From contig JAGKQI010000052.1 in the NCBI GenBank assembly GCA_018806915.1, positions 1,798,001 to 1,862,000 on the forward strand: 64,000 nucleotides of DNA. The letters run 5' to 3'. The position numbers and the translations under genes are program-made. The notes below the pieces were generated by a model, which saw only the letters and a program-made list of their open reading frames with translations, made no database searches and was not told where the DNA came from. Of this stretch, positions 1 through 64,000 are shown piece after piece; the first letter of the stretch is position 1; the number at the start of each line of letters is the position of its first letter. The stretch is from Phytophthora colocasiae. Lineage: Eukaryota > Oomycota > Peronosporomycetes > Peronosporales > Peronosporaceae.

Positions 1-597
1 CGCTGCGGATCTTAGCTTGGACGTGGAGCGAGTCGAGGATACCAGACACCGCCCCAACTGTAGTCTTCTTGCCTGCCAGACTGCTCTTCAAGTAGCACGC
101 AGGGTCTTTTGGATCCGTGTTGACAAAGGTATAACCCACACAACCAGATGTCTGCGAGCACTTATCACAGCAGTCCCAGGGATATTTACCGAAGGAAACG
201 CCAATGTCGTTGCCACTCAAGTCTGTATCCGTTAACTGCGTTGAACACTTGTCAGGGACGTCCTTGCACTGGTAGTAGTCGGCGTTCCAAGGCTGGCAGT
301 ACGTCCTGTCTGGACAACAGGACGTGCCTCTAGAGTTGCCACAGTAGCCCCCGTTCTCCGTGGCGCATGTAGTTGGTCCAGAAGTGGAGGCTATGCGTGG
401 GGACACTGCGGCAGAAACTGCACCAACGACCTTCTTCTTGATACCAGCGCTGCGCTTCAGATAGCAGTGTGTCTGGCCGTCCCAACCGTAGTTGACGAAC
501 GTGAAGGCGGCACATCCGGCGGTCTCGGAGCATTTATTGCAGCAATCGTCGGGAGCGTCAATCCAGTGATACTGGAGATGTCATCGCCATAGTAGTC
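1..597 (-). pseudogene. GH5 glucanase gene A, upstream duplicate fragment (CBM1-like/PAN part)
   Basis: This is the second copy of the PAN and CBM1-like region of glucanase gene A, read on the minus strand and cut by the window edge. It encodes the cysteine pattern of a PAN/Apple module (DCCDKC, GCVGYTFVN), a CBM1-like module ([17 protein letters not shown]) and part of a preceding PAN module. A run of five C near 350 keeps the frame open through the CBM1-like segment, whereas the downstream copy has four C and shifts. Conversely, three G near 552 break the frame here while the other copy reads through. It ends at the MULE target duplication and cannot encode a full enzyme. Confidence 0.75.
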
Positions 598-605
598 GGT
601 GTTGG

Positions 606-1261
606 GGTAGACTTTTAAATGGATCATATTCCGATCAACACAAAAACGGTCAACACCATAATTTTGCACTGGTCAAGGGATTTGGTCAAATCTATTGGTT
701 GACCTGGCCCGACATTCCATCTTTGGCTCTGTGCCCCACACTCCTCCTTACCCACTCCCTCCGACCCACTATGCAGCAAGAAGGCTCCCATCTTCAGTAT
801 CGACGCTGGAACTATCTCCCCCGTCATCCGCTGACACTCACGCCAGCCAGCAGTACTCGCTTAGAAAGCGTTCAGGTCGAAGCAGGAGCTCAGAGCGCAG
901 AGGCCTCTCGAGTCGGAGCTCGAACCCTCAACATGATCGAAGCCGAAACCGAAGCCGGAGTTCAGGGCGTGAGAGACACCGAACCAAGTCCCGGAGATCT
1001 GTGGAAGGGCGAAGCAGGAGCTGGAGTTCTGGGCATGGGCGACACCGATGCAGGAGCCGCAGTTTCGAACGAAGCAGGAGCCGGAGTCGGAATACCAGGC
1101 GTGAGCAACGCCGACGCAGGAGCCGGAGTTCCGAACGAAGCAGAAGCCGGAGCTCTGGACATGGTCGAGGCAGGAGCCGGAGGCGGAATTCCAGGCGTGG
1201 GCGACGCCCAAGTAGCAGTTCGGGGATTGAACGTCACGCAAGTCTGAGCAGCCCTCCTCGC
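606..1261 (+). mobile_element. Truncated MULE 5' end (duplicate copy)
   Basis: This is the left terminal region and first part of the MULE transposase frame. It duplicates 2387-3041 and includes the AT-rich terminus, the TTGACC-rich subterminal stretch and the arginine/serine-rich coding region. It stops at 1261, where GH5 sequence resumes on the minus strand. It has no transposase core and no right end, so it can only be a passive by-product of the tandem duplication. Confidence 0.85.
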
Positions 1262-2378
1262 ATCTGTATCTGGCTGCCAAGAAAGTCGCGAACTTGATCG
1301 AGTTGTCTACATTCGTCTGAGATGTACTCCACTTGGTTTCCCCATTAACTGGTGGCGACGTCGACTCGTATCCATTCTGACTGCCCTGGTGAGCATGAAG
1401 ACTCAGTACAACGGCAATATTGTACTTGACTGCCCAGTCGTTAATAAGGGTATCCACGTATTTGAGACCTCCTGGGGCGTACACATCCGCTTCGGTTCCT
1501 GGTGATGTGGTAGCATCACGAATGATCCAATGGCCCACTGGAACACGGACGGTATTGAGGACACTGGTACGTGCAATGGCTTTAATGTCTGCTTCCGTGA
1601 TCCAAGTCTTCCGATGTTCTTCGAAAGCTGCCTTTGGTTTTCCCGAGGTATTTCATCACGGTATACTCTCCTTGCCACGCGATATCATTGGGGACGTCCT
1701 TCCACAATGGCGAGTCCCAGGACATCCAGTTCTCACTGACAAACCAGCCACCGAGGTTGACGGACTTGGCCTGGACAGCCCCGCTGCGGATCTTAGCTTG
1801 GACGTGGAGCGAGTCGAGGATACCAGACACCGCCCCAACTGTAGTCTTCTTGCCTGCCAGACTGCTCTTCAAGTAGCACGCAGGGTCTTTTGGATCCGTG
1901 TTGACAAAGGTATAACCCACACAACCAGATGTCTGCGAGCACTTATCACAGCAGTCCCAGGGATATTTACCGAAGGAAACGCCAATGTCGTTGCCACTCA
2001 AGTCTGTATCCGTTAACTGCGTTGAACACTTGTCAGGGACGTCCTTGCACTGGTAGTAGTCGGCGTTCCAAGGCTGGCAGTACGTCCTGTCTGGACAACA
2101 GGACGTGCCTCTAGAGTTGCCACAGTAGCCCCGTTCTCCGTGGCGCATGTAGTTGGTCCAGAAGTGGAGGCTATGCGTGGGGACACTGCGGCAGAAACTG
2201 CACCAACGACCTTCTTCTTGATACCAGCGCTGCGCTTCAGATAGCAGTGTGTCTGGCCGTCCCAACCGTAGTTGACGAACGTGAAGGCGGCACATCCGGC
2301 GGTCTCGGAGCATTTATTGCAGCAATCGTCGGGGAGCGTCAATCCAGTGATACTGGAGATGTCATCGCCATAGTAGTC

Positions 2379-2386
2379 GGTGTTGG
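2379..2386 (+). repeat. MULE target-site duplication, left copy
   Basis: GGTGTTGG at 2379-2386 is repeated at 4669-4676 directly outside the right end of the element. Eight bases is within the 8-11 bp range known for MULEs. Keeping one copy leaves the glucanase reading frame intact. Confidence 0.8.
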
Positions 2387-4668
2387 GGTAGACTTTAAAT
2401 GGATCATATTCCGATCAACACAAAAACGGTCAACACCATAATTTTGCACTGGTCAAGGGATTTGGTCAAATCTATTGGTTGACCTGGCCCGACATTCCAT
2501 CTTTGGCTCTGTGCCCCACACTCCTCCTTACCCACTCCCTCCGACCCACTATGCAGCAAGAAGGCTCCCCATCTTCAGTATCGACGCTGGAACTATCTCC
2601 CCCGTCATCCGCTGACACTCACGCCAGCCAGCAGTACTCGCTTAGAAAGCGTTCAGGTCGAAGCAGGAGCTCAGAGCGCAGAGGCCTCTCGAGTCGGAGC
2701 TCGAACCCTCAACATGATCGAAGCCGAAACCGAAGCCGGAGTTCAGGGCGTGAGAGACACCGAACCAAGTCCCGGAGATCTGTGGAAGGGCGAAGCAGGA
2801 GCTGGAGTTCTGGGCATGGGCGACACCGATGCAGGAGCCGCAGTTTCGAACGAAGCAGGAGCCGGAGTCGGAATACCAGGCGTGAGCAACGCCGACGCAG
2901 GAGCCGGAGTTCCGAACGAAGCAGAAGCCGGAGCTCTGGACATGGTCGAGGCAGGAGCCGGAGGCGGAATTCCAGGCGTGGGCGACGCCCAAGTAGCAGT
3001 TCGGGGATTGAACGTCACGCAAGTCTGAGCAGCCCTCCTCGCTCAAGTAATACCGATGGCGATCGGCTGACAATACCTACTCATCCTAGGCTAGACCCGA
3101 CCACGACAACAGTACCTGTTGAAATAAGTGCGGCACCTACCAGGCGCAGGCATACTGTGTTGCATGCCGCTGGACACGCATTTACACGCTACAACCAGTC
3201 CGACGTTAGGACGTCGTACAGGTGCAGCGCGTATAGAAGCGCAAAATGCAAAGCGAAACTGCACTTCATTCACAAGAAGAACGAGTACGAGTTTCGCGAT
3301 GAGCACACGTTTCAGCGTGGCCACCGTGCCACGTTGCCGCCGGGACTGGATGTGAGTGAAGATATGGAAGAGGCTACTGATACTATGGCCCTGACACGAA
3401 TGGATCTTACTCCGGAACGTATTTGGAAGCTAATACGCGATGACTTCTACCCTGAATCGCTGTCTTTAGTTCAGTATGGACTTACACGCGAACAAGTAAT
3501 CCAGCGTGTACATCGGACTCGGCGAAGCCATTTCGGTGCAGACCTGCATGGTGTAGTGGAAGTCCCTCCGCTATCACTGGTACCAGGTAGCAGGCAGCCA
3601 TTTTTCCAATCCTACAGGTCCTACATGAATGGATCTATGCTGGAACGCTTGGTTGGATGGGCTCATCCAGAGCTTCTCAAGCTGCTAAAGTATAAGAGGA
3701 CTACGCTGTTTCTGAATGGGACTTTTCTCTGCGTACCTCAGCCATTCTACCAATGTGTAGTTATGATGGTATTTGATAACGCGACCGATCTATTTGTACC
3801 TGTGTTTTACACGCTGTGTACCGCCAAAACACAAGATACGTATTGGCATTTGATGGAGGCAGTGAATGTGGCTGCAGATGACAAAATTGAGCCAAGTGCG
3901 GTAGTTTGTGACTTCGAGGAAGGCTTGCAAGCTGCCGCTCAAGTGCAGTTTCCAGACGCGGATATTGTGGGATGCTACTTCCACTTTAAACAAGCATGTC
4001 GAAGGAAGATGAAAGCGCTCCAAATACCTGAGAGAGAAGCCGCTATTGCAATGAGGAAGGGAGTTTTGGACATGCTAACCGTCATTCCTCACGATAAGAT
4101 TGAAGGTCCTGGCATCCGGTATGTACAAGACAAAGTTCGCAGTATCTGCTTGGAAAAGAACGTATCTTTCACTGAGTCCCTGTGGGGATTATTCTGGTCA
4201 TATTTTCGTAAAACCTGGCTAAAAACCTACAAGCCGAGCGTTTGGAACGTTCATGACGTCGATGAATCCATGGTTAGTCGCACCAATAATCCTCTAGAGC
4301 GGTTCAATCGTGAGATTAACGCTGCGTTGCCGTCTCCCCACCCATCACTACCCGCTTTCGTCGCCATGATTCAAGTCCTCTCCCAACGTCACGTCGATCG
4401 AATCGATGACATGGCGAAGTGTCGTGCCAAGCAGCGTCCACGCCGCCGAAATATTGAGCCAGTGAATCTCTGTAGTCTTCGAATAGCGTCAATAAACTAC
4501 AATGTAGATATTCGTGAGCACATATCGTCACGGCTTACTTGGTGGCCTGGTGTTACATGATGTTCATGAAGTTTTCTTAGGCGATCAACTTTGGTCAACG
4601 TTTTTGAAGTGGTCAACGGATTTGGTCATTGACCTTTTTTGTTTATATGATCCATTTATAATCCTTCG
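2387..4668 (+). mobile_element. Mutator-like element (MULE), 2.28 kb
   Basis: The element lies between GGTGTTGG duplications and has imperfect terminal inverted repeats: both ends contain TAAATGGATCATAT reading inwards, about 9 bp from the tip. Immediately inside each end are clusters of GGTCAA/TTGACC words (2414-2490 on the left, 4580-4640 on the right), probable transposase binding sites. A single long transposase frame fills the interior. The element sits inside the 5' part of GH5 gene A. Confidence 0.85.
2551..4560 (+). CDS. MULE transposase with SR-rich N-terminus
   Basis: A 669-residue frame from ATG 2551; in-frame codons upstream to 2479 lack an ATG. Residues about 31-155 are an arginine/serine dipeptide-rich tract like the RS domains of splicing proteins. 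A FLYWCH-like zinc region follows (about 200-260, with spaced Cys and His and the EHTFQRGH segment), then a MULE DDE core. The second and third catalytic positions are visible as Asp454 in VVCDFEEG and Glu583 in NNPLERFN. The first, normally Asp in a DGTF motif, is Asn389 (FLNGTF). The frame is otherwise open from end to end, so the copy looks recent but probably catalytically dead. Family assignment rests on the DDE spacing and motifs. Confidence 0.88.
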   Translation: MQQEGSPSSVSTLELSPPSSADTHASQQYSLRKRSGRSRSSERRGLSSRSSNPQHDRSRNRSRSSGRERHRTKSRRSVEGRSRSWSSGHGRHRCRSRSFERSRSRSRNTRREQRRRRSRSSERSRSRSSGHGRGRSRRRNSRRGRRPSSSSGIERHASLSSPPRSSNTDGDRLTIPTHPRLDPTTTTVPVEISAAPTRRRHTVLHAAGHAFTRYNQSDVRTSYRCSAYRSAKCKAKLHFIHKKNEYEFRDEHTFQRGHRATLPPGLDVSEDMEEATDTMALTRMDLTPERIWKLIRDDFYPESLSLVQYGLTREQVIQRVHRTRRSHFGADLHGVVEVPPLSLVPGSRQPFFQSYRSYMNGSMLERLVGWAHPELLKLLKYKRTTLFLNGTFLCVPQPFYQCVVMMVFDNATDLFVPVFYTLCTAKTQDTYWHLMEAVNVAADDKIEPSAVVCDFEEGLQAAAQVQFPDADIVGCYFHFKQACRRKMKALQIPEREAAIAMRKGVLDMLTVIPHDKIEGPGIRYVQDKVRSICLEKNVSFTESLWGLFWSYFRKTWLKTYKPSVWNVHDVDESMVSRTNNPLERFNREINAALPSPHPSLPAFVAMIQVLSQRHVDRIDDMAKCRAKQRPRRRNIEPVNLCSLRIASINYNVDIREHISSRLTWWPGVT

Positions 4669-4676
4669 GGTGTTGG
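4669..4676 (+). repeat. MULE target-site duplication, right copy
   Basis: GGTGTTGG, identical to 2379-2386, abutting the right end of the MULE. Confidence 0.8.
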
Positions 4677-4959
4677 TATCAGGGATGCCACAGTTGGCAG
4701 GCTTTGGACGACATTGATAGTACCAGGGATTCCATGGCTGGCAGTAGTTACCAGACTCACAGCAACCAGGACCGCCCTGTTCGTTGCCGCAGAACTGCCC
4801 GGAGGACGCGCACTGACTGTTCACGACCGGAAGAAAAGATAGAGCCAACAGTAACAGTATCCTACGATGAACCATCTTTCCTTATTGTTTTGCAGGACGA
4901 ATCCACTGTGACGGTCTACCAAGAGTCCTTAATGAATGAGAAGATCGATGAGTCTAAAA

Positions 4960-5275
4960 TGTGACGGGGGTCACACAGCACTTCACACAGAGGAAGGCTT
5001 GGAGTATACAAACTCCTAGTGAACGGCAGTTCACTCGGTCCCCAAAGACTTGGGGAGACTAACTAAAGATTAGGTAGATTTAAGACTGAATATATTATAG
5101 ATACTTGTTAGCTTGGCCTGCAATACAAACTAAAAGATATCTATAGTGTAACCTATATAGAAGGTGATAGGTGGCTGTGGAGCCACCTGCCACGTGTCAC
5201 CATGATGTGTGACACACCAAATGTATCCACTTCGGAAGAGTGACTAAAGTCACTCTTCAATGTAACCCCGTTACA
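4960..5275 (-). repeat. gypsy-1 3' LTR
   Basis: Begins TG and ends CA in both orientations. It is near-identical to 12934-13248. Both tips are dyads: GTGAC-Gn-GTCAC at 4961 onward and TGTAACCCCGTTACA at 5261-5275. As the LTR next to the antisense frame at 5456, it would have to supply any antisense promoter. Confidence 0.92.
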
Positions 5276-5290
5276 TCCCCCCACTTAGAT
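5276..5290 (-). promoter_or_regulatory. gypsy-1 polypurine tract
   Basis: On the minus strand the sequence just before the 3' LTR reads AAGTGGGGGGA. It is purine-rich and directly adjacent to the LTR start, as expected for the plus-strand primer of reverse transcription. Confidence 0.75.
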
Positions 5291-5455
5291 TCGACTCTCG
5301 TCCAATCAGAGAAGAGAGAAAATCCCTTTCACATTTCTCTCTTCAATGTCGAAATCGATCGACCTGCCACCAGCTCTTATCGCTGCGGCTTCTGCTCTCA
5401 CAGAGCACAGGGCGCACTGCCAACGCGTACCAGGCTTCCTTGGAAGCCCAGCAAC

Positions 5456-7642
5456 ATGTCTGCAAAGGGTGCAAACCCAGACGCGCAAGCGTCTTCACGG
5501 AAGAAGGCTGCAAAGCCAACTTCCAAGCCAGCCAAGCCTCGCGGCAAGGCTTCGGCACTTCATGAGGCCACCGATGTGGCCTCCAGGGCTCTTAGCTCGC
5601 CCAGCAGCACTGCTGCGACGGCTAGCCCTAGCCAAAGGCGCAGTAGATCTCCGTCCCTACCGCCTGATACTCGACCGAATCCTCGGTTCGAGTATAGGGA
5701 CCATAGTCCCGGTTCCTGGAGTCCTTCCGAACAGGAAGCGACTCTTGTCAGCTACTCGGGCGACGAGAGCGACAACGGCGACGCCGAGGGCAAGCCTGCG
5801 GCGGGTGCTCCGACCACGGAGGAGCACCATGGAGACAAGGACACCGCGTCCAAGTCTCCCGACAACACCAGCGGCCGTGGTGGCGACACTAAGCCACCAC
5901 CTGTCAGACATCTGACACTTGCTGAAGGGCGCGAACGCGCCCGGGCCATTCTGGCAGAGGAGAAGGTGCCCAGCACCAACTCCAAGAAGCGTCATGCTTC
6001 AAAGTCTCCTTGTCAAGACATGACAAGGAGAAGGGAGCTCGAAGAGATCTTCGGCCCCGACGACGTCGTCGATGACGCCGATGAGGAGGAGGGGCTCATC
6101 CGCGAGCCCCAAGAGATCACTAACGATCTCGATGAGCAGCAAGAGCTCTTTCAGGCTGCTCAACAGCCAATGCGCACCGCACCAACGGTCGCACGTGAGT
6201 CTCATCAACACGATGAGGACTCTGCCCACCAGCGGGGCTACTACCCGCCCGATCAAGGCTCGGGAGCTGCTGCGTATCTCGAGCAGCTCCAGGACCCGCG
6301 TCCTCTCATAGGGGGCCATACCTCCAAAGGCGCCTATGAGCGGGCATTGGTTCAGAAAGAACCTCTCTTTCAAGGCAACCTTTCTGTTGCCAGGTGCGTG
6401 CTTCTAGCACAGCACCGAATTCCTCTCAAGGAATTCACCTCGCTTCGCAAGAAGCCTGAGACTAAGGGTGGTCTCAAGCCCACATGGGGTTACCCATGGG
6501 TTCTCCCAGAGAACACTGCGTCGTGGGTCGACGCTGAGGACCTCTTTTGGCAATGGGTCCGGTTGACAGTCAAGTCAACCCAGGAGTACCACAAACTCCG
6601 TGACGAAGATCACCTGGAGGACATCCTCCGCCTCCGGGACCTTCGTGTCCAGTTTGCCCACCTCGTAGGCAAACGGCAGCTCCATCATCAGATGGAGCGA
6701 CTGAGAACTGAGTCTCAGTCCAGCGCTCACAATGAGCGCGGGTATGGAACACATACGCCTGTGTCCCAACCCCGTTCAGCGGCTAAGAAGCCGCGGACTA
6801 CTTACGAGGCTGCCGTCTTGCCTCTTCCCAGCACGCGACAGCCTTCGGGCAGTCAACCTGGAGCCGCTCAATCGGCTCCCAGGTACTCTGCGACGCAGGG
6901 TACCCGCGCCACTTCACTCGGAGCTGGCGCTTCCCACCGCGACGCCGCTCCTGGAGAACCCGCTCCACATGGTAGTGGCGTTCTCCGTTCCGGTCAAGCA
7001 AGGCCGGAGGAGGCCTCGCCCGACTGCTCTTTCGAGCCGTCCCCGACGTTGGGAACTCAGAGGCCTTCGACTGGGCCTCTTGACCAACTTGTTGCTCAGC
7101 AACAGGAGGAGATCCGCCTCCTCCGAGCGCGTGTCCTCGCGCTTGAGGTCGCTCTTGGTCTTGGTGTTGGCGGCCAGGCTGCCTCTGCAGTCGGCCAACC
7201 TGGTGTCGTGCGCCTACTGGAAGACCTGCGTCTCGCGATGCAGGGTCTTCATGGTCGTGTAGACCGTAGTGCCTCTTCGCGGGCACTTGACTCCCTTCGT
7301 CAAGAGGTCTACGACCTTCAGGCGACGATGTCTCGCCGGGAGTCGCAACCGTACGCGTACTCCCCGTCGTCGCGCGACTCGCGCCTAGGGGCCTACTCGC
7401 TTGGCCCCTCGGTGTATCCACACCGCTCGTACCTTCCACCGGGGTACGGCTTCGCCCCTGGGAGTCACCAAACTCCCTATTACCTGGGGCGCTCTGCGCC
7501 TGACGCTCAACCTCGCGTCGAGGAGGTTCACTCTCCTCCTCGCGGCCGCCTTCAACCTCTTGAGGGGCCGCATGACCCTGAGGGTCATGGTACCGCTTCA
7601 GACGACCCACATAAAACGTCGGGTGGGTCGTCATCGACTTAG
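5456..7642 (+). CDS. Antisense 728-aa protein candidate inside gypsy-1
   Basis: This frame runs against the element's gag-pol. It is open from 5240, and the first sensible ATG is 5456 (MSAKGANPDAQ), 181 bp inside the LTR. Residues 1-190 are basic then low-complexity Ser/Pro/Asp/Glu. Residues about 280-430 are a compact, mixed-composition region rich in Trp and Leu (LFWQWVRL, LPENTASWVD). Residues about 540-580 hold a Leu/Glu-heptad coiled coil (QQQEEIRLLRARVLALEV). The C-terminus is Tyr/Pro/Gly-rich. Its last 845 bp overlap the integrase tail and chromodomain on the other strand. I do not recognise the family. Gypsy-2, a related element, has no comparable frame and about 600 bp less sequence between integrase and LTR. 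It could be an accessory gene or a captured host sequence. Confidence 0.55.
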   Translation: MSAKGANPDAQASSRKKAAKPTSKPAKPRGKASALHEATDVASRALSSPSSTAATASPSQRRSRSPSLPPDTRPNPRFEYRDHSPGSWSPSEQEATLVSYSGDESDNGDAEGKPAAGAPTTEEHHGDKDTASKSPDNTSGRGGDTKPPPVRHLTLAEGRERARAILAEEKVPSTNSKKRHASKSPCQDMTRRRELEEIFGPDDVVDDADEEEGLIREPQEITNDLDEQQELFQAAQQPMRTAPTVARESHQHDEDSAHQRGYYPPDQGSGAAAYLEQLQDPRPLIGGHTSKGAYERALVQKEPLFQGNLSVARCVLLAQHRIPLKEFTSLRKKPETKGGLKPTWGYPWVLPENTASWVDAEDLFWQWVRLTVKSTQEYHKLRDEDHLEDILRLRDLRVQFAHLVGKRQLHHQMERLRTESQSSAHNERGYGTHTPVSQPRSAAKKPRTTYEAAVLPLPSTRQPSGSQPGAAQSAPRYSATQGTRATSLGAGASHRDAAPGEPAPHGSGVLRSGQARPEEASPDCSFEPSPTLGTQRPSTGPLDQLVAQQQEEIRLLRARVLALEVALGLGVGGQAASAVGQPGVVRLLEDLRLAMQGLHGRVDRSASSRALDSLRQEVYDLQATMSRRESQPYAYSPSSRDSRLGAYSLGPSVYPHRSYLPPGYGFAPGSHQTPYYLGRSAPDAQPRVEEVHSPPRGRLQPLEGPHDPEGHGTASDDPHKTSGGSSST

Positions 7643-8816
7643 GCAAGTCGATCGTGTAGGCAGCGCCGTGCCTACTCAGGACCTTGAAGGGTCCAATGAA
7701 GCGATGCTTCAACTTGTTGCTCACCGTGGAGCTAACAGTGTTAAGAGGTAGGTTCCTAGTGTCGAGTTGCACTAAGTCCCCCACATTAAATACACTTAAG
7801 TTTCCTCTCCCATGTTGGTCTGAGTACTCCTTTTGCTTGTCCTGTGCGAGTGCCATTGCATCTCGCACCCGGCTGATCACATTCAGCCTGTTGCCGACAA
7901 ATGTCGTCAACTTCTTCCGCAGTGCGGCTGGTTCCACACCGGAAACCTGGGAGGAAAGCTCTTTCCGAGCCTCTCCCCCACTTACTCTCGAAGCCGCGGT
8001 GCCCCCACCCAGTGTGAGCGGCACCTGGGGGTTCCGAAGCCCATTCAAGTAGAACGGCGTGAACCCCGTTGACGCGTGTACCGCGTTGTTGAGTGCAAAC
8101 TCAACGATAGGCAGCTGCGCTGACCAAGAGCGCGGCGCCTCAGCGCAAACACTGCGCAGCACGTCCTCAACCACTCGGTTGACGCGCTCAGTCTGACCAT
8201 CGGTCTGCGGATGGTCCGCTGTTGACATCGTCAACCGTGTTCCAAGCAATTGGAACAGCGTTTTCCAAAACGCAGCGGTAAACCGCGGGTCGCGGTCAGA
8301 GACAACAGTCTCAGGCAACCCGTGATAGCGGAAGACGCTATCAAGGAACAACTTCGCAGTTTGTTCCCCGGTAATGGTCTCAGAGACCGGAGCAAGATGC
8401 ACCATCTTGCTCAACCGGCATACAAACACCACAATGCCGGTGTTCTTCTGGTCATCGGCCGGAAGGCCGAAGACAAAGTCGAGACTCATCGACTTCCAGC
8501 AGTCCAGTGGGACTGGCAGGCTCTGCAGCGGAGCCGACGCGTGCCCCGCAGGCTTCACGCGCTGACATGTTTCACATGTCTTGATGTACTTGGCCACCCA
8601 CTTGTACATGTGGGCCCACCAAAACATCAGAGAGACCCCATGATAGGTCTTCTCTCGGCCCAAGTGGCCACTCGAAGGCACATCGTGTGCCTCGTGAAGT
8701 ATATCATACTTCAGATCCTCGTCGTTCGGAACAACGACCCGCGGAGGATCCCCGGGCTCCACCCGATAGTGGAGCAGGAGCGGTGGAGCCGTGCCCGCTG
8801 TCGAGGCGTAAGCCAT
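6798..8816 (-). CDS. gypsy-1 integrase with C-terminal chromodomain
   Basis: An open stretch of about 672 codons with no true ATG start; it is the 3' part of pol separated by a frameshift near 8800. It shows the HHCC zinc region (SSGHLGREKTY, TCETCQRVKP), the integrase core with Asp in SLDFVFGLP, Asp in VSDRDPRF and Glu in QTERVNRV, then a GPF/Y-like segment (RFIGPFKVL). A long disordered linker follows, and a chromodomain near the end (HYHVERVL, KWRGYPASQSTWEP). The chromodomain places it among chromoviruses, which target histone-marked chromatin. The linker and chromodomain overlap the antisense frame. Confidence 0.88.
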   Translation of the reverse strand: MAYASTAGTAPPLLLHYRVEPGDPPRVVVPNDEDLKYDILHEAHDVPSSGHLGREKTYHGVSLMFWWAHMYKWVAKYIKTCETCQRVKPAGHASAPLQSLPVPLDCWKSMSLDFVFGLPADDQKNTGIVVFVCRLSKMVHLAPVSETITGEQTAKLFLDSVFRYHGLPETVVSDRDPRFTAAFWKTLFQLLGTRLTMSTADHPQTDGQTERVNRVVEDVLRSVCAEAPRSWSAQLPIVEFALNNAVHASTGFTPFYLNGLRNPQVPLTLGGGTAASRVSGGEARKELSSQVSGVEPAALRKKLTTFVGNRLNVISRVRDAMALAQDKQKEYSDQHGRGNLSVFNVGDLVQLDTRNLPLNTVSSTVSNKLKHRFIGPFKVLSRHGAAYTIDLPKSMTTHPTFYVGRLKRYHDPQGHAAPQEVEGGREEESEPPRREVERQAQSAPGNREFGDSQGRSRTPVEGTSGVDTPRGQASRPLGASRATTGSTRTVATPGETSSPEGRRPLDEGSQVPAKRHYGLHDHEDPASRDAGLPVGARHQVGRLQRQPGRQHQDQERPQARGHALGGGGSPPVAEQQVGQEAQSKASEFPTSGTARKSSRARPPPALLDRNGERHYHVERVLQERRRGGKRQLRVKWRGYPASQSTWEPIERLQVDCPKAVACWEEARRQPRK

Positions 8817-9709
8817 TCGACCTTGGCATCCGTGCCAGCGGACAAATACCGCACAATAGGGGCGAGGGCGTCATCGTCCTGATACGCCAAGCGTATTCGA
8901 TCGTAAAGATCCGTCGTGGCCCGACTAATATGAGCGAACTCATAGTCGGGCCTGCGCGACAAAGCGTCGGCAAGCGTGTTGAGCTTGCCAGGCTTGTATT
9001 CAACGCGGAAGTTATACTCCGCGAAGAATGACAGCCAACGCGCCATCCGCTGCGATAAGTGCGGCGTATGGATGGCTGTCCGCAAGGACGCGTGGTCCGT
9101 ATAGACCACAAAGGGCCTTGAGCCCAGAAGATGCACCCTGAACTTGACAAGGGCATACTTCATCGACAAGAGTTCCTTGTCGTGAACGGGATAATTCCGT
9201 TCGGCAGCCTTCAGCTGCCTGGACTGGAACGAGATCACCCTATCTCGTCCCTCATCGTCCTGTTGCAATAGCGCACAGCCAATTGCATAGTCGGAAGCGT
9301 CACAGACAACGCTAAACGACTTGGCATCGTCCGGCAACGCCAGGACGGGCGCGCATTGCAAGCTCGCCTTGATGCTATCAAAAGCATCCTGGTGCTGGCG
9401 CTCCCAGCACCACTCGGCCTCCTTCTTCAGAAGGTCCGACAAAGGCTTTGCGAGTCCCGCGTAGCCAGCACTGTACTTGTGCAAGTAGTTGGCTAAGCCC
9501 AACCACTTCCTCAGGTCCTTCTGTGACCGAGGAACAGGCCATGCCGCAATGGCTTTGACCTTGTCAGGATCCGCTCGGACCCCGACGCTGCTGACGAAGC
9601 AGCCGAGGACCTTAATCTCCTCAGCTGCGAAGACGCACTTGTCGATGTTGGCATAGAGCTTGTTAGCTCTCATGACCTCAAACACTCGACGGAGGTGCTC
9701 TCGATGCAC
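8711..9709 (-). CDS. gypsy-1 reverse transcriptase C-terminus and RNase H
   Basis: This segment encodes the RT thumb (FVSSVGVRADPDKVKAI, WLGLANYLHKYS) and the RNase H domain (VVCDASDYAIGCALLQQDD, VYTDHASLRTA, LADALSRRPDYE). It is separated from the RT catalytic segment by a one-base frameshift near 9720: homologous codons continue in another frame at KTAIEVH. A second frameshift near 8800 separates it from integrase. It is part of a single ancestral pol. Confidence 0.85.
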   Translation of the reverse strand: MHREHLRRVFEVMRANKLYANIDKCVFAAEEIKVLGCFVSSVGVRADPDKVKAIAAWPVPRSQKDLRKWLGLANYLHKYSAGYAGLAKPLSDLLKKEAEWCWERQHQDAFDSIKASLQCAPVLALPDDAKSFSVVCDASDYAIGCALLQQDDEGRDRVISFQSRQLKAAERNYPVHDKELLSMKYALVKFRVHLLGSRPFVVYTDHASLRTAIHTPHLSQRMARWLSFFAEYNFRVEYKPGKLNTLADALSRRPDYEFAHISRATTDLYDRIRLAYQDDDALAPIVRYLSAGTDAKVEWLTPRQRARLHRSCSTIGWSPGILRGSLFRTTRI

Positions 9710-9711
9710 CT

Positions 9712-10242
9712 CTATAGCCGTCTTGCCTCCTCGGCACGGCTATGGACGAATATATCGTCAAAGTACGTCTGCGTGAACGCACGCAAAGGTCTAAACAACT
9801 GTGTGACCAAGCGATTGAAGGTCGCTGGTGCGTTGGATAGACCTTGTGGCATTACCAGCCACTCCCAGAGCATACCGCTCGGCGTGCTCACGGCCGTGAG
9901 CGGGATATCACACTCCCGCATCAGGATCTGGTAGTATCCATCCACCAGATCCAGCGCGCTATACAGCGTGCAGCCGGCCATGTTGTTCAACAACACATCC
10001 TTGCGAGGGATCGGCGTCTGTGCTGGCACAGTCGCGCTGTTCAGCTTATTGTAAGCATGAACCAGACGCCACTTCCCGTTCGGCTTGCGAACGCAGAAGG
10101 TTGGCGTCGAGTGCGGGGACTTCGATTCCCGCACCATTCCCGCTTTCGCCTTAGCGGCGAAGAACGCGTCAATGACGTCGCTCTGCTCTCGGGGCAGGGG
10201 CCATTGACGCGTGACACAATACTGTGCCTGGCACGAGATCAA
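9712..10242 (-). CDS. gypsy-1 reverse transcriptase catalytic segment
   Basis: Contains RT fingers and palm: YCVTRQWPLP, FCVRKPNGKWRLVH, SALDLVDGYYQI, MPQGLSNAPATFNRL and the active-site motif TYFDDIFVHS, where FDD replaces the more common YDD/LDD. Frameshifts occur at both ends: around 10240-10260 two indels separate it from protease, and near 9720 one separates it from RNase H. The enzyme cannot be made as one polyprotein from this copy. Confidence 0.87.
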   Translation of the reverse strand: MISCQAQYCVTRQWPLPREQSDVIDAFFAAKAKAGMVRESKSPHSTPTFCVRKPNGKWRLVHAYNKLNSATVPAQTPIPRKDVLLNNMAGCTLYSALDLVDGYYQILMRECDIPLTAVSTPSGMLWEWLVMPQGLSNAPATFNRLVTQLFRPLRAFTQTYFDDIFVHSRAEEARRL

Positions 10243-11717
10243 TCTCGTGCCTGATCCTCGGTCTGGTGGGAGCTTTGAGGTGGGTCCTTGGACACCACGT
10301 CCTCAAACTCCTTCACTAAAGGATACAGCGGATCCTTTGGATTCTTCAGAATCTCGGAGCCCGTGCGCGACGCACGTTGCTTCCGGAACTCCTCCAGGAC
10401 GTCTTCGTCCATCACTGAGGAGGAGTTCAACTCCTCTGGAGTGGGCTCCGGCCTAAGGAGAACCATCTCCGATATCTCCCCGGCCTTCAACTCGGCCAGG
10501 AAGTCCTCCATCGCGACTTCCTCGAGGTTCAATAGCTCTGATACCTCAGGCAGGGGTGCCAACTCGATGGCCCCCGCCTTCACGCGATGCCCGGTCACGC
10601 CGTCGAAGATGTGATAGCATTCTTCGACCGACTGTGACCTAGGAGCCTTTAGCTCCTGTCCCAAGTCCTCGTGGACTTCTTCGGGATGGTATTCTACCAA
10701 CCCCGGCTTACGACCATGGCGTGGGGTTAACTTACCCACGCCAGGTGATGCCACTACGATGGCATCACGAGCCCTCATGGCTCCGTGCGGAACTGCGTTA
10801 CCCGCATCGGAAGCACCCTTGGTGTCTTCCTGATCAGTTATGGTCTGAGCGACCTTGCGTGGAACTACTTCTCTAACGCCTGGTGATGCCACTACTTCGG
10901 CATCACGAGCCCTCGTGGCTCCATGCGGAACTCTGTTACCCGCATCAGTTATGGTCTGAGCGACCTGGCGTCGAACTACTTCTCGTACGCCTGGCGATGC
11001 CACTACTTCGGCATCGCGAGCCATCTTGGCTTCCTGCGGAACTCTTTGATCCGCTTGTGGACCTAAGTTACCCACCTGGTTAGTGCTCTCGGGCACTACC
11101 ACAGTCGCAGCCTGTACGGCGCTGCGACTTCGTGCGTGGGGCCCTGCTATCGTTGCAGACCCACACGTAGGGCAAGGGCCTCCGCCCGTTGCCCCGGCCA
11201 TCCATGGCCCACGATCACTTCTCGTGTGGGGCGATGTAGCACCGACTACACCAGCCCCCAAATACTCCTCGGACGCTGCCGCGTCCTGGCGGTTCCAGCG
11301 AACGCCCTTAGTCCTGACAGAGGTGGGAACATGACTCACCAAAGCTCTGTCAGAGACTGCAGGCCGGCTAGCCCCAATGGCTTTGCCGCGCCAATCGATC
11401 CAGGGCTCGTGCTTCTCAAGCCACGGCATCCCTAGGATCAAGTCGTACTTGTCCATCTCGAGGACAATGAACGACTCCACGCTGTCGAAGTCCTCAAACT
11501 TCACAGCCAGGTCCACCTGGACCTTTGGTACTTCCACCACCGTACCATCGGCTAGTCGTACGGCGACTAGCCCACTTCCCTTGCTCTCACGTAGAGCGTC
11601 CTCAAACTTGCCGCGATTCCTTGCGACAGTTTGTCGGCGAGCAAATTTCTTGCTCGCCCCAGAGTCTATCAAGACTCTAAAGGGGTTGTTAAACCCCCGT
11701 ACACTCGCGTGTACCAC
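10239..11717 (-). CDS. gypsy-1 protease and repeat-containing spacer
   Basis: The N-terminal 100 residues are a retropepsin, with the active-site motif VLIDSGASKKF and the flap/hydrophobic segment VESFIVLEMDKYDLILGMPW. The following 280 residues are a low-complexity spacer containing three imperfect tandem repeats around PHGATRARDAEVVASPGV. The C-terminus is acidic (PEPTPEELNSSSV) and leads towards RT. It overlaps the end of gag by 29 bp in another frame. Confidence 0.8.
   Translation of the reverse strand: MVHASVRGFNNPFRVLIDSGASKKFARRQTVARNRGKFEDALRESKGSGLVAVRLADGTVVEVPKVQVDLAVKFEDFDSVESFIVLEMDKYDLILGMPWLEKHEPWIDWRGKAIGASRPAVSDRALVSHVPTSVRTKGVRWNRQDAAASEEYLGAGVVGATSPHTRSDRGPWMAGATGGGPCPTCGSATIAGPHARSRSAVQAATVVVPESTNQVGNLGPQADQRVPQEAKMARDAEVVASPGVREVVRRQVAQTITDAGNRVPHGATRARDAEVVASPGVREVVPRKVAQTITDQEDTKGASDAGNAVPHGAMRARDAIVVASPGVGKLTPRHGRKPGLVEYHPEEVHEDLGQELKAPRSQSVEECYHIFDGVTGHRVKAGAIELAPLPEVSELLNLEEVAMEDFLAELKAGEISEMVLLRPEPTPEELNSSSVMDEDVLEEFRKQRASRTGSEILKNPKDPLYPLVKEFEDVVSKDPPQSSHQTEDQARD
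10735..11060 (-). repeat. Coding minisatellite in gypsy-1 protease-RT spacer
   Basis: Three imperfect units of roughly 105-130 bp start near 10740, 10876 and 10990. All contain GATGCCACTAC.TCGGCATC and the following CGAGCC segment on the plus strand. They encode a repeating RDAEVVASPGV peptide. Confidence 0.75.
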
Positions 11718-12849
11718 CAGCAGCCCACCGCTGCCCTTCTCCGCTTTGAGAGTCCCAAGACTCTCTGGGGCTAAGTCTCCACTGCGTATGCCTCCCGCAC
11801 CACCCGCATGGGGACTTAGTGTTTCCCCAGTAGGGCGCCCCGCCCCTACTGGTCCCCGGAGTTCCCCTGACTCTTGGGCGCCGGCTTCTTCCAGCGGCCC
11901 TTAGAGCCTTGAGGCTTGGAAGACCTCTTCCATTGCCCCCAGAGGGGCAGACACGTGCGAAGTGTCCGAAACGCCCGCACTCGAAACAGCGGATGCGTTT
12001 CTGCTCGGCGAGCCCCAAGTCCATAGGGGCTGGTCCCGATCCTGCTCCATTCCCAGGAGCACTGGCCGACGCCGTCGTCGGCCCGCTGTGGCCTTGCCAC
12101 GCAGAGGCAGGAGTCTGAGCCTGTGTATGGCTGTACTCCTCCTGGAGCGCGACTTGAATCGCCTCCTCCATCGTGTTGACCTGCACGCGGAACAGTTGCG
12201 TGCGGGCCGGGCTTACTCTTAAGCCGTCCATGAACACAGTTACTTGGATGTGTTCAGGTAGGGGGTTCCCTACCAGAGATGCCGCGAGAACGCGCATCTC
12301 TTGGATGTACTCGTGCAGGTCACGTTTCCCTTGCTTGCAGGCTAGGAAGCGTGACCGCTGGCGATACTCATAGTTCGCCGGGAGGAATGCGGCCCGAAGC
12401 TGTTCGCACAGCTGGGCCCAGGATGTAAAACATCCAGGCGACGTCGCTTCGCGCGTGTACGCCCATGTCTTCGCTCGACCCCCGAGGTTAGACAGCGCGA
12501 AAGCGACCCGAAGTCGCTCCACCGAGATGAGAGCCGCCTCCACGGCGAGCTCAACTTCTCGGATCCAGAAGTGAAGGTTTTCACCTTCTTTCCCTTCATA
12601 GGGAAGAACCTTGAGTCTTAAAGGATTGGGTTGAACCGGCCTCGGTTCAACCACAGGAGCCTCAAAGGTTCCTCGAACGTGCTCAATGAGCCCACGTTCG
12701 TACATGTCGAACGCCGCCACGCGTTCGACCTGCTCGGCCGGCGTCGCCGCCGCCAAGCTTCGGAAGGCATCCATCCCAAAGATGCCCGCCATCTTCCGGA
12801 CCGACTCAAACTGAGAGTCGGTCAAGTGAGGAAACTCACTTCGATCCAT
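11689..12849 (-). CDS. gypsy-1 Gag
   Basis: ATG 12849 is the first true start. It has a retrotransposon capsid-like domain (FWIREVELAVEAALI, LSNLGGRAKTWAY, RQRSRFLACKQGKRDLHEY) followed by a CCHC zinc knuckle (CFECGRFGHFARVC). The tail after the knuckle is Gly/Arg-rich and leaves the frame just before the protease. Gag assembles the particle and packages element RNA. It is intact over its length in this copy. Confidence 0.88.
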   Translation of the reverse strand: MDRSEFPHLTDSQFESVRKMAGIFGMDAFRSLAAATPAEQVERVAAFDMYERGLIEHVRGTFEAPVVEPRPVQPNPLRLKVLPYEGKEGENLHFWIREVELAVEAALISVERLRVAFALSNLGGRAKTWAYTREATSPGCFTSWAQLCEQLRAAFLPANYEYRQRSRFLACKQGKRDLHEYIQEMRVLAASLVGNPLPEHIQVTVFMDGLRVSPARTQLFRVQVNTMEEAIQVALQEEYSHTQAQTPASAWQGHSGPTTASASAPGNGAGSGPAPMDLGLAEQKRIRCFECGRFGHFARVCPSGGNGRGLPSLKALRAAGRSRRPRVRGTPGTSRGGAPYWGNTKSPCGWCGRHTQWRLSPRESWDSQSGEGQRWAAGGTRECTGV

Positions 12850-12913
12850 GGTGGCCAACTACTTCTGGCCACAGAGGATTCAGGTAATCAATCTACCCGC
12901 GTAGGCGTAGGAT

Positions 12914-12931
12914 TGACTACGAGTGCTACCA
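12914..12931 (-). promoter_or_regulatory. gypsy-1 primer-binding site
   Basis: Two bases inside the 5' LTR the minus strand reads TGGTAGCACTCGTAGTC. TGGTAGC matches the start of many initiator-Met primer sites. The same site with one change (TGGTAGCACTTGTAGTC) is used by gypsy-2. I cannot confirm the primer tRNA. Confidence 0.7.
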
Positions 12932-12933
12932 AG

Positions 12934-13248
12934 TGTGACGGGGTCACACAGCACTTCACACAGAGGAAGGCTTGGAGTATACAAACTCCTAGTGAACGGC
13001 AGTTCACTCGGTCCCCAAAGACTTGGGGAGACTAACTAAAGATTAGGTAGATTTAAGACTGAATATATTATAGATACTTGTTAGCTTGGCCTGCAATACA
13101 AACTAAAAGATATCTATAGTGTAACCTATATAGAAGGTGATAGGTGGCTGCGGAGCCATCTGCCACGTGTCACCATGATGTGTGACACACCAAATGTATC
13201 CACTTCGGAAGAGTGACTAAAGTCACTCTTCAATGTAACCCCGTTACA
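12934..13248 (-). repeat. gypsy-1 5' LTR
   Basis: Near-identical to 4960-5275 (three differences). It starts, in the element's sense, with TGTAACGGGGTTACA and ends with GTGACCCCGTCACA. Confidence 0.92.
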
Positions 13249-13340
13249 CTCAAAGCGCTGAATGGATATGCTTTACGTTTCAGGGGCGTCTATTGAACGC
13301 TTAACGCCTCATTCACCGCCGGTCGAATGCACAAAACAAG

Positions 13341-15034
13341 TTACGAGAGCTTGAGGTATCCGGTCCTGATCAAGTAACGCATTGACCAGCCCGTGCGCTT
13401 GATCGACTCGTCCGAGTGACGCCACGACCAAAAAGCCCAGCCACCAGATATGCGTTGTAGTAGGCAAGTTGTTTCCTCCCCAACTCCCGGAAGTTGTCCA
13501 GATTCTGGAAGATACCAGTCTGGTCTGGTGGTCCTCCCATACACCATTCCCCCAGGAAGAGACGGTTGTTGGTAGGTGCTGCCTTGAGGTGCGTCCGGTC
13601 GTATGAATCGATTTCTGCCAGAATCTGCTGCTCCGTTTTACCAGCGTAACCCCAGATGAAGTAGGCGTGGATCGCGTTCCAAACGTTAACATACTGCGGA
13701 GCCCCGATCATTCCGTATAAATGGTCGGCGTCCTGTTCACTAAGGAACGGACTCACCATTAGAATGCACATGTTCCCCGTCGCCCGGATCTGTCGATACG
13801 CCTGGATGTAATAGTTCTGTAGGACAGCTCGGTCCACTGGTGGGTTTGGCTCATTCATTAAGGCCATCCCTAGGAACGCTGGGCTGTTCCTGTACCTTTC
13901 ACCGAGGAACGTTGCGACTTTCAATGAGTTGTCAATGTTGGTTTGCGAGCTACTCCACCCGACAGTACCAACAGTAACCGGAGAGCTGTGCTCAAAGCCG
14001 TTCTGACTGCCTTGGTGAGCATGAAGGCTAATGATGACAGCGAGGTTGTACTTGACCCCCCACGTGTTGATCAAAGAGTCGAGGTACTTGAGTCCTCCAG
14101 GGGCATACATATCTGCTTCCGTGCCGGGTGAAGTAGTCGCGTCTCGGATGATCCAGTGACCCACAGGCACACGAACAGTGTTAAGAACACCTGTAGCTGC
14201 AATCTCCTTGATATCCGCTTCAGTGATCCACGTTTGCCGATGCCTCTCGAACGCCGCAGTACCTCTAGTTTTGCCCAGGTACTTCATGACGTTGTATTCT
14301 CCTTGCCAAGCCGTAGCAGAGGGAACTCCAGTCCACAACGAAGAGTCCCAGGACATCCAGTACTCGCTCACCAGCCACCCTCCCAGGTTAACAGCTCTGG
14401 ACTTGGCAGCCCCACTGCGGATTTTGGCTTGGATATGATTCGAGGCCGAGCTGGAAGTCACAGAAGAAGAAATTGCACCAGCGTTTGTGGTTCTTGTACC
14501 GGTCCCCGACTTGAGGTAGCAGTGAGATCCAGTGACCGAATATGGACTCCCCGGATGTAAACTAAGCTGTCGTAAGTAGATATTACATCGCTAGCGAAAC
14601 GATAGGTCCACTAAGCAGTTAATCAACTTCTTCTTCTTCTTCTTGAGGTAGCAGTGAGGTCTGCCATCCCATCCGACGTTCACAAACGTGAAGGCTACAC
14701 AACCAGCAGTTGACGAGCATCGGTTGCAGCAGTCCTCCGGCAGCGTTAAACCAGTAATGTCACCGTTCACGAGGTCATTGCCCCAATAGTCAAAACCGAC
14801 TTCAGGGGTACTGCACCGGGGAAATGTTGGGCGGCACTGGTAGTAACTTGGATTCCACGGCTGACAGTACTGGCCAGTCGGACAGCAGTTCGGCCCGACC
14901 TGGGCGTTGCCGCACTGTTGACCAGCAGCGGCACAAGGCTCGGCTACTTCTGTTGAAGCAGTAACCTCAGGTGTCAAGTTGAGTGAGGTGGTGGCTGCTG
15001 CGGCGAAGAACAGTAAGGACCCTTTCCAAGTCAT
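13341..15034 (-). pseudogene. Secreted GH5 exo-1,3-beta-glucanase B (near-complete, disrupted)
   Basis: From ATG 15034: signal peptide (about 20-27 residues), CBM1-like module (CCPTGQYCQPWN, YYQC), one PAN module (LPEDCCNRC, GCVAFTFVN), a Ser/Thr linker, then a full GH5 domain with VNLGGWLVSEYWMSWD, the acid/base Glu in ALMNEPNP and the nucleophile Glu in FLGEWCMG. Two oddities are present. Between the PAN module and the linker (about 14515-14650) lies some 130 bp with stops, flanked by the 17-bp repeat CTCACTGCTACCTCAAG and containing an (AAG)6 run; it could be an insertion or an atypical intron. A one-base frameshift near 13460 separates the last 35 or so residues (AFWSWRHSDESIK) from the main frame. 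It acts on beta-1,3-glucan outside the cell. Confidence 0.85.
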
Positions 15035-15629
15035 TGTCGACGCTGAGGTAAACTCTTCACACGTTAAGCAAAAGTGAAAGTGAGCGCGCTGGGGCATTCG
15101 ACAAAACTTTGTGCATCCACGTTTAACGACAGGCGCTGCTATTAATAACCCCATGCGACTGAAACGATCTTGTTAAACGGTGAACGTCTCTGCATGCATT
15201 CACACCTACAGCAAATACGGGTGATATAGAGATGCAGAAGGATCCGCTTCGCCGGGTACCTGTAACGAGTGGCAGTTTGAATTGGATAGAGCCTGTTGCC
15301 CTCGGTAGCTCGCTACAACTTTTTATCAAGAAAACTGTAACGTCAGTTGCAATTAACTTTACTAAGGCAACAAGATACTTGATTTGCATGTACTACTGCT
15401 ACGACCACCTTCCCAGCCAGCTCGTGGTTTCAACGGTGGCAATACATTACGAAATACACCAGGCAATCGCGTGTTGATCAGAGCTAACCGTAGCCAGGTC
15501 CAACACCTGCCTATGACCAGTTGAACGGTGGCCAACACCTCCACATCGACCGTGTGTATTTCTGCCTTGGTCTAGTCGGTCTAGTCCCCAAGAGCTGCCA
15601 TATTCCCCCGGGGTCTATAATACACTCAC
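15035..15629. other. Intergenic, no gene seen
   Basis: About 600 bp between the start of glucanase B and the stop of the ABCF gene. Only short spurious frames are present. It should contain the promoter of gene B (minus) and the 3' end of the ABCF gene, but no motif is clear enough to annotate. Confidence 0.5.
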
Positions 15630-17813
15630 CTACTTCTTGGTCAGCACGCGGTTCTTGTATTCGCCCATGGTTCCTCGGAAGCGAGACACCTGCTGGTCAC
15701 CCACCACCCAAAGCTCTTCACACACACTCTGGACAAAGTGCTGGTCGTGGGAAACAATCACCACACCACCCTTGTACTCCCGCAGGGCGTCGATCAACGC
15801 GTCGATAGTCTCCATATCCAAGTGATTCGTAGGCTCATCCAGCACCACAACGTGCGGCAGACGCCACGTCATGAGCGCAAAGCCGACACGGGATTTCTGG
15901 CCACCGGACAGCGTACGCGTGGGCTTGATAGCTAGCTCACCCGAGAGGTTAAAGCGACCGAGATGCGAGCGGAACTCGTCCGACTCGTGACCAGGGAATA
16001 GCTCCTTCATGTTCTCCACGGCAGACTTGGACAGGTCCAGCGAGTCGACATGGTGCTGCGTGAACGTCGCCACTCGTAGTCGCGGGTTCATGGTGACAGA
16101 ACCCTCGTTGGCGCGCAGCTTGCCGATCATAATGTTGATAAGCGTCGACTTACCTGAGCCGTTGACACCGAGAATACCAATGCGGCTCGACATGTCCACG
16201 CCGATATGCACGTCCTTGAACAGCAAGGGTGACTCCGGGGTATATCGGAATCCGACGTCCTCGACAGCGATGATGGGTCGGCCGAGCGGCTCCGGGGGCG
16301 GGAAGTGCATCCGGAAAACGTGTTCGTCCTCGGGCTCGTCAATCAGCTCGTTTTGCAGGATCTTGTTCAGTGCCTTGACTCGTGACTGCACCAGTGGAGC
16401 CTTTTTGGCGTTGGCACGGAAACGCTCGATAAATTCCTGCATGTGCTGGATCTTCATCTGTTGGGCGTCGTAGGCCTTGCGCTGCTGGCGCAGGTTCTCC
16501 TTCATCGTGTGCTCGAACGTGTTGTAGTCGCCCTTGTAGTACACGAGCTTCTGGTTCGTGAGCTGGATGATGTCGGTAGTCACGGCGTTCAGGAAATTCC
16601 TGTCGTGGGACACTACGATCATCTGCTTCTCATACTTCTCCAGGTAGTGCTCCAGCCAGATTACAGCTTCAAGATCCAAGTGGTTCGTTGGCTCATCAAG
16701 CAGCAGAAGATCCGGAGCCATGAACAGCGCACCAGCCAGAGCCGTACGCATACGCCAACCACCGGAAAGAGCCTTGGCCGGGCCGTCCACGACGTGGTCA
16801 GGGAATTGGAGGCCGCTCAAGATCGTGCGGGCTCTGGACTCGGCTGTGTCGGAGTCAATGTTTACCAGGCGGTCGTAGATCTCCTTCAGCCTCTCACTAT
16901 GATCAGCGCCCTGACTGGTCTCCTCAGCTGTGAGTTCCTTCTCCTCCTGGAGCAACATCGTACGCTCATAATCTGCAGCTAGCACCACTTCCAGCACACT
17001 TCTATCGTCTTTACTAAGCTTGGAAGCCGACTCCTGCTCCACCAATTGGATGCGGATATGTCTCGGGAAACCTTCCAACTCGTAGTGCGAGATGTATCGC
17101 AGTAGCGTCGTTTTACCAGCTCCGTTCTTACCCACCAGTCCATAACGTCGACCATTCACGATCTTCAACGACGTGTCGGACAGCAGCGTCTTGCCCTTAA
17201 AGTTGATCGTCAGTCTGGGCACATGCACGTCCTTCTCACCATTGTCCTGTGATAGATCAGGCAGGAAACGGGCGTCTTCCCACTCTCTGTCCAGCTCAGC
17301 CTGTTCCTCCTCGCGTTCGGCCGTGAGCTGTTCCAGTTTAATCTGTTTACGCACTTGACGGGCCGACAGCGCCGATTGCTGCGCCTCCAGTTCATCATTC
17401 GTTGTCTTGCGGATCTTGTCGAATCCCCACATGCGGGCCATGAGCTGTTCGGCGTCGGCTGCTCCTTCATCTTTGCGGGCCTGTTCCTCAATACTTTGAA
17501 TGTTCTCCAGTACACGAACATCCTGTTGAGGGGTTGTACCCATCTGTGCCTGCAGCTCGGGACTGGCCAGGAGTTTTGTCGCTAGAGACGCGCAGAGAGA
17601 AGACGCAGCCGCGTCATCATCGACGAATCCAGTACTGAGTAGGAAGGGGGCGACGCTCTCGGCCAAAAGCTCCTCCAGCTCCGAAGCGGATGACGGGACG
17701 TCGTCTGCCAATTGGTCAGCTACTGCGCCACTAATATACTCGAGGATCGTCTCGTCCAGGCCGCGTAAAGTGGCCGAAAGGGCCTGCGTCACGACTCGCT
17801 CCATGTCCGACAT
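15630..17813 (-). CDS. ABCF3: ABCF ATPase, GCN20/ABCF3 type
   Basis: A 727-residue intronless frame from ATG 17813 (MSDMERV). An acidic helical N-terminal region (1-190) is followed by two ABC cassettes without membrane segments. Cassette 1 has Walker A GKNGAGKTTL near 233, signature LSGGWRMR near 354 and LLLLDEPTNHLD. A charged linker (EKEKNLRQQRKAYD-like helices) follows. Cassette 2 has GVNGSGKSTL near 554, LSGGQKSRVGFAL near 633 and VVLDEPTNHLD. Tandem cassettes with an extended N-terminus are typical of GCN20/ABCF3, soluble ribosome-associated proteins linked to GCN1/GCN2 signalling in yeast. All motifs are intact. Assignment to ABCF3 rather than another ABCF class rests on the N-terminal extension. 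Confidence 0.93.
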   Translation of the reverse strand: MSDMERVVTQALSATLRGLDETILEYISGAVADQLADDVPSSASELEELLAESVAPFLLSTGFVDDDAAASSLCASLATKLLASPELQAQMGTTPQQDVRVLENIQSIEEQARKDEGAADAEQLMARMWGFDKIRKTTNDELEAQQSALSARQVRKQIKLEQLTAEREEEQAELDREWEDARFLPDLSQDNGEKDVHVPRLTINFKGKTLLSDTSLKIVNGRRYGLVGKNGAGKTTLLRYISHYELEGFPRHIRIQLVEQESASKLSKDDRSVLEVVLAADYERTMLLQEEKELTAEETSQGADHSERLKEIYDRLVNIDSDTAESRARTILSGLQFPDHVVDGPAKALSGGWRMRTALAGALFMAPDLLLLDEPTNHLDLEAVIWLEHYLEKYEKQMIVVSHDRNFLNAVTTDIIQLTNQKLVYYKGDYNTFEHTMKENLRQQRKAYDAQQMKIQHMQEFIERFRANAKKAPLVQSRVKALNKILQNELIDEPEDEHVFRMHFPPPEPLGRPIIAVEDVGFRYTPESPLLFKDVHIGVDMSSRIGILGVNGSGKSTLINIMIGKLRANEGSVTMNPRLRVATFTQHHVDSLDLSKSAVENMKELFPGHESDEFRSHLGRFNLSGELAIKPTRTLSGGQKSRVGFALMTWRLPHVVVLDEPTNHLDMETIDALIDALREYKGGVVIVSHDQHFVQSVCEELWVVGDQQVSRFRGTMGEYKNRVLTKK

Positions 17814-18004
17814 GGGGTCGAGGGGGTCTTTGGTCGACGAATGGAGAAGAGGATGGATACATTTTACATCCGATTAAGTACGTTATATATTACCGAAAAG
17901 GTAAGAGAACATGTTTTAAAAAAGACGGACCACCGTTGGGCAACCCAAGTCATACATTTTGAGTGGGTGGGTTTGATGAAAGTGATGGGTGGGTGGGTTG
18001 GGGT
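17814..18004. other. Intergenic upstream of ABCF gene
   Basis: AT-rich 190 bp upstream of the ABCF start, with GGGTGGGT-type repeats at 17950-18005. No gene is seen. Confidence 0.5.
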
Positions 18005-18950
18005 TTTAAAGTTCACACCCAAGCACAAATCCGTAGCGGGGCTGTGAACTTGGCTCGCCAGTGAGAATTGGATGTCTTGGAAATCTCCACTATGGGCGAA
18101 TGTGTCACGTTATGAAGCTTGGAATACAATGTCATGAAGGTCCTTTGTAAACAGTAGGAGCTGCTGCGTTTGAATCTCATCGTAAATGTAGATCACGGAC
18201 ACGTGAGTACTGTTCACGTTCCAGTGGGCCATTGGCTTTTTTGACGCTACCTTTTCACCTGGAATGGAAGGAAAATATTCGCACCCGAAAGACTCAAGTA
18301 CCTGGACAGTCTTTCAGTATCAATGTCTGGGCTCTGAAGTACAACATCGCAGTGATCATCAGCCTTCACGCCCACCAGGGCAGTCAGAACGGCTACGAGT
18401 ACAGTGCTCTCATTACCATCGGGAGTGTCGACTGGAATTCCTCTCAGACTAACATCGACAATTCGCTGGTGTTTATTTTCCTCGCTGCACGATACAAGGA
18501 TAGCCCAGCATTCCTCGGTCTGGCGTTGATGAACGAGCTCCAGCCTCCTGTAGATCGTACGCGCTGCAAAACTTTTATATCGAAGCGTGCAAGCAGATCC
18601 GAGCCGCGGATAACAAGTGCATTAGTAGCTCCGTTCTTGAGCGAACAGGATGCAGACCACCTGAACGGGTCTGGAATGAGATCCACTCGTACTTCATCTG
18701 GGGCTACGACAGCAAGTCGGAGGAAGAGATTCTCGCAGATGTCGACATGTACGGCCAGAGTCATCTGAAGGCAGCACCAACCAACAATCGCCTCTTTTTG
18801 GGGGGGTGGTACATCCTGACCAGACCAGGATCTCGACAACTTCCGGGAGCTGGGTGAAAAACAGCGTGCATACTACAATGCAGAAACCACAGGGGCTGGA
18901 TGTCACTCAGACAAAAAATTAAGCGCACGGTGGTCCATGCGCTATTGATC
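18005..18950 (+). pseudogene. Decayed GH5 glucanase copy C
   Basis: On the opposite strand to copies A and B. Recognisable GH5 blocks appear in several frames: KIRSGAVNL near 18028, SENWMSW near 18063, the barrel segment VIISLHAHQGSQNGYEY (18353 on), FLGLALMNELQPPVD (18514 on), APFLSEQDADHL (18633 on) and LDNFRELGEKQRAYYNA (18830 on). The catalytic NEP is NEL, there are at least three frameshifts, the signal peptide and CBM1/PAN region are absent, and the FWSW block is deleted. It is not functional. Confidence 0.88.
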
Positions 18951-19000
18951 AGGAACGGCTATCTCAAGTTGGCTTGAGCACATTCATTTGTCGCACATAG

Positions 19001-21820
19001 TCATCCCAAAAGCCTTGGAAGCGATAGAGATGATGATAATCGTGGGGACATTCCGCTATCCCGCGTACAGCCTGCAACGACAGGCAGTTGGCTAATTGAT
19101 CTACCTACACCATCATCACCGCGAGGTGACGCTGTTCCAACTCGTTTCCGTAAGGATCCACGTGGTGTTAACGTTGCTGGGGTCAAGCTGCCTGCCGGAA
19201 TTTCAGTGATGCTTTTGCGTCTGATAGCGCCACCCTTCAGTTCTTTATCCTCGCCCATAAACGCTTTCACGAGATCCAATCCGTAAATTTCCTGCAGACT
19301 TCTGTCACTAGTAGATAGTGCGTCATTCAAGAGCTGCGCACCGCCAGCATTACTTCGGTTGTTACTACTATTCAGCTCTTTTCCTCGACGATATTGTGCT
19401 TGAAAGCGTCTCGATTCTGCGACTAGCCAATCTGCGTCGACGTTCTCCGAGATATCGATAATTAAGACGGGAGAAACGTTTGCCACGCTATAGACCTCCA
19501 CCCTCCCGTCGTCACTAACTGCAACACTTTTAAGCCCAAGAACACCGTTATTGCTCTTGCTAGAGACAAGCGACTCGATTCCTTTAGCCACAACACGAAC
19601 TCCGTCGAGCGAAATGCAGTTCTGGCGTAGATCGAGCTCTCGAATTCTTGCTCGGCTCGTCTCACTGACGAGGCCAACCACTAACTTCTTCAGAAACACG
19701 AGTAAACACACCATTCCCTTACTCGTGAGGTGGTTGCAGCGCATATCGATACGCTGCAATCTAACTCCACCTTCACCTTCAAGCATCTTCAGAATTGGAC
19801 GTAGATCGTCATCTTCTAGCCAACATTCGCGTATTTCCAGACAATCTGAGGGCCACACAACACATGCGGAAGCTCTAGCAAAAGCATCGGCGAATTTGTG
19901 CACAAGCCTTGACTTGGCGTTTTGTAGGGCGTGGAACTCGGTTGTTAGCTCTGTGAATTTTCCTGCCAATTGCTGCCGCTTATCTTGAACCTGATTCTTC
20001 TGCTCCAGAAGCTCTCGAATGGAACTTTCAGTTTGTTGACGAAGAGCTTCCAGTTGACTTTTCAGTAGATTTCTCTCCAACTCCACAGCCGCTCGAGCTC
20101 GAGACTCGCGATTAACGTCTTTAACGAGTCGGTGGATTCGCTGCTTCTGTTCAATCGTGAGTGCTTCGTGTTTCTCCAAAAGTTGTTTCGTTTCTCGATG
20201 CCGAAGCTCCTGCTGCTTCTCAGCGGCAAGTCGTTTGTTCAGTGTTTCTTTCATTTCTTCGAGCTGCTTCTGTAACGCTGCAAGTTCTCGTTTCGCTCCA
20301 GATAGAACTTTACTTTGTTTGTCAGTATCTTCAGCAGATATTTTCTTGTGTAACGCTAGCTCGTTTTCAAGTTGCTTCTTCCAGTCGAGAGAATCTTGCA
20401 ACACTCGTTCAAGCTCTTGCATCCGACATTGAGCTGCTAGTAACTGCTCTTCAGCGCATTCTCGACGGCCAAGAGCTTCATGAAGTCGATTCTCGACGTC
20501 CTGGAGCTTCAAAGTGAGCTCGTACTGTTTATTACGTCGCATGACCAGCTCGTTCTGCACCTTCTCGATTTCCATTTGGTAATTTAAATGAGAAGACGAC
20601 AGCTCCTCCTGCAGAAATTTCCTCTCTCTTCGCACTTTTTCCTGTAAAGCACTCACTGCTGATGCCTTCTCTTCTGCTTGTCTCGTTCTGTACAGCACTT
20701 CCACTTCACTTTCAGCCGAACGTGCGATGTGGTCGTGATGTGAACTTCGAAGCTGCTCGCACTCTCGTTCACTATCTTCAAGTCGTACCTTGAGTTCCTC
20801 AGTATTCCGTTCTTGAGCCTCCAGAGCCTGCAATAACTTCTCGTTTTGAACCGTAGCAATCTCCATAGCCTTTTCCCTCCCATCCGCCTGATTGCGACTG
20901 ACCTGCAGTGCATCAACCTCGGCCTCCAATCGGTCGATCTTGCGCTGCCGCCGTACCAAGTCGTTCTCCTTCGAGATGATATTCCTCTGCAGCTGCTCCA
21001 AAGCAGCTTCAAGCTCATCCAACTGCACTCGAAGCTGGTCATTCTGCCCCGACAACAGCCACACTTCTCGTGTTTTAGCTTCAATCGCATCATCTCGTAG
21101 TCGAATGAGCTGGTTCTCGTGAAAACTTCGAGGTGAGAGACACGCGTCCGCCTTCTCTGGCTGTAAGTCCTCCACATTCTTCTCAAGACGACGGATAGTT
21201 CCCTGCTGTCGTTCCAACTCCTTTTTTAACTGTCTCTCTGTCTCAACTGCCGATAAAAGCTCCCCGTTCTTCTTGGTTAACGTTTGCTCTCTTGCATCCA
21301 GTGCTGCACAGACCATTGCGAAGTCTTCTTCATCTTTTATCACCTGCTCTTTAAGCTTCTGTATCTGGCCATTCACTTTCTGAGCTTTGAGCTCCAGAGC
21401 TTGAGCTTCCGTTGTCTTAGCATCCAGCTTACTTGTTAATGATCTGATCTGTTCCAACAATTCATCGACGTACTCGGTTTTCCGAGTGAGAAGAAGCTCC
21501 TTTGCATTGATCTCCGCTGCCTGCTTCTCGCCTAGTAACTTGAAAACTTGGGCCGTGCCATCAAGCTCGACGATAATCTGCTTGAGCTGTTGAATCCGAG
21601 CTTGAACTGCAACCGGATCATGTAGATCAACCTGTTCCTCCTCAGGTTCTTCCAATCTGCTTCCTTCCGACATGGACAAATTAGTATTAGAAGCCAATGG
21701 TCGCTTCAAAGATAGTATCTTCTCCATGTCCGCCTTAATCGTAGCTCTGGTTCTCCAGTTGATATCATTGAGGCTTGTTGCATCACAGTCACTTGTGGCC
21801 TCAGAAGCACATTGTTCCAT
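19001..21820 (-). CDS. Long coiled-coil protein with C-terminal leucine-rich repeats
   Basis: Open frame of 939 codons from ATG 21820; internal ATGs at 21727 and 21673 are also plausible starts. Residues about 60-640 are almost continuous heptad coiled coil (Leu/Glu/Gln/Lys-rich, many LEK and QL repeats). Residues about 650-760 contain leucine-rich repeats of the RNI type (LQRIDMRCNHLTSKG, IRELDLRQNCISLDGV). The C-terminus is Ser/Arg-rich and probably unstructured (TPRGSLRKR). No catalytic motif is seen. Long coiled coils joined to LRRs occur in centrosomal and axonemal scaffolds, but that role is only a guess. Its 5' end overlaps the 5' end of the divergent gene at 21726. Confidence 0.85.
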   Translation of the reverse strand: MEQCASEATSDCDATSLNDINWRTRATIKADMEKILSLKRPLASNTNLSMSEGSRLEEPEEEQVDLHDPVAVQARIQQLKQIIVELDGTAQVFKLLGEKQAAEINAKELLLTRKTEYVDELLEQIRSLTSKLDAKTTEAQALELKAQKVNGQIQKLKEQVIKDEEDFAMVCAALDAREQTLTKKNGELLSAVETERQLKKELERQQGTIRRLEKNVEDLQPEKADACLSPRSFHENQLIRLRDDAIEAKTREVWLLSGQNDQLRVQLDELEAALEQLQRNIISKENDLVRRQRKIDRLEAEVDALQVSRNQADGREKAMEIATVQNEKLLQALEAQERNTEELKVRLEDSERECEQLRSSHHDHIARSAESEVEVLYRTRQAEEKASAVSALQEKVRRERKFLQEELSSSHLNYQMEIEKVQNELVMRRNKQYELTLKLQDVENRLHEALGRRECAEEQLLAAQCRMQELERVLQDSLDWKKQLENELALHKKISAEDTDKQSKVLSGAKRELAALQKQLEEMKETLNKRLAAEKQQELRHRETKQLLEKHEALTIEQKQRIHRLVKDVNRESRARAAVELERNLLKSQLEALRQQTESSIRELLEQKNQVQDKRQQLAGKFTELTTEFHALQNAKSRLVHKFADAFARASACVVWPSDCLEIRECWLEDDDLRPILKMLEGEGGVRLQRIDMRCNHLTSKGMVCLLVFLKKLVVGLVSETSRARIRELDLRQNCISLDGVRVVAKGIESLVSSKSNNGVLGLKSVAVSDDGRVEVYSVANVSPVLIIDISENVDADWLVAESRRFQAQYRRGKELNSSNNRSNAGGAQLLNDALSTSDRSLQEIYGLDLVKAFMGEDKELKGGAIRRKSITEIPAGSLTPATLTPRGSLRKRVGTASPRGDDGVGRSISQLPVVAGCTRDSGMSPRLSSSLSLPRLLG

Positions 21821-24800
21821 CGCTGATGAGGCTCAGAACGCGTCGGTGACGTTGACTTGGAAACTGTTCGGTGGGGACGATAACTACACGAGGGTTTTGC
21901 ATTCCAGTGAGGCTCTTGTATCTGCTACTTCCTCTTTATCCGACCGGTTGTTGATCCTCGGTGGAATCGAGTACGAATCGGCCCAACCCGTCGTGAACAG
22001 CCCCGTTCTGGTCTACAATATCGACACAAACACCTTTCTCAAACCGCAGGACCAGATCCAATCTGCAGTCTCAGCTGCATACCAATCTGAACTTGAGACT
22101 GTGTTCATCTCTCCAGCCAGTCGAGCGGAGCACGCGTCTTTCCTTAACAGTAACGGAGCTGTGTTCATCTTCGGCGGCAGAAGTCGAGAGTTCGTCAACG
22201 ATATGTGGCGAGGGTGTGTAGACTCCAGCTCCAGCAACATTATTTGGGACGAATTGGCCACTGCTACAGATACTGCAACCGTTGCAGCTACACCAGTGCC
22301 TCGTATCGGCCATTCGTTCACTAAAGTGTTCGAGAATACCACAATGATTGGGGCTCTTATATTCGGTGGACTGTCGGAAGACTACGTGGAGTTGAGCGGG
22401 TTGCACTTGGCATTGATCTCCAAAACGTCCTCAGTGGCTTGTACGAACAGGAAACCACAACTTTTATGGCGAATGTTGAAAGCAGGTCCACTAACTGATT
22501 CCGTTCCCACTGCTCGAGCGTACCATGCTGCTATGACCCCCACCAAGCTTTTTACAGCCACGAAACTCGCCTGTGTCATTGTTCATGGAGGCAAAAGCAC
22601 TCTAGAAGGAGTGATCTTTAACGAGCTTTGGCGATTGTGTCCACCTTCAGTTCTCCCTTCAGTGCCAGTGGAGAGGATGACGTACACTTGGGAACTTCTC
22701 AAGGAAATTGGAACGACACCAGGCGCTCGATACGGAGCCAGCATCACGTTTGTAGATGAAGGGAAGCTTGCCCTTGCAGGAGGATCCTACACGTTCCCAA
22801 GCGATTTCTTGAGCGATACATGGGAGTTGAACGTCAATGCAACCCAGTGGATCCGTCTTTCTTTCTCACAAGACTACACTCCTCCTCGTCGAGGCCACAC
22901 GCTTTCTTTTTTCTCTTCAGCTACGCGCTTGTTCCTGTTCGGAGGTAGAGATCGCTACACTGTCGTCCAAGAGAGACTACAAGCGGCTTACTACGGTGCC
23001 CCATTCTGCGCTGTCGGCCTCAAGATCACTTTCTGTCCTTCAACCAACAAGTACGTTTGCATTGCGTGCCCAGCAGGTTCGTATCTCGAAAGTGGTTCAC
23101 GCAAATGCTCACTGTGTCCTCAAGGAACATTTTCCCCCGTGGGGTCTGCGGAGTGCACGAAATGCCCGGCTGGTACATTCAGCACTGAAGTCGGCAAGGA
23201 TAGTAGCACTCCGTGTACTTCTTGCCCGCCAGGAACCTTCTCACAGATTGTTGGCGCTGTGTCAAGTGCTGCATGCAATGCTTGTACACCCGGAACATTT
23301 GCCTCGTCACCTGGATCTGTTTCGTGCTCCAATTGTGCGGCTGGTATGTTCTCACTTGCCAACGCGTCGACGTGCTCGGTGTGTCCGCGTGGTAAGTGGA
23401 GCGGCGTGGGGGCTGGAAGCTGCACGAACTGTGCTGCTGGTACATACACGCCAAGTATGGGTTCCACGACGTGCTACAATTGTCCAATGGGATACTTCAG
23501 CAGCCCTGATGACGTGACGTGCTCGGCTTGTCCAGTAAGCACGTATAGCTCGATTGTTGCAGCTTCAAATTGCCAGACATGCCCTTCCTACGCGTTCACA
23601 AATTCCACTGGCCAAAGCGAGTGCAAGTTCTGTCCTTCAGGTTCGTCATGGACTGGGAGTTCTTGCCAACTCTGTGCTAAGGGATACTACGCTGCGACAG
23701 CTACCAGTGGAGCGTGTGCCCCGTGCCCAAAAGGGTCTTTTGCTTCAGACGCTGGTTCTTCTGAGTGCCACAGTTGTCCAACTGGTAAATTCACGAGCAC
23801 CACGAATGCTACGAAGTCGACTGACTGTCAACTATGTCCCAGCGGCTTCTTTCTCAATGGAGCGGCTTGCCAACCTTGTGGTGCTGGTACCTATCCTGAA
23901 CCCAGTGGGTTTTGCTCATCTTGCCCCCCTGGAAGCTACAATGGAGGAGCATTGAGCATCGCAGACTCTTCACTGGGTTGTGCTTCCTGTCCGTCAATGA
24001 CCTACAGCGAAGGACTTGGAGCCACCGTTTGCTCTACTTGCGCAGACAACTCGTACTCCATGGAGGCGTGGAGAAACTGCATCTCTTGTAGCTCTTCTCC
24101 GGGTTGTGCAACTGGCCGCAATGGTTTGTTGTGTTCAGGGAACGGAGCTTGCATCTATGGAGGATGCTCCTGCAACAATGGGTGGGTAGGTGGTGACTGT
24201 AGTGTTCCTGTTGATGACACCATGACGACTGCTCCAGCGGTCCTATACTTCCCAGATGCTCCATTTCAACATGTCAGCGCTACAATAAGCGCCATCCATG
24301 TCAAAGTTGCTCGAAATGGATATCTGAAATCTCAATTGCAAGCTGTTATTGCGTGGAGCTCCAGCGATTTCTCGTCAAGTCCATCTTCTCTTCCCACGAC
24401 ACTTAACTTTGCTGCTGGAGAGTCTCTACACACTGTTGAAGTTTCGATCTCGCAGCTCTCGCCAAAAACTGGTTGTCGAGTGTTTACTCTGTCACTTAAA
24501 GACGTCACTGGAACAGCCAATAGTGCGGTATCATCCGACTCGGATAGCACCTTAACCGTGTACGTAGACGATATGAACGGTGTCTCTGGCGGAATGTCCG
24601 GAAGAACTGTGACTCCGACGTATAAGCGGCAATCAAATGGCACTGCGGTTGCTACAGTAACTTTAGATCGTCTGGTTTCGACACAAGTCACGCTTTCCCC
24701 TCAGACAACAAGTCTCGGGTTGTCATTACGTGATCAGCCCTTGAATCTCTTGCTAGCAATTGAGTTCTCCCCTTCCTGGACAGCAATATTCATAGACCTG

Positions 24801-26598
24801 CTTCCAGCAATCGTCGCTCAGCTTCAGACTGTCTACCGAATAATTCCTGATGGTGTTCGACTCGGACTGGTAAATGGCACTACAGCCACGTTTTACCCTG
24901 ACCTTGAAAATTTCTTCAGTGCTGCCCAAGCGCACGCTGTACAACCAGGAAACGCACCCGTCGATTGGAACTGGGTGACGGATGCTTTACTAGCGAGCAG
25001 TTCATCGTGGCCTTCAACTGATCGTCGCCATTTGTTGCTTCTTGCAGACGACACTATCATAGTCGGAGGATCCGTCACTCTCCCCTCCAAGTTACTAAAC
25101 CAGTTGTCGTCACAAAACATCTACGCGTTCACCCTGTCTCCAGGCCAAATAACTTTCACCCATGGGAACGACATCATAAAAAGCGTTGCGTATGGGACGA
25201 CACCAGCTATTCCTTCAACACTTCGTCAAGCATTCGAACAAAAAGACAGCATTCTGCCTGCGAGTGCTGGTATCCTCAATGATCCAGTTGGTATCGCCTC
25301 CTCAGTTCAAGTGACAGGATTTTCGAGCGGCTCAAATTCACTACCAGTTGTTCGCGTGACTATGGGGGCTTTCCCAACACCGGCACAGCTCAAATCAATA
25401 CCCTCTTTGACAATCTCAATCGGAATACCCGGTGGACCCATGCTATCGATCACAGTTAGCGAACCTGGGCACGCTTGCATTCCACCGACACGGACAATTC
25501 CGATAGACCCGCTTACGTTAAGTGGTTGGGCTGATGCATGGCACCTCTCGACTTGGAACGACATCAAGCGTCTCTGGAAGTCTTCTGCCGATTCTGCGAC
25601 ACTGACATCGACCACTTCGCTTTTGCGTACATTTACCAGCACGAGTCTGTCAGTCTACGACCCCGCGTCAACGCAGCTGAGTTTAGTAAGAACTTACCCA
25701 GGTTCCTTCTTTGCTGCTGGGTTGTCCTTGGTCTCCCGTGGATACTGGAGATCTTCTTCTGGGGATAAAACAGCAACCTGCACCATCGAGCTGACTATGA
25801 CTGGCACAAACACGAGTCTAGTGACGACCAGAACAGTTCCCTTTGCCACCGTTGTCGCTCCAGGTGAATGGAACTACGGATATCTGCAAACGGTCATTCG
25901 CTGGGAGCTGAGTAGTCTCACAGTCGCGCTAAAATGCAATACGTCATCTCCTGGAGTAGTTGTCGAGTGGGCAGCACTTGGTCTGCTTCCAGACCCGAGC
26001 TTTGCCTGCAAGTGCCCCCGCGGATTTTACCACGATGCACTCTTGGACTCGAACGATGCATGCGCACGCTGTGCTGCAGGTTCATACTGCGTCGCAGGAA
26101 TCAAGCGTCCGTGTCCAGCCGGGACGTTTTCATTTGGAAAGTCGGCTTCCTGCGAGACGTGTCGCGATGGATGGATCTGCACCGAAGGACAAGCACGACT
26201 CTGCGACCCAGGGACCTATTCAACACCTTCATTTACTTGCGGTGTCTGCCCGAGTGGTTACTCGTGTCGAAACGGGAAGAAATTCGTGTGTCCTGCCGGT
26301 ACGTTTTCACATGCGCAAGCTAGACAATGTCAGATCTGTCCACCAGGTACAATTTCTCGATCGGATGGGTATGTTTACTGTTCTCATTAACACAAGTGTT
26401 AGTCAACTGATAAAAAATTGTTTCAGATCATCTACCTGTGAACTCTGCCCGCTGGGGTGGACATCCAACTACCAGCGCAACCACTGCATTTCTTGCCCAC
26501 TTGGAGAAGCAACGCGTTACGCTGGACAACACCCATGTTCATCCTGTGCTATTTCTTCGTTTCCTATACGGAATCAACCAGAAGTTTGCCTTGCATGA
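21726..26598 (+). CDS. Large secreted Kelch / GCC2-GCC3 cysteine-rich protein
   Basis: Two exons, 21726-26368 and 26427-26598, about 1604 residues. I start at ATG 21726 because it opens directly into a hydrophobic signal peptide (SALIVALVLQLISL); the ATG at 21672 would add 18 polar residues. Order: Kelch-type beta-propeller blades (about 40-420; FGGRSREF, LFGGRDRY), about eight ephrin-receptor-like GCC2/GCC3 repeats (CPAGTFS, CPPGTFS; about 440-800), an EGF-like loop (CIYGGCSCNNGWVGGDC), a Calx-beta-like domain, a vWA-like domain lacking a clear MIDAS motif, then further GCC2/GCC3 repeats to the end. No transmembrane segment or GPI signal is evident, so it is probably secreted or surface-associated. 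Function unknown. Confidence 0.85.
26369..26426 (+). other. Intron of the Kelch/GCC2-GCC3 gene
   Basis: 58 bp, GTATGT at the donor and TTTCAG at the acceptor, with CTGAT as possible branch site 20 bp upstream. Splicing joins SDG to SSTCELCPLGW and continues the cysteine repeat, removing the stop reached at 26390. Confidence 0.88.
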
Positions 26599-26643
26599 TC
26601 GCCTCGCCAATTAAACTAGCGTATCGATTTAATTGTAACCACT

Positions 26644-28920
26644 TCAAACACGCGCTACGAAGGCTGCTACTCGCTCCTTTATGTCGCTTGCTGTCCTGCA
26701 GAAGAAATAAAAACATGCACACACGCACACATCTGGTAAGTTGCTTTAATGATGGACTCATTTTAGATACGGCAGCTAACCTTTGAGCTTGAAGAATAAT
26801 CGCCTCGTTAGCTGCTGGCTTGTGAACCTCTGCGTAATCTGGGATGATTCGTTGGCCACGCACATCATCCCGCGCTTTACCGTCCGCTGCTTTCTTCGCT
26901 ACTTCAACCCTCATAGAGACAAGATCACCGAGGCATTCACGAATACTTTTCGTGCCGTCAAACTCCTCCGTCAAAGTGTCCAGAGCAAAGCTGGAACTGT
27001 AACACAAGGCAAAAAATACGTAAGCCCAGATATGTGGCAAGGTACTGGTTAATGAAGACGATACCTGTCCACGGATTCAACGGTTCCATCAGCAGACACG
27101 CGTCCACTTTCAACAAGGTTCAACAGCGCATCGAGAGCATAAAGCTTGATGAAAAATGTATACGCCCTAATCCCAGCTCGGCGAGATGACTCGCACATAT
27201 AGTTCTTGCCCAAGCCTCGAACTTGTCTGTCAGTGTACACAGCCTCGCCACCTGCAAGGCTGATTGTTGACTTGCCTTCTGCAGCTTGCAGCTCCGCACG
27301 AGCATCTAATAAAACAAAATCAAATTAGTCGACTTTCGCGCTGCTCTCAGTATACCACACTCACCTTTCATGTACTGGACAACTTCCGGGCGGAAAATGT
27401 CCGCCTCGATGTGAGTTCGCTTCGACTTATTCCGAGAACGGAATTTGTTCTCGTTTCGAAGAACTGTAAAAACGCTGCTTGAGAGCACCCAGCTATTTGT
27501 TCAATGGTGACAGCACACAAATGGTTTACTTGATGTGACATAATGATACAGTATCTGTACAAACGTACCCTGGTGAAATCTCATTGATCGCTGGCGAAAG
27601 GGACGGGATTGTGTGGGCTGGAGTGTTAATCAGCGAGAAGGGCATCGCCACGAGCTGTGGAAGCGTATTAACTGCCGTCGCGATCACTGAATACGGAGCC
27701 TTTACGAAATTGCTGGGGAACTTCACATTACATCCCAGTCCAAAGAAGACGCCCTCGCCGTGAAAGAGCTCTTGATCTGGAGCCTTCAAAGTATGGTTAC
27801 TGCCGACATTAGCCCCATAGCCAATGTTTCCTTTACCCTGTGGCCAAACCGAAGCTATCAGGAGTGCTTGATGGTGGAAACCCACAAATGGTCCGACAAA
27901 GCTGGACGTCACTTCTCCTTCCGCCACTGAAGTGTTCGGTCCGATCACAGAACTCACAACAATCCCATGACGCTCCACATGCGACGTATCACACAAGAAT
28001 GCCCCCTCCACCACACTAAGTGTCTCGACAGTTGAGTTCCACTGCACAATCGAGTCGTGAACGATGCATTTGATTCGTATGACGGACGGCTCCTCTTGTG
28101 TCGACAAGATAGTTGAGTCTGCGAGATCGCAGTCGTCCACAATTGCGTGCGCACCAATAAAACTCCCTTGAACACGGGAACAACCCCGTACACGTGCATT
28201 TGGACCCACAATGGCCATAGGTGCCTTCACTGCCGCCACGTACTTGTCCACAAAGGTGTCGTAGTTTCTCAAAAACTCGTGATCTCCTCGTCTAGTAGCT
28301 ACCGCAGCCCCCAGAGCGAAGGGCATATCAGCTACCACACGGAGATCTCGACCTCCCATCTCCACTCCAACGTGGAGGACGTGACCATTGGCGCATGTTG
28401 CATCCTTCTCTGGACCCGTGACGCTTCCACATCTGATAACAGACGCTTGGGTGTCGACAAGGACGTCTCGAAGCACCAACGTATCCTTCACTAGAGCGTC
28501 GTCCAGCACCACCACATTACTCAGAGCCGAGTTGTAGACACCACAGGGCATCGGGATGCCATCTACGTCGTGACTGAAAGACGAGGAGAAGCAGCCGAGA
28601 GTAACTTGTCCGTGGAACGAGCACTGGCGGATGTGCGACGTCTGCAGCGGCTTCGTATCGGTCTTGCGCACATTCTTCCAGTCCGCAGCTGAAAAATTGG
28701 AGTTGCAATCAACATTTATGATGAAAATGACATATTTTATTTACTTACCGGAGTTGCCGTTGGCTTCAAGTGCGCGGATATCTGCGTCCGAGAGCGGGTA
28801 GAAGCTGCTACAGAACACATCACAACAGGACTGTACATAAATCACATGCTCAGAAGCAATTAGCGCCTCAAAGTCGTGCTCTTGCGCGTCTACAGCTCTG
28901 CGTAGCTCTTCACGCGGCAT
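26644..28920 (-). CDS. DUF4954 protein (left-handed beta-helix), six exons
   Basis: Exons on the minus strand: 28749-28920, 27569-28688, 27365-27474, 27065-27305, 26781-26996 and 26644-26695, giving about 636 residues. Introns are 60, 94, 59, 68 and 85 bp; all have GT-AG ends and every junction keeps frame. The N-terminus has LSDADIRALEANGNS joined to ADWKNVR. The middle is a hexapeptide-type beta-helix (IVGPNARVRGCSRVQGSFIG, GNIGYGANVGSN), as in nucleotidyl- and acyl-transferase folds. The C-terminus is helical (RTHIEADIFRPEVVQYMK, GLGKNYMCESSRRAGIRAY). Domain name and length fit DUF4954, best known from bacteria; biochemical role unknown. An ATG at 28944 would add eight residues. Confidence 0.82.
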
Positions 28921-29062
28921 GGCAACGCGAATGCAGAATCGCATTATCGTAAGGAATTCTATCTCGTGTCTACCACACCAATTCGTGTTTACCACACCAG
29001 TCCGTTTTTTTTGGCGGGAAATAAAATAATATTCACTAATCTTCCAGCTACGCACGACCACA
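28921..29062. promoter_or_regulatory. Bidirectional promoter, DUF4954 gene and POLD1
   Basis: Only 142 bp separate the two divergent start codons. It holds a T-rich run, an E2F-type site at 29010-29021 and an AT-rich stretch (ATAAAATAATATT) that precedes the POLD1 ATG by about 30 bp. Regulation of both genes from this interval follows from the spacing. Confidence 0.7.
29010..29021 (+). promoter_or_regulatory. E2F/DP consensus site
   Basis: TTTGGCGGGAAA matches the classic E2F site and lies about 42 bp upstream of the DNA polymerase delta start codon. E2F control of S-phase replication genes is known in animals and plants; its use here is inferred from the motif and position. Confidence 0.65.
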
Positions 29063-32000
29063 ATGGGCGGACTCAAGCGCGAGTCGCCCCCTGCGACCTC
29101 CTCGGAGCCCAAGAAGCCCCGTTTGAGCGTCCATGGCGCCAAGGCTGAACCCACGACGTTCGCTGACGACCTGGAGCACATGGCTCCCATCGCCACCAAG
29201 GCCAGTTCGTGGCCACGCAAGGCTTTGGGCCCTCTCGACCCTTCAGAAGACTCGGTGGCCTTCCAATGGATCGATATTGACATGTACGACGGACCTCCAC
29301 TGCGTACAAACCCCAAGAAAGGTGCTCCCGTGCCAGGACTCAAGGCAAGTGCAGACAACAGCCAGAACGCAGCCATCATCCGCCTCTACGGCGTCACCAT
29401 GAATGGCAACAGTGTTCTAATGCACGTGCACGGTGTACTGCCTTACTTCTACGCTGCTTGTCCTGATAACTTTGATGAGAGCAAATGTGGGGAAGTGCGA
29501 GCAGCTCTGGACGCTGCAGTGAGTCAACGAGACAGAGACAGCAGCAGTAACGCACGAGTAGTAGGCGTGCAAGTGGTGAGGGACAAGATGTCCATCTACG
29601 GCTACCAGTTCGACCGCACCACGACGTTGTTCAAGATCTTCTTGAGTATGCCAAGCTACGTTCCGAAGCTCCGAAGTGCACTGGAAGGAGGACTTACATT
29701 GCCCGGCTGCGAGTTCCGTAACTACCAGACGTACGAGAGCAACGTGCCGTTCATCCTCCGCTTCATGATTGACGAGGGAATCAGAGGCTGCAATTGGGTG
29801 GAAGCTCCCAAGGGGACGTACTCCGTGCGTTCTCCAGCCCAGAAGAAGTCACTGTGCCAACTGGAGATTGACATCACGTACGACAACTTGGTGAGCCATG
29901 CACCCGAAGGACAATGGGGAAAGGTGGCGCCGTTGAGGATTTTGAGCTTTGATATAGAGTGTATGGGCAGGAAGGGGCATTTCCCTGAAGCAGAACAGGA
30001 TCCAGTGATTCAGATCGCCAACGTGGTGCAGGAGCAGGGATCCCACACCCCAATCATCCGCAATGTGTTCGTGCTTGACACTTGTAAACCTATTGTGGGG
30101 GCTCATGTGATGGAGTTCGAAAAGGAAGGAGAAATGCTGGAGAAATGGGCGCAGTTCGTTCAGGAGGTGGACCCTGATATCATCACAGGCTACAATATCG
30201 CGAATTTCGATATCCCGTATGTGCTTAACCGTGGCAAGGCGCTCAAACTGCAAAACTACAACCTCCTGGGCCGTTTGGCAAACTCAGCGGCATACATGGA
30301 GAAGAAGACATTCAGCTCGGCACAATATGGCAAAAGTGAGAACGTGAAGACGACAATCCACGGACGCTGCATGTTTGATCTGCTGCCAATTATGCGGCGT
30401 AGTCAAAATCTGAGCTCGTACTCGCTGAATGCTGTGAGTGCCGCTTTCTTGGGGCAGCAGAAAGAAGACGTGCCTCATGGAATCATCAGTGACTTGCAGC
30501 GAGGAACAGATGATGATCGCCATCGTCTTGCAGTCTACTGTTTAAAGGATGCGTACCTGCCGCTGCGGCTACTGGACAAGCTCTCGTACCTTGTCAATTT
30601 CATTGAGATGGCGCGTGTATCTGGCGTCCCCATTGACTTCCTTATTGAGCGTGGACAGCAGATCAAGGTGTTTTCCATGCTTCTTCGCAAGTGTAAGGAC
30701 GCGTCACTGGTTGTGCCGACGCTGCCTCGTTCGCAAAATAGCGAAGATGCAGGGTACGAAGGCGCTACAGTTATTGAACCCAAGAAGGCTTTCTACTCGG
30801 TGCCTATTGCGACGCTGGATTTTGCTTCGTTGTATCCGTCGATCATGCAGGCCTTTAACCTATGCTACTCGACGCTCGTGGCACCTGGAGACGTTGACAA
30901 GCTAGCTCCAGGTGACTATGAGAAATCTCCGTCTGGTGATATCTTCGTGACAAGCAAGAAGAAGAAGGGTATTCTGCCGCTGATTTTGGAGGAAGTGCTG
31001 GCTGCACGTAAGCAGGCAAAGCGTGATATGAATGCTGCCACCGATCCGATGGAGAAGGCTGTGCAGAATGGTCGACAGTTGGCGCTTAAGGTCAGCGCCA
31101 ACTCTGTGTATGGCTTTACTGGCGCAATTGTTGGACAGATGCCCTGTATCCCGATCGCTTCCAGTACTACAGCCTATGGTCGTCAGCTGCTTTTCCGGAC
31201 GCGAGAAGAAGTTGAGCGCGTGTACACAATTGCGAATGGTTACAAGGCAGACGCACAGGTGGTGTATGGTGATACCGATTCCGTGATGATCAAGTTTGGT
31301 GTTGACACGGTGGAGGAAGCTATGCCTCTTGCCGAAGAGGCTGCTAAGCGCGTGTCTGACATCTTTCCGAACCCGATTAAGCTTGAGTTTGAAAAGGTGT
31401 ATTTCCCATACCTGTTGATGAACAAGAAACGTTACGCTGGTCTGCTCTGGACAAAGCCTGAGAAGTACGACAAGTTGGACTCGAAGGGTCTTGAAACTGT
31501 GCGTCGTGATAACTGTTTATTGGTACGGCGTATGGTTGACACCGTTCTGCGCAAGATCCTCATCAATCGCAACGTGCCGAGTGCCATCTCGTACACGAAA
31601 GGTGTCATCTCAGATCTTCTGCAGAACCGCATTGATATCTCATTACTGGTGATTACGAAGGGGCTAAAGAAAACTGTGGATCAGGATGACTATAAGGTGA
31701 AGCAAGCTCACACAGAGTTAGCTGAGCGCATGCGCAAGCGTGATCCGGGCTCGGCTCCAGCCTTGGGAGAGCGTATCGCTTACGTGATTATTGACAAGGG
31801 CAAATCCACCCCTTTGTACGAAAAGGCTGAGGACCCAGTATACGCGCTGGAGAACAACGTCCCTATCGATTGCGACTACTACATGAAGCAGCAGTTGCAG
31901 AACCCGCTTGAGCGCATCTTTGAGCCTATTATCGGCTTGAGTAAGGTTAAGTCTGACCTCCTCAACGGCGCACACACTCTCAAGCGTTCCAAGCCTGTGT

Positions 32001-32332
32001 TGAAACAGAACAGCGGCGGTATGATGAACTTTGCTGTGAAGAAGCTCAAGTGTCTGGGTTGTAAGGCCCCTCTCAATGGCAAGGGCGCACTGTGCCGTAG
32101 CTGCGTGGAGCGCGAAGCCGAGGTATACTCTCGGCAACTTGAGTCTGTAAACGAACTGGAGCACATGTTTGCGCGACTCTGGACGCAGTGCCAGAACTGC
32201 CAGGGCAGTTTGCACCAAGATGTGCTGTGCTCCAGCCGCGACTGCCCTATTTTCTACAAGCGCATTAAAGTGCAGAAGGAACTCGGAGAAGCGCAGACTT
32301 CGCTGGAACGTTTCCATTCCGTTGATTGGTAA
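29063..32332 (+). CDS. POLD1: DNA polymerase delta catalytic subunit
   Basis: Intronless frame of 1089 residues, the usual size for the family. A basic N-terminus with a possible nuclear signal (PKKPRLS) is followed by the 3'-5' exonuclease domain (FDIECMGRKGHFPE near 296; later ITGYNIANFDIPYV) and the B-family polymerase domain: motif A DFASLYPSIMQAFNLCYST near 587, motif B KVSANSVYGFTGA near 677, motif C YGDTDSV near 736. Two C-terminal cysteine clusters follow, CysA (CLGCKAPLNGKGALCRSC) and CysB (CQNCQGSLHQDVLC, RDC); CysB binds an iron-sulfur cluster in known homologues. Catalytic aspartates are present. It makes the leading or lagging strand with PCNA in the nucleus. Confidence 0.97.
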   Translation: MGGLKRESPPATSSEPKKPRLSVHGAKAEPTTFADDLEHMAPIATKASSWPRKALGPLDPSEDSVAFQWIDIDMYDGPPLRTNPKKGAPVPGLKASADNSQNAAIIRLYGVTMNGNSVLMHVHGVLPYFYAACPDNFDESKCGEVRAALDAAVSQRDRDSSSNARVVGVQVVRDKMSIYGYQFDRTTTLFKIFLSMPSYVPKLRSALEGGLTLPGCEFRNYQTYESNVPFILRFMIDEGIRGCNWVEAPKGTYSVRSPAQKKSLCQLEIDITYDNLVSHAPEGQWGKVAPLRILSFDIECMGRKGHFPEAEQDPVIQIANVVQEQGSHTPIIRNVFVLDTCKPIVGAHVMEFEKEGEMLEKWAQFVQEVDPDIITGYNIANFDIPYVLNRGKALKLQNYNLLGRLANSAAYMEKKTFSSAQYGKSENVKTTIHGRCMFDLLPIMRRSQNLSSYSLNAVSAAFLGQQKEDVPHGIISDLQRGTDDDRHRLAVYCLKDAYLPLRLLDKLSYLVNFIEMARVSGVPIDFLIERGQQIKVFSMLLRKCKDASLVVPTLPRSQNSEDAGYEGATVIEPKKAFYSVPIATLDFASLYPSIMQAFNLCYSTLVAPGDVDKLAPGDYEKSPSGDIFVTSKKKKGILPLILEEVLAARKQAKRDMNAATDPMEKAVQNGRQLALKVSANSVYGFTGAIVGQMPCIPIASSTTAYGRQLLFRTREEVERVYTIANGYKADAQVVYGDTDSVMIKFGVDTVEEAMPLAEEAAKRVSDIFPNPIKLEFEKVYFPYLLMNKKRYAGLLWTKPEKYDKLDSKGLETVRRDNCLLVRRMVDTVLRKILINRNVPSAISYTKGVISDLLQNRIDISLLVITKGLKKTVDQDDYKVKQAHTELAERMRKRDPGSAPALGERIAYVIIDKGKSTPLYEKAEDPVYALENNVPIDCDYYMKQQLQNPLERIFEPIIGLSKVKSDLLNGAHTLKRSKPVLKQNSGGMMNFAVKKLKCLGCKAPLNGKGALCRSCVEREAEVYSRQLESVNELEHMFARLWTQCQNCQGSLHQDVLCSSRDCPIFYKRIKVQKELGEAQTSLERFHSVDW

Positions 32333-32498
32333 AGATGGGAAGCTGCCGTAGTAGCTTGTGTACTGTTCATCGTGTCTTGGTAAGAATACTGATCAAAGAA
32401 TTCATACAGCAAATTAGTTACAAACGTTATTTCTTTTCAGTGTCAACAACTCGGTTTCGATTCACCTATCATGATACTGCTGAAACTGTTCAGCAACA
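32333..32498. other. Intergenic between POLD1 and trypsin-like gene A
   Basis: 166 bp, AT-rich, converging 3' ends. No gene is seen. Confidence 0.5.
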
Positions 32499-32738
32499 TC
32501 AACCAAGGCACGTGCCATTTCCTCCCGTGATAGAATCGATCCAAGAGCGGACACTAGACACACGGGAGTAAATACCAGGATACCCTTCCCTTCCACACGT
32601 GTCGTCCTTGCCCCAGCTCACCACTCCAATCACCACATCTTCAGTTGAGTTCCCACCGTCCAGGATCAATGCCTCCCGAGTCTCCATAGCACGAATCGCG
32701 ATTTAGAACACCACCCGCACACACCATAGTGGAGTCTA
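32499..32738 (-). pseudogene. Trypsin-like gene A, 3' fragment
   Basis: Last part of a secreted S1-family protein whose first part is at 48584-49141. Read leftwards it has a MVCAGG segment, the serine motif DSCYGDSGG, then, after a frame change that removes part of the Pro-Leu following GDSGG, VVIGVVSWG and GYPGIYSRVSSVRSWID. It is cut upstream by the pogo-type element at the TA of 32737-32738. The fold and family resemble oomycete glucanase inhibitor proteins and trypsins; the catalytic serine is retained here. Separated from its promoter by about 15.8 kb of inserted DNA, it cannot be expressed as a normal protein. Confidence 0.85.
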
Positions 32739-33064
32739 ACGGATTTTACCGTATACAAGCCCCGTAGGAAATAAAAGCCCTGTCCCAAAATTAGCTTACC
32801 GACTTCCTCTGTTTATAACGGTCACCCGTGTACATGGTACACCGTACCACCATGATCATGCATGTACAGATGGCTACAGAATTAAAGAATTAAAAAAACA
32901 TAAAATAAAAAAATACTGTTATGTATCAATATCGACCCAACTTCTCCTACATCTCTGTCTAGCACACATTGGCGAGATATTCCGGTGTTTTTTGCCCTTG
33001 TCTTGTTCTGGCACGCATTGAAAGCTTATGCCGAGATTTAAAAGCCGGGGACCAACTCCATGAC

Positions 33065-33282
33065 TGTTATGCCACATACAAAAGTTAAGTAGTTGAAAAG
33101 GCAGGTGAAATCTGTATAAGATAAAGTATGCATGCGCACTCAAGCCACTGAGAGCCAACCAAAAGGAAATACGGCATTCATGTCCGATCCAAAGATAAGC
33201 CGAGGGATGTTTTCAGCGAGATGGCATGTGACCATCTCACTTCTGAAACTGACGGCAACTAAACACATACACAAGCTTAACA
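33065..33282 (+). repeat. copia 5' LTR
   Basis: 218 bp, starting TGTTATGCC and ending CTTAACA. The gag-pol ATG follows after only 19 bp. I could not assign a standard tRNA primer site in that short leader. Confidence 0.92.
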
Positions 33283-33301
33283 TTTCAAGTACTCAAAGGC
33301 A

Positions 33302-36300
33302 ATGACCGCCGATATTAAGTCTGTTGGCGGTCTAGAGAAGTTTAATGGCAAGTCCTACACGATGTGGAAGGACAAGCTGTTGACACATGTCAACCAGCTT
33401 GACCACGAGTACCAGACAAAGATGCTGGAAAAGAGGCAGCCAGAACCAAAGGTGCTAATGGAGAACTTCCTGCGGGATAATCCTGACAAGCCATCACCCC
33501 CATCTTCCGAAACGGCTGAAGAGGAGGCGCACGCAATGCGATGGGCCGTGGCGCACTGGACTAGGGGAAGGGGAGATCGTCAGAACCTGTTCAATCAGGT
33601 CCTCCCCAATTTCTTTCTTTCGACATTGCCGGACGTGGTGTCCTCAATGGATCCATGTGAAGTGTTCCGGCTGCTCGAGAAGGACTACGGACAAGGAGAT
33701 GCGGCAGGCTTGATCGAGCTGACGCGGGCGTGGTCTAAGTTGACACACAGCCCCTGGCGTGACTTAAGGTCTCTGTTCGCGCAACTTAAGAAAGCGAAGA
33801 ACGAGATTAACCGAAAAACACGAAAAATGTTTGGGCAAGAAATGGTGACGGACTCTTGGCTGTGCGTGGAAGTTTTGTCGCAGTTGCCGAGTGAGTTCTG
33901 GGCCTCGTCCATTTCAATGAAGAAAGAGGACTTCACTATTGACCAAGTGGAAGGGGCCCTGCGCAGAATCTTCGGTGAAAAATCCAAGAAGGAAGTGGGT
34001 CTTATGGATAAGACCCAACCTGTAGCCATCAACAACGTGCGGGTGAAAAGTGGGCAAAAACGGAAAGTGGGTGGAACCGAAGGGAGTAAGTGCTTCTATT
34101 GTCTTCAGTCTGGACACTTCAAGGCTGATTGCCGCATCATGGCCGCAGACAGAAACCCAGAGAGAGAAGGAGGACCGATTTTTCGGACCGACATCAATAC
34201 GGCACCCGGTGCCAAGAAGGCCAGGCAGGCCAAGTCAACCCCCATCAACACCATCAAGGTGGTGATAGACGAAGGCAAATCGCGCCTGAATGAAAATGGC
34301 AAGACGCTGCTGGAAGAGTGCGCTGACGACCAGGAAATGGACGACATCAGGAGTCTAGATCCTGACAACGGCATGGATTTCAGTGACACGGGCAATTCAG
34401 CCCAGACACCAATCTCGCCCACACCACCATTAGACCTGGGAGAGCTTGAAGAAGAGGTACGCAGGCAAAATGGGTCTTACTTAAGAAAACTGAAAAGGTT
34501 GCGACTAACAGAGGATATGTGGGTCGTTGACACAGGAGCAGGTAGAGCTATAACACCAGACAAGGGGTGGTTCAGCGGGCACCTGCGACCTGGACAGAAG
34601 CAATGCTTTACATACGGAAACGGAACGGTATCTGAGAGTAATCTTAAGGGCACTATAAAGATGAACGTTTTGATCCCACAAGGAAAGATGGCTACACTAA
34701 AGCTAGTCGACATTTCATATGACTGTCAGTGTGATAGTAATCTATTGAGTGCCTTCTTTCTTGCTCAGCAAGGATACAGACACCTTCAAGCTAAGTCAGG
34801 TGAATTCCTATTCTTTCTGGGAGAGGATTCAAAGCTCATGTTTGCTGCTGTAGCAATCGGAGAAGTCTACTACTTACCTAGCATGAAGCCATCGCACACA
34901 AGGATACTTAGTGCAAAAAGCACAAAGTATGGTCCTATTATCAAAGAATGGCATCTTAGGTTAGGGCATGTTGGCAAAGATCGCCTATTTAAGGCAATAA
35001 GCAATCAGCAAATTGAGGGCTTACCTCAAATTTCCTATGCTGAACTCAAAAAGGAAGTCTTCTTTTGTAGGACATGTGCTCAAATGAAAGATCGTAGAAT
35101 GTCCTACCGCAATATGGTGGGAACAAAGTCAAAGGAGCCCTTGCACACTCTGCATATGGACACGACGGGACGGCTGAGAGTCAATGGACTTTACGGGTCT
35201 TTTGGATATCGCTACGCATTAGCTGTCGTGGATGATGCCACTGCCTACAAATGGTATATTGTAGTTAAATCCCTCAAAGAAGTCCCAGGAAAAATAAGAG
35301 ACCTACTAAAGAAATTGTCGGTGCAGTTTCCATTTAGTGTGCGGCGAATTAGGACTGATGGTGGATCTGAGTTCATAAATAAGATAGTGGCTACATTGTG
35401 CGTCAAATTAGGACTTGACTATCAACACTCTAATGTTGAGTCACAAGAAGAGAATGGCAGTTCCGAGAGAGCTCACCAAACGATGTTTGCAGGTGTGCGA
35501 TGCGCGCTACGAGGAGCTAATATGCCTGCAAAATGGTGGCCGGAGGCCTTACTTTATATCGTCGACGTTACAAATAGACTACCAATGGCTCGACTCGGTA
35601 TGAAGTCACCTTATGAGCTTCTGCATCAAAGGAAACCGAATGGTTTAGCACTACGAATATGGGGCACAAGTTGTTTTGCCCATGTTCCTAAAACAAAGCG
35701 CAAAGACCCTAAATTAGGTGACCGGGCAGTGGAATGCAAACTGCTGGGTCTCTCACCAAACTACAAAGGATATCGGCTTTTAGATGTGAAAGCCAACCAG
35801 TACCTTGTGGCACGTGACGTAAAGTTTAATAGTGTGGCCACAGAATCTATGATTAGACGGTCATTTCCACAGATAGATAGCAATGTGGACATTAGCCAGG
35901 AAAATGAAATTCAGACGCTGGGCAAGCGCTCCCGGCCTCCTAAAGCTCTAACTGATGTTGAAGACAAACATTCAGAATCGGTCACCACCAGCCCGATGTC
36001 ACAAGTAGTGGGAGTAGAAAAAGGGGTTGAACGTGACATCCGTAGGTCGAAACGGCAGCGTACTCCTAGCACTCGCCTAAAAGAATACATCACGCAGCTC
36101 AATGCTGTGGCTGCCACTAAGGATCGAATTCCTATTCCTCGATCATTAAAGGAGGCACGCACTAGCCCACACGCACGGCAGTGGGAGTGTGCCATAAGGA
36201 CCGAGTATGAAGCATTAATAGGCAATGAAACGTGGGAGCTAGTGCCTCTGCCATACAAAAGGCGAGCACTAGGGTGCCATTGGTTGTTTGACGTCAAATA

Positions 36301-37702
36301 CCACGCTGATGGCTCTGTTGATCGTTTTAAAGCGCGTTTAGTGGTCCAAGGCAACACACAACTCTATGGCATCGACTATCAGGAAGTATTTGCGCCTGTA
36401 GCCCGCTACGAGTCTTTACGGCTACTTCTTGCCTTGGCTACCATCTTAGATTTGCACCTCCACCAGATGGACGTGTCCACGGCCTTCTTAAATGGCACTT
36501 TGAGTGAGGACATCTATATGAGGCAGCCATTGGGGTTTCGTCATGGATCTGACACCCAAGTGTGCAAGCTTAAGAAAAGTTTATATGGGCTCAAGCAGGC
36601 CCCGAGAATCTGGTATGCAGTTCTAAATAAGTTTCTAAAAAGCTTAGGCTTTTCAAGATGCAACAAAGAGCATTGTTTGTATTTGAAAAGGTGGGAGGTA
36701 AAAGGCGTCCGGCACACCCTCATTGTATGTGTCTATGTAGACGATCTAACTATTGCCGGCTCGCACTTGAGTTTAATAAATGAGCTTAAAGCAAAGCTGT
36801 CAGCAGAGTTCACCATGAAAGATCTAGGGGAACTACACTATCTTCTAAAGATGGAGATCGAAAGAGACATAAAGAGCAAAACCTTACGGCTATCACAGCA
36901 CAAATATATTTGCGATCTTTTAGAAAAGTTTCAAATGCGTGACTGCAACACAGAACCTACTCCACAAGCAAAAAGTGTGATTCTAGAAAAGGAAAAGACT
37001 CTAACACAAGAACAAATTGCAGCTCAGCCGTTTGATTATAGAGGTTTAGTTGGCTCCTTGATGTATCTAGTTCGTGGCACTAGACCTGACATAGCAAATG
37101 CAATAAGGGAATTGAGTAAATACCTGTCTTGCTACAATAAGACTCATTGGAGAGCGGCTCAGCGAGTACTAAAATACTTGAAAGGAACGTCGAAGTATGG
37201 CATAGAGTACAATGGAAATAGTACTATTAAGTTAGAGCTGTACACAGACGCGAGCTTCGCGAATGCATATGAAGAAAGAAAATCAATAACAGGCTATGTT
37301 TCACTACTTGCTGGTGCATGCATAACATGGAAAAGTATTAAGCAAGACTGTATTACTTTGAACACCGCTGAATCAGAACTAGTAGCTGCTAGTGAAGGTG
37401 TAAGAGAAGCAATGTGGCTTAGACTACTGTTGAAAGAATTAGGCTATGACCAAAACACAGCAACGCAGTGCTGGTGTGATAACACTGCTGCCATTAGTAT
37501 CATTAAAGATCCGTGCAGTCACTCATCAACAAAGCACATAGAAATTAGGCATCTATATGCTCGTGAAAAACATGAAGATAAGAATATCAATGTGAAGTAC
37601 TGTAGTACTCACGATATGATAGCAGACGCACTAACAAAGCCGCTAAGTCAAGGTCAGTTTGAAAAGCTCCGATTAATGATGGGAGTTAAGGAACTCAAAT
37701 AA
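33302..37702 (+). CDS. copia Gag-Pol polyprotein
   Basis: 1466 residues in one frame. Order: UBN2-type Gag (about 10-240), CCHC knuckle (CFYCLQSGHFKADC near 262), aspartic protease (MWVVDTGAGRAIT near 405), pre-integrase zinc region (WHLRLGHVGKDRL), integrase core (MDTTGRLRVNG, ALAVVDDATAYKW, RTDGGSEF, and Glu in ENGSSERAHQT), reverse transcriptase (GCHWLFDVKYHADG, FAPVARYESLR, LKQAPRIWY, active site CVYVDDLT near 1145) and RNase H (YTDASFANAYEERKSITGY, LNTAESELVAAS). Protease before integrase before RT is the copia order. All catalytic motifs are present, so the protein may be functional. Confidence 0.95.
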   Translation: MTADIKSVGGLEKFNGKSYTMWKDKLLTHVNQLDHEYQTKMLEKRQPEPKVLMENFLRDNPDKPSPPSSETAEEEAHAMRWAVAHWTRGRGDRQNLFNQVLPNFFLSTLPDVVSSMDPCEVFRLLEKDYGQGDAAGLIELTRAWSKLTHSPWRDLRSLFAQLKKAKNEINRKTRKMFGQEMVTDSWLCVEVLSQLPSEFWASSISMKKEDFTIDQVEGALRRIFGEKSKKEVGLMDKTQPVAINNVRVKSGQKRKVGGTEGSKCFYCLQSGHFKADCRIMAADRNPEREGGPIFRTDINTAPGAKKARQAKSTPINTIKVVIDEGKSRLNENGKTLLEECADDQEMDDIRSLDPDNGMDFSDTGNSAQTPISPTPPLDLGELEEEVRRQNGSYLRKLKRLRLTEDMWVVDTGAGRAITPDKGWFSGHLRPGQKQCFTYGNGTVSESNLKGTIKMNVLIPQGKMATLKLVDISYDCQCDSNLLSAFFLAQQGYRHLQAKSGEFLFFLGEDSKLMFAAVAIGEVYYLPSMKPSHTRILSAKSTKYGPIIKEWHLRLGHVGKDRLFKAISNQQIEGLPQISYAELKKEVFFCRTCAQMKDRRMSYRNMVGTKSKEPLHTLHMDTTGRLRVNGLYGSFGYRYALAVVDDATAYKWYIVVKSLKEVPGKIRDLLKKLSVQFPFSVRRIRTDGGSEFINKIVATLCVKLGLDYQHSNVESQEENGSSERAHQTMFAGVRCALRGANMPAKWWPEALLYIVDVTNRLPMARLGMKSPYELLHQRKPNGLALRIWGTSCFAHVPKTKRKDPKLGDRAVECKLLGLSPNYKGYRLLDVKANQYLVARDVKFNSVATESMIRRSFPQIDSNVDISQENEIQTLGKRSRPPKALTDVEDKHSESVTTSPMSQVVGVEKGVERDIRRSKRQRTPSTRLKEYITQLNAVAATKDRIPIPRSLKEARTSPHARQWECAIRTEYEALIGNETWELVPLPYKRRALGCHWLFDVKYHADGSVDRFKARLVVQGNTQLYGIDYQEVFAPVARYESLRLLLALATILDLHLHQMDVSTAFLNGTLSEDIYMRQPLGFRHGSDTQVCKLKKSLYGLKQAPRIWYAVLNKFLKSLGFSRCNKEHCLYLKRWEVKGVRHTLIVCVYVDDLTIAGSHLSLINELKAKLSAEFTMKDLGELHYLLKMEIERDIKSKTLRLSQHKYICDLLEKFQMRDCNTEPTPQAKSVILEKEKTLTQEQIAAQPFDYRGLVGSLMYLVRGTRPDIANAIRELSKYLSCYNKTHWRAAQRVLKYLKGTSKYGIEYNGNSTIKLELYTDASFANAYEERKSITGYVSLLAGACITWKSIKQDCITLNTAESELVAASEGVREAMWLRLLLKELGYDQNTATQCWCDNTAAISIIKDPCSHSSTKHIEIRHLYAREKHEDKNINVKYCSTHDMIADALTKPLSQGQFEKLRLMMGVKELK

Positions 37703-38249
37703 CAAGAGGCAGCCTCAAATAAGGAAGCTAAGAATCCTCATTCAACCTAGCAGAAATGGTGCTTTTGGTACTAAAATCTAGTTGAGGATCGGTTACCTAA
37801 CCCTAAATAAAAGACTCTTTTCGGTTCGGGTCAAGAATCCCTGACTTCAAGCAATAAAAGCCCAACTTTTATTATTACTCCGACCCTCTAATCTGTCATG
37901 AGGAAAAGTACATTGGTCAAAGACTAGATGGCCGCGAGTTGCAGGATAACCTGACTTTCCGCCGACATTGTCCCCATTGGACGCTTGGCAGTCTGTAAGC
38001 GCAAAAAGCCGGGAGCGCAATGGCCCACTGTGGCCTAGGCCAGAAGTGCTGTCGTCTGGAAGATGTCGGACGGCTTACGACCACCCCTCCGGAGAGCTTT
38101 CGTCGGGACCAGCACTTGCTTCCCACACAAGCAGAAAAGAGAGTGAGAAGCAAAAGCAAAAGGCGGAGAACATATGGGAAAGGATACGTTGAACTTGAAG
38201 TAAAGTTGAAGTCGAGAAAGATCGGACATTTCTGCGTCTTTAGTGGGAG
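37703..38249 (+). other. copia 3' untranslated region
   Basis: About 550 bp without a credible gene. It contains an inverted repeat AATAAAAG/CTTTTATT at 37854-37880 that could act in 3' end formation, and ends with the purine-rich TAGTGGGAG directly before the 3' LTR, the likely polypurine tract. Confidence 0.6.
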
Positions 38250-38467
38250 TGTTATGCCACATACAAAAGTTAAGTAGTTGTAAAGGCAGGTGAAATCTGT
38301 ATAAGATAAAGTATGCATGCGCACTCAAGCCACTGAGAGCCAACCAAAAGGAAATACGGCATTCATGTCCGATCCAAAGATAAGCCGAGGGATGTTTTCA
38401 GCGAGATGGCATGTGACCATCTCACTTCTGAAACTGACGGCAACTAAACACATACACAAGCTTAACA
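38250..38467 (+). repeat. copia 3' LTR
   Basis: 218 bp, one difference from the 5' LTR. It is followed by the target duplication ATGAC. Confidence 0.92.
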
Positions 38468-38539
38468 ATGACGCGTCAAACTCAGTAACGCCCTAGCTTG
38501 TAGCTACGTCTTTGGCCTCTAACCAGGGTTTGGTAATTT

Positions 38540-39022
38540 TCCGTAACTATTGCCGATATTGGCAATGTCATATTGCCATAATATATTGCTCCTCAACCCC
38601 AATAACATGCAATTTTTTATACAGGTCAATCTTGGCCATAGCCAAATGTCGTTGACATGTGTGGTTGCTTTGCCAATGGATGGTAGCGAGAACTATCGCC
38701 AAACGAGTGGTGTGGCCACGTTTGCACACAGGGCACACGGGTTATTACAGTTGCTTGTCATTTCCTAACTGAATTATATTATATCAGTTGATTTGTGTGT
38801 TGTATGTATGATGTCGAGGAATTCGGACTATGACTTGTGTGTGTTGGTTGGAGAGGTTGGACGCGGTGGGAGGGTTCTCGAGGTAACCCCTCCTGAATCC
38901 AGGCGCATCGACAGCAACCAACTCGTTCAAAAACTCATGAGAAAAGACGACATAGTGTCACATATTCATGTGACCTACTGACTTGGTTGACATTGCCGAA
39001 AAAATTGGCAATAACTCAATTA
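38540..39022. mobile_element. Possible small inverted-repeat element
   Basis: The two ends carry related inverted sequences: ATTGCC...GGCAATGTCA near 38548-38571 and, on the other strand, ATTGCC...CGGCAATGTCA near 38985-39012. The interior holds a 62-codon plus-strand frame that matches nothing I recognise. Target duplications are not clear. It may be a MITE within pogo-type element B. Confidence 0.35.
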
Positions 39023-39419
39023 TTTATTGGCTTGGATGAAGGCCTCCAATCCGTATGATATTGTATTTTTCCTATCCCTGCCTCTAACGCTAACATCAGA
39101 TTTGAAATAGGTACGCCCTCCTTTCGGAGGTCGTTTACCCATTTAACAAGTTCCTGTTCAGCTTCTAGTGATAGTACAGTACCTACTCCTTTTGGACGAG
39201 CTTTCTTCATTTTCTTCCCGTGCGGCATTTGTCACTGCTCTTTGATTTTATCTTTTTCTCTAATCCACGACTACACCGGGAGTCGTAGACGGCAGGACTC
39301 AGATCAGGATAGAACAGCCGTATAGCCTTGCGGATGTCTGGAGGCTCCCCCACCGCATTTATCACGTCAAGTTTTTCTTCTGCCGTGAATGACGCTCGTC
39401 GTTTGCCGCGCATTGTCAA
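39016..39419 (-). pseudogene. pogo-type transposase, N-terminal fragment
   Basis: Two overlapping minus frames give a psq-like helix-turn-helix start (RGKRRASFTAEEKLDVINAV) and then the second DNA-binding helix region (GVGTVLSLEAEQELVKWV, LRKEGVPISNLM). A frameshift lies near 39230. No DDE domain follows; it is a remnant of element B's own transposase. Confidence 0.72.
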
Positions 39420-39713
39420 CTTGAAATGACTGGTACAGCGTTCAGTGTCAAAAACGCGGTACCGTTGTGATTCGGTTTTGTACGACCGTTATAAGCAGAG
39501 GAAATTCACTATTCTCTTTCTTGATTGTGATTGGCTGACCGTTATATGCAGGTGACCGGTATAAACAGAGGAAGTCGGTACATCTCAAAGTACAGATGAG
39601 GGCGTGGTTAGTGAACACCTGATATGTACTAAGTCTCAGGTGGAATTAGCCTATCAGAGAGCCATAAATTCTGGAGGAGTGGTCAACGTAATGAATTTAG
39701 ATATTTATTGACA

Positions 39714-40095
39714 CTAATCGGAGGCTAGAATGTCACTGATCTGGGTTCGGTCTACGTACAGTCCGGCGTGCTTCCAGCAGGCTTTGATGATCTCAGTCTC
39801 CAACGCTTCCCAGGCGTTGTTGCACCACGTCACTGCATCGGCTGGGTCAATAGTGAAGGGGTCCTCCTCGTTACACAGCTTCCATACAGCTTCTTTTCCG
39901 CAGTCGTCCAGAACGCGCTTCTTAATCCACGCAATTACACCTTGGTCCATCGGCTGAATTGCTGCGTTATCGAGCAGCAGCAACACCTTCCTGCCAGCAT
40001 CTTGCATGTTCTTATCCAGATTCTGCAGCCACTCCTGAAAGACAGAAACAACCATCCATCCCTTCTTGTATAAAAGCCCTGTATCAAATACAAAC
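39714..40095 (-). pseudogene. pogo-type transposase, DDE domain fragment
   Basis: Read leftwards: WMVVSVFQEWLQNLDKN, VLLLLDNA with the second catalytic Asp, then directly AIQPMDQGVIAWIKKR. In related DDE_1 proteins about 30 residues separate these, so there is an in-frame deletion. The C-terminus reaches ILASD and a stop at 39714. The first catalytic part is missing. Confidence 0.72.
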
Positions 40096-40206
40096 CCGGT
40101 CTTTAAATAAATTTCCATAATTATATTTAAGCCCGGACTATTATTAAATTTTAGCTATCTCGTCCTCCAGGCATACCAAAAATCTGTTCACATAGCAACT
40201 TTCACC

Positions 40207-40211
40207 ATGGC
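40207..40211 (+). repeat. gypsy-2 target duplication, left
   Basis: ATGGC, repeated at 47786-47790. It contains the ATG of the pogo-type transposase fragment that continues at 47786. Confidence 0.88.
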
Positions 40212-40632
40212 TGCAGCGGGGCTGCGTAGGTGTGCACGGCACAGAGGAAGTTTAGTTGACTCGTAGAGTCCTGCTTGCAAGGCACTAGCCTTCGGTTCTA
40301 TACAAGAACCAGGTAGTCCACTAAATACGGGACTCACAGAGTCAGTGTCCCTATAACAAAGGACTAACACTAACTATGTAAAATGCAAACTGATTTTTAT
40401 TGACTTTATTGCCCTAATCCTAAATGTAACGGATTTAGTATCTAACATACTAAATCCTAATCAAAATGCAACGTGAGGCTCTGAGGCCATCTACGTATCT
40501 ACTCGTGTGTGCCACACCATTATGTACCCACATAAATGTATCATGAGTGTCACACACTATTATGTACCCACATAAATGTATCCACGTGTGTCACACACCA
40601 ACGAGAAACATTCGTGTAACATCCCCGTTACA
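40212..40632 (-). repeat. gypsy-2 3' LTR
   Basis: 421 bp. The tips are dyads: GCAGCGGGGCTGC at the left and TGTAACATCCCCGTTACA at the right. It contains two copies of ATTATGTACCCACATAAATG about 55 bp apart. Confidence 0.93.
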
Positions 40633-40655
40633 CTCTCCCCCACCAAGATTCCGGA
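40633..40655 (-). promoter_or_regulatory. gypsy-2 polypurine tract
   Basis: Minus strand reads GGTGGGGGAGAG immediately before the LTR start. Confidence 0.75.
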
Positions 40656-41538
40656 TACCGTATCCGGAAAGTGTAAACACACGACGCGATTATCAGCCGA
40701 TGGCCACGGCACCTTGCCTTGCGCGGACGGCGCTGTCTCTCGTGCGTGTTACACGCCTCCGTACGCGATGCCACTTGGTACACACTTGGGCCCAATGCTT
40801 ACCAAGCATAGGAGCCTACTGGCTCGAGTCAAGGGGCTCTACGGGCATGGAAAGAAGGCCACAGGTGGCGTATCTATGATACTACTGGATCAGTGATCCA
40901 CAGGGCAAGCCTTCCAAGCTACCAACAGTTCCACGAACCACACAGCAGTGGGGCCCACTCGCTTCACTGTTAATGTGACCCTCGGAAGAGCACTGTGTGC
41001 AGGGCTTGATGCCCAAGTTGTCCTTGAAGCAGGCGCAAGCACCACTACGTGTCACAGACACTGTGTCTTGTGAATACACGTGCTCAGCACAGTCGTAGAC
41101 ACGACAATGAGCACCAGACAGCTGTCGCTCAGGAGGAGCTTACCTACCTCCTACTGCTATGCAGCATGCGGGGTCCAATGCATTGGCATCCCTGGCACCC
41201 ACAGTGCCTCATGACATAGTCATACCCATTGAACGCTTCTAGCGTCAGGTGATCGGATAGAATCCGTTTCCATCACCACTTGTCGCTTAGACCGAACGTC
41301 ATTAAGACGGTTGTTCATCCCGAACCATCTTCGCTTCATGATCGCGAAGCTCCGGGCCATAGGCCAGTGTTGTTAAAGGGTCATAGACCCTTGAAACACG
41401 CGTGCGAGGCGCATGTAGCTCTACTGCACTTGCAGTTTGAGCATTCGATGCCATGTCGACGGCACCGACGTGCTCGCTGCAAGTATTGCAGCTACGGGTC
41501 AGAGCCTGAGCTCAGCACCGACCCTGTGGACCCCCACC
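40656..41538 (-). other. gypsy-2 region between integrase and 3' LTR
   Basis: About 880 bp without a credible gene on either strand. The plus-strand frame overlapping 41280-41939 looks like a shadow of the integrase tail. It is the position where gypsy-1 has its antisense frame. Confidence 0.5.
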
Positions 41539-43590
41539 TTAGTGGGAGGTGCTTGGCACCCGGTGACTCCGTCGCATGCCCACCGGGCGGTCCGACACCG
41601 GGTGTGCCCGATCATACGCGTCAACGACGTCGGGGCAATCCTGCCGTAGTGGCACCTCAAACTCCCACGAGTTCTGTGAGTGAGGGTAACCTCGCCACTT
41701 CACCAGATACTGGTTGTGACCTCGGCGACGACGCCGCGCCATCAGGCGATCCACGTGATAGTGAAGCTCACCTTGCTCATCGAGCAGAGCAGGAGGAGGC
41801 CGAGCGGTCGATGGGTTCTCGCGCTGCGAGTGTAGACGCGCTGCATTGCTTGCAGACCCGCGTGGGCTCGGTGAAGGAGCACGACCACCACGTCGGTCAT
41901 CCGACCTATCGCTTAGCGACTGGTCTCGAGGAGACCTAGAGTCGCGGGGACCGGTCTGAGTCGCCTCTGGTGCTGCATCAGCGGGTCTATGACCTCGAGC
42001 ATCACGTTGCTCCGGATCGACAAGACCTGTTGGTTCGGATGAAACCACCTGTGGCTCTGCCACCTGCTGCCGTGCAGCCTTCGTCCGACTCGGCGCCAGC
42101 GCCTCAGAACTCACAAGAGCAGGGTCCCGATATGGCTTAAGCAAGCCCACGTAGAACACAGGATGTGTTCGCATACGCTTTGGCAAGTCAAGCGTGTATG
42201 CCAGGCCCTTCTTGGCCACGACCGTGAACGGTCCAATGAAGCGCGGCCGCAACTTTGTCTTGAAGACGGCTGACACTACGTGTGTAGGCAGGTTCTTAGC
42301 GTTTAATAAAACGTGGTCACCGACCTTGAACTCCCACATGTTGCTTCTGCCTTTGGCATCAGCTTGTTCCTTTTGAACATCTTGGCTTTCAGCCATTGCG
42401 TCACGCACACGGCGTAAGACGCTAAGCCTCATCGAGAGGAAGTCATCGACTTGCTTGCGAACAGCAAGAGGGCTGACATCAGCAAGCTCGGAGTCGAGCG
42501 ACGGCACAGCCTCTCCCCCACCAAGCCCAAGGCTACCGCGTGGCGGAGTGAGCGGGACGCGCGGATGCGCAAGGCCGTTCACGTAGAACGGGGTGAAGCC
42601 TGTCGAGGCATGCACCGCGTTGTTCATTGAGAACTCAACGAGAGGGAGCATAGCGCTCCAACGCTTCGGCGTTTCAGCGCATACGCTGCGGAGGATGTCC
42701 TCCAGGACGCGGTTCACGCGTTCAGTCTGACCGTCGGTCTGCGGATGATCCGCCTTGGACATGTCCAGTCGAGTGCCAAGCACTTTGAAGACGGACGTCC
42801 AGAAGTGACCCGTGAAACGGGGGTCTCGATCCGAGACAATGGTCTCTGGCAGCCCTTGCTGGCGGAAGACCCGATCGATAAAGATCTTCGCTGTACCAGC
42901 GCCATCGACGGTGTCCGGCACAGCCGCGAGATGAGCCATCTTGCTCAGACGGTCAACAAAGACCACCACGCCTGTGTTGCCTGCCGAGTCCTTCGGCAAG
43001 CCAAACACAAAGTCCATACTTATGGACTGCCAACACCCAGAGGGTACAGGCAAGCTCGCCAAAGGCGCTGCCGCATGCGGCGAGGGTTTAACCCGCTGAC
43101 ACGTCTCGCACGTGTGCACATATGTGCTGACCCACTTGTACATCTTCGGCCACCAGTACATGGAGCTCACCGAGCCGTAGGTCTTCTCGCGACCGAGGTG
43201 GCCGCTTGTGGGCGTGTCGTGGGCCTCATAGAGGATGCGATACTTCAGGTCCTCATCGTGAGGAACCACCACACGTGGTGGGTCATCCTGACCCGTGCTG
43301 TAGTACAGCAGACCGCCTCCCAGGCTATAGCGTTGGAGTCTCGCCTTTAGGCGTCGTGACAGAGTCACCTTTGAGTCCTTAAACTCATCGCTCCCTAGAG
43401 CTTGAAGCAGCGCGACACAAGAGTCGTCCTGAGCGTACGCTGCTCGAACCATGTCCGTCACGGACGACGTCACCGAGGTGACATGAGATAACTCATAGTC
43501 CGGGCGACGTGATAACGCGTCAGCGAGGACGTTCTGCCTTCCAGGCTTGTACTTCACCTCGAAGTTATACTCCGCAAGAAGGAGAGCCAT
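41539..43590 (-). CDS. gypsy-2 integrase with chromodomain
   Basis: About 683 codons, the 3' part of pol. It starts with the end of RNase H (LADALSRRPDYEL), then HHCC (SGHLGREKTYG, TCETCQRVKP), the DDE core (SMDFVFGLP, SDRDPRFTG, QTERVNRV), a GPF-like segment (RFIGPFTVV), a linker of about 110 residues and a chromodomain (LHYHVDRLM, KWRGYPHSQNSWE). It is separated from the upstream frame by a one-base deletion near 43590. Confidence 0.88.
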   Translation of the reverse strand: MALLLAEYNFEVKYKPGRQNVLADALSRRPDYELSHVTSVTSSVTDMVRAAYAQDDSCVALLQALGSDEFKDSKVTLSRRLKARLQRYSLGGGLLYYSTGQDDPPRVVVPHDEDLKYRILYEAHDTPTSGHLGREKTYGSVSSMYWWPKMYKWVSTYVHTCETCQRVKPSPHAAAPLASLPVPSGCWQSISMDFVFGLPKDSAGNTGVVVFVDRLSKMAHLAAVPDTVDGAGTAKIFIDRVFRQQGLPETIVSDRDPRFTGHFWTSVFKVLGTRLDMSKADHPQTDGQTERVNRVLEDILRSVCAETPKRWSAMLPLVEFSMNNAVHASTGFTPFYVNGLAHPRVPLTPPRGSLGLGGGEAVPSLDSELADVSPLAVRKQVDDFLSMRLSVLRRVRDAMAESQDVQKEQADAKGRSNMWEFKVGDHVLLNAKNLPTHVVSAVFKTKLRPRFIGPFTVVAKKGLAYTLDLPKRMRTHPVFYVGLLKPYRDPALVSSEALAPSRTKAARQQVAEPQVVSSEPTGLVDPEQRDARGHRPADAAPEATQTGPRDSRSPRDQSLSDRSDDRRGGRAPSPSPRGSASNAARLHSQRENPSTARPPPALLDEQGELHYHVDRLMARRRRRGHNQYLVKWRGYPHSQNSWEFEVPLRQDCPDVVDAYDRAHPVSDRPVGMRRSHRVPSTSH

Positions 43591-45227
43591 CGGGCCATCC
43601 TCTGCGAGAGGTGAGGCGACTGCGTCGCTGTGCGTAGTGACGCATGATCCGTGTAGATCACAAACGGCTTGGAGCCGAGCAGGTGAACCCTGAATTTGAC
43701 GAGAGCGTACTTCATCGCAAGTAGCTCCTTGTCATGAACTGGATAGTTCTTCTCCAGCAGCCTTGAGCTGCCGAGACTCAAACGCAATGACGCGTTCGCG
43801 CCCGTCGGCGTCCGCTTGTAGCAAAGCACTGCCGATGGCAAAGTCCGAGGCGTCACAGACGACGATGAACGGACGATCGGGGTCTGGCAACGCCAGTATC
43901 GGTGCCTGAAGCAGGCTATCCTTGATACGAGTGAACGCATTCTCGTGCTCAGCACGCCATACCCATTCGGCATCCTTCTTAAGGAGATCCGACAGTGGCC
44001 GAGCCAACTCAGCGTAGTTCTCGCTGTACTTGTGCAAGTAGTTGGCCAAGCCCAGCCACTTACGCAAGTCCTTCTGATTCAAGGGAACCGGCCAGTCCAC
44101 AATGGCCTTGACTTTTGCTGGATCAGCACGAAGGCCATGCTTCCCAATGAAGCACCCTAGGAAAGGGATTTCTTCCGCGCCAAAGACGCACTTGTCCGCG
44201 TTGGCGTACAACTTGTTGGTGCGCATGCACTCGAGCACTGCTCTCACGTGTTCCACGTGTACCTCGACATCAGTCTTCCCGTGCTCAGCACGACTGTGGA
44301 CGAACACATCGTCAAAGTACGTCTGTGCGAATGCCCGTAGGGGCCTGAACAACTGCGTCACTAGACGATTGAACGTTGCAGGCGCATTCGACAGCCCTTG
44401 GGGCATGACGAGCCACTCCCAGAGCAGGGTGCTCACGCTGTAAGCGGAATATCACTGGCTCGCATGAGCAGCTGATAGTAGCCATCGACTAAGTCGAGCG
44501 CACTGTACATGGTGCAACCCACCATGTTGTTCTGAAGAACATCCTTCCTAGGAATCGGCGTCTGCGCCGGAATCGTGGCAGCGTTGAGCTTGTTAAAGCG
44601 TGAACGATACGCCACTTGCCATTCGGCTTTCTGACACAGAACGTTGGCGCGGAGTGCGGAGACTTGCTCTTGCGCACGAGACCCGCCGCGTGCTTAGCAC
44701 GGAAGAAGGCGTCAATGACGTCGCATTGCTCTTTAGGAAGAGGCCACTGCCGGGTCACGCAGTATTTAGTTCCGGGAACTAAGTCGATCTCGTGACGAAC
44801 GCCTCGGTCAGGAGGCAGGCCACTCGGTGGTTCCTTTGAGACAACGTCTCCATATTCCTTCAGCAAGGAGTAGAAGGGATCCGAGGGATTCTTGAGGATC
44901 TCCGATCCACTCCTGGCGCTCAGCGCCTTCTTGACCTCGGCCAAGACGGACTCGTCAACGAGGGACGATGAGTTTAACTCCTCTTCAGGTCGAACGATGA
45001 CCACCTCGGCGAGTTCGCCAGCCTTCAAGGCATCGCCAAAGTCGGCGAACGACATCTCTTCTAGCTCAAGGAGCTTGTCAACACTCGGCAGTCCGTCCAG
45101 CAGGACGCTGCCTTCGGCACTGCCGTCCACTCCATCAACCAGAGTGTATAGCTGCCCACAGCCCTCCCGTGCGTTGACACTTGACGTCACGGACGACTCA
45201 GACGCAGAGCGTCTCGCCCATAGGGCC
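43554..45227 (-). pseudogene. gypsy-2 reverse transcriptase and RNase H, frameshifted
   Basis: Homology continues through at least four frames: PPDRGVRHEIDLVPGTKYC and RKPNGKWRIVH (44489 on), SALDLVDGYYQLLM (44433 on), MPQGLSNAPATFNRL and TYFDDVFVHS (43732 on), then NYPVHDKELLAMKYA (43554 on). One-base changes near 44610, 44436, 43745 and 43590 break it. The RT active site is FDD, as in gypsy-1. Confidence 0.85.
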
Positions 45228-45932
45228 TTACGACGTCGTCGCCCTGGCCGACGAACGTCCACCCGACGGAGTACGTGCCGCTGCACAGGTAATGGCCTTG
45301 CCCGGCCCAGTGTCAGTGACACTCAGTGACTGACTCGGTCTACCGCCGACGTCACTAGACGGAGTACGTGCCGCCGCACAGGTTTCGGCCCCTTCAGGCC
45401 CAGTGTCAGTGACACTCTGCGATCCACTCGGTCGACGACCGATGCCGCTCAGCGGAGTACGTGCCGCTGCACAATCAATGACCGTAACAGGTCCAGTGTC
45501 AGAGACACTCAGCGATCGACTTGGTCCACGACCAGTATCACTCGACGGAGTACGTGGCGCCCCACAGTTCACGGCCTGGTAAGGCCCGATGCCATCGGCA
45601 TCCAGTGACGGTCCATGACCGGCGTCACTCGGCGGAGTACGTGCCGCCCCACAGGGGTTACGTGAGCTTTGCCCACACGTTGCCTCACTGTCAACCAGCG
45701 CTACGCGCTCAACAGGACTGCGGTCCTCGAACTCGGTGCTGTCCACCAACTCGGACACACCGACTTCCAGCATCATAGCCGACTCGGCTCGATGCTCGCG
45801 CCAATAGCGCTTCTGCTTCCTAGCAGAGGTGGGTTCATGACTCGCCAAAGCTCCACTAGGAGAGAAGTGCGTAGCACCTAAGGTCTTCGACCTCCAATCA
45901 ATCCATGGCTCGTGGCGCTCCAGCCACGCCAT
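45228..45932 (-). CDS. gypsy-2 protease-RT spacer with tandem repeats
   Basis: An open stretch of 234 codons. It begins with the end of the protease (MAWLERHEPWIDWR) and then carries four to five repeats of a peptide of about 31 residues containing CAAARTPSSD and SLSVTDTGP. The repeats are hydrophilic and probably flexible; they lie where gypsy-1 also has repeats of unrelated sequence. Confidence 0.7.
   Translation of the reverse strand: MAWLERHEPWIDWRSKTLGATHFSPSGALASHEPTSARKQKRYWREHRAESAMMLEVGVSELVDSTEFEDRSPVERVALVDSEATCGQSSRNPCGAARTPPSDAGHGPSLDADGIGPYQAVNCGAPRTPSSDTGRGPSRSLSVSDTGPVTVIDCAAARTPLSGIGRRPSGSQSVTDTGPEGAETCAAARTPSSDVGGRPSQSLSVTDTGPGKAITCAAARTPSGGRSSARATTS
45270..45665 (-). repeat. 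93-bp coding minisatellite in gypsy-2
   Basis: Four full units and a partial unit of about 93 bp. Each contains a GGAGTACGTG.CGCC segment and a CCAGTGTCAGTGACACTC segment on the plus strand. Units differ at many sites, so the array is not new. Confidence 0.85.
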
Positions 45933-45958
45933 GCCAAGGATGAGAGTCGTACCTCGAA

Positions 45959-46300
45959 TCAGGTCAGGACCAAGCAGCGTTCCACGCTATCGAAGTCCAA
46001 GAACTTCAGCCGCAGGTCCATGGGGACCTTGGCCACCGTGACACGGACGCCCGTCGCTAGACGGACTGTGACTGTGTCACCTCTTCGCGCTCGAAGCGCC
46101 TCAGCATATTGCTGACTACCTTCAACGGTGGAGCGTCTGACGTATTTGACAGACGACCCCGAATATATCAACACGATCCACGGCTTCTCAAAGCCCTTCA
46201 CGTCCACCTGGACGACCAGCAAGCCCTGCTTGCTCACACGTTCCGTGTTCAAGAGCACGGAGCTCTTCGGGGCTGAGCCCCAGTGCCTCTCACGCACTGC
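45959..46300 (-). pseudogene. gypsy-2 protease, active site lost
   Basis: The segment LLVVQVDVKGFEKPWIVLI aligns with gypsy-1 protease, but the expected DSG motif reads YSG (GAT to TAT on the minus strand at about 46166). Without this Asp a retropepsin cannot work. A frame change near 45955 separates it from the rest of pol. Confidence 0.78.
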
Positions 46301-46335
46301 AGAACTCAGTTCTTCCCCAGTAGACCGCCCCGCGT

Positions 46336-47307
46336 CTACTGGGAGCCGGCGTTTCCCTGGGCAGAGCCCAAAGCGGGACCCGCGACAGGGTTGCGGCCAT
46401 TCTGGCCGGCGCGCTCTTTGCGCAGAGGGCAGTTGGGCCTCAGGTGTGAGGGACTGCCGCATTTATAGCACCGGCGGGTGCTCATACGCTGCACCGCAGC
46501 TCGTAGCTCAGCTACCTCATCTTCAGCATAGCTGAGGTCCATGGGCTCAGGTCCACCGGACCCTGTGCTGCTAGAACCGACCCTCGACAACTTAAAGTTG
46601 TGTTCGGCATTCAATGCCACGCTGACAGCATCTTCGAAGCTGTGGGGGTTCTGACGGAATGTCTCCGTCCTGGCCACGCCAGCTCGTAAGCCTTCCATGA
46701 AGACGATCACGGCGACCACCTCAGGTAGAGGGTCGGCAGCCATGCCAGCAATGAGCGTGCGCAGCTCTTGGACATAGTCCACCAGATCCTTCTTGCCCTG
46801 GCGACAAGCAAGGAAGCGTGACCGCACGCGATACGCCTGGTTAGGCGGAGCAAACACTTGCGTGAGCTTGGCCTTTAGCTCGCCCCATGTGGGGAAGGCC
46901 GCTTCCACCGACGTCCCAGACGTCAAGGCCCATTCTCGTGCTCGTCCTTCGAGCTTAGAGATGGCAAACGCAACGCGTTGCCCCTCCAACTGGAGCATGG
47001 CGGCCCCCATGGCCATTTCGACCTCTCGGGTCCACACAAGGAGGTTCTCTCCCTCATTCCCGAGGAAGGTCTTCACGCTGAGCGTGACGGGCTTAGCTCT
47101 CGGAGCAGGGGTAACCCCTGTTACATTCCGCTGAATGTGCTCGACGAGAGCGTTTTCGTACGAGGCAAATGCCTCGAGGCGCGCGTTGACGGCCTCCGGC
47201 CCTTGGGACGCAAGGTGCGCCGTACCTTCAGGGCCCAGCAAGGACGTAAGCTTGTTAAGCGTGTCCCGCTGACTCGGAGTCAAGTGAGCGTATGCTTCTG
47301 GCTCCAT
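46336..47307 (-). CDS. gypsy-2 Gag
   Basis: 323 residues from ATG 47307. It has a capsid-like domain ([47 protein letters not shown]) and one CCHC knuckle ([14 protein letters not shown]). It is clearly related to gypsy-1 Gag. Intact. Confidence 0.88.
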
Positions 47308-47345
47308 TCTCACAGAGAAACAGTCTTCAACTCAGGAGTTGGATT

Positions 47346-47363
47346 GACTACAAGTGCTACCAG
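47346..47363 (-). promoter_or_regulatory. gypsy-2 primer-binding site
   Basis: Minus strand just inside the 5' LTR reads TGGTAGCACTTGTAGTC, one base different from gypsy-1. Confidence 0.7.
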
Positions 47364-47364
47364 A

Positions 47365-47785
47365 TGCAGCGGGGCTGCGTAGGTGTGCACGGCACAGAGG
47401 AAGTTTAGTTGACTCGTAGAGTCCTGCTTGCAAGGCACTAGCCTTCGGTTCTATACAAGAACCAGGTAGTCCACTAAATACGGGACTCACAGAGTCAGTG
47501 TCCCTATAACAAAGGACTAACACTAACTATGTAAAATGCAAACTGATTTTTATTGACTTTATTGCCCTAATCCTAAATGTAACGGATTTAGTATCTAACA
47601 TACTAAATCCTAATCAAAATGCAACGTGAGGCTCTGAGGCCATCTACGTATCTACTCGTGTGTGCCACACCATTATGTACCCACATAAATGTATCATGAG
47701 TGTCACACACTATTATGTACCCACATAAATGTATCCACGTGTGTCACACACCAACGAGAAACATTCGTGTAACATCCCCGTTACA
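47365..47785 (-). repeat. gypsy-2 5' LTR
   Basis: 421 bp, apparently identical to 40212-40632, followed by target duplication ATGGC. Confidence 0.93.
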
Positions 47786-48403
47786 ATGGCAACAAGGCGA
47801 ACCGGGATTTCACTCTCCAGAAAGAAAGAGGTGCTGGACTGGGTAACACTTCTGGAGGAGGGATCCCAAGTCGTGCTGTTGCTCATTTTGGCGCGCAAGA
47901 GTGGAAACTAGACCCCGGTACAGTTCGGCGTTGGTGGCGTAAGCGTGACGAAATTTGGGCGGCGCAACCCCACCAAATGAGACTACGGTAGCCGATGGAG
48001 GCCGCAAAAAAGCGTTGGGAGAGCTTGAAGACTTGCTTCTCGAATCGATCGTCTTACGGAGGTTGAAGAAAGAGAAATTGACAAGAAAATGGATTGCTAT
48101 TCAGGCACTACTGTACAAATATACGCTGAAGTCGATAACTCGATGATCCGATCTTTTCAGGCTTCGTCTTACTGGGTGAGCAGCTTCATGAACGGCAACG
48201 ACCTGTCCCTCCAACGTCTGACCAACCTTACTACTCTTGAGTGACGATCAACTGGTTGACCGAGCCGTTGCATACATGAGATTTCTATCAGACAAGAAGA
48301 GATCTTTCAATTTTGCTAACACTGTTCTTATGGGCGAGACAGCCGTCTACTTCGAAGACGCTCGTGAGCGAACTTTTGAAGTTGGGATTATTGATAATTA
48401 GCG
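47786..48403 (+). pseudogene. pogo-type transposase, N-terminal half
   Basis: Starts at the ATG that is also the gypsy-2 target. Pieces in several frames: helix-turn-helix (MATRRTGISLSRKKEVLDWV, DPGTVRRWWRKRDEIW), a second DNA-binding region (FQASSYWVSSFMNGNDLSLQ) and the start of the DDE domain (FANTVLMGETAVYFEDARE). The residue expected to be the first catalytic Asp in MDET is Gly. The frame stops near 48400 and the rest is absent. It belongs to element A. Confidence 0.75.
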
Positions 48404-48583
48404 CACGGGTATGCACTCGAGCGGAGCGAGGAACATTTTGTATTTGACTGCATATTAATCTTTGAAATATGTTGAGTTTCTGTTTATAAGCCCCCACCCA
48501 TTTACAAGCCCCCTCGTTAAAACCGATCGGATTCGAGGGGGCATTAATAAATAGAAGTCCGGGTACTATTCGGTAAAATCCGT
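48404..48583. other. Right terminal region of pogo-type element A
   Basis: AT-rich, with repeated GGGGGC/GCCCCC words spaced through 48488-48545, then the terminal inverted repeat. No gene. Confidence 0.6.
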
Positions 48584-49141
48584 TATCAGCGTCTGTTTGG
48601 CACATTCTTGGTCGCCCACGAGCTGGAGATCCACAACGTTGCAGCTCGTGGGAGTAGGTGCCATTAACCTCCGCATCCATTCCCCACCCCATTGTCACTG
48701 TCCATTTCCCCGCTGTGAAGTCGGAGTCACCCGCAGCTGCAAGCTTCACAGGCTTAAAACGACTTGGCTTCTCGAGCTCCAGCATCGCGAAGTCACTGCT
48801 GTATCTCTCTTTTTCGGAGAAGTAGCTCGGGTGGTTCATGATGGAAATGACCCGAATTTGCTCTCCGTCTTGAGTTCCGTTGCGGTAGTGCGAGCCTATT
48901 GAGGCCCAACGGATGTCTTGGGTCACGCAGTGTGATGCAGTGAGTACGTGGGTCGGAGAGACGAGTATACCTCCACACAGAGAGTTGCCGTTAACAGTAG
49001 GTCGAAGGCCGACGACGTACGTCTTGGAGCCGCTGGGACAATTTCTCCGCCGAGAATGAGTTGGCGCTGGACTGGAAGTTCGCTGAAAGCATTGGTATTA
49101 GCCAGCAAAGCTGCCCAAGCACAGATAAAGAACGATCTCAT
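48584..49141 (-). pseudogene. Trypsin-like gene A, 5' fragment
   Basis: ATG 49141 opens a signal peptide (RSFFICAWAALLANTNA), a short propeptide and the S1 start (ILGGEIV). In shifted frames follow a His-region segment (SPTHVLTASHC), the Asp-region segment (SSDFAMLELEKP) and TVTMGWG. One-base frameshifts lie near 49030 and 48640. The gene is cut by pogo-type element A at 48584; its end is at 32499-32738. Glucanase inhibitor proteins share this fold but lack the triad; here His and Ser regions look catalytic, so a protease origin is also possible. Confidence 0.85.
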
Positions 49142-49410
49142 AGCGCAGACGTTGTGGCAGACGGACTATTTGGTTGTGTGGCAATGTGCAGAATTACGAC
49201 AATTGTCCCAACAAGCATCGGGATCGTACGTCCTCGCCGGCTACACGGTTTGGAAGCCGTGCAATGCCCGGTTGAAAGATTACAGTGAGAAGATTACGAT
49301 TGATGTCACGAATCGTATTGTTTTTTATACGTGACAAATCAAACTACCGATCGTCATCTCCTCACTGGAACTTCTTGCTTCACTTCACTTCTCTTCCTAC
49401 AAGGCCGACG
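49142..49410. promoter_or_regulatory. Shared upstream region of two divergent trypsin-like genes
   Basis: 269 bp between the two start codons. The pyrimidine-rich block CTTCACTTCACTTCTCTTCC at 49378-49397 precedes the start of gene B, in the usual position of an oomycete initiator, but I cannot define the element. Confidence 0.45.
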
Positions 49411-50014
49411 ATGAAGGTTGTATTTACCCTTCTCGCTACCATTTTCGTTGGTGCCGTTGTCGCTTCCAATTCTCTAGAGGCACCAACTCCCTGGAACCCC
49501 CCCTCATCTGGTATCGCACTCGGAAACAATGTTTCTTCCGAAAGGCCCTCGGTTGGTGCACAAGACGTCTCCAATAATTCCGTGATCCCGATCAATGGCT
49601 CCCGTATTGTGCCCAGCGGCACCAAGACGTATGTTGCTGGTCTTCGTGCAACCGCTGGAGGAAACAACTTTTTGCAGTGCGTCACTTATCCGGCGACATT
49701 CGCTGGGCTTCAATCGGCTCCCACTTTGTCAATGGAACTGAAGACGGGGAGCAAATCCAGGTCATCGCCATCTTGAATCACCCTCGGACTACGGGGTTCT
49801 CGAATGATTTCGCAATTATGAAACTCCAGAAACCCAGTTCGTTCCAACCGGTGGCCTTGGCCTATGCGGACGATGTCTACGATGGTCGAGAAGCTACGAA
49901 AATGGGGTGGTACGATACCGGTCGTGCAGATACCATGGCGTACGAGCTAATGCGCCAAGACGTGCAGTTAATGAGCAATGCAAAGTGTATGAAGGAGACG
50001 AACGTGGATGAGAC

Positions 50015-51011
50015 CAGGGGTCTGAATAAAAAATTTCAGTATCGATAAAATCAGTTTCTAAAAATAAAAAAACGGATTACTGGGATATTCACAAAAAATA
50101 AAATATGATATTTCTCGAAAATTGCAATACAATATAACATAAGTGCTTGCATAGCAATGGCAAGACACAATTGAACTGATGGACGTCCTAACCCGAGAAG
50201 CCAGCTCTTTTGCGTTCATTATACTCCATACTGACCACCTAACTACCTTAAATCACTGGCCAACAGCAAACACGTACGAATCCTTTTGCATGGTGACCTT
50301 TTCATTCTCAAAAACTCCCGCTCAGTCTAAACAATGACGAAGGAGCAGCACATCGCAAGCTCCTCGAGCTGCTGGAGCACATGAAGAAGTTCCAGAGCAT
50401 CACTAAGAAGCTGCAGTGCGACGATATCGATTTGGCGGATGTCCGCCTGCTTTTGACTCGGTTATTAGCGAGTACCCACGATGCGTGCCCAGCTTAACGC
50501 GAACGCTAGTATAGTCCACTCTCCTATATTTGAAGCGGCGCCGTCAAAGTGATCAACGGTGGCACGCTTTCAAAGGCTGAGGCAGATGCGGTGAAGGCAT
50601 TCGAGGTGGCGAAGTGTGAAGACAAGCGCAAGAAACGCCAAGATGACTACGCGACGCGGATTCTTCTTGCTGGGCCAAACAAGCGTCCCAGTCGTGCCAA
50701 CTACAGTCTGCTGTTGAAGGAACTGCCGCCGACTTCGAATGCATGTGAGCGTTTTTTTTTCACAGTGCAAGCTTGTGCTCACCCAAACGAACTTGTTTGC
50801 TCCCAGCGAATTTTGAACTCGTCATGTTTCTTCGTGCGAACAGGAATATGTGGGATGTAACGACATTGGCATCAGTTGGTAGCGAGCAGGAGCATTAATT
50901 CATATTGCAGTTATTGCGGCCGCTTTTATTATTGCAGCGTGTTGTATTGAGATTATTACTACTGCAGCAACTACAGCCAATTCCGTGTAATACTGAATTG
51001 GACAAGGCCTG
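50015..51011 (+). mobile_element. hAT transposon remnant
   Basis: 997 bp with ends CAGGGGTCTG and (complement) CAGGCCTTG, the CAGG start typical of hAT. The 8-bp target duplication is GATGAGAC at 50007-50014 and GATGAAAC at 51012-51019 (one mismatch). The inside contains the tail of a hAT transposase on the plus strand: a helical part near 50350-50490, then LPPTSNACERFF near 50730, a T9 run that shifts frame, and VMFLRANRNMWDVTTL near 50830. It is deleted and frameshifted, so non-autonomous. Confidence 0.82.
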
Positions 51012-51149
51012 GATGAAACCATGATTTGTTCCAGCGGAAGCGCCAATGCAACTTCTTGTACGGGTGACTATGGCGGCCCTGTAGTTGTCGAACGACCGAA
51101 TGGCGATGTCCTTGTTGGTGTGGTTAGCTGGGGTGGAGACTGCGGGAGA

Positions 51150-51153
51150 CCTG
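51150..51153 (+). repeat. gypsy-3 target duplication, left
   Basis: CCTG, repeated at 60559-60562. Keeping one copy restores the reading frame of trypsin-like gene B. A four-base duplication is at the short end for Ty3/gypsy. Confidence 0.78.
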
Positions 51154-51942
51154 TGTAAGGGATCCTCGATGCAGGACGGATTCGAACGGCTGGGCGCTAT
51201 GACGGACGAGGCGTGTAGCGAGGAAGTGGCCTCGGGAGACGGGCAGTCGGCCAGGTGGCTTGAAGTACCTCGGTCGCAGTTTGATACCTCCCGTGGGTTG
51301 ATAGTGCGAAGCCCAGGAGCGAGCACGTGGCGAGCTTTTGGCGGATTGGACGGAGATTCCGACGAGGTCTCACTTTAGTTTTGGACGGAGACCACACGGA
51401 GGTCTCACTTCTCTTTTGACCTTGGACGAGTGCAAGGCAGCGGAGGCTGTTGGACGGACGGACGGACGGACGAAGCGGACGGCTGAAGGCTACGACTGAA
51501 CGGAGAGACTGACGCGGCGGACTAGGCTCAGGCGAGGCTGCGTGTGGAGGTGGCGTGCTCACTCGTTGTTGGACGGGTAGCAAGAAGCTTGGTTGACTCA
51601 CAGTCGTTGGACGTGAAGGGGCGTGCTACTTCACAGTCGTTGGACGTGGAGGAGCGTGAAGCTCACTGTTGTTGTACGGTTCAAGCAGCTTAGTATCTCG
51701 GCACGAAGTCGTTCGACCTGCAGGTAGTGACGTCGTACAGTCCCGGGAAGTAGTAGTTGTAGGACGGACGAGCGTAGATAATAATAAATAGGGACGCTCA
51801 CTAGCAAGTGGCGTACCGGCGCGGTGAACCGAGCCATCGAGTGTTGGACGGACGTTGAAAGAGGACCCAGGCGAGAAAACGTAAGCGAAGCACGGACAAC
51901 TATATTACCCGCCGGCACGCAGGTGATAGTAGACGTGTTACA
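51154..51942 (+). repeat. gypsy-3 5' LTR
   Basis: 789 bp, TGTAAGGG to TGTTACA. It contains at least eight TTGGACG words, a (GGAC)n run at 51453-51473 and a tandem pair of about 35 bp around CAGTCGTTGGACGTG (51600-51660). Confidence 0.95.
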
Positions 51943-54386
51943 TGGTGGTCATACAGGGGCCTCTTTCTAGACGACGAAAACCCCGAAGAACGAGAATGAG
52001 CGAAACAATGGAGACGACAAGAACAAAGAGTCGAACCAAGACACGAACGGTGTTGTTATCACCACGAGGGACATCTGGACGAGCGGAACGAAACTCACAC
52101 GAGGCGGTATTAGACGATGACGAACAGTTCGCTGGTGGTCCAAGTGAAGGCGATCCTGATTCGGACAACACGGTATTGCTTGAGGAGAAACGGGCACCGA
52201 CAGTAAGCGAACTATCAGCGTCTCCAGTACGGACGAGAAGTCAAACACGACGTAGCCCTCCAGTAGCAGACCAGGACGACGCATCAACGAATGTTGACAG
52301 GCCCGTAGAAACTCCGGAGACCAAGAGAGCCTCACGGACGGTAAAGGCAGCGAAGGCAACGCGTGGCCGCGCTACCGGTCAGCCTAAACGGAAGCAGATA
52401 ACACGGCGTACGGACGACGGCGGCTCGGCGCAGACGGTGGCTCCAAGAACAACATCACGAGAGTCGTCCACGGCAATAGGCACACACGCATCAGGAGTAT
52501 TGTCGCAGGCAGTAGGAGAACCAACAGAAGGCACGGCGGGAGATCTTGAGCCTCAGGGAGCCACTCCGGAGAACCTGGAAGAAGCGATCCGGCGGCTGCA
52601 AGTGGAGATAGCGCAGCTACGAAGCCATTCCGACCGAGGAGAAATCCACCAACCACAAGTGCGACAGGACGAAGAATCCATACCACGGGACCATCCAGAA
52701 AGACCACGACGCGCGGTTTCGGCGCGGCGAGCCAGAAGTGCAGGACGACACGAAGAACGAAGACCAAGGAGCCACGCAAGGTCGGAACGAGCACGAAGTC
52801 ATCAGCGATCGCGATCTCGACGGCGTGAGCAAGCAGCACCTGGAGGAGACAGCGACCCATCCTCTGGAGACGACAGCAGTTCGGACGAGTCATGGCGTGG
52901 AAGTGACCACGGACGTTATCCTCCCAGTGGTGAGTCGAGCAGTTCTTCCAGTAGTGGGTCAAGCAGCGAGTCGACCGGCAGCAGCGACGAATCGGACGAC
53001 GGGCGACGACGAGTACGGCGAGTGAGCCCGGAACGGCGTGGACGTAGGTGTCGAGTTAGTCGGGAACGACATGAGCGAGCCAGGCGACGTGGACGGCACC
53101 AGCAACAGGAACGAAGAGAACATCGACGAGAACGGCGAGACCGGAGACCTTCACGAAGGAGCGTCAAGGAATTGGAACTGCCGTCCTTCAAACCAGAAGT
53201 TGGCGTATCTGCGTCGACGTGGGTAGATCGCGTAGCTTTGGCGCTTCAGGGAGCAAAAGAGTCCGGACGAGGTGAATGGAGTGACCATGCGTTGTATTTC
53301 ATTCTCGGCAACAAACTCATGGATAACGCTGCACGATGGTGGGTGAATTACGACAGACGTCTGCGACCTGAAGACCGGACATGGACGAATTTGAAGGAAG
53401 GCCTTCTACAGCGATATGGGCCACCGGTGAACCTCGACGAAGCGGAATGGCGAGTGAATTCCCGGAAGATGTTCCACGGAGAGTCATATGCTGACTTCGC
53501 AGCAGGCTTGAGAGAAGCAGCCGAGAGAAACGACGTGGAAGAGAGGGTGTTCTTGGCGCAGTTTTACCGAGAAATTGATCGAGTGACGCGGCAGTTGGTG
53601 AAGCAGCCACCCGTGCCCAAGACCTTGGAACAAGCGGTACGGAAGGCGAGAGACTTGAACGACCCGTTGGAGACTGTGGCGCCACGGATGCAGCAACTTG
53701 GCCAGACGTATATGAACGGACCGGCGGCGGTACCAATTCAAGTGACAGGTGCGAATCAAGCGACCATGGTGGTGCCTGGAATCGGAGGGATTAAGCTCCC
53801 TGTGGCTGAAGAGAATATGACAAGTGCGGCGACAGCTGACGTGGATCCGGATGGCTTCACGCTCTACACCAACCCACTCGGAGTATGGAACAAGTTCACT
53901 GGAATGTATGAAGAGCCAGTTGGGCGGTACTGGAATCGGAGGTACTGGGCGAAAAGGAAGAAAGAACGCAAACGGACGGCTGCCCCGGCGAAGAAGGAAC
54001 CGCAGAAGAGGACGAAGAAGCCCAAGGTACGACGCGAAGAATCCAGCGAGGACGAGACTGCGCCCAAACGGAAGGTGAAGAGCACTGCTCCTGTGTTGCA
54101 GGTGACGACGGATAGACAATCGGGTGGCGGATCGACCGGACGAGACACACGAGCACATGGGCACGGGACGAAGACGAATGAGGCAGAGAGCGTTTGCAGC
54201 AACTGTGGGAACAAGGGTCACCACATCCGACAGTGCCCGAACGGCATCAAGTGCTACGCGTGCCAGAAGTTTGGACACTTCGCCAGAGAATGCCCTGACA
54301 CCGAAGCAAGGACGCGAAATGACGCCTACATGAAGCAACGCGGAGAACGGAGTAACGCGACCTCGGGAAGCGAGCACCGGGCGTAG
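51942..54386 (+). CDS. gypsy-3 Gag
   Basis: 814 codons open from an ATG that includes the last base of the LTR; ATG 51997 (MSETMETTRTK) is a more likely start, since the first codons would cover the primer-binding site. Residues 1-400 are highly charged and Arg/Ser/Glu-rich. About 405-590 is a retrotransposon Gag domain (ALYFILGNKLMDNAARWWV, MFHGESYADFAAGLREAAE). The C-terminus has two CCHC knuckles (CSNCGNKGHHIRQC and CYACQKFGHFAREC). Intact. Much longer than the Gag of gypsy-1 or gypsy-2. Confidence 0.88.
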   Translation: MVVIQGPLSRRRKPRRTRMSETMETTRTKSRTKTRTVLLSPRGTSGRAERNSHEAVLDDDEQFAGGPSEGDPDSDNTVLLEEKRAPTVSELSASPVRTRSQTRRSPPVADQDDASTNVDRPVETPETKRASRTVKAAKATRGRATGQPKRKQITRRTDDGGSAQTVAPRTTSRESSTAIGTHASGVLSQAVGEPTEGTAGDLEPQGATPENLEEAIRRLQVEIAQLRSHSDRGEIHQPQVRQDEESIPRDHPERPRRAVSARRARSAGRHEERRPRSHARSERARSHQRSRSRRREQAAPGGDSDPSSGDDSSSDESWRGSDHGRYPPSGESSSSSSSGSSSESTGSSDESDDGRRRVRRVSPERRGRRCRVSRERHERARRRGRHQQQERREHRRERRDRRPSRRSVKELELPSFKPEVGVSASTWVDRVALALQGAKESGRGEWSDHALYFILGNKLMDNAARWWVNYDRRLRPEDRTWTNLKEGLLQRYGPPVNLDEAEWRVNSRKMFHGESYADFAAGLREAAERNDVEERVFLAQFYREIDRVTRQLVKQPPVPKTLEQAVRKARDLNDPLETVAPRMQQLGQTYMNGPAAVPIQVTGANQATMVVPGIGGIKLPVAEENMTSAATADVDPDGFTLYTNPLGVWNKFTGMYEEPVGRYWNRRYWAKRKKERKRTAAPAKKEPQKRTKKPKVRREESSEDETAPKRKVKSTAPVLQVTTDRQSGGGSTGRDTRAHGHGTKTNEAESVCSNCGNKGHHIRQCPNGIKCYACQKFGHFARECPDTEARTRNDAYMKQRGERSNATSGSEHRA
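51943..51961 (+). promoter_or_regulatory. gypsy-3 primer-binding site
   Basis: TGGTGGTCATACAGGGG follows the LTR directly. It begins TGG as expected for pairing to a tRNA CCA end. The primer tRNA is not identified. Confidence 0.65.
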
Positions 54387-54457
54387 GAGCGGGACTGCGA
54401 CGTCCGGGGAATGTACGAGATCCCCAACACGATGGAGAAACGACGGACGTCGGACGA

Positions 54458-57400
54458 ATGGAGACAGACGCGGGTGGAGAGGGAAACCTGGCGCACGCGG
54501 AGGACGAGATGGACGAGGTGAGAAAGCGGATGAATGAGGACGTGAGCGAGTATGACGAGGAGCGTTCCGACTTGTACTTGGCCACGGTGAGACCAGCGAT
54601 GGCCGCGGCGAGATATGTGCGAGCCACTGCGAAAGTGACGAAGGATGAAGATGGTGCCGACGAGTTCCCAACTGGAGAAGGCGCAGCAGTAACCAGCATC
54701 GCACTGCGAGGTGACGAAGGCAAGACTGGAGAAGGCGCACGACGAATGAACGTCACAGGCGACACGGCAGCGGTGACGACAAAAGACGTGGGCTCCGAGA
54801 GCACAGTGATAGCGACGGCGGGCACAAACAACGCTGGGAGTGCACAGTCGATGTTGGCCGAGAGTACGGATGCTGCCGGGGTCGGAGAACCAGTGGCGAG
54901 TAGTACCGAACCCACGGTGACCAACGCGAAAGAAGCGGCGAAGCAAGCACGGCTGCTCAGGCAACAAGCACGGAAGAAAGCGAAACGGCGGAAGGCGATT
55001 CAGCGGTTGGCCGAGAAGCGACGACGGCGGCAGGAAGTGCAAGAGGAAGTTGCGCGTTGTAGCGAAGCGCGTCGACGGGAACGAACGGCGGCAGCACAAG
55101 ATGCACTGCGAGACTTGGCCACGCAACGGAAGCGAAGGTCACGGACGGTGGACCCGACGAAGACGGCGCACGTGAACTTGGTGAAGCACAGTACCGAAGC
55201 AGACGAGGAATACAAGAACGAGAATAATGTGGAAGAGCACATCTGCGCGGGCGACGGATTACCGACAACGAACGTGACGGTGAGTGGTGTGCGTCGACAA
55301 GTGAAGCTGGACAGTGGAGCCCGGTACACTATTGCCGGTACGGACTGGATGAAATACGGCGACAGAGTGGACGGAGTAGCCCCAGTGGATTACGTAGAAG
55401 GTGTCGGAGGCTTTCTTCTCGACGTGGTGGGCGTATGGCGGTTCCGACTGCACACGGAGTTCAATGAGATCATCACGGTGGACGCTTGCATCGTGGACGG
55501 GTGCACGAACGAGTTCCTTTTGGACGTTGACTTCATGCGAGAGCACGGAGCGACTATGGACTTCGATAAGAACGAGATTCGCTACGCGGTGGACGGTCGT
55601 AAGGTGACGATCCCCTTTCGAACGTATGACGACGGAGGAAACGCACGAGTGGCGGCAGTACGGTTGGCGCGACGGCATATGTTGGACGGAAACGCGGTGA
55701 CACCAATATCCGTGGCGGTGGCAGCGGCGGACGGCGAGCAAGGCGTGTTTCTTCCCACGAAAGCGGCAGGAGCGGTGATGCTAGCAGCGACAGTAACGAA
55801 GGTGCAGAATGGACGTGCGTGGGTACCAGCGATAAACTCAAGTAATGAAGAAGTTTGTCTACCTTCGAAGCGAGAGCTCGGTGTATGGGTGCCTATCGAT
55901 AAGGACATGTCGGTGCTTGAGATAGACGGAGCACTACAGAGAGATCGCGTACTCTCATGGATGGACGAATTAGGCGATACAGGAACGCCTCTGGACGACG
56001 AAAGCTCGGTGGACATTGGCGTGGACGACAAAGATGGTCGAGATATGATTTTGAAGCTACTACGGGCGTATAGGACGTTGACGAAAGACACGGGTGATTG
56101 CCCACCGGCAACAGCTTTGGACGTGGAGCACCACATCGATACGGGAGAAACACGGCCAATTATGTTGAAACGAAGACGGCAAGCACAAACGGAGGATGCG
56201 ATTATCGAAGAGAACGTGACCAAGATGTTACAAGCTGGTGTGATTGAGGAAGGCAACGGAGCATGGGGCTTCCCGGTCGTATTAGTTAGAAAGAAGGACG
56301 GCGAGGTGCGATTTTGCGTGGACTATCGGGCTTTGAACAAGGTTACCCGAAAGGACGTGTACCCGTTACCCAGGATAGATGAAACTCTGGAAGCGTTGGG
56401 AGGTGCGTTACTGTTCACGACCCTAAATCTTAAAGCGGGATATTGGCAAATTTTGGTAGCAGCGGCAGATCGAGAGAAGACAGCGTTTACGTCGAAACAA
56501 GGGCTGTTTCAGTTTGTGCGGATGCCATTTGGCCTGACAAACGCTCCTTCTACTTTCCAACGGATGATGAATCACGTGTTGCGCGGATTGACATGGACGA
56601 ATTGCTTGGTGTATCTGGACGACATCGTGGTGTACACTAGAGGCGGTATTGAACGTCACGTTATTGAATTGGCGTGCGTGTTAGAGCGGTTGGCGGCAGC
56701 AGGGCTGACATTGAAGCTGAAGAAGTGCGTGTTCGCAGCTACTTCGATGGAGTACTTGGGACATCGGTTGAGTGCGGACGGAGTGCAACCTCTAGAGCGT
56801 TTGGTGACGGCGGTGCGAGAGTTTCCAAGGCCGAAGGACGTGAAGGAAGCGAAGCGCTTTGTGCATTTGGCGGGTTACTACAGGAGGTTTGTGCCGAATT
56901 TTGGATCGCTGTTGGCGCCAGTGACCAAGTTGTTGCGTAAGAGTGTAGCATGGGAGTGGGGAGACGCGCAGGAGGCGGCCTTCAAAACGGTCAAGAAAAT
57001 CCTGACGACGAAGCCAGTCTTGCGGTATCCTAATTTTCAGTTGCCATTTCGAGTGGAAACGGACGCTAGTACGGTTGGTTTGGGCGCGTGTTTGCGACAA
57101 GACGACGGACGTGGGTGGCAACCCATTGCATATGCGAGTAAGGTCAACAGCCCTACGGAAAGTAAGTACAGAATCACGGAGTTGGAGTGTTACGCAGTGG
57201 TTTGGGCGATCAAGCTATTTAGACCCTATTTATACGGACGAAGGTTCACCTTTGTGACGGATCATGCAGCGTTAAAGTGGTTGATGACGAGCTCCGAGTT
57301 GACGGGCAAGTTGCATCGCTGGGCTTTAACCTTACAGGAGTTCGACTTTGACGTGGTGTATAGGCCTGGTAGTACAAATGTAGTGGCCGACGCACTGTCT

Positions 57401-59488
57401 AGAGCTCCAGTGGCGACAAAAGTATTGGCGGCGGTCGGGCGACGACGAAAATCAAGACAAAGAGTGGCGCGGCGGCTAGCTGCGATGGATGAAAGTGCGG
57501 GGGAGATCGCTCCTGCGACGGCGACCATGGCGGCGACTACGGGTACCGGTACTAAGGGCGATGAGCAGCCAGGTACAGGAACGGCGGGTGCGCCAAGTGG
57601 CGGCGGACGGCAGCAGTCTTCTGGCGGTAAGGTGACGGAAAACGCGAAGGCTCTGGGCGATAACACGGCGGTAAGCGCGAACGACAAGCAGACGGTGAAT
57701 CGACCGCAAACACGGGCGGTAAGACGGCGCGCGATGGAAGCACAACGGGCGGAGGAACTACGGCAATTAGAAGCGGAATTACGGGCAGTAGCAACGGCCC
57801 CGGGTGATACGGTGAGCGCTGACACTGGACGTGCGGATGAACGAGACATTGGGAACGTGTTACCACGTACACATGCACCGGACGGTACGGCGGAGGAGAC
57901 AGCGACGCGGACAAGACGAGAACCGGTGACGGCGACGGCACCAATGGCGAAGAAACGCACGGCGGGTAAGCGACAGCAGACTCGGACGGAGAAGGAGCGA
58001 CAGACAAAGGAACAGATTCCTCCTTTACGGCCCCGGTATGACGACGTCGTGGCAGCAACAGAAGAACAAGACGGAAATAGTGCACCTGAGACGTGGAGAT
58101 TGAGAGAGGCAGCGGTGCGAGGACGAGAAGAGCATCGAGCGAAGGAGCCGACTCTGCAACTATCGGACGAAGAGATCATGGCCGCACAGGACAAGAGTCA
58201 GCTGGTCCAGAAGCTGGTAAACGCGGGCAGACATCGAGGGATGCGAGTGACGAAGCGAAACGGATTGGTATTGATCGGCACGGCGGCAGGAGAACGAGTA
58301 ATTCTACCTCCAAAGCTATGGGCGGTTGTATTCAAGGAATGTCACGATTCAGTGTGGGCTGGGCATTTACGGGCTCCCCATACCTATGGAAGAATTTCAC
58401 AGATCTACTGGTGGCCGAATTTGCAGCGAGAGGTTAAACAATGGGTGCGCGGATGTCAAGAGTGCGGTAGTAGGAAGGCAAGGCCGAAGGAGGTCATTCC
58501 TCCATTACGAAGTTTGAAAGGAGGCGATGTATGTGATCGGTGGGCGTTGGATGTGGCAGGGCCACTACCTACGAGCGACGGCGGACAGCGGTATGTGATA
58601 GCAGCTCTCGAGTACGTTACGAGATACGCAGTAGCGACGACGGTGGAGAGACACACAGCAGAGAAGGTGGCAGAGTTTCTGATGCGCAATGTGGTGTTGA
58701 GATTTGGTGCATTTCGAGAACTTCTTACGGACGGAGCCCCTGAATTGACCGGGAAGGCTATTGATCAACTAATGGTGATGTTACAGGCGGAGCAGACTAC
58801 ACCTGTACCATATCGACCACAAATGATTGGGCTGGTTGAGCGTTTTCATCGGACGTGGAAGGATTGCGTGTCGATCTACATGAACAGCGACTTACAACAT
58901 GACTGGGATACATGGGTGGATTTTGCAGTATATGCGTACAATTCCGGACGACATTCGACGGTGCAGTTGTCTCCAAACGAATTAATGATGGGACGACGGC
59001 TTCGTTCACCGAATGAATTACTGAGAGGAACGAGTGTTACGGAGGCTGGCGAGTTGACGAGTTATCACAAGCGATTATTGGCATCTATGGAATCTAGCTA
59101 CAAGTGTGCACAAGAAGCGAGAGAACGAGAACAAGCGCGACAGGCGAAGTATTATAACCGCAACGTACGAGCACGGAGAGAGTTCCGAGTTGGCGATCGA
59201 GTGTGGATGTACAGACCACCACGGGGAGCAAAGGCATCAAAGTTTGTTCACGTGTGGATTGGACCGCTGAAGATCATCGAGCCTGTGGGTTACGACAACT
59301 TTCTGTTAAAGCGTGAGGACCAGGACGGAGACGGCGAATTGATTGTGGCGCATGTTTCGTTTTTGGTGACGTATTTTTATCCTGCCGAGTTATTAGCGAA
59401 GACGGCAGCAGACATTGACGAGCAGTTAGCGTACGAGGATGAGCGTAAAGTCACGGACGAGCAGCGCGACGGCAAGAGCGACTACTAG
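54458..59488 (+). CDS. gypsy-3 Pol polyprotein
   Basis: 1676 codons in a different frame from gag, 71 bp downstream, so it needs its own initiation or a frameshift/bypass. An N-terminal charged helix-rich region of about 260 residues precedes the protease (VKLDSGARYTIAGTDWM). RT has RFCVDYRALNKVT, MPFGLTNAPSTFQRMM and CLVYLDDIVVYT; RNase H has ETDASTVGLGACLRQDD and VTDHAALKWL. A long low-complexity Ala/Thr/Arg insert of about 250 residues separates RNase H from integrase. Integrase has GHLRAPHTYGRISQIYWWP, CQECGSRKARP, WALDVAGPLP, LTDGAPELTG and GLVERFHRTW. All catalytic residues are present. Confidence 0.94.
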   Translation: METDAGGEGNLAHAEDEMDEVRKRMNEDVSEYDEERSDLYLATVRPAMAAARYVRATAKVTKDEDGADEFPTGEGAAVTSIALRGDEGKTGEGARRMNVTGDTAAVTTKDVGSESTVIATAGTNNAGSAQSMLAESTDAAGVGEPVASSTEPTVTNAKEAAKQARLLRQQARKKAKRRKAIQRLAEKRRRRQEVQEEVARCSEARRRERTAAAQDALRDLATQRKRRSRTVDPTKTAHVNLVKHSTEADEEYKNENNVEEHICAGDGLPTTNVTVSGVRRQVKLDSGARYTIAGTDWMKYGDRVDGVAPVDYVEGVGGFLLDVVGVWRFRLHTEFNEIITVDACIVDGCTNEFLLDVDFMREHGATMDFDKNEIRYAVDGRKVTIPFRTYDDGGNARVAAVRLARRHMLDGNAVTPISVAVAAADGEQGVFLPTKAAGAVMLAATVTKVQNGRAWVPAINSSNEEVCLPSKRELGVWVPIDKDMSVLEIDGALQRDRVLSWMDELGDTGTPLDDESSVDIGVDDKDGRDMILKLLRAYRTLTKDTGDCPPATALDVEHHIDTGETRPIMLKRRRQAQTEDAIIEENVTKMLQAGVIEEGNGAWGFPVVLVRKKDGEVRFCVDYRALNKVTRKDVYPLPRIDETLEALGGALLFTTLNLKAGYWQILVAAADREKTAFTSKQGLFQFVRMPFGLTNAPSTFQRMMNHVLRGLTWTNCLVYLDDIVVYTRGGIERHVIELACVLERLAAAGLTLKLKKCVFAATSMEYLGHRLSADGVQPLERLVTAVREFPRPKDVKEAKRFVHLAGYYRRFVPNFGSLLAPVTKLLRKSVAWEWGDAQEAAFKTVKKILTTKPVLRYPNFQLPFRVETDASTVGLGACLRQDDGRGWQPIAYASKVNSPTESKYRITELECYAVVWAIKLFRPYLYGRRFTFVTDHAALKWLMTSSELTGKLHRWALTLQEFDFDVVYRPGSTNVVADALSRAPVATKVLAAVGRRRKSRQRVARRLAAMDESAGEIAPATATMAATTGTGTKGDEQPGTGTAGAPSGGGRQQSSGGKVTENAKALGDNTAVSANDKQTVNRPQTRAVRRRAMEAQRAEELRQLEAELRAVATAPGDTVSADTGRADERDIGNVLPRTHAPDGTAEETATRTRREPVTATAPMAKKRTAGKRQQTRTEKERQTKEQIPPLRPRYDDVVAATEEQDGNSAPETWRLREAAVRGREEHRAKEPTLQLSDEEIMAAQDKSQLVQKLVNAGRHRGMRVTKRNGLVLIGTAAGERVILPPKLWAVVFKECHDSVWAGHLRAPHTYGRISQIYWWPNLQREVKQWVRGCQECGSRKARPKEVIPPLRSLKGGDVCDRWALDVAGPLPTSDGGQRYVIAALEYVTRYAVATTVERHTAEKVAEFLMRNVVLRFGAFRELLTDGAPELTGKAIDQLMVMLQAEQTTPVPYRPQMIGLVERFHRTWKDCVSIYMNSDLQHDWDTWVDFAVYAYNSGRHSTVQLSPNELMMGRRLRSPNELLRGTSVTEAGELTSYHKRLLASMESSYKCAQEAREREQARQAKYYNRNVRARREFRVGDRVWMYRPPRGAKASKFVHVWIGPLKIIEPVGYDNFLLKREDQDGDGELIVAHVSFLVTYFYPAELLAKTAADIDEQLAYEDERKVTDEQRDGKSDY

Positions 59489-59759
59489 CTCAGCGACGAA
59501 GGCAGTTGGCGCGACCAAGGCAATTAGCGGTGCAAAGCGAAGTCGAACGACAATGGGCGGTCAGAACGAGCGAGACGAATCGGACGTTGTCTTGGTGGAA
59601 GTTCGACGAAGGCGACGAAGGAATAAGGCAGGGCACTATGTACTCGAGTACCAGCTCAAGCCTGCGAGCGATGGACACGACGATGGAGGCCGATGGGTAT
59701 CTGTTGAACAATACGAACGACTATTCGATAGCGTCAGGATCGTGGAAGACCCTGAGTGA
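59439..59759 (+). CDS. gypsy-3 small 3' frame, Arg-rich with chromo-like tail
   Basis: 106 codons overlapping the end of pol by 50 bp in the +1-related frame that gag also uses. The N-terminal half is Ser/Thr/Ala/Arg-rich. The second half (VVLVEVRRRRRRNKAGHY, then VLEYQLKP and RWVSVEQYERLFD) has the spacing of a degenerate chromodomain: basic strand, aromatic/charged strand, Trp, then a helix. It ends 11 bp before the 3' LTR. It could be a separate protein or a pol extension by frameshift, or chance. Confidence 0.4.
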   Translation: MSVKSRTSSATARATTSSATKAVGATKAISGAKRSRTTMGGQNERDESDVVLVEVRRRRRRNKAGHYVLEYQLKPASDGHDDGGRWVSVEQYERLFDSVRIVEDPE

Positions 59760-59769
59760 GGAGAAGGCG
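59750..59769 (+). promoter_or_regulatory. gypsy-3 polypurine tract
   Basis: GAGTGAGGAGAAGG lies just before the 3' LTR; the purine-rich stretch is placed as expected for plus-strand priming. Confidence 0.6.
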
Positions 59770-60558
59770 TGTAAGGGATCCTCGATGCAGGACGGATTCG
59801 AACGGCTGGGCGCTATGACGGACGAGGCGTGTAGCGAGGAAGTGGCCTCGGGAGACGGGCAGTCGGCCAGGTGGCTTGAAGTACCTCGGTCGCAGTTTGA
59901 TACCTCCCGTGGGTTGATAGTGCGAAGCCCAGGAGCGAGCACGTGGCGAGCTTTTGGCGGATTGGACGGAGATTCCGACGAGGTCTCACTTTAGTTTTGG
60001 ACGGAGACCACACGGAGGTCTCACTTCTCTTTTGACCTTGGACGAGTGCAAGGCAGCGGAGGCTGTTGGACGGACGGACGGACGGACGAAGCGGACGGCT
60101 GAAGGCTACGACTGAACGGAGAGACTGACGCGGCGGACTAGGCTCAGGCGAGGCTGCGTGTGGAGGTGGCGTGCTCACTCGTTGTTGGACGGGTAGCAAG
60201 AAGCTTGGTTGACTCACAGTCGTTGGACGTGAAGGGGCGTGCTACTTCACAGTCGTTGGACGTGGAGGAGCGTGAAGCTCACTGTTGTTGTACGGTTCAA
60301 GCAGCTTAGTATCTCGGCACGAAGTCGTTCGACCTGCAGGTAGTGACGTCGTACAGTCCCGGGAAGTAGTAGTTGTAGGACGGACGAGCGTAGATAATAA
60401 TAAATAGGGACGCTCACTAGCAAGTGGCGTACCGGCGCGGTGAACCGAGCCATCGAGTGTTGGACGGACGTTGAAAGAGGACCCAGGCGAGAAAACGTAA
60501 GCGAAGCACGGACAACTATATTACCCGCCGGCACGCAGGTGATAGTAGACGTGTTACA
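59770..60558 (+). repeat. gypsy-3 3' LTR
   Basis: 789 bp, no difference seen from 51154-51942; followed by target duplication CCTG. Confidence 0.95.
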
Positions 60559-60642
60559 CCTGGTTATCCTAGTGTTTACTCACGCGTCTCCAGTGTTCGC
60601 GCTTGGATCGATTCAGTTTCTAACGGTGTATGTTTCCACTGA

Positions 60643-61551
60643 AGAGTAATAGTCAACCAATTCCTAGTTTGTAGTGGAGGAGACTGGCAATTTTTTTTCT
60701 GACGACATTATCTGTTGTTGCTACGATATTGTTTGGAGAGACGACTTGTGCAAAGCGAGTAACTGTTAACCATATCGATTGACTCACGCGATCACTTGTA
60801 TCCATGGCATCGCCAGGGAAAGTCGTGTATGTGGTCGCGGTGCTGACGAAGTGCCTCGATCCGCCACAAGTCCGCAGTAGATTTTAGTTACGATCCTGAG
60901 GCTGAGGTCTCAGTGCGCTGAAAGGTAACTGGACTTCAAGTGTGCTTCGTTTTCCAACGTGAAGCAGCACTGGCACAACGAGTAGTAACTTACGACCACC
61001 GCAATTTACCACCTTTCAAACGCGATCCAAATCCCGCGCCGGACATATCCTTGGCGACAGGCCGGCAGCTTGATTTAGCCCAACCGTACACCTGCATGTG
61101 CGTTTTGCCATGTAAAGCCGTTTGTCCAAATGAAGGCGTTGTGAAAATGTATCTGCATAAACGATAATAAGACGACAGAGCTCCAAAAATTGCTGGTGTA
61201 CAACCTAAATAGCTGCTTGTCCTTGAGACACTGGTAGCGTTGGATCCTGTTGCGTCCAGCAGTCGTACTGTACCTTAGCTTTGATGGAAAGAACGACACG
61301 CTTCAACGTCAGGTTCAATAGACCTAGGATAGATCCAAAGTAAAACACTTGCCAGTAAAAAATCTCTGCTGCTCGTTCACACTGCTTCAAGACGCAGTCG
61401 AATGCACGAGAACTTCTTGTCTGACCACAGTCATAAGACTCAAAGACAAACGGCTCTGCTGTTCGTGTGCTACGTTTCAAAACGTTTCAAAAACTGGAAA
61501 TAGATTTCACCCCCCCACACACAAAAAAAGAACGCTTCCGAACGAACTCAG
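60643..61551. other. Intergenic, no gene seen
   Basis: About 900 bp between the broken trypsin-like gene B and the next gene. Short frames exist on both strands, the longest 91 codons on the minus strand at 61205-61480, but none has a recognisable domain. A C7/A7 low-complexity patch lies at 61510-61530. Confidence 0.5.
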
Positions 61552-61571
61552 TGCTCATTCTCATTCTGCAA
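61552..61571 (+). promoter_or_regulatory. Oomycete-type initiator
   Basis: GCTCATTCTCATTCTGCAAG fits the oomycete initiator core GCTCATTYY and lies about 54 bp upstream of the ATG at 61625. Transcription would start within it. Confidence 0.6.
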
Positions 61572-61624
61572 GCAGCCGCTTCGAGTACAGACGAGATAGA
61601 TCAACTAACTACTAAAGCGCCTTG

Positions 61625-63172
61625 ATGTACTTCACGCAGTCTTCACCATCGTCTCGCTGGCGGTCTCCTCCCGATGGTCTGTCCCTTAGAAGCGCTGTAG
61701 ATGTCCCCCAAGCCAGCCCTGTGCTCCCTTGTATCGCATCGCTGCTAAAAGGAAGCGCCAAAGAGGAAGAACCAAAGAAACAGCTCCAGGCTCCAGAGCA
61801 TCAAACAATGGACACCCGCAAGCGGAAACTTTCCATTGACGACCACAGGAGACAACCTCAAAGTTACAGATCTGTACCAGTTTCCGAATCTGAAGTTGTC
61901 ATGTTCGTGAAGCAAAGAGAGGTGGCGCGATCTCCCTTACCACTGGATTGGACTCCATTAAGAACGAACTCCAGTCCCGCAGTCTCCAGTGCCATGCGTC
62001 GTGCTGTCTACAGAGAATTCGCACCTAAAGATATCGCCCCTCCTGCTATTTCTTCTCCTCTTCCGTCCCGTGGTCATGTTCGTCCCAGTCCCCATCTTTC
62101 GCGCCACTACGTTTCGCCTAGGACACGTCCTACTGAATCTACAGAGCGACGTTTATTCTACCAACACGACCTAGATCCTCACAAGATCCACGAGATCCAC
62201 GTCCCAGCTGAAATCCCACAATACCGCGAGGAGATCTCCAGGAGGCTTTCAACTGCGAGCAGGTATCTTCGACCGACACCGCCCCAGCAGAAACGTCCAG
62301 TGTTTTATGAAGAAGAAATGGAGATAAATGTCCAGAAACGACGTCGAGTGACGCCATCCCCAACGACAAGGCCTCGCCAACGGCTTTACGAGTCCGAGTA
62401 CGGACTGACTGTACTGGAGACGTCCAAGCCGTTCATGCGGTCTCGATACTCTCCAGTGGAATATTCAGAAACTGGAAGTGAAGCTGAAAGTCGACGGCGC
62501 TACGTCCGAGGCAGCTCTGGTGACTTTGAGAAGATCAACTCTCCAGCTGTCGGCTCTCGCAGGATCTTGAATCATGGAGAAGGAGAATTCAGAGCCACTG
62601 CGGAGACCAAACCGTCAACGCCTATTAACGTCGAGGAGCACGAGACGACACCTATGGCCACTTTAGTTATGAAATCCAAGGAGTTCCTCAAGTCCAAGAA
62701 CCTCGTGCGCAACCGCCACGACGAAATCGACTGGGTGGCGACGTTCCTCAAAGTTGGCTTCGACTCGTCCAGTATCTACGCACTCATGTGTCCATTACGC
62801 AAAGGTCGCTGGAAGTCGGAGGAAGAGAACTATACGATGGGGTTGCTGCGGCTTATTGAGAACGGGACGATCCTCCTGCGCCACGGCCAGAGTATTCGAG
62901 GATACATTGGCGAAAAGCTGCACAGCGATGACATGCGTGTGCTCAAGAAGCTCAGCAACTGCAAGATTTTCCACTTTGCAAAGCTCATCAACCCAAGGCT
63001 CGCAGAGGAAGAGAAGATCGATTTGGGTGTGGAAGGAGCTCGAGAGGAGCTGGAACAATTAGACCAGCTCAAGGGTGAATTCCTCCGCTCAGTGCAGCTT
63101 GAGGCTCTCGTGGCTGTGCGCAAATACCTCAGCGACAGCTCTCTGCGCGACATGCTCAACATCCGTGCGTGA
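61625..63172 (+). CDS. Uncharacterised protein with a C-terminal SANT-like W-EEE domain
   Basis: 515 residues from ATG 61625, no intron needed. Residues 1-340 are Pro/Ser/Arg-rich and probably disordered, with several basic clusters (RKRKL, QKRRRV) that could be nuclear signals. Residues about 385-450 form a compact domain (RKGRWKSEEENYTMGLL, then GQSIRGYIGEKLHSDDMRV). This resembles a W-x-EEE-x-Y domain that I recall from many stramenopile nuclear-looking proteins of unknown role. Helical tail with acidic coiled coil. A DNA- or chromatin-related role is only a guess. Confidence 0.82.
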   Translation: MYFTQSSPSSRWRSPPDGLSLRSAVDVPQASPVLPCIASLLKGSAKEEEPKKQLQAPEHQTMDTRKRKLSIDDHRRQPQSYRSVPVSESEVVMFVKQREVARSPLPLDWTPLRTNSSPAVSSAMRRAVYREFAPKDIAPPAISSPLPSRGHVRPSPHLSRHYVSPRTRPTESTERRLFYQHDLDPHKIHEIHVPAEIPQYREEISRRLSTASRYLRPTPPQQKRPVFYEEEMEINVQKRRRVTPSPTTRPRQRLYESEYGLTVLETSKPFMRSRYSPVEYSETGSEAESRRRYVRGSSGDFEKINSPAVGSRRILNHGEGEFRATAETKPSTPINVEEHETTPMATLVMKSKEFLKSKNLVRNRHDEIDWVATFLKVGFDSSSIYALMCPLRKGRWKSEEENYTMGLLRLIENGTILLRHGQSIRGYIGEKLHSDDMRVLKKLSNCKIFHFAKLINPRLAEEEKIDLGVEGAREELEQLDQLKGEFLRSVQLEALVAVRKYLSDSSLRDMLNIRA

Positions 63173-63452
63173 AAATGTAGTATCCTAAAGATGTTCTATA
63201 CGACGAAATACCAGATAATCAATGAATGAGAAGAAAGTTCTCTTTGGTCAGTAACAAATGCCTTTGACTCCAGCACAACCGAGTCATTTGTCGGCTGTCC
63301 TGCCTGAAGTTCATGACCGTTGTGTACCGACTCCAGTCGTACAGTTAGTTAGCAACAATCCACCTCCCTGCTTCATCGCATCTGGTTATTCCTGGCTGCT
63401 CTCCAAATGCGTTTTGAAGGCATTCCCAAGCTCACTAACTTCATTCGAAGTC
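63173..63452. other. Intergenic spacer
   Basis: 280 bp between two plus-strand genes, containing the promoter of the next gene. No defined motif. Confidence 0.5.
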
Positions 63453-64000
63453 ATGAAGACAGCGGAAGGTGTTAGCAAAAGTGACGACGTGGAGGCCTCA
63501 GCTCGTAAATGCACTTTCACGCTGCAGATTGACGCCGCAGTTGAGAGTGGAGTCTTCGAGGCACCAGGTTTCCGCTTCCGATTTCTGGATGGTTCCAGGA
63601 AACAAACGAGCACCATCGGATCTGGTCACGGGTGGACACCTGTGCACGACATCGACTCCCCTGAGGTTTCGTCGCCTTCACCACTGCATTTTCGCTTTGA
63701 ACAGAGCTTTCCGGACGTCGCCGTAACTGAATCCTTGGCGGCATCGCTTGATGACGATCCCATTTTGTCCTTCTTCCTCTTCGACCATCCAGGTCTCGCA
63801 GGTGCTGGGGCTACTCCTCGAGCACAGGGGAAAGAGACTAAGCCTTCAACAGCGAAAACGGCAGCAGTGACTACTCCAGTGCCAACTCCAGCGGTAGAAT
63901 TTACTCCAAAAGCCTTCGCAGGGCTGTACGAGATGGATGTCAGTAGTCTCTTGTCGGGGTCCCTCGTTGTGAAGGAAGTGTGGGCAGCAAAAGCAGACGA
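63453..64000 (+). CDS. Partial gene, possibly CFAP70-like (5' part)
   Basis: Open from ATG 63453 to the window edge, 182 codons. The first 110 residues alternate hydrophobic and polar residues like a C2-type beta sandwich (CTFTLQIDAAVESGVF, LHFRFEQSFPDVAV, ILSFFLFDHP). A Thr/Pro-rich linker follows and then FAGLYEMDVSSLLSG. That layout recalls the N-terminus of the ciliary protein CFAP70, where C2-like units are followed by a short strand-plus-turn block; Phytophthora zoospores have flagella. The identification is tentative without the TPR part, which would lie outside the window. Confidence 0.5.
   Translation, partial: MKTAEGVSKSDDVEASARKCTFTLQIDAAVESGVFEAPGFRFRFLDGSRKQTSTIGSGHGWTPVHDIDSPEVSSPSPLHFRFEQSFPDVAVTESLAASLDDDPILSFFLFDHPGLAGAGATPRAQGKETKPSTAKTAAVTTPVPTPAVEFTPKAFAGLYEMDVSSLLSGSLVVKEVWAAKAD

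What the first reader, a model, noticed from the sequence alone, without database searches (positions are those of the whole stretch)
5456..7642. A 728-codon antisense gene candidate driven from the 3' LTR side of a gypsy chromovirus
Opposite to gag-pol, beginning 181 bp inside the 3' LTR, gypsy-1 carries an open frame of 728 codons from ATG 5456. It has a structured-looking middle, a heptad coiled coil and a Tyr/Pro-rich tail. Random antisense frames rarely reach this size, and about 1.5 kb of it lies outside pol, where no sense gene exists. Antisense genes read from the 3' LTR are known in some retroviruses, and extra frames at this position are known in some plant gypsy elements. I know of no described case in oomycete chromoviruses. 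It could be an accessory or regulatory gene, or a captured host gene.
Basis: partly seen in the sequence, partly recalled or inferred. Interest (0 to 1): 0.8.

Follow-up and report, generated by a model that had tools for sequence, protein, structure and literature searches.

The report
Conserved backward gene in Phytophthora retrotransposon
A jumping gene of a Phytophthora plant pathogen carries an extra protein gene written backwards across its tail end; related proteins occur in other Phytophthora species and the gene shows signs of natural selection, so it is probably a working helper gene of a kind described before in plants and fungi.

Summary
Confirmed, and stronger than proposed. The 728-codon frame 5456-7642(+) lies antisense to gag-pol, beside the 3' LTR; 1342 bp lie outside pol and 845 bp overlap the integrase tail. 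It encodes a protein family: 124 database relatives (120 listed, 33-53% identical), every listed one with an organism name being Phytophthora except a probable contaminant. Its helical core, wholly outside pol, is 52-63% identical in 13 relatives compared. Among 52 same-genome copies, substitutions shared by at least 3 copies are biased to synonymous sites in this frame alone (N/S 0.47 of expectation); single-copy changes are neutral. The overlap looks divided: opposite the chromodomain only pol is constrained, opposite the pol linker only the antisense coiled coil (suggestive). A related chromodomain element in the window lacks the gene. No usable Pfam, PDB or viral fold match. Most likely it is an accessory regulatory gene, analogous to antisense genes of plant Grande/Retand and fungal Boty elements, but without the plant TRP28 domain. 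Transcription, promoter and function are untested. New variant of a known kind.

The parts
4957..5275 (-). 3' LTR of the gypsy element (element runs on the minus strand); TG...CA ends at about 4960 and 5275
   Evidence: 98.7% identical to 12931-13248; ends read
5276..5286 (-). likely polypurine tract next to the 3' LTR (pyrimidines on the + strand)
   Evidence: direct reading; inferred
5287..5455 (+). leader of the antisense gene: CCAAT at 5302, pyrimidine-rich stretch around 5325-5345, one upstream ATG at 5346 in another frame
   Evidence: motif scan with oomycete motifs of PMC3599244 (passages); no transcript data
5456..7642 (+). antisense gene, 728 codons
   Evidence: relatives; selection; ATG kept in 49 of the 49 copies that have letters there (52 examined)
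6248..6736 (+). conserved, mostly helical core, residues 265-427, wholly outside pol
   Evidence: 52-63% identity to 13 relatives; 198-residue AlphaFold2 piece with mean pLDDT 78.4 and pTM 0.74; N/S 0.46 of expectation for changes with minor count 2 or more
7076..7342 (+). coiled-coil-like helices, residues 541-629, opposite the pol SH3-chromodomain linker
   Evidence: helices 541-566, 582-603, 608-629; antisense N/S 0.54 of expectation, pol 1.54 (minor count 2 or more)
6825..6974 (-). pol chromodomain, opposite a predicted disordered stretch of the antisense protein
   Evidence: Pfam Chromo, pol residues 615-664; over 6804-7020 pol N/S 0.20 and antisense 1.64 of expectation; disorder
6798..8816 (-). 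3' part of pol: integrase, Tf2-1-like SH3, chromodomain
8711..9709 (-). pol: RNase H (and a weak match to the end of RT)
9712..10242 (-). pol: RT
10239..11717 (-). aspartic protease region
11689..12858 (-). gag with CCHC knuckle
12931..13248 (-). 5' LTR; a primer-binding-like TGG follows it in sense direction

Best explanation
The frame is a genuine accessory protein gene of a Phytophthora chromodomain-bearing gypsy element, on the opposite strand, and kept by selection while the element multiplies. Shown: protein-level conservation between species and constraint on this frame outside pol. Suggested: division of the overlap into a pol-constrained and an antisense-constrained part. Predicted: a helical core, coiled coils and disordered charged flanks. 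Inferred: it is transcribed from the 3' LTR or the 180-bp leader, enters the nucleus (KKPR motif at residue 444), self-associates through the coiled coils, and acts in trans as a regulator of the element, most likely by binding its nucleic acid or chromatin to control transcription, silencing or integration, as proposed for antisense proteins of plant elements. I give about 0.93 to 'real protein-coding gene' and about 0.5 to 'nuclear regulator' given that.
For: 124 relatives at E<=0.001, the 120 listed 33-53% identical; 285 with a profile of the core. Core outside pol 52-63% identical in 13 of 13 compared relatives. Substitutions outside pol with minor count 3 or more: 31 synonymous of 66 against 19.4 expected, z 3.2, the only one of six frames with z above 2; singletons 107 of 380 against 105.0. 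An earlier run with 32 copies agrees (22 of 47 against 14.1, z 2.5). Resampling for minor count 2 or more: observed count reached in 9 of 2000 draws outside pol, 5 of 2000 in the core, 31 of 2000 in the coiled coil. Same arrangement elsewhere: tails of 11 of 120 relatives match, in a non-gene frame, DNA opposite the integrase SH3 end, up to 77% identical. Folded core and coiled-coil-like helices.
Against: No RNA, ribosome or peptide data. The leader has an upstream ATG (5346) in another frame and no FPR motif. Constraint is milder than in pol (0.47 against 0.11), weak for changes in exactly two copies (0.83), and not significant in the N-terminal part 5456-6247 (z 1.1 and 1.9 at the two thresholds). 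Tested whole, the overlap is significant for neither gene. The indel test does not help: shared indels outside pol are multiples of three in 4 of 5, but three of those four lie in one short tract at 6074-6078, and in pol the positive control fails, 0 of 6. Only 9 of 44 fully covered copies are open over the whole frame. Nuclear entry rests on one short motif; no DNA-binding domain was recognised. Four of 120 relatives match pol in sense direction; two of these (P0021, P0111) weakly, but P0012 and P0096 clearly join pol-sense and antisense-type segments, so the arrangement may not be uniform or these models are chimaeric.
Confidence: 0.5

Rival explanations
1. The protein is real, but its job is to blunt host silencing: it binds or sequesters small RNA machinery or double-stranded RNA formed by the converging transcripts.
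For: P. infestans LTR elements yield sense and antisense small RNAs (passages of PMC3522703); convergent transcription would create double-stranded RNA (inference); charged flanks and coiled-coil-like helices fit a scaffold.
Against: No RNA-binding or suppressor-like domain recognised; no fold match; a related element in the same window has identical LTRs, hence moved recently, and lacks the gene.
Confidence: 0.2
2. The protein is a structural or packaging partner of Gag or integrase (a second capsid-like or assembly protein) rather than a regulator.
For: Mostly helical core plus coiled-coil-like helices; kept by selection during multiplication.
Against: No profile match between its core and the element's own Gag (hhalign probability 0.2%); no match at E<=0.001 among PDB or viral structures.
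Confidence: 0.15
3. A host gene captured by an element ancestor and carried as cargo.
For: The gene is missing from the related gypsy-2 in the window, so it was gained or lost between the two lineages.
Against: No listed relative carries a recognised cellular function beyond the name 'ABC superfamily', which domain search does not bear out; no NCBIfam family in 3 proteins. Both relative lists are capped and their DNA context was not seen.
Confidence: 0.07
4. The antisense RNA is what matters (regulatory or silencing trigger); the open frame is incidental.
For: Antisense transcripts without coding capacity are known in other elements (passages of PMC7264820).
Against: Codon-position bias in this frame only and 52-63% amino-acid identity with relatives from other species in a stretch without a sense gene.
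Confidence: 0.04
5. A chance open frame, held open by the constraint on pol and by composition.
For: The last 845 bp do overlap pol; antisense conservation opposite the chromodomain (around residues 457-507) can be explained by pol.
Against: 1342 bp have no sense gene (16, 6 and 20 stops in the three minus-strand frames); 0 of 1000 random elements exceed 452 codons; gypsy-2 has no plus-strand stop-free frame over 239 codons within 40201-43590.
Confidence: 0.02

Closest known systems
aORF-3R antisense genes of plant gypsy elements (maize Grande gene23, rice RIRE2, Silene Retand; TRP28/Transposase_28, PF04195)
   Same: Antisense protein gene between pol and the 3' LTR, in most copies of a family and conserved; regulatory role proposed; gene23 region reported transcribed antisense from an upstream promoter (passages and one section of PMC7264820); nuclear location reported (same passages; a reference title in PMC11963269); PMC11963269 abstract and one section
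   Different: No TRP28 domain here; host is an oomycete; this element has a chromodomain, Retand is described as non-chromovirus; the gene runs into integrase
brtn antisense gene of Boty in Botrytis cinerea
   Same: Antisense extra gene in an LTR element of a filamentous plant pathogen (a reference title and a methods passage in PMC8365987; one section of PMC7264820)
   Different: Its sequence was not at hand, so homology was not tested; function and selection not compared
Chronos and other Ty3/Gypsy elements of oomycetes
   Same: Oomycete gypsy element with a C-terminal chromodomain (passages of PMC5348765)
   Different: Chronos elements carry an added plant-related RNase H, for which Pfam gives no match here; the word 'antisense' does not occur in that paper's text
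Antisense genes of retroviruses such as HTLV-1 HBZ
   Same: Works like: antisense accessory gene near the 3' LTR (HBZ recalled; the antisense promoter in the HTLV 3' LTR is in a passage)
   Different: No sequence relation claimed or tested; promoter here unknown

Membership tests
aORF-3R class (antisense extra gene between pol and 3' LTR) | Opposite to gag-pol and between pol and 3' LTR | tested here: met
   61% lies outside pol, the rest overlaps pol
aORF-3R class (antisense extra gene between pol and 3' LTR) | Present in most copies of the family, with conservation like other element proteins | tested here: inconclusive
   40 DNA places, the window's own included, cover most of the gene and 52 copies carry at least part of it, but copies were found by searching with this gene, so copies lacking it would be missed; constrained, though less than pol
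aORF-3R class (antisense extra gene between pol and 3' LTR) | Antisense transcript from its own promoter | not testable with these tools
   no RNA data; motif scan only
TRP28 / Transposase_28 (PF04195) antisense proteins | TRP28 domain | tested here: not met
   no match at E<=1 in P0001 and PF04195 not among the 15 families found in 56 members; the genome-wide search found none, but its controls did not ring either
Chromodomain-bearing Ty3/gypsy (chromovirus-type) | Chromodomain after integrase, with Tf2-1-like SH3 | tested here: met
Chromodomain-bearing Ty3/gypsy (chromovirus-type) | RT falls in the chromovirus clade | not tested
   no RT tree was built
Chronos elements of oomycetes | Additional plant-related RNase H in pol | tested here: not met
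   only RT_RNaseH-type matches in the pol pieces scanned; pol of this copy is broken into several frames
Boty brtn | Sequence homology to brtn | not tested
   brtn sequence not at hand
ATP-binding cassette superfamily (database name of many relatives) | ABC ATPase domain | tested here: not met
   no Pfam match in P0001; no ABC family among the 15 found in 56 members at E<=1

The most novel reading that the evidence does not exclude
A retroelement accessory protein spread through Phytophthora, with an unmatched helical fold, whose gene was extended by overprinting across the integrase-chromodomain linker: the two opposite genes share DNA by placing each one's folded part against the other's disordered part, and the protein works with the chromodomain integrase in targeting or protecting the element.
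Probability: 0.25. Interest if true: 0.8.

Novelty: new variant of a known kind. Interest (0 to 1): 0.62.

Why it matters
Antisense accessory genes of LTR elements are described in plants and fungi, with functions still unknown. Here is one in a separate eukaryotic lineage, without the plant TRP28 domain, which suggests that elements gained such genes more than once. The partly overlapping layout gives a natural test of how two opposite genes share DNA. It also suggests that many Phytophthora gene models named 'ATP-binding cassette superfamily' are transposon proteins, which matters for gene counts in these pathogens.

Tried and rejected

Limits of the selection test: 52 copies besides the window (L002-L008, L013, L014, L016-L038, L041-L060), not all that the genome holds; L001, L009-L012, L015, L039 and L040 were left out because they are the window itself or places already counted. 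Codons are read from the window copy, and the class of a change is its minor count among copies plus window. Expectation: the same base changes dropped at random on equal bases of the region. Allelic copies in the assembly could put neutral changes in the shared class. Sub-regions and thresholds were not corrected for multiple testing.

Full report
What is there. The window lies in a 92.5-Mb genome of 105 contigs. A host gene at 19001-21820(-) is 95% identical to a P. citrophthora protein and 86% to one of P. oleae, so the host is a Phytophthora near P. citrophthora. The element runs on the minus strand from about 13248 to 4957 with LTRs 98.7% identical. Pfam finds gag, protease, RT, RNase H, integrase, Tf2-1-like SH3 and a chromodomain in its minus-strand frames. 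Pol of this copy is split over several frames, so this copy is not intact. The antisense frame 5456-7642(+) codes for 728 residues. Its ATG is 181 bp past the inner edge of the 3' LTR; 1342 bp lie between that ATG and the end of pol, and 845 bp overlap pol.

Not chance. Of 1000 dinucleotide-Markov sequences of element length none had a stop-free frame over 452 codons. Over the 1342 bp outside pol the window copy has 0 stops in this frame and 7, 24, 16, 6 and 20 in the other five. A related chromodomain element in the same window (gypsy-2, LTRs 40212-40632 and 47365-47785, 100% identical) has no plus-strand stop-free frame over 239 codons within 40201-43590, and the protein has no match there (best E elsewhere in the window 1.4). 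Its SH3-chromodomain linker is 106 residues, against 188 in this element.

Relatives. A search of 5.8 billion proteins gave 124 hits at E<=0.001, of which 120 were listed, 33-53% identical; a profile of the core gave 285, of which 120 were listed. In both lists every hit that bears an organism name is Phytophthora (13 species in the two lists together) except P0011, filed under Aphanomyces stellatus. P0011 is 91% identical to P. nicotianae protein P0146 over 315 residues, so contamination or recent transfer is likelier than vertical descent. Thirteen relatives aligned with P0001 (A2) show 52-63% identity in residues 265-427 against 29-48% in residues 1-264. This core lies wholly outside pol, so its conservation cannot come from the opposite gene.

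Same place in other species. Protein data show this in part. Of 120 relatives, 99 match the overlap part of the antisense frame; 11 have stretches that match, in a plus-strand frame that is not the gene's own, DNA opposite the pol linker and SH3 end (best: 53 residues at 77%, P0072 of P. lilii); 4, 7 and 1 match other such plus-strand frames. Such similarity in a non-gene frame, in proteins whose gene-frame identity is about 40%, is most simply explained by constraint on the opposite strand, so these genes probably also run antisense to integrase. The comparison ran without composition correction, so the weaker matches may be spurious. Against uniformity, 4 of the 120 match pol in sense direction, two weakly (P0021, P0111) and two clearly (P0012, P0096). 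These may be chimaeric gene models or rearranged elements.

Selection within the genome. I compared 52 copies with the window copy over 5276-8816. Singletons, mostly post-insertion decay, are neutral in the antisense frame outside pol (107 synonymous of 380, expected 105.0). Changes with minor count 3 or more are 31 synonymous of 66, expected 19.4, z 3.2, N/S 0.47 of expectation; no other frame passes z 2 (the frame sharing its third positions on the other strand reaches 1.8). Minor count of exactly 2 shows only a weak trend (27 of 86, expected 23.7). The positive control, pol outside the overlap, gives 0.11, z 7.5. A first run with 32 copies gave the same picture (22 of 47, expected 14.1, z 2.5). 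Resampling for minor count 2 or more reaches the observed count in 9 of 2000 draws outside pol and 5 of 2000 in the core. The N-terminal part 5456-6247 alone is not significant. The whole overlap tested at once is significant for neither gene (antisense 0.81, pol 0.67). Indels do not help: 4 of 5 shared ones outside pol are multiples of three (19 of 79 single-copy ones), but three of the four sit in one tract, and in pol outside the overlap 0 of 6 shared ones are.

A divided overlap. Split by domain, the two genes separate (minor count 2 or more). Over 6804-7020, opposite the chromodomain, pol is constrained (0.20, z 4.3) and the antisense frame is not (1.64). Over 7076-7342, which encodes the antisense coiled coil and lies opposite the pol linker, the antisense frame is constrained (0.54, z 2.5) and pol is not (1.54). 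Over 7343-7642 neither is. Resampling: pol 1 of 2000 draws over the chromodomain, antisense 31 of 2000 over the coiled coil. With the threshold at 3 the chromodomain signal holds (0.14, z 3.7) but the coiled-coil signal falls to 0.61, z 1.5, so this part is suggestive, not settled. The phase explains why a division is needed: the third codon position of each gene falls on the second of the other. The folded parts of one protein thus tend to lie opposite a linker or disordered part of the other.

Decay of copies. Over the whole frame 9 copies are open, 29 frameshifted and 6 stopped of 44 fully covered, with 8 more partly covered. Over 1122 bp, 20 of 49 antisense and 12 of 38 pol stretches are open, with 3 and 14 partly covered. 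Both genes decay after insertion; the antisense gene decays no faster. The ATG is kept in 49 of the 49 copies that have letters there.

The protein. AlphaFold2 on the 198-residue core piece with 72 sequences gives mean pLDDT 78.4 and pTM 0.74, mostly helix. The whole protein (56 sequences) has mean pLDDT 52.0 and pTM 0.36: the core, helices at 541-566, 582-603 and 608-629, and long low-confidence flanks. That these helices form a coiled coil is inferred; no coiled-coil program was run. A KKPR motif at 444 follows the nuclear-localisation pattern as I recall it. No usable PDB, viral or family match.

How it probably works. Shown: conservation and constraint expected of a protein-coding gene. 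Inferred: antisense transcription from the 3' LTR or leader, where a CCAAT box and a pyrimidine-rich stretch stand but no INR+FPR pair (motifs from PMC3599244, passages); nuclear entry; self-association; action in trans as a regulator. The analogy is Grande gene23 and the TRP28 proteins of Retand, for which DNA binding and a regulatory role are proposed (PMC7264820 passages and one section; PMC11963269 abstract, passages and one section). It is not a TRP28 protein by domain search.

Literature. Nine paper searches were answered; their listings and abstracts name no such gene in an oomycete. Seven papers were opened, none read whole: PMC11963269, PMC7264820, PMC5348765, PMC3522703, PMC3599244, PMC8365987 and PMC12477816 (passages, and the sections named above). 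The library lacks most subscription papers, so absence from print is not established. PMC7264820 records antisense genes also in fungal Boty. The verdict is therefore a new variant of a known kind.

Noticed in passing
window 40212-47785: A second, related chromodomain gypsy element with 100% identical 421-bp LTRs, hence probably a recent insertion, lacking the antisense gene and with a shorter SH3-chromodomain linker.
   Followed up: partly
database proteins, e.g. P0002, P0015, P0022: Many relatives of this transposon protein are named 'ATP-binding cassette (ABC) superfamily' in public Phytophthora records though no ABC domain was found in the 56 members scanned; probably a propagated misnaming.
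   Followed up: partly
P0011 (Aphanomyces stellatus, 6.9-kb contig): 91% identical over 315 residues to a P. nicotianae protein: contamination of that assembly or recent horizontal transfer.
   Followed up: partly
P0012 and P0096: Gene models joining pol-sense segments and antisense-family segments in one protein; could be local inversions, head-to-head elements or faulty models.
   Followed up: partly
window 1-2867: Direct repeats spaced about 1780 bp and 99-100% identical: a tandem duplication at the left edge; beside and partly over it a frame with MULE transposase and FLYWCH matches, 2479-4560.
   Followed up: no
window 33302-37702: Single 1466-codon copia-type (RVT_2) polyprotein frame, open throughout.
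   Followed up: no
window 51942-59488: Another gypsy-type element: a 1676-codon pol frame (Pfam) after an 814-codon frame that looks like gag by eye.
   Followed up: no
window 10695-11054: Three imperfect copies of a 111-bp unit downstream (in sense direction) of the protease domain; gypsy-2 has another repeat at a seemingly comparable place, 45267-45594.
   Followed up: no
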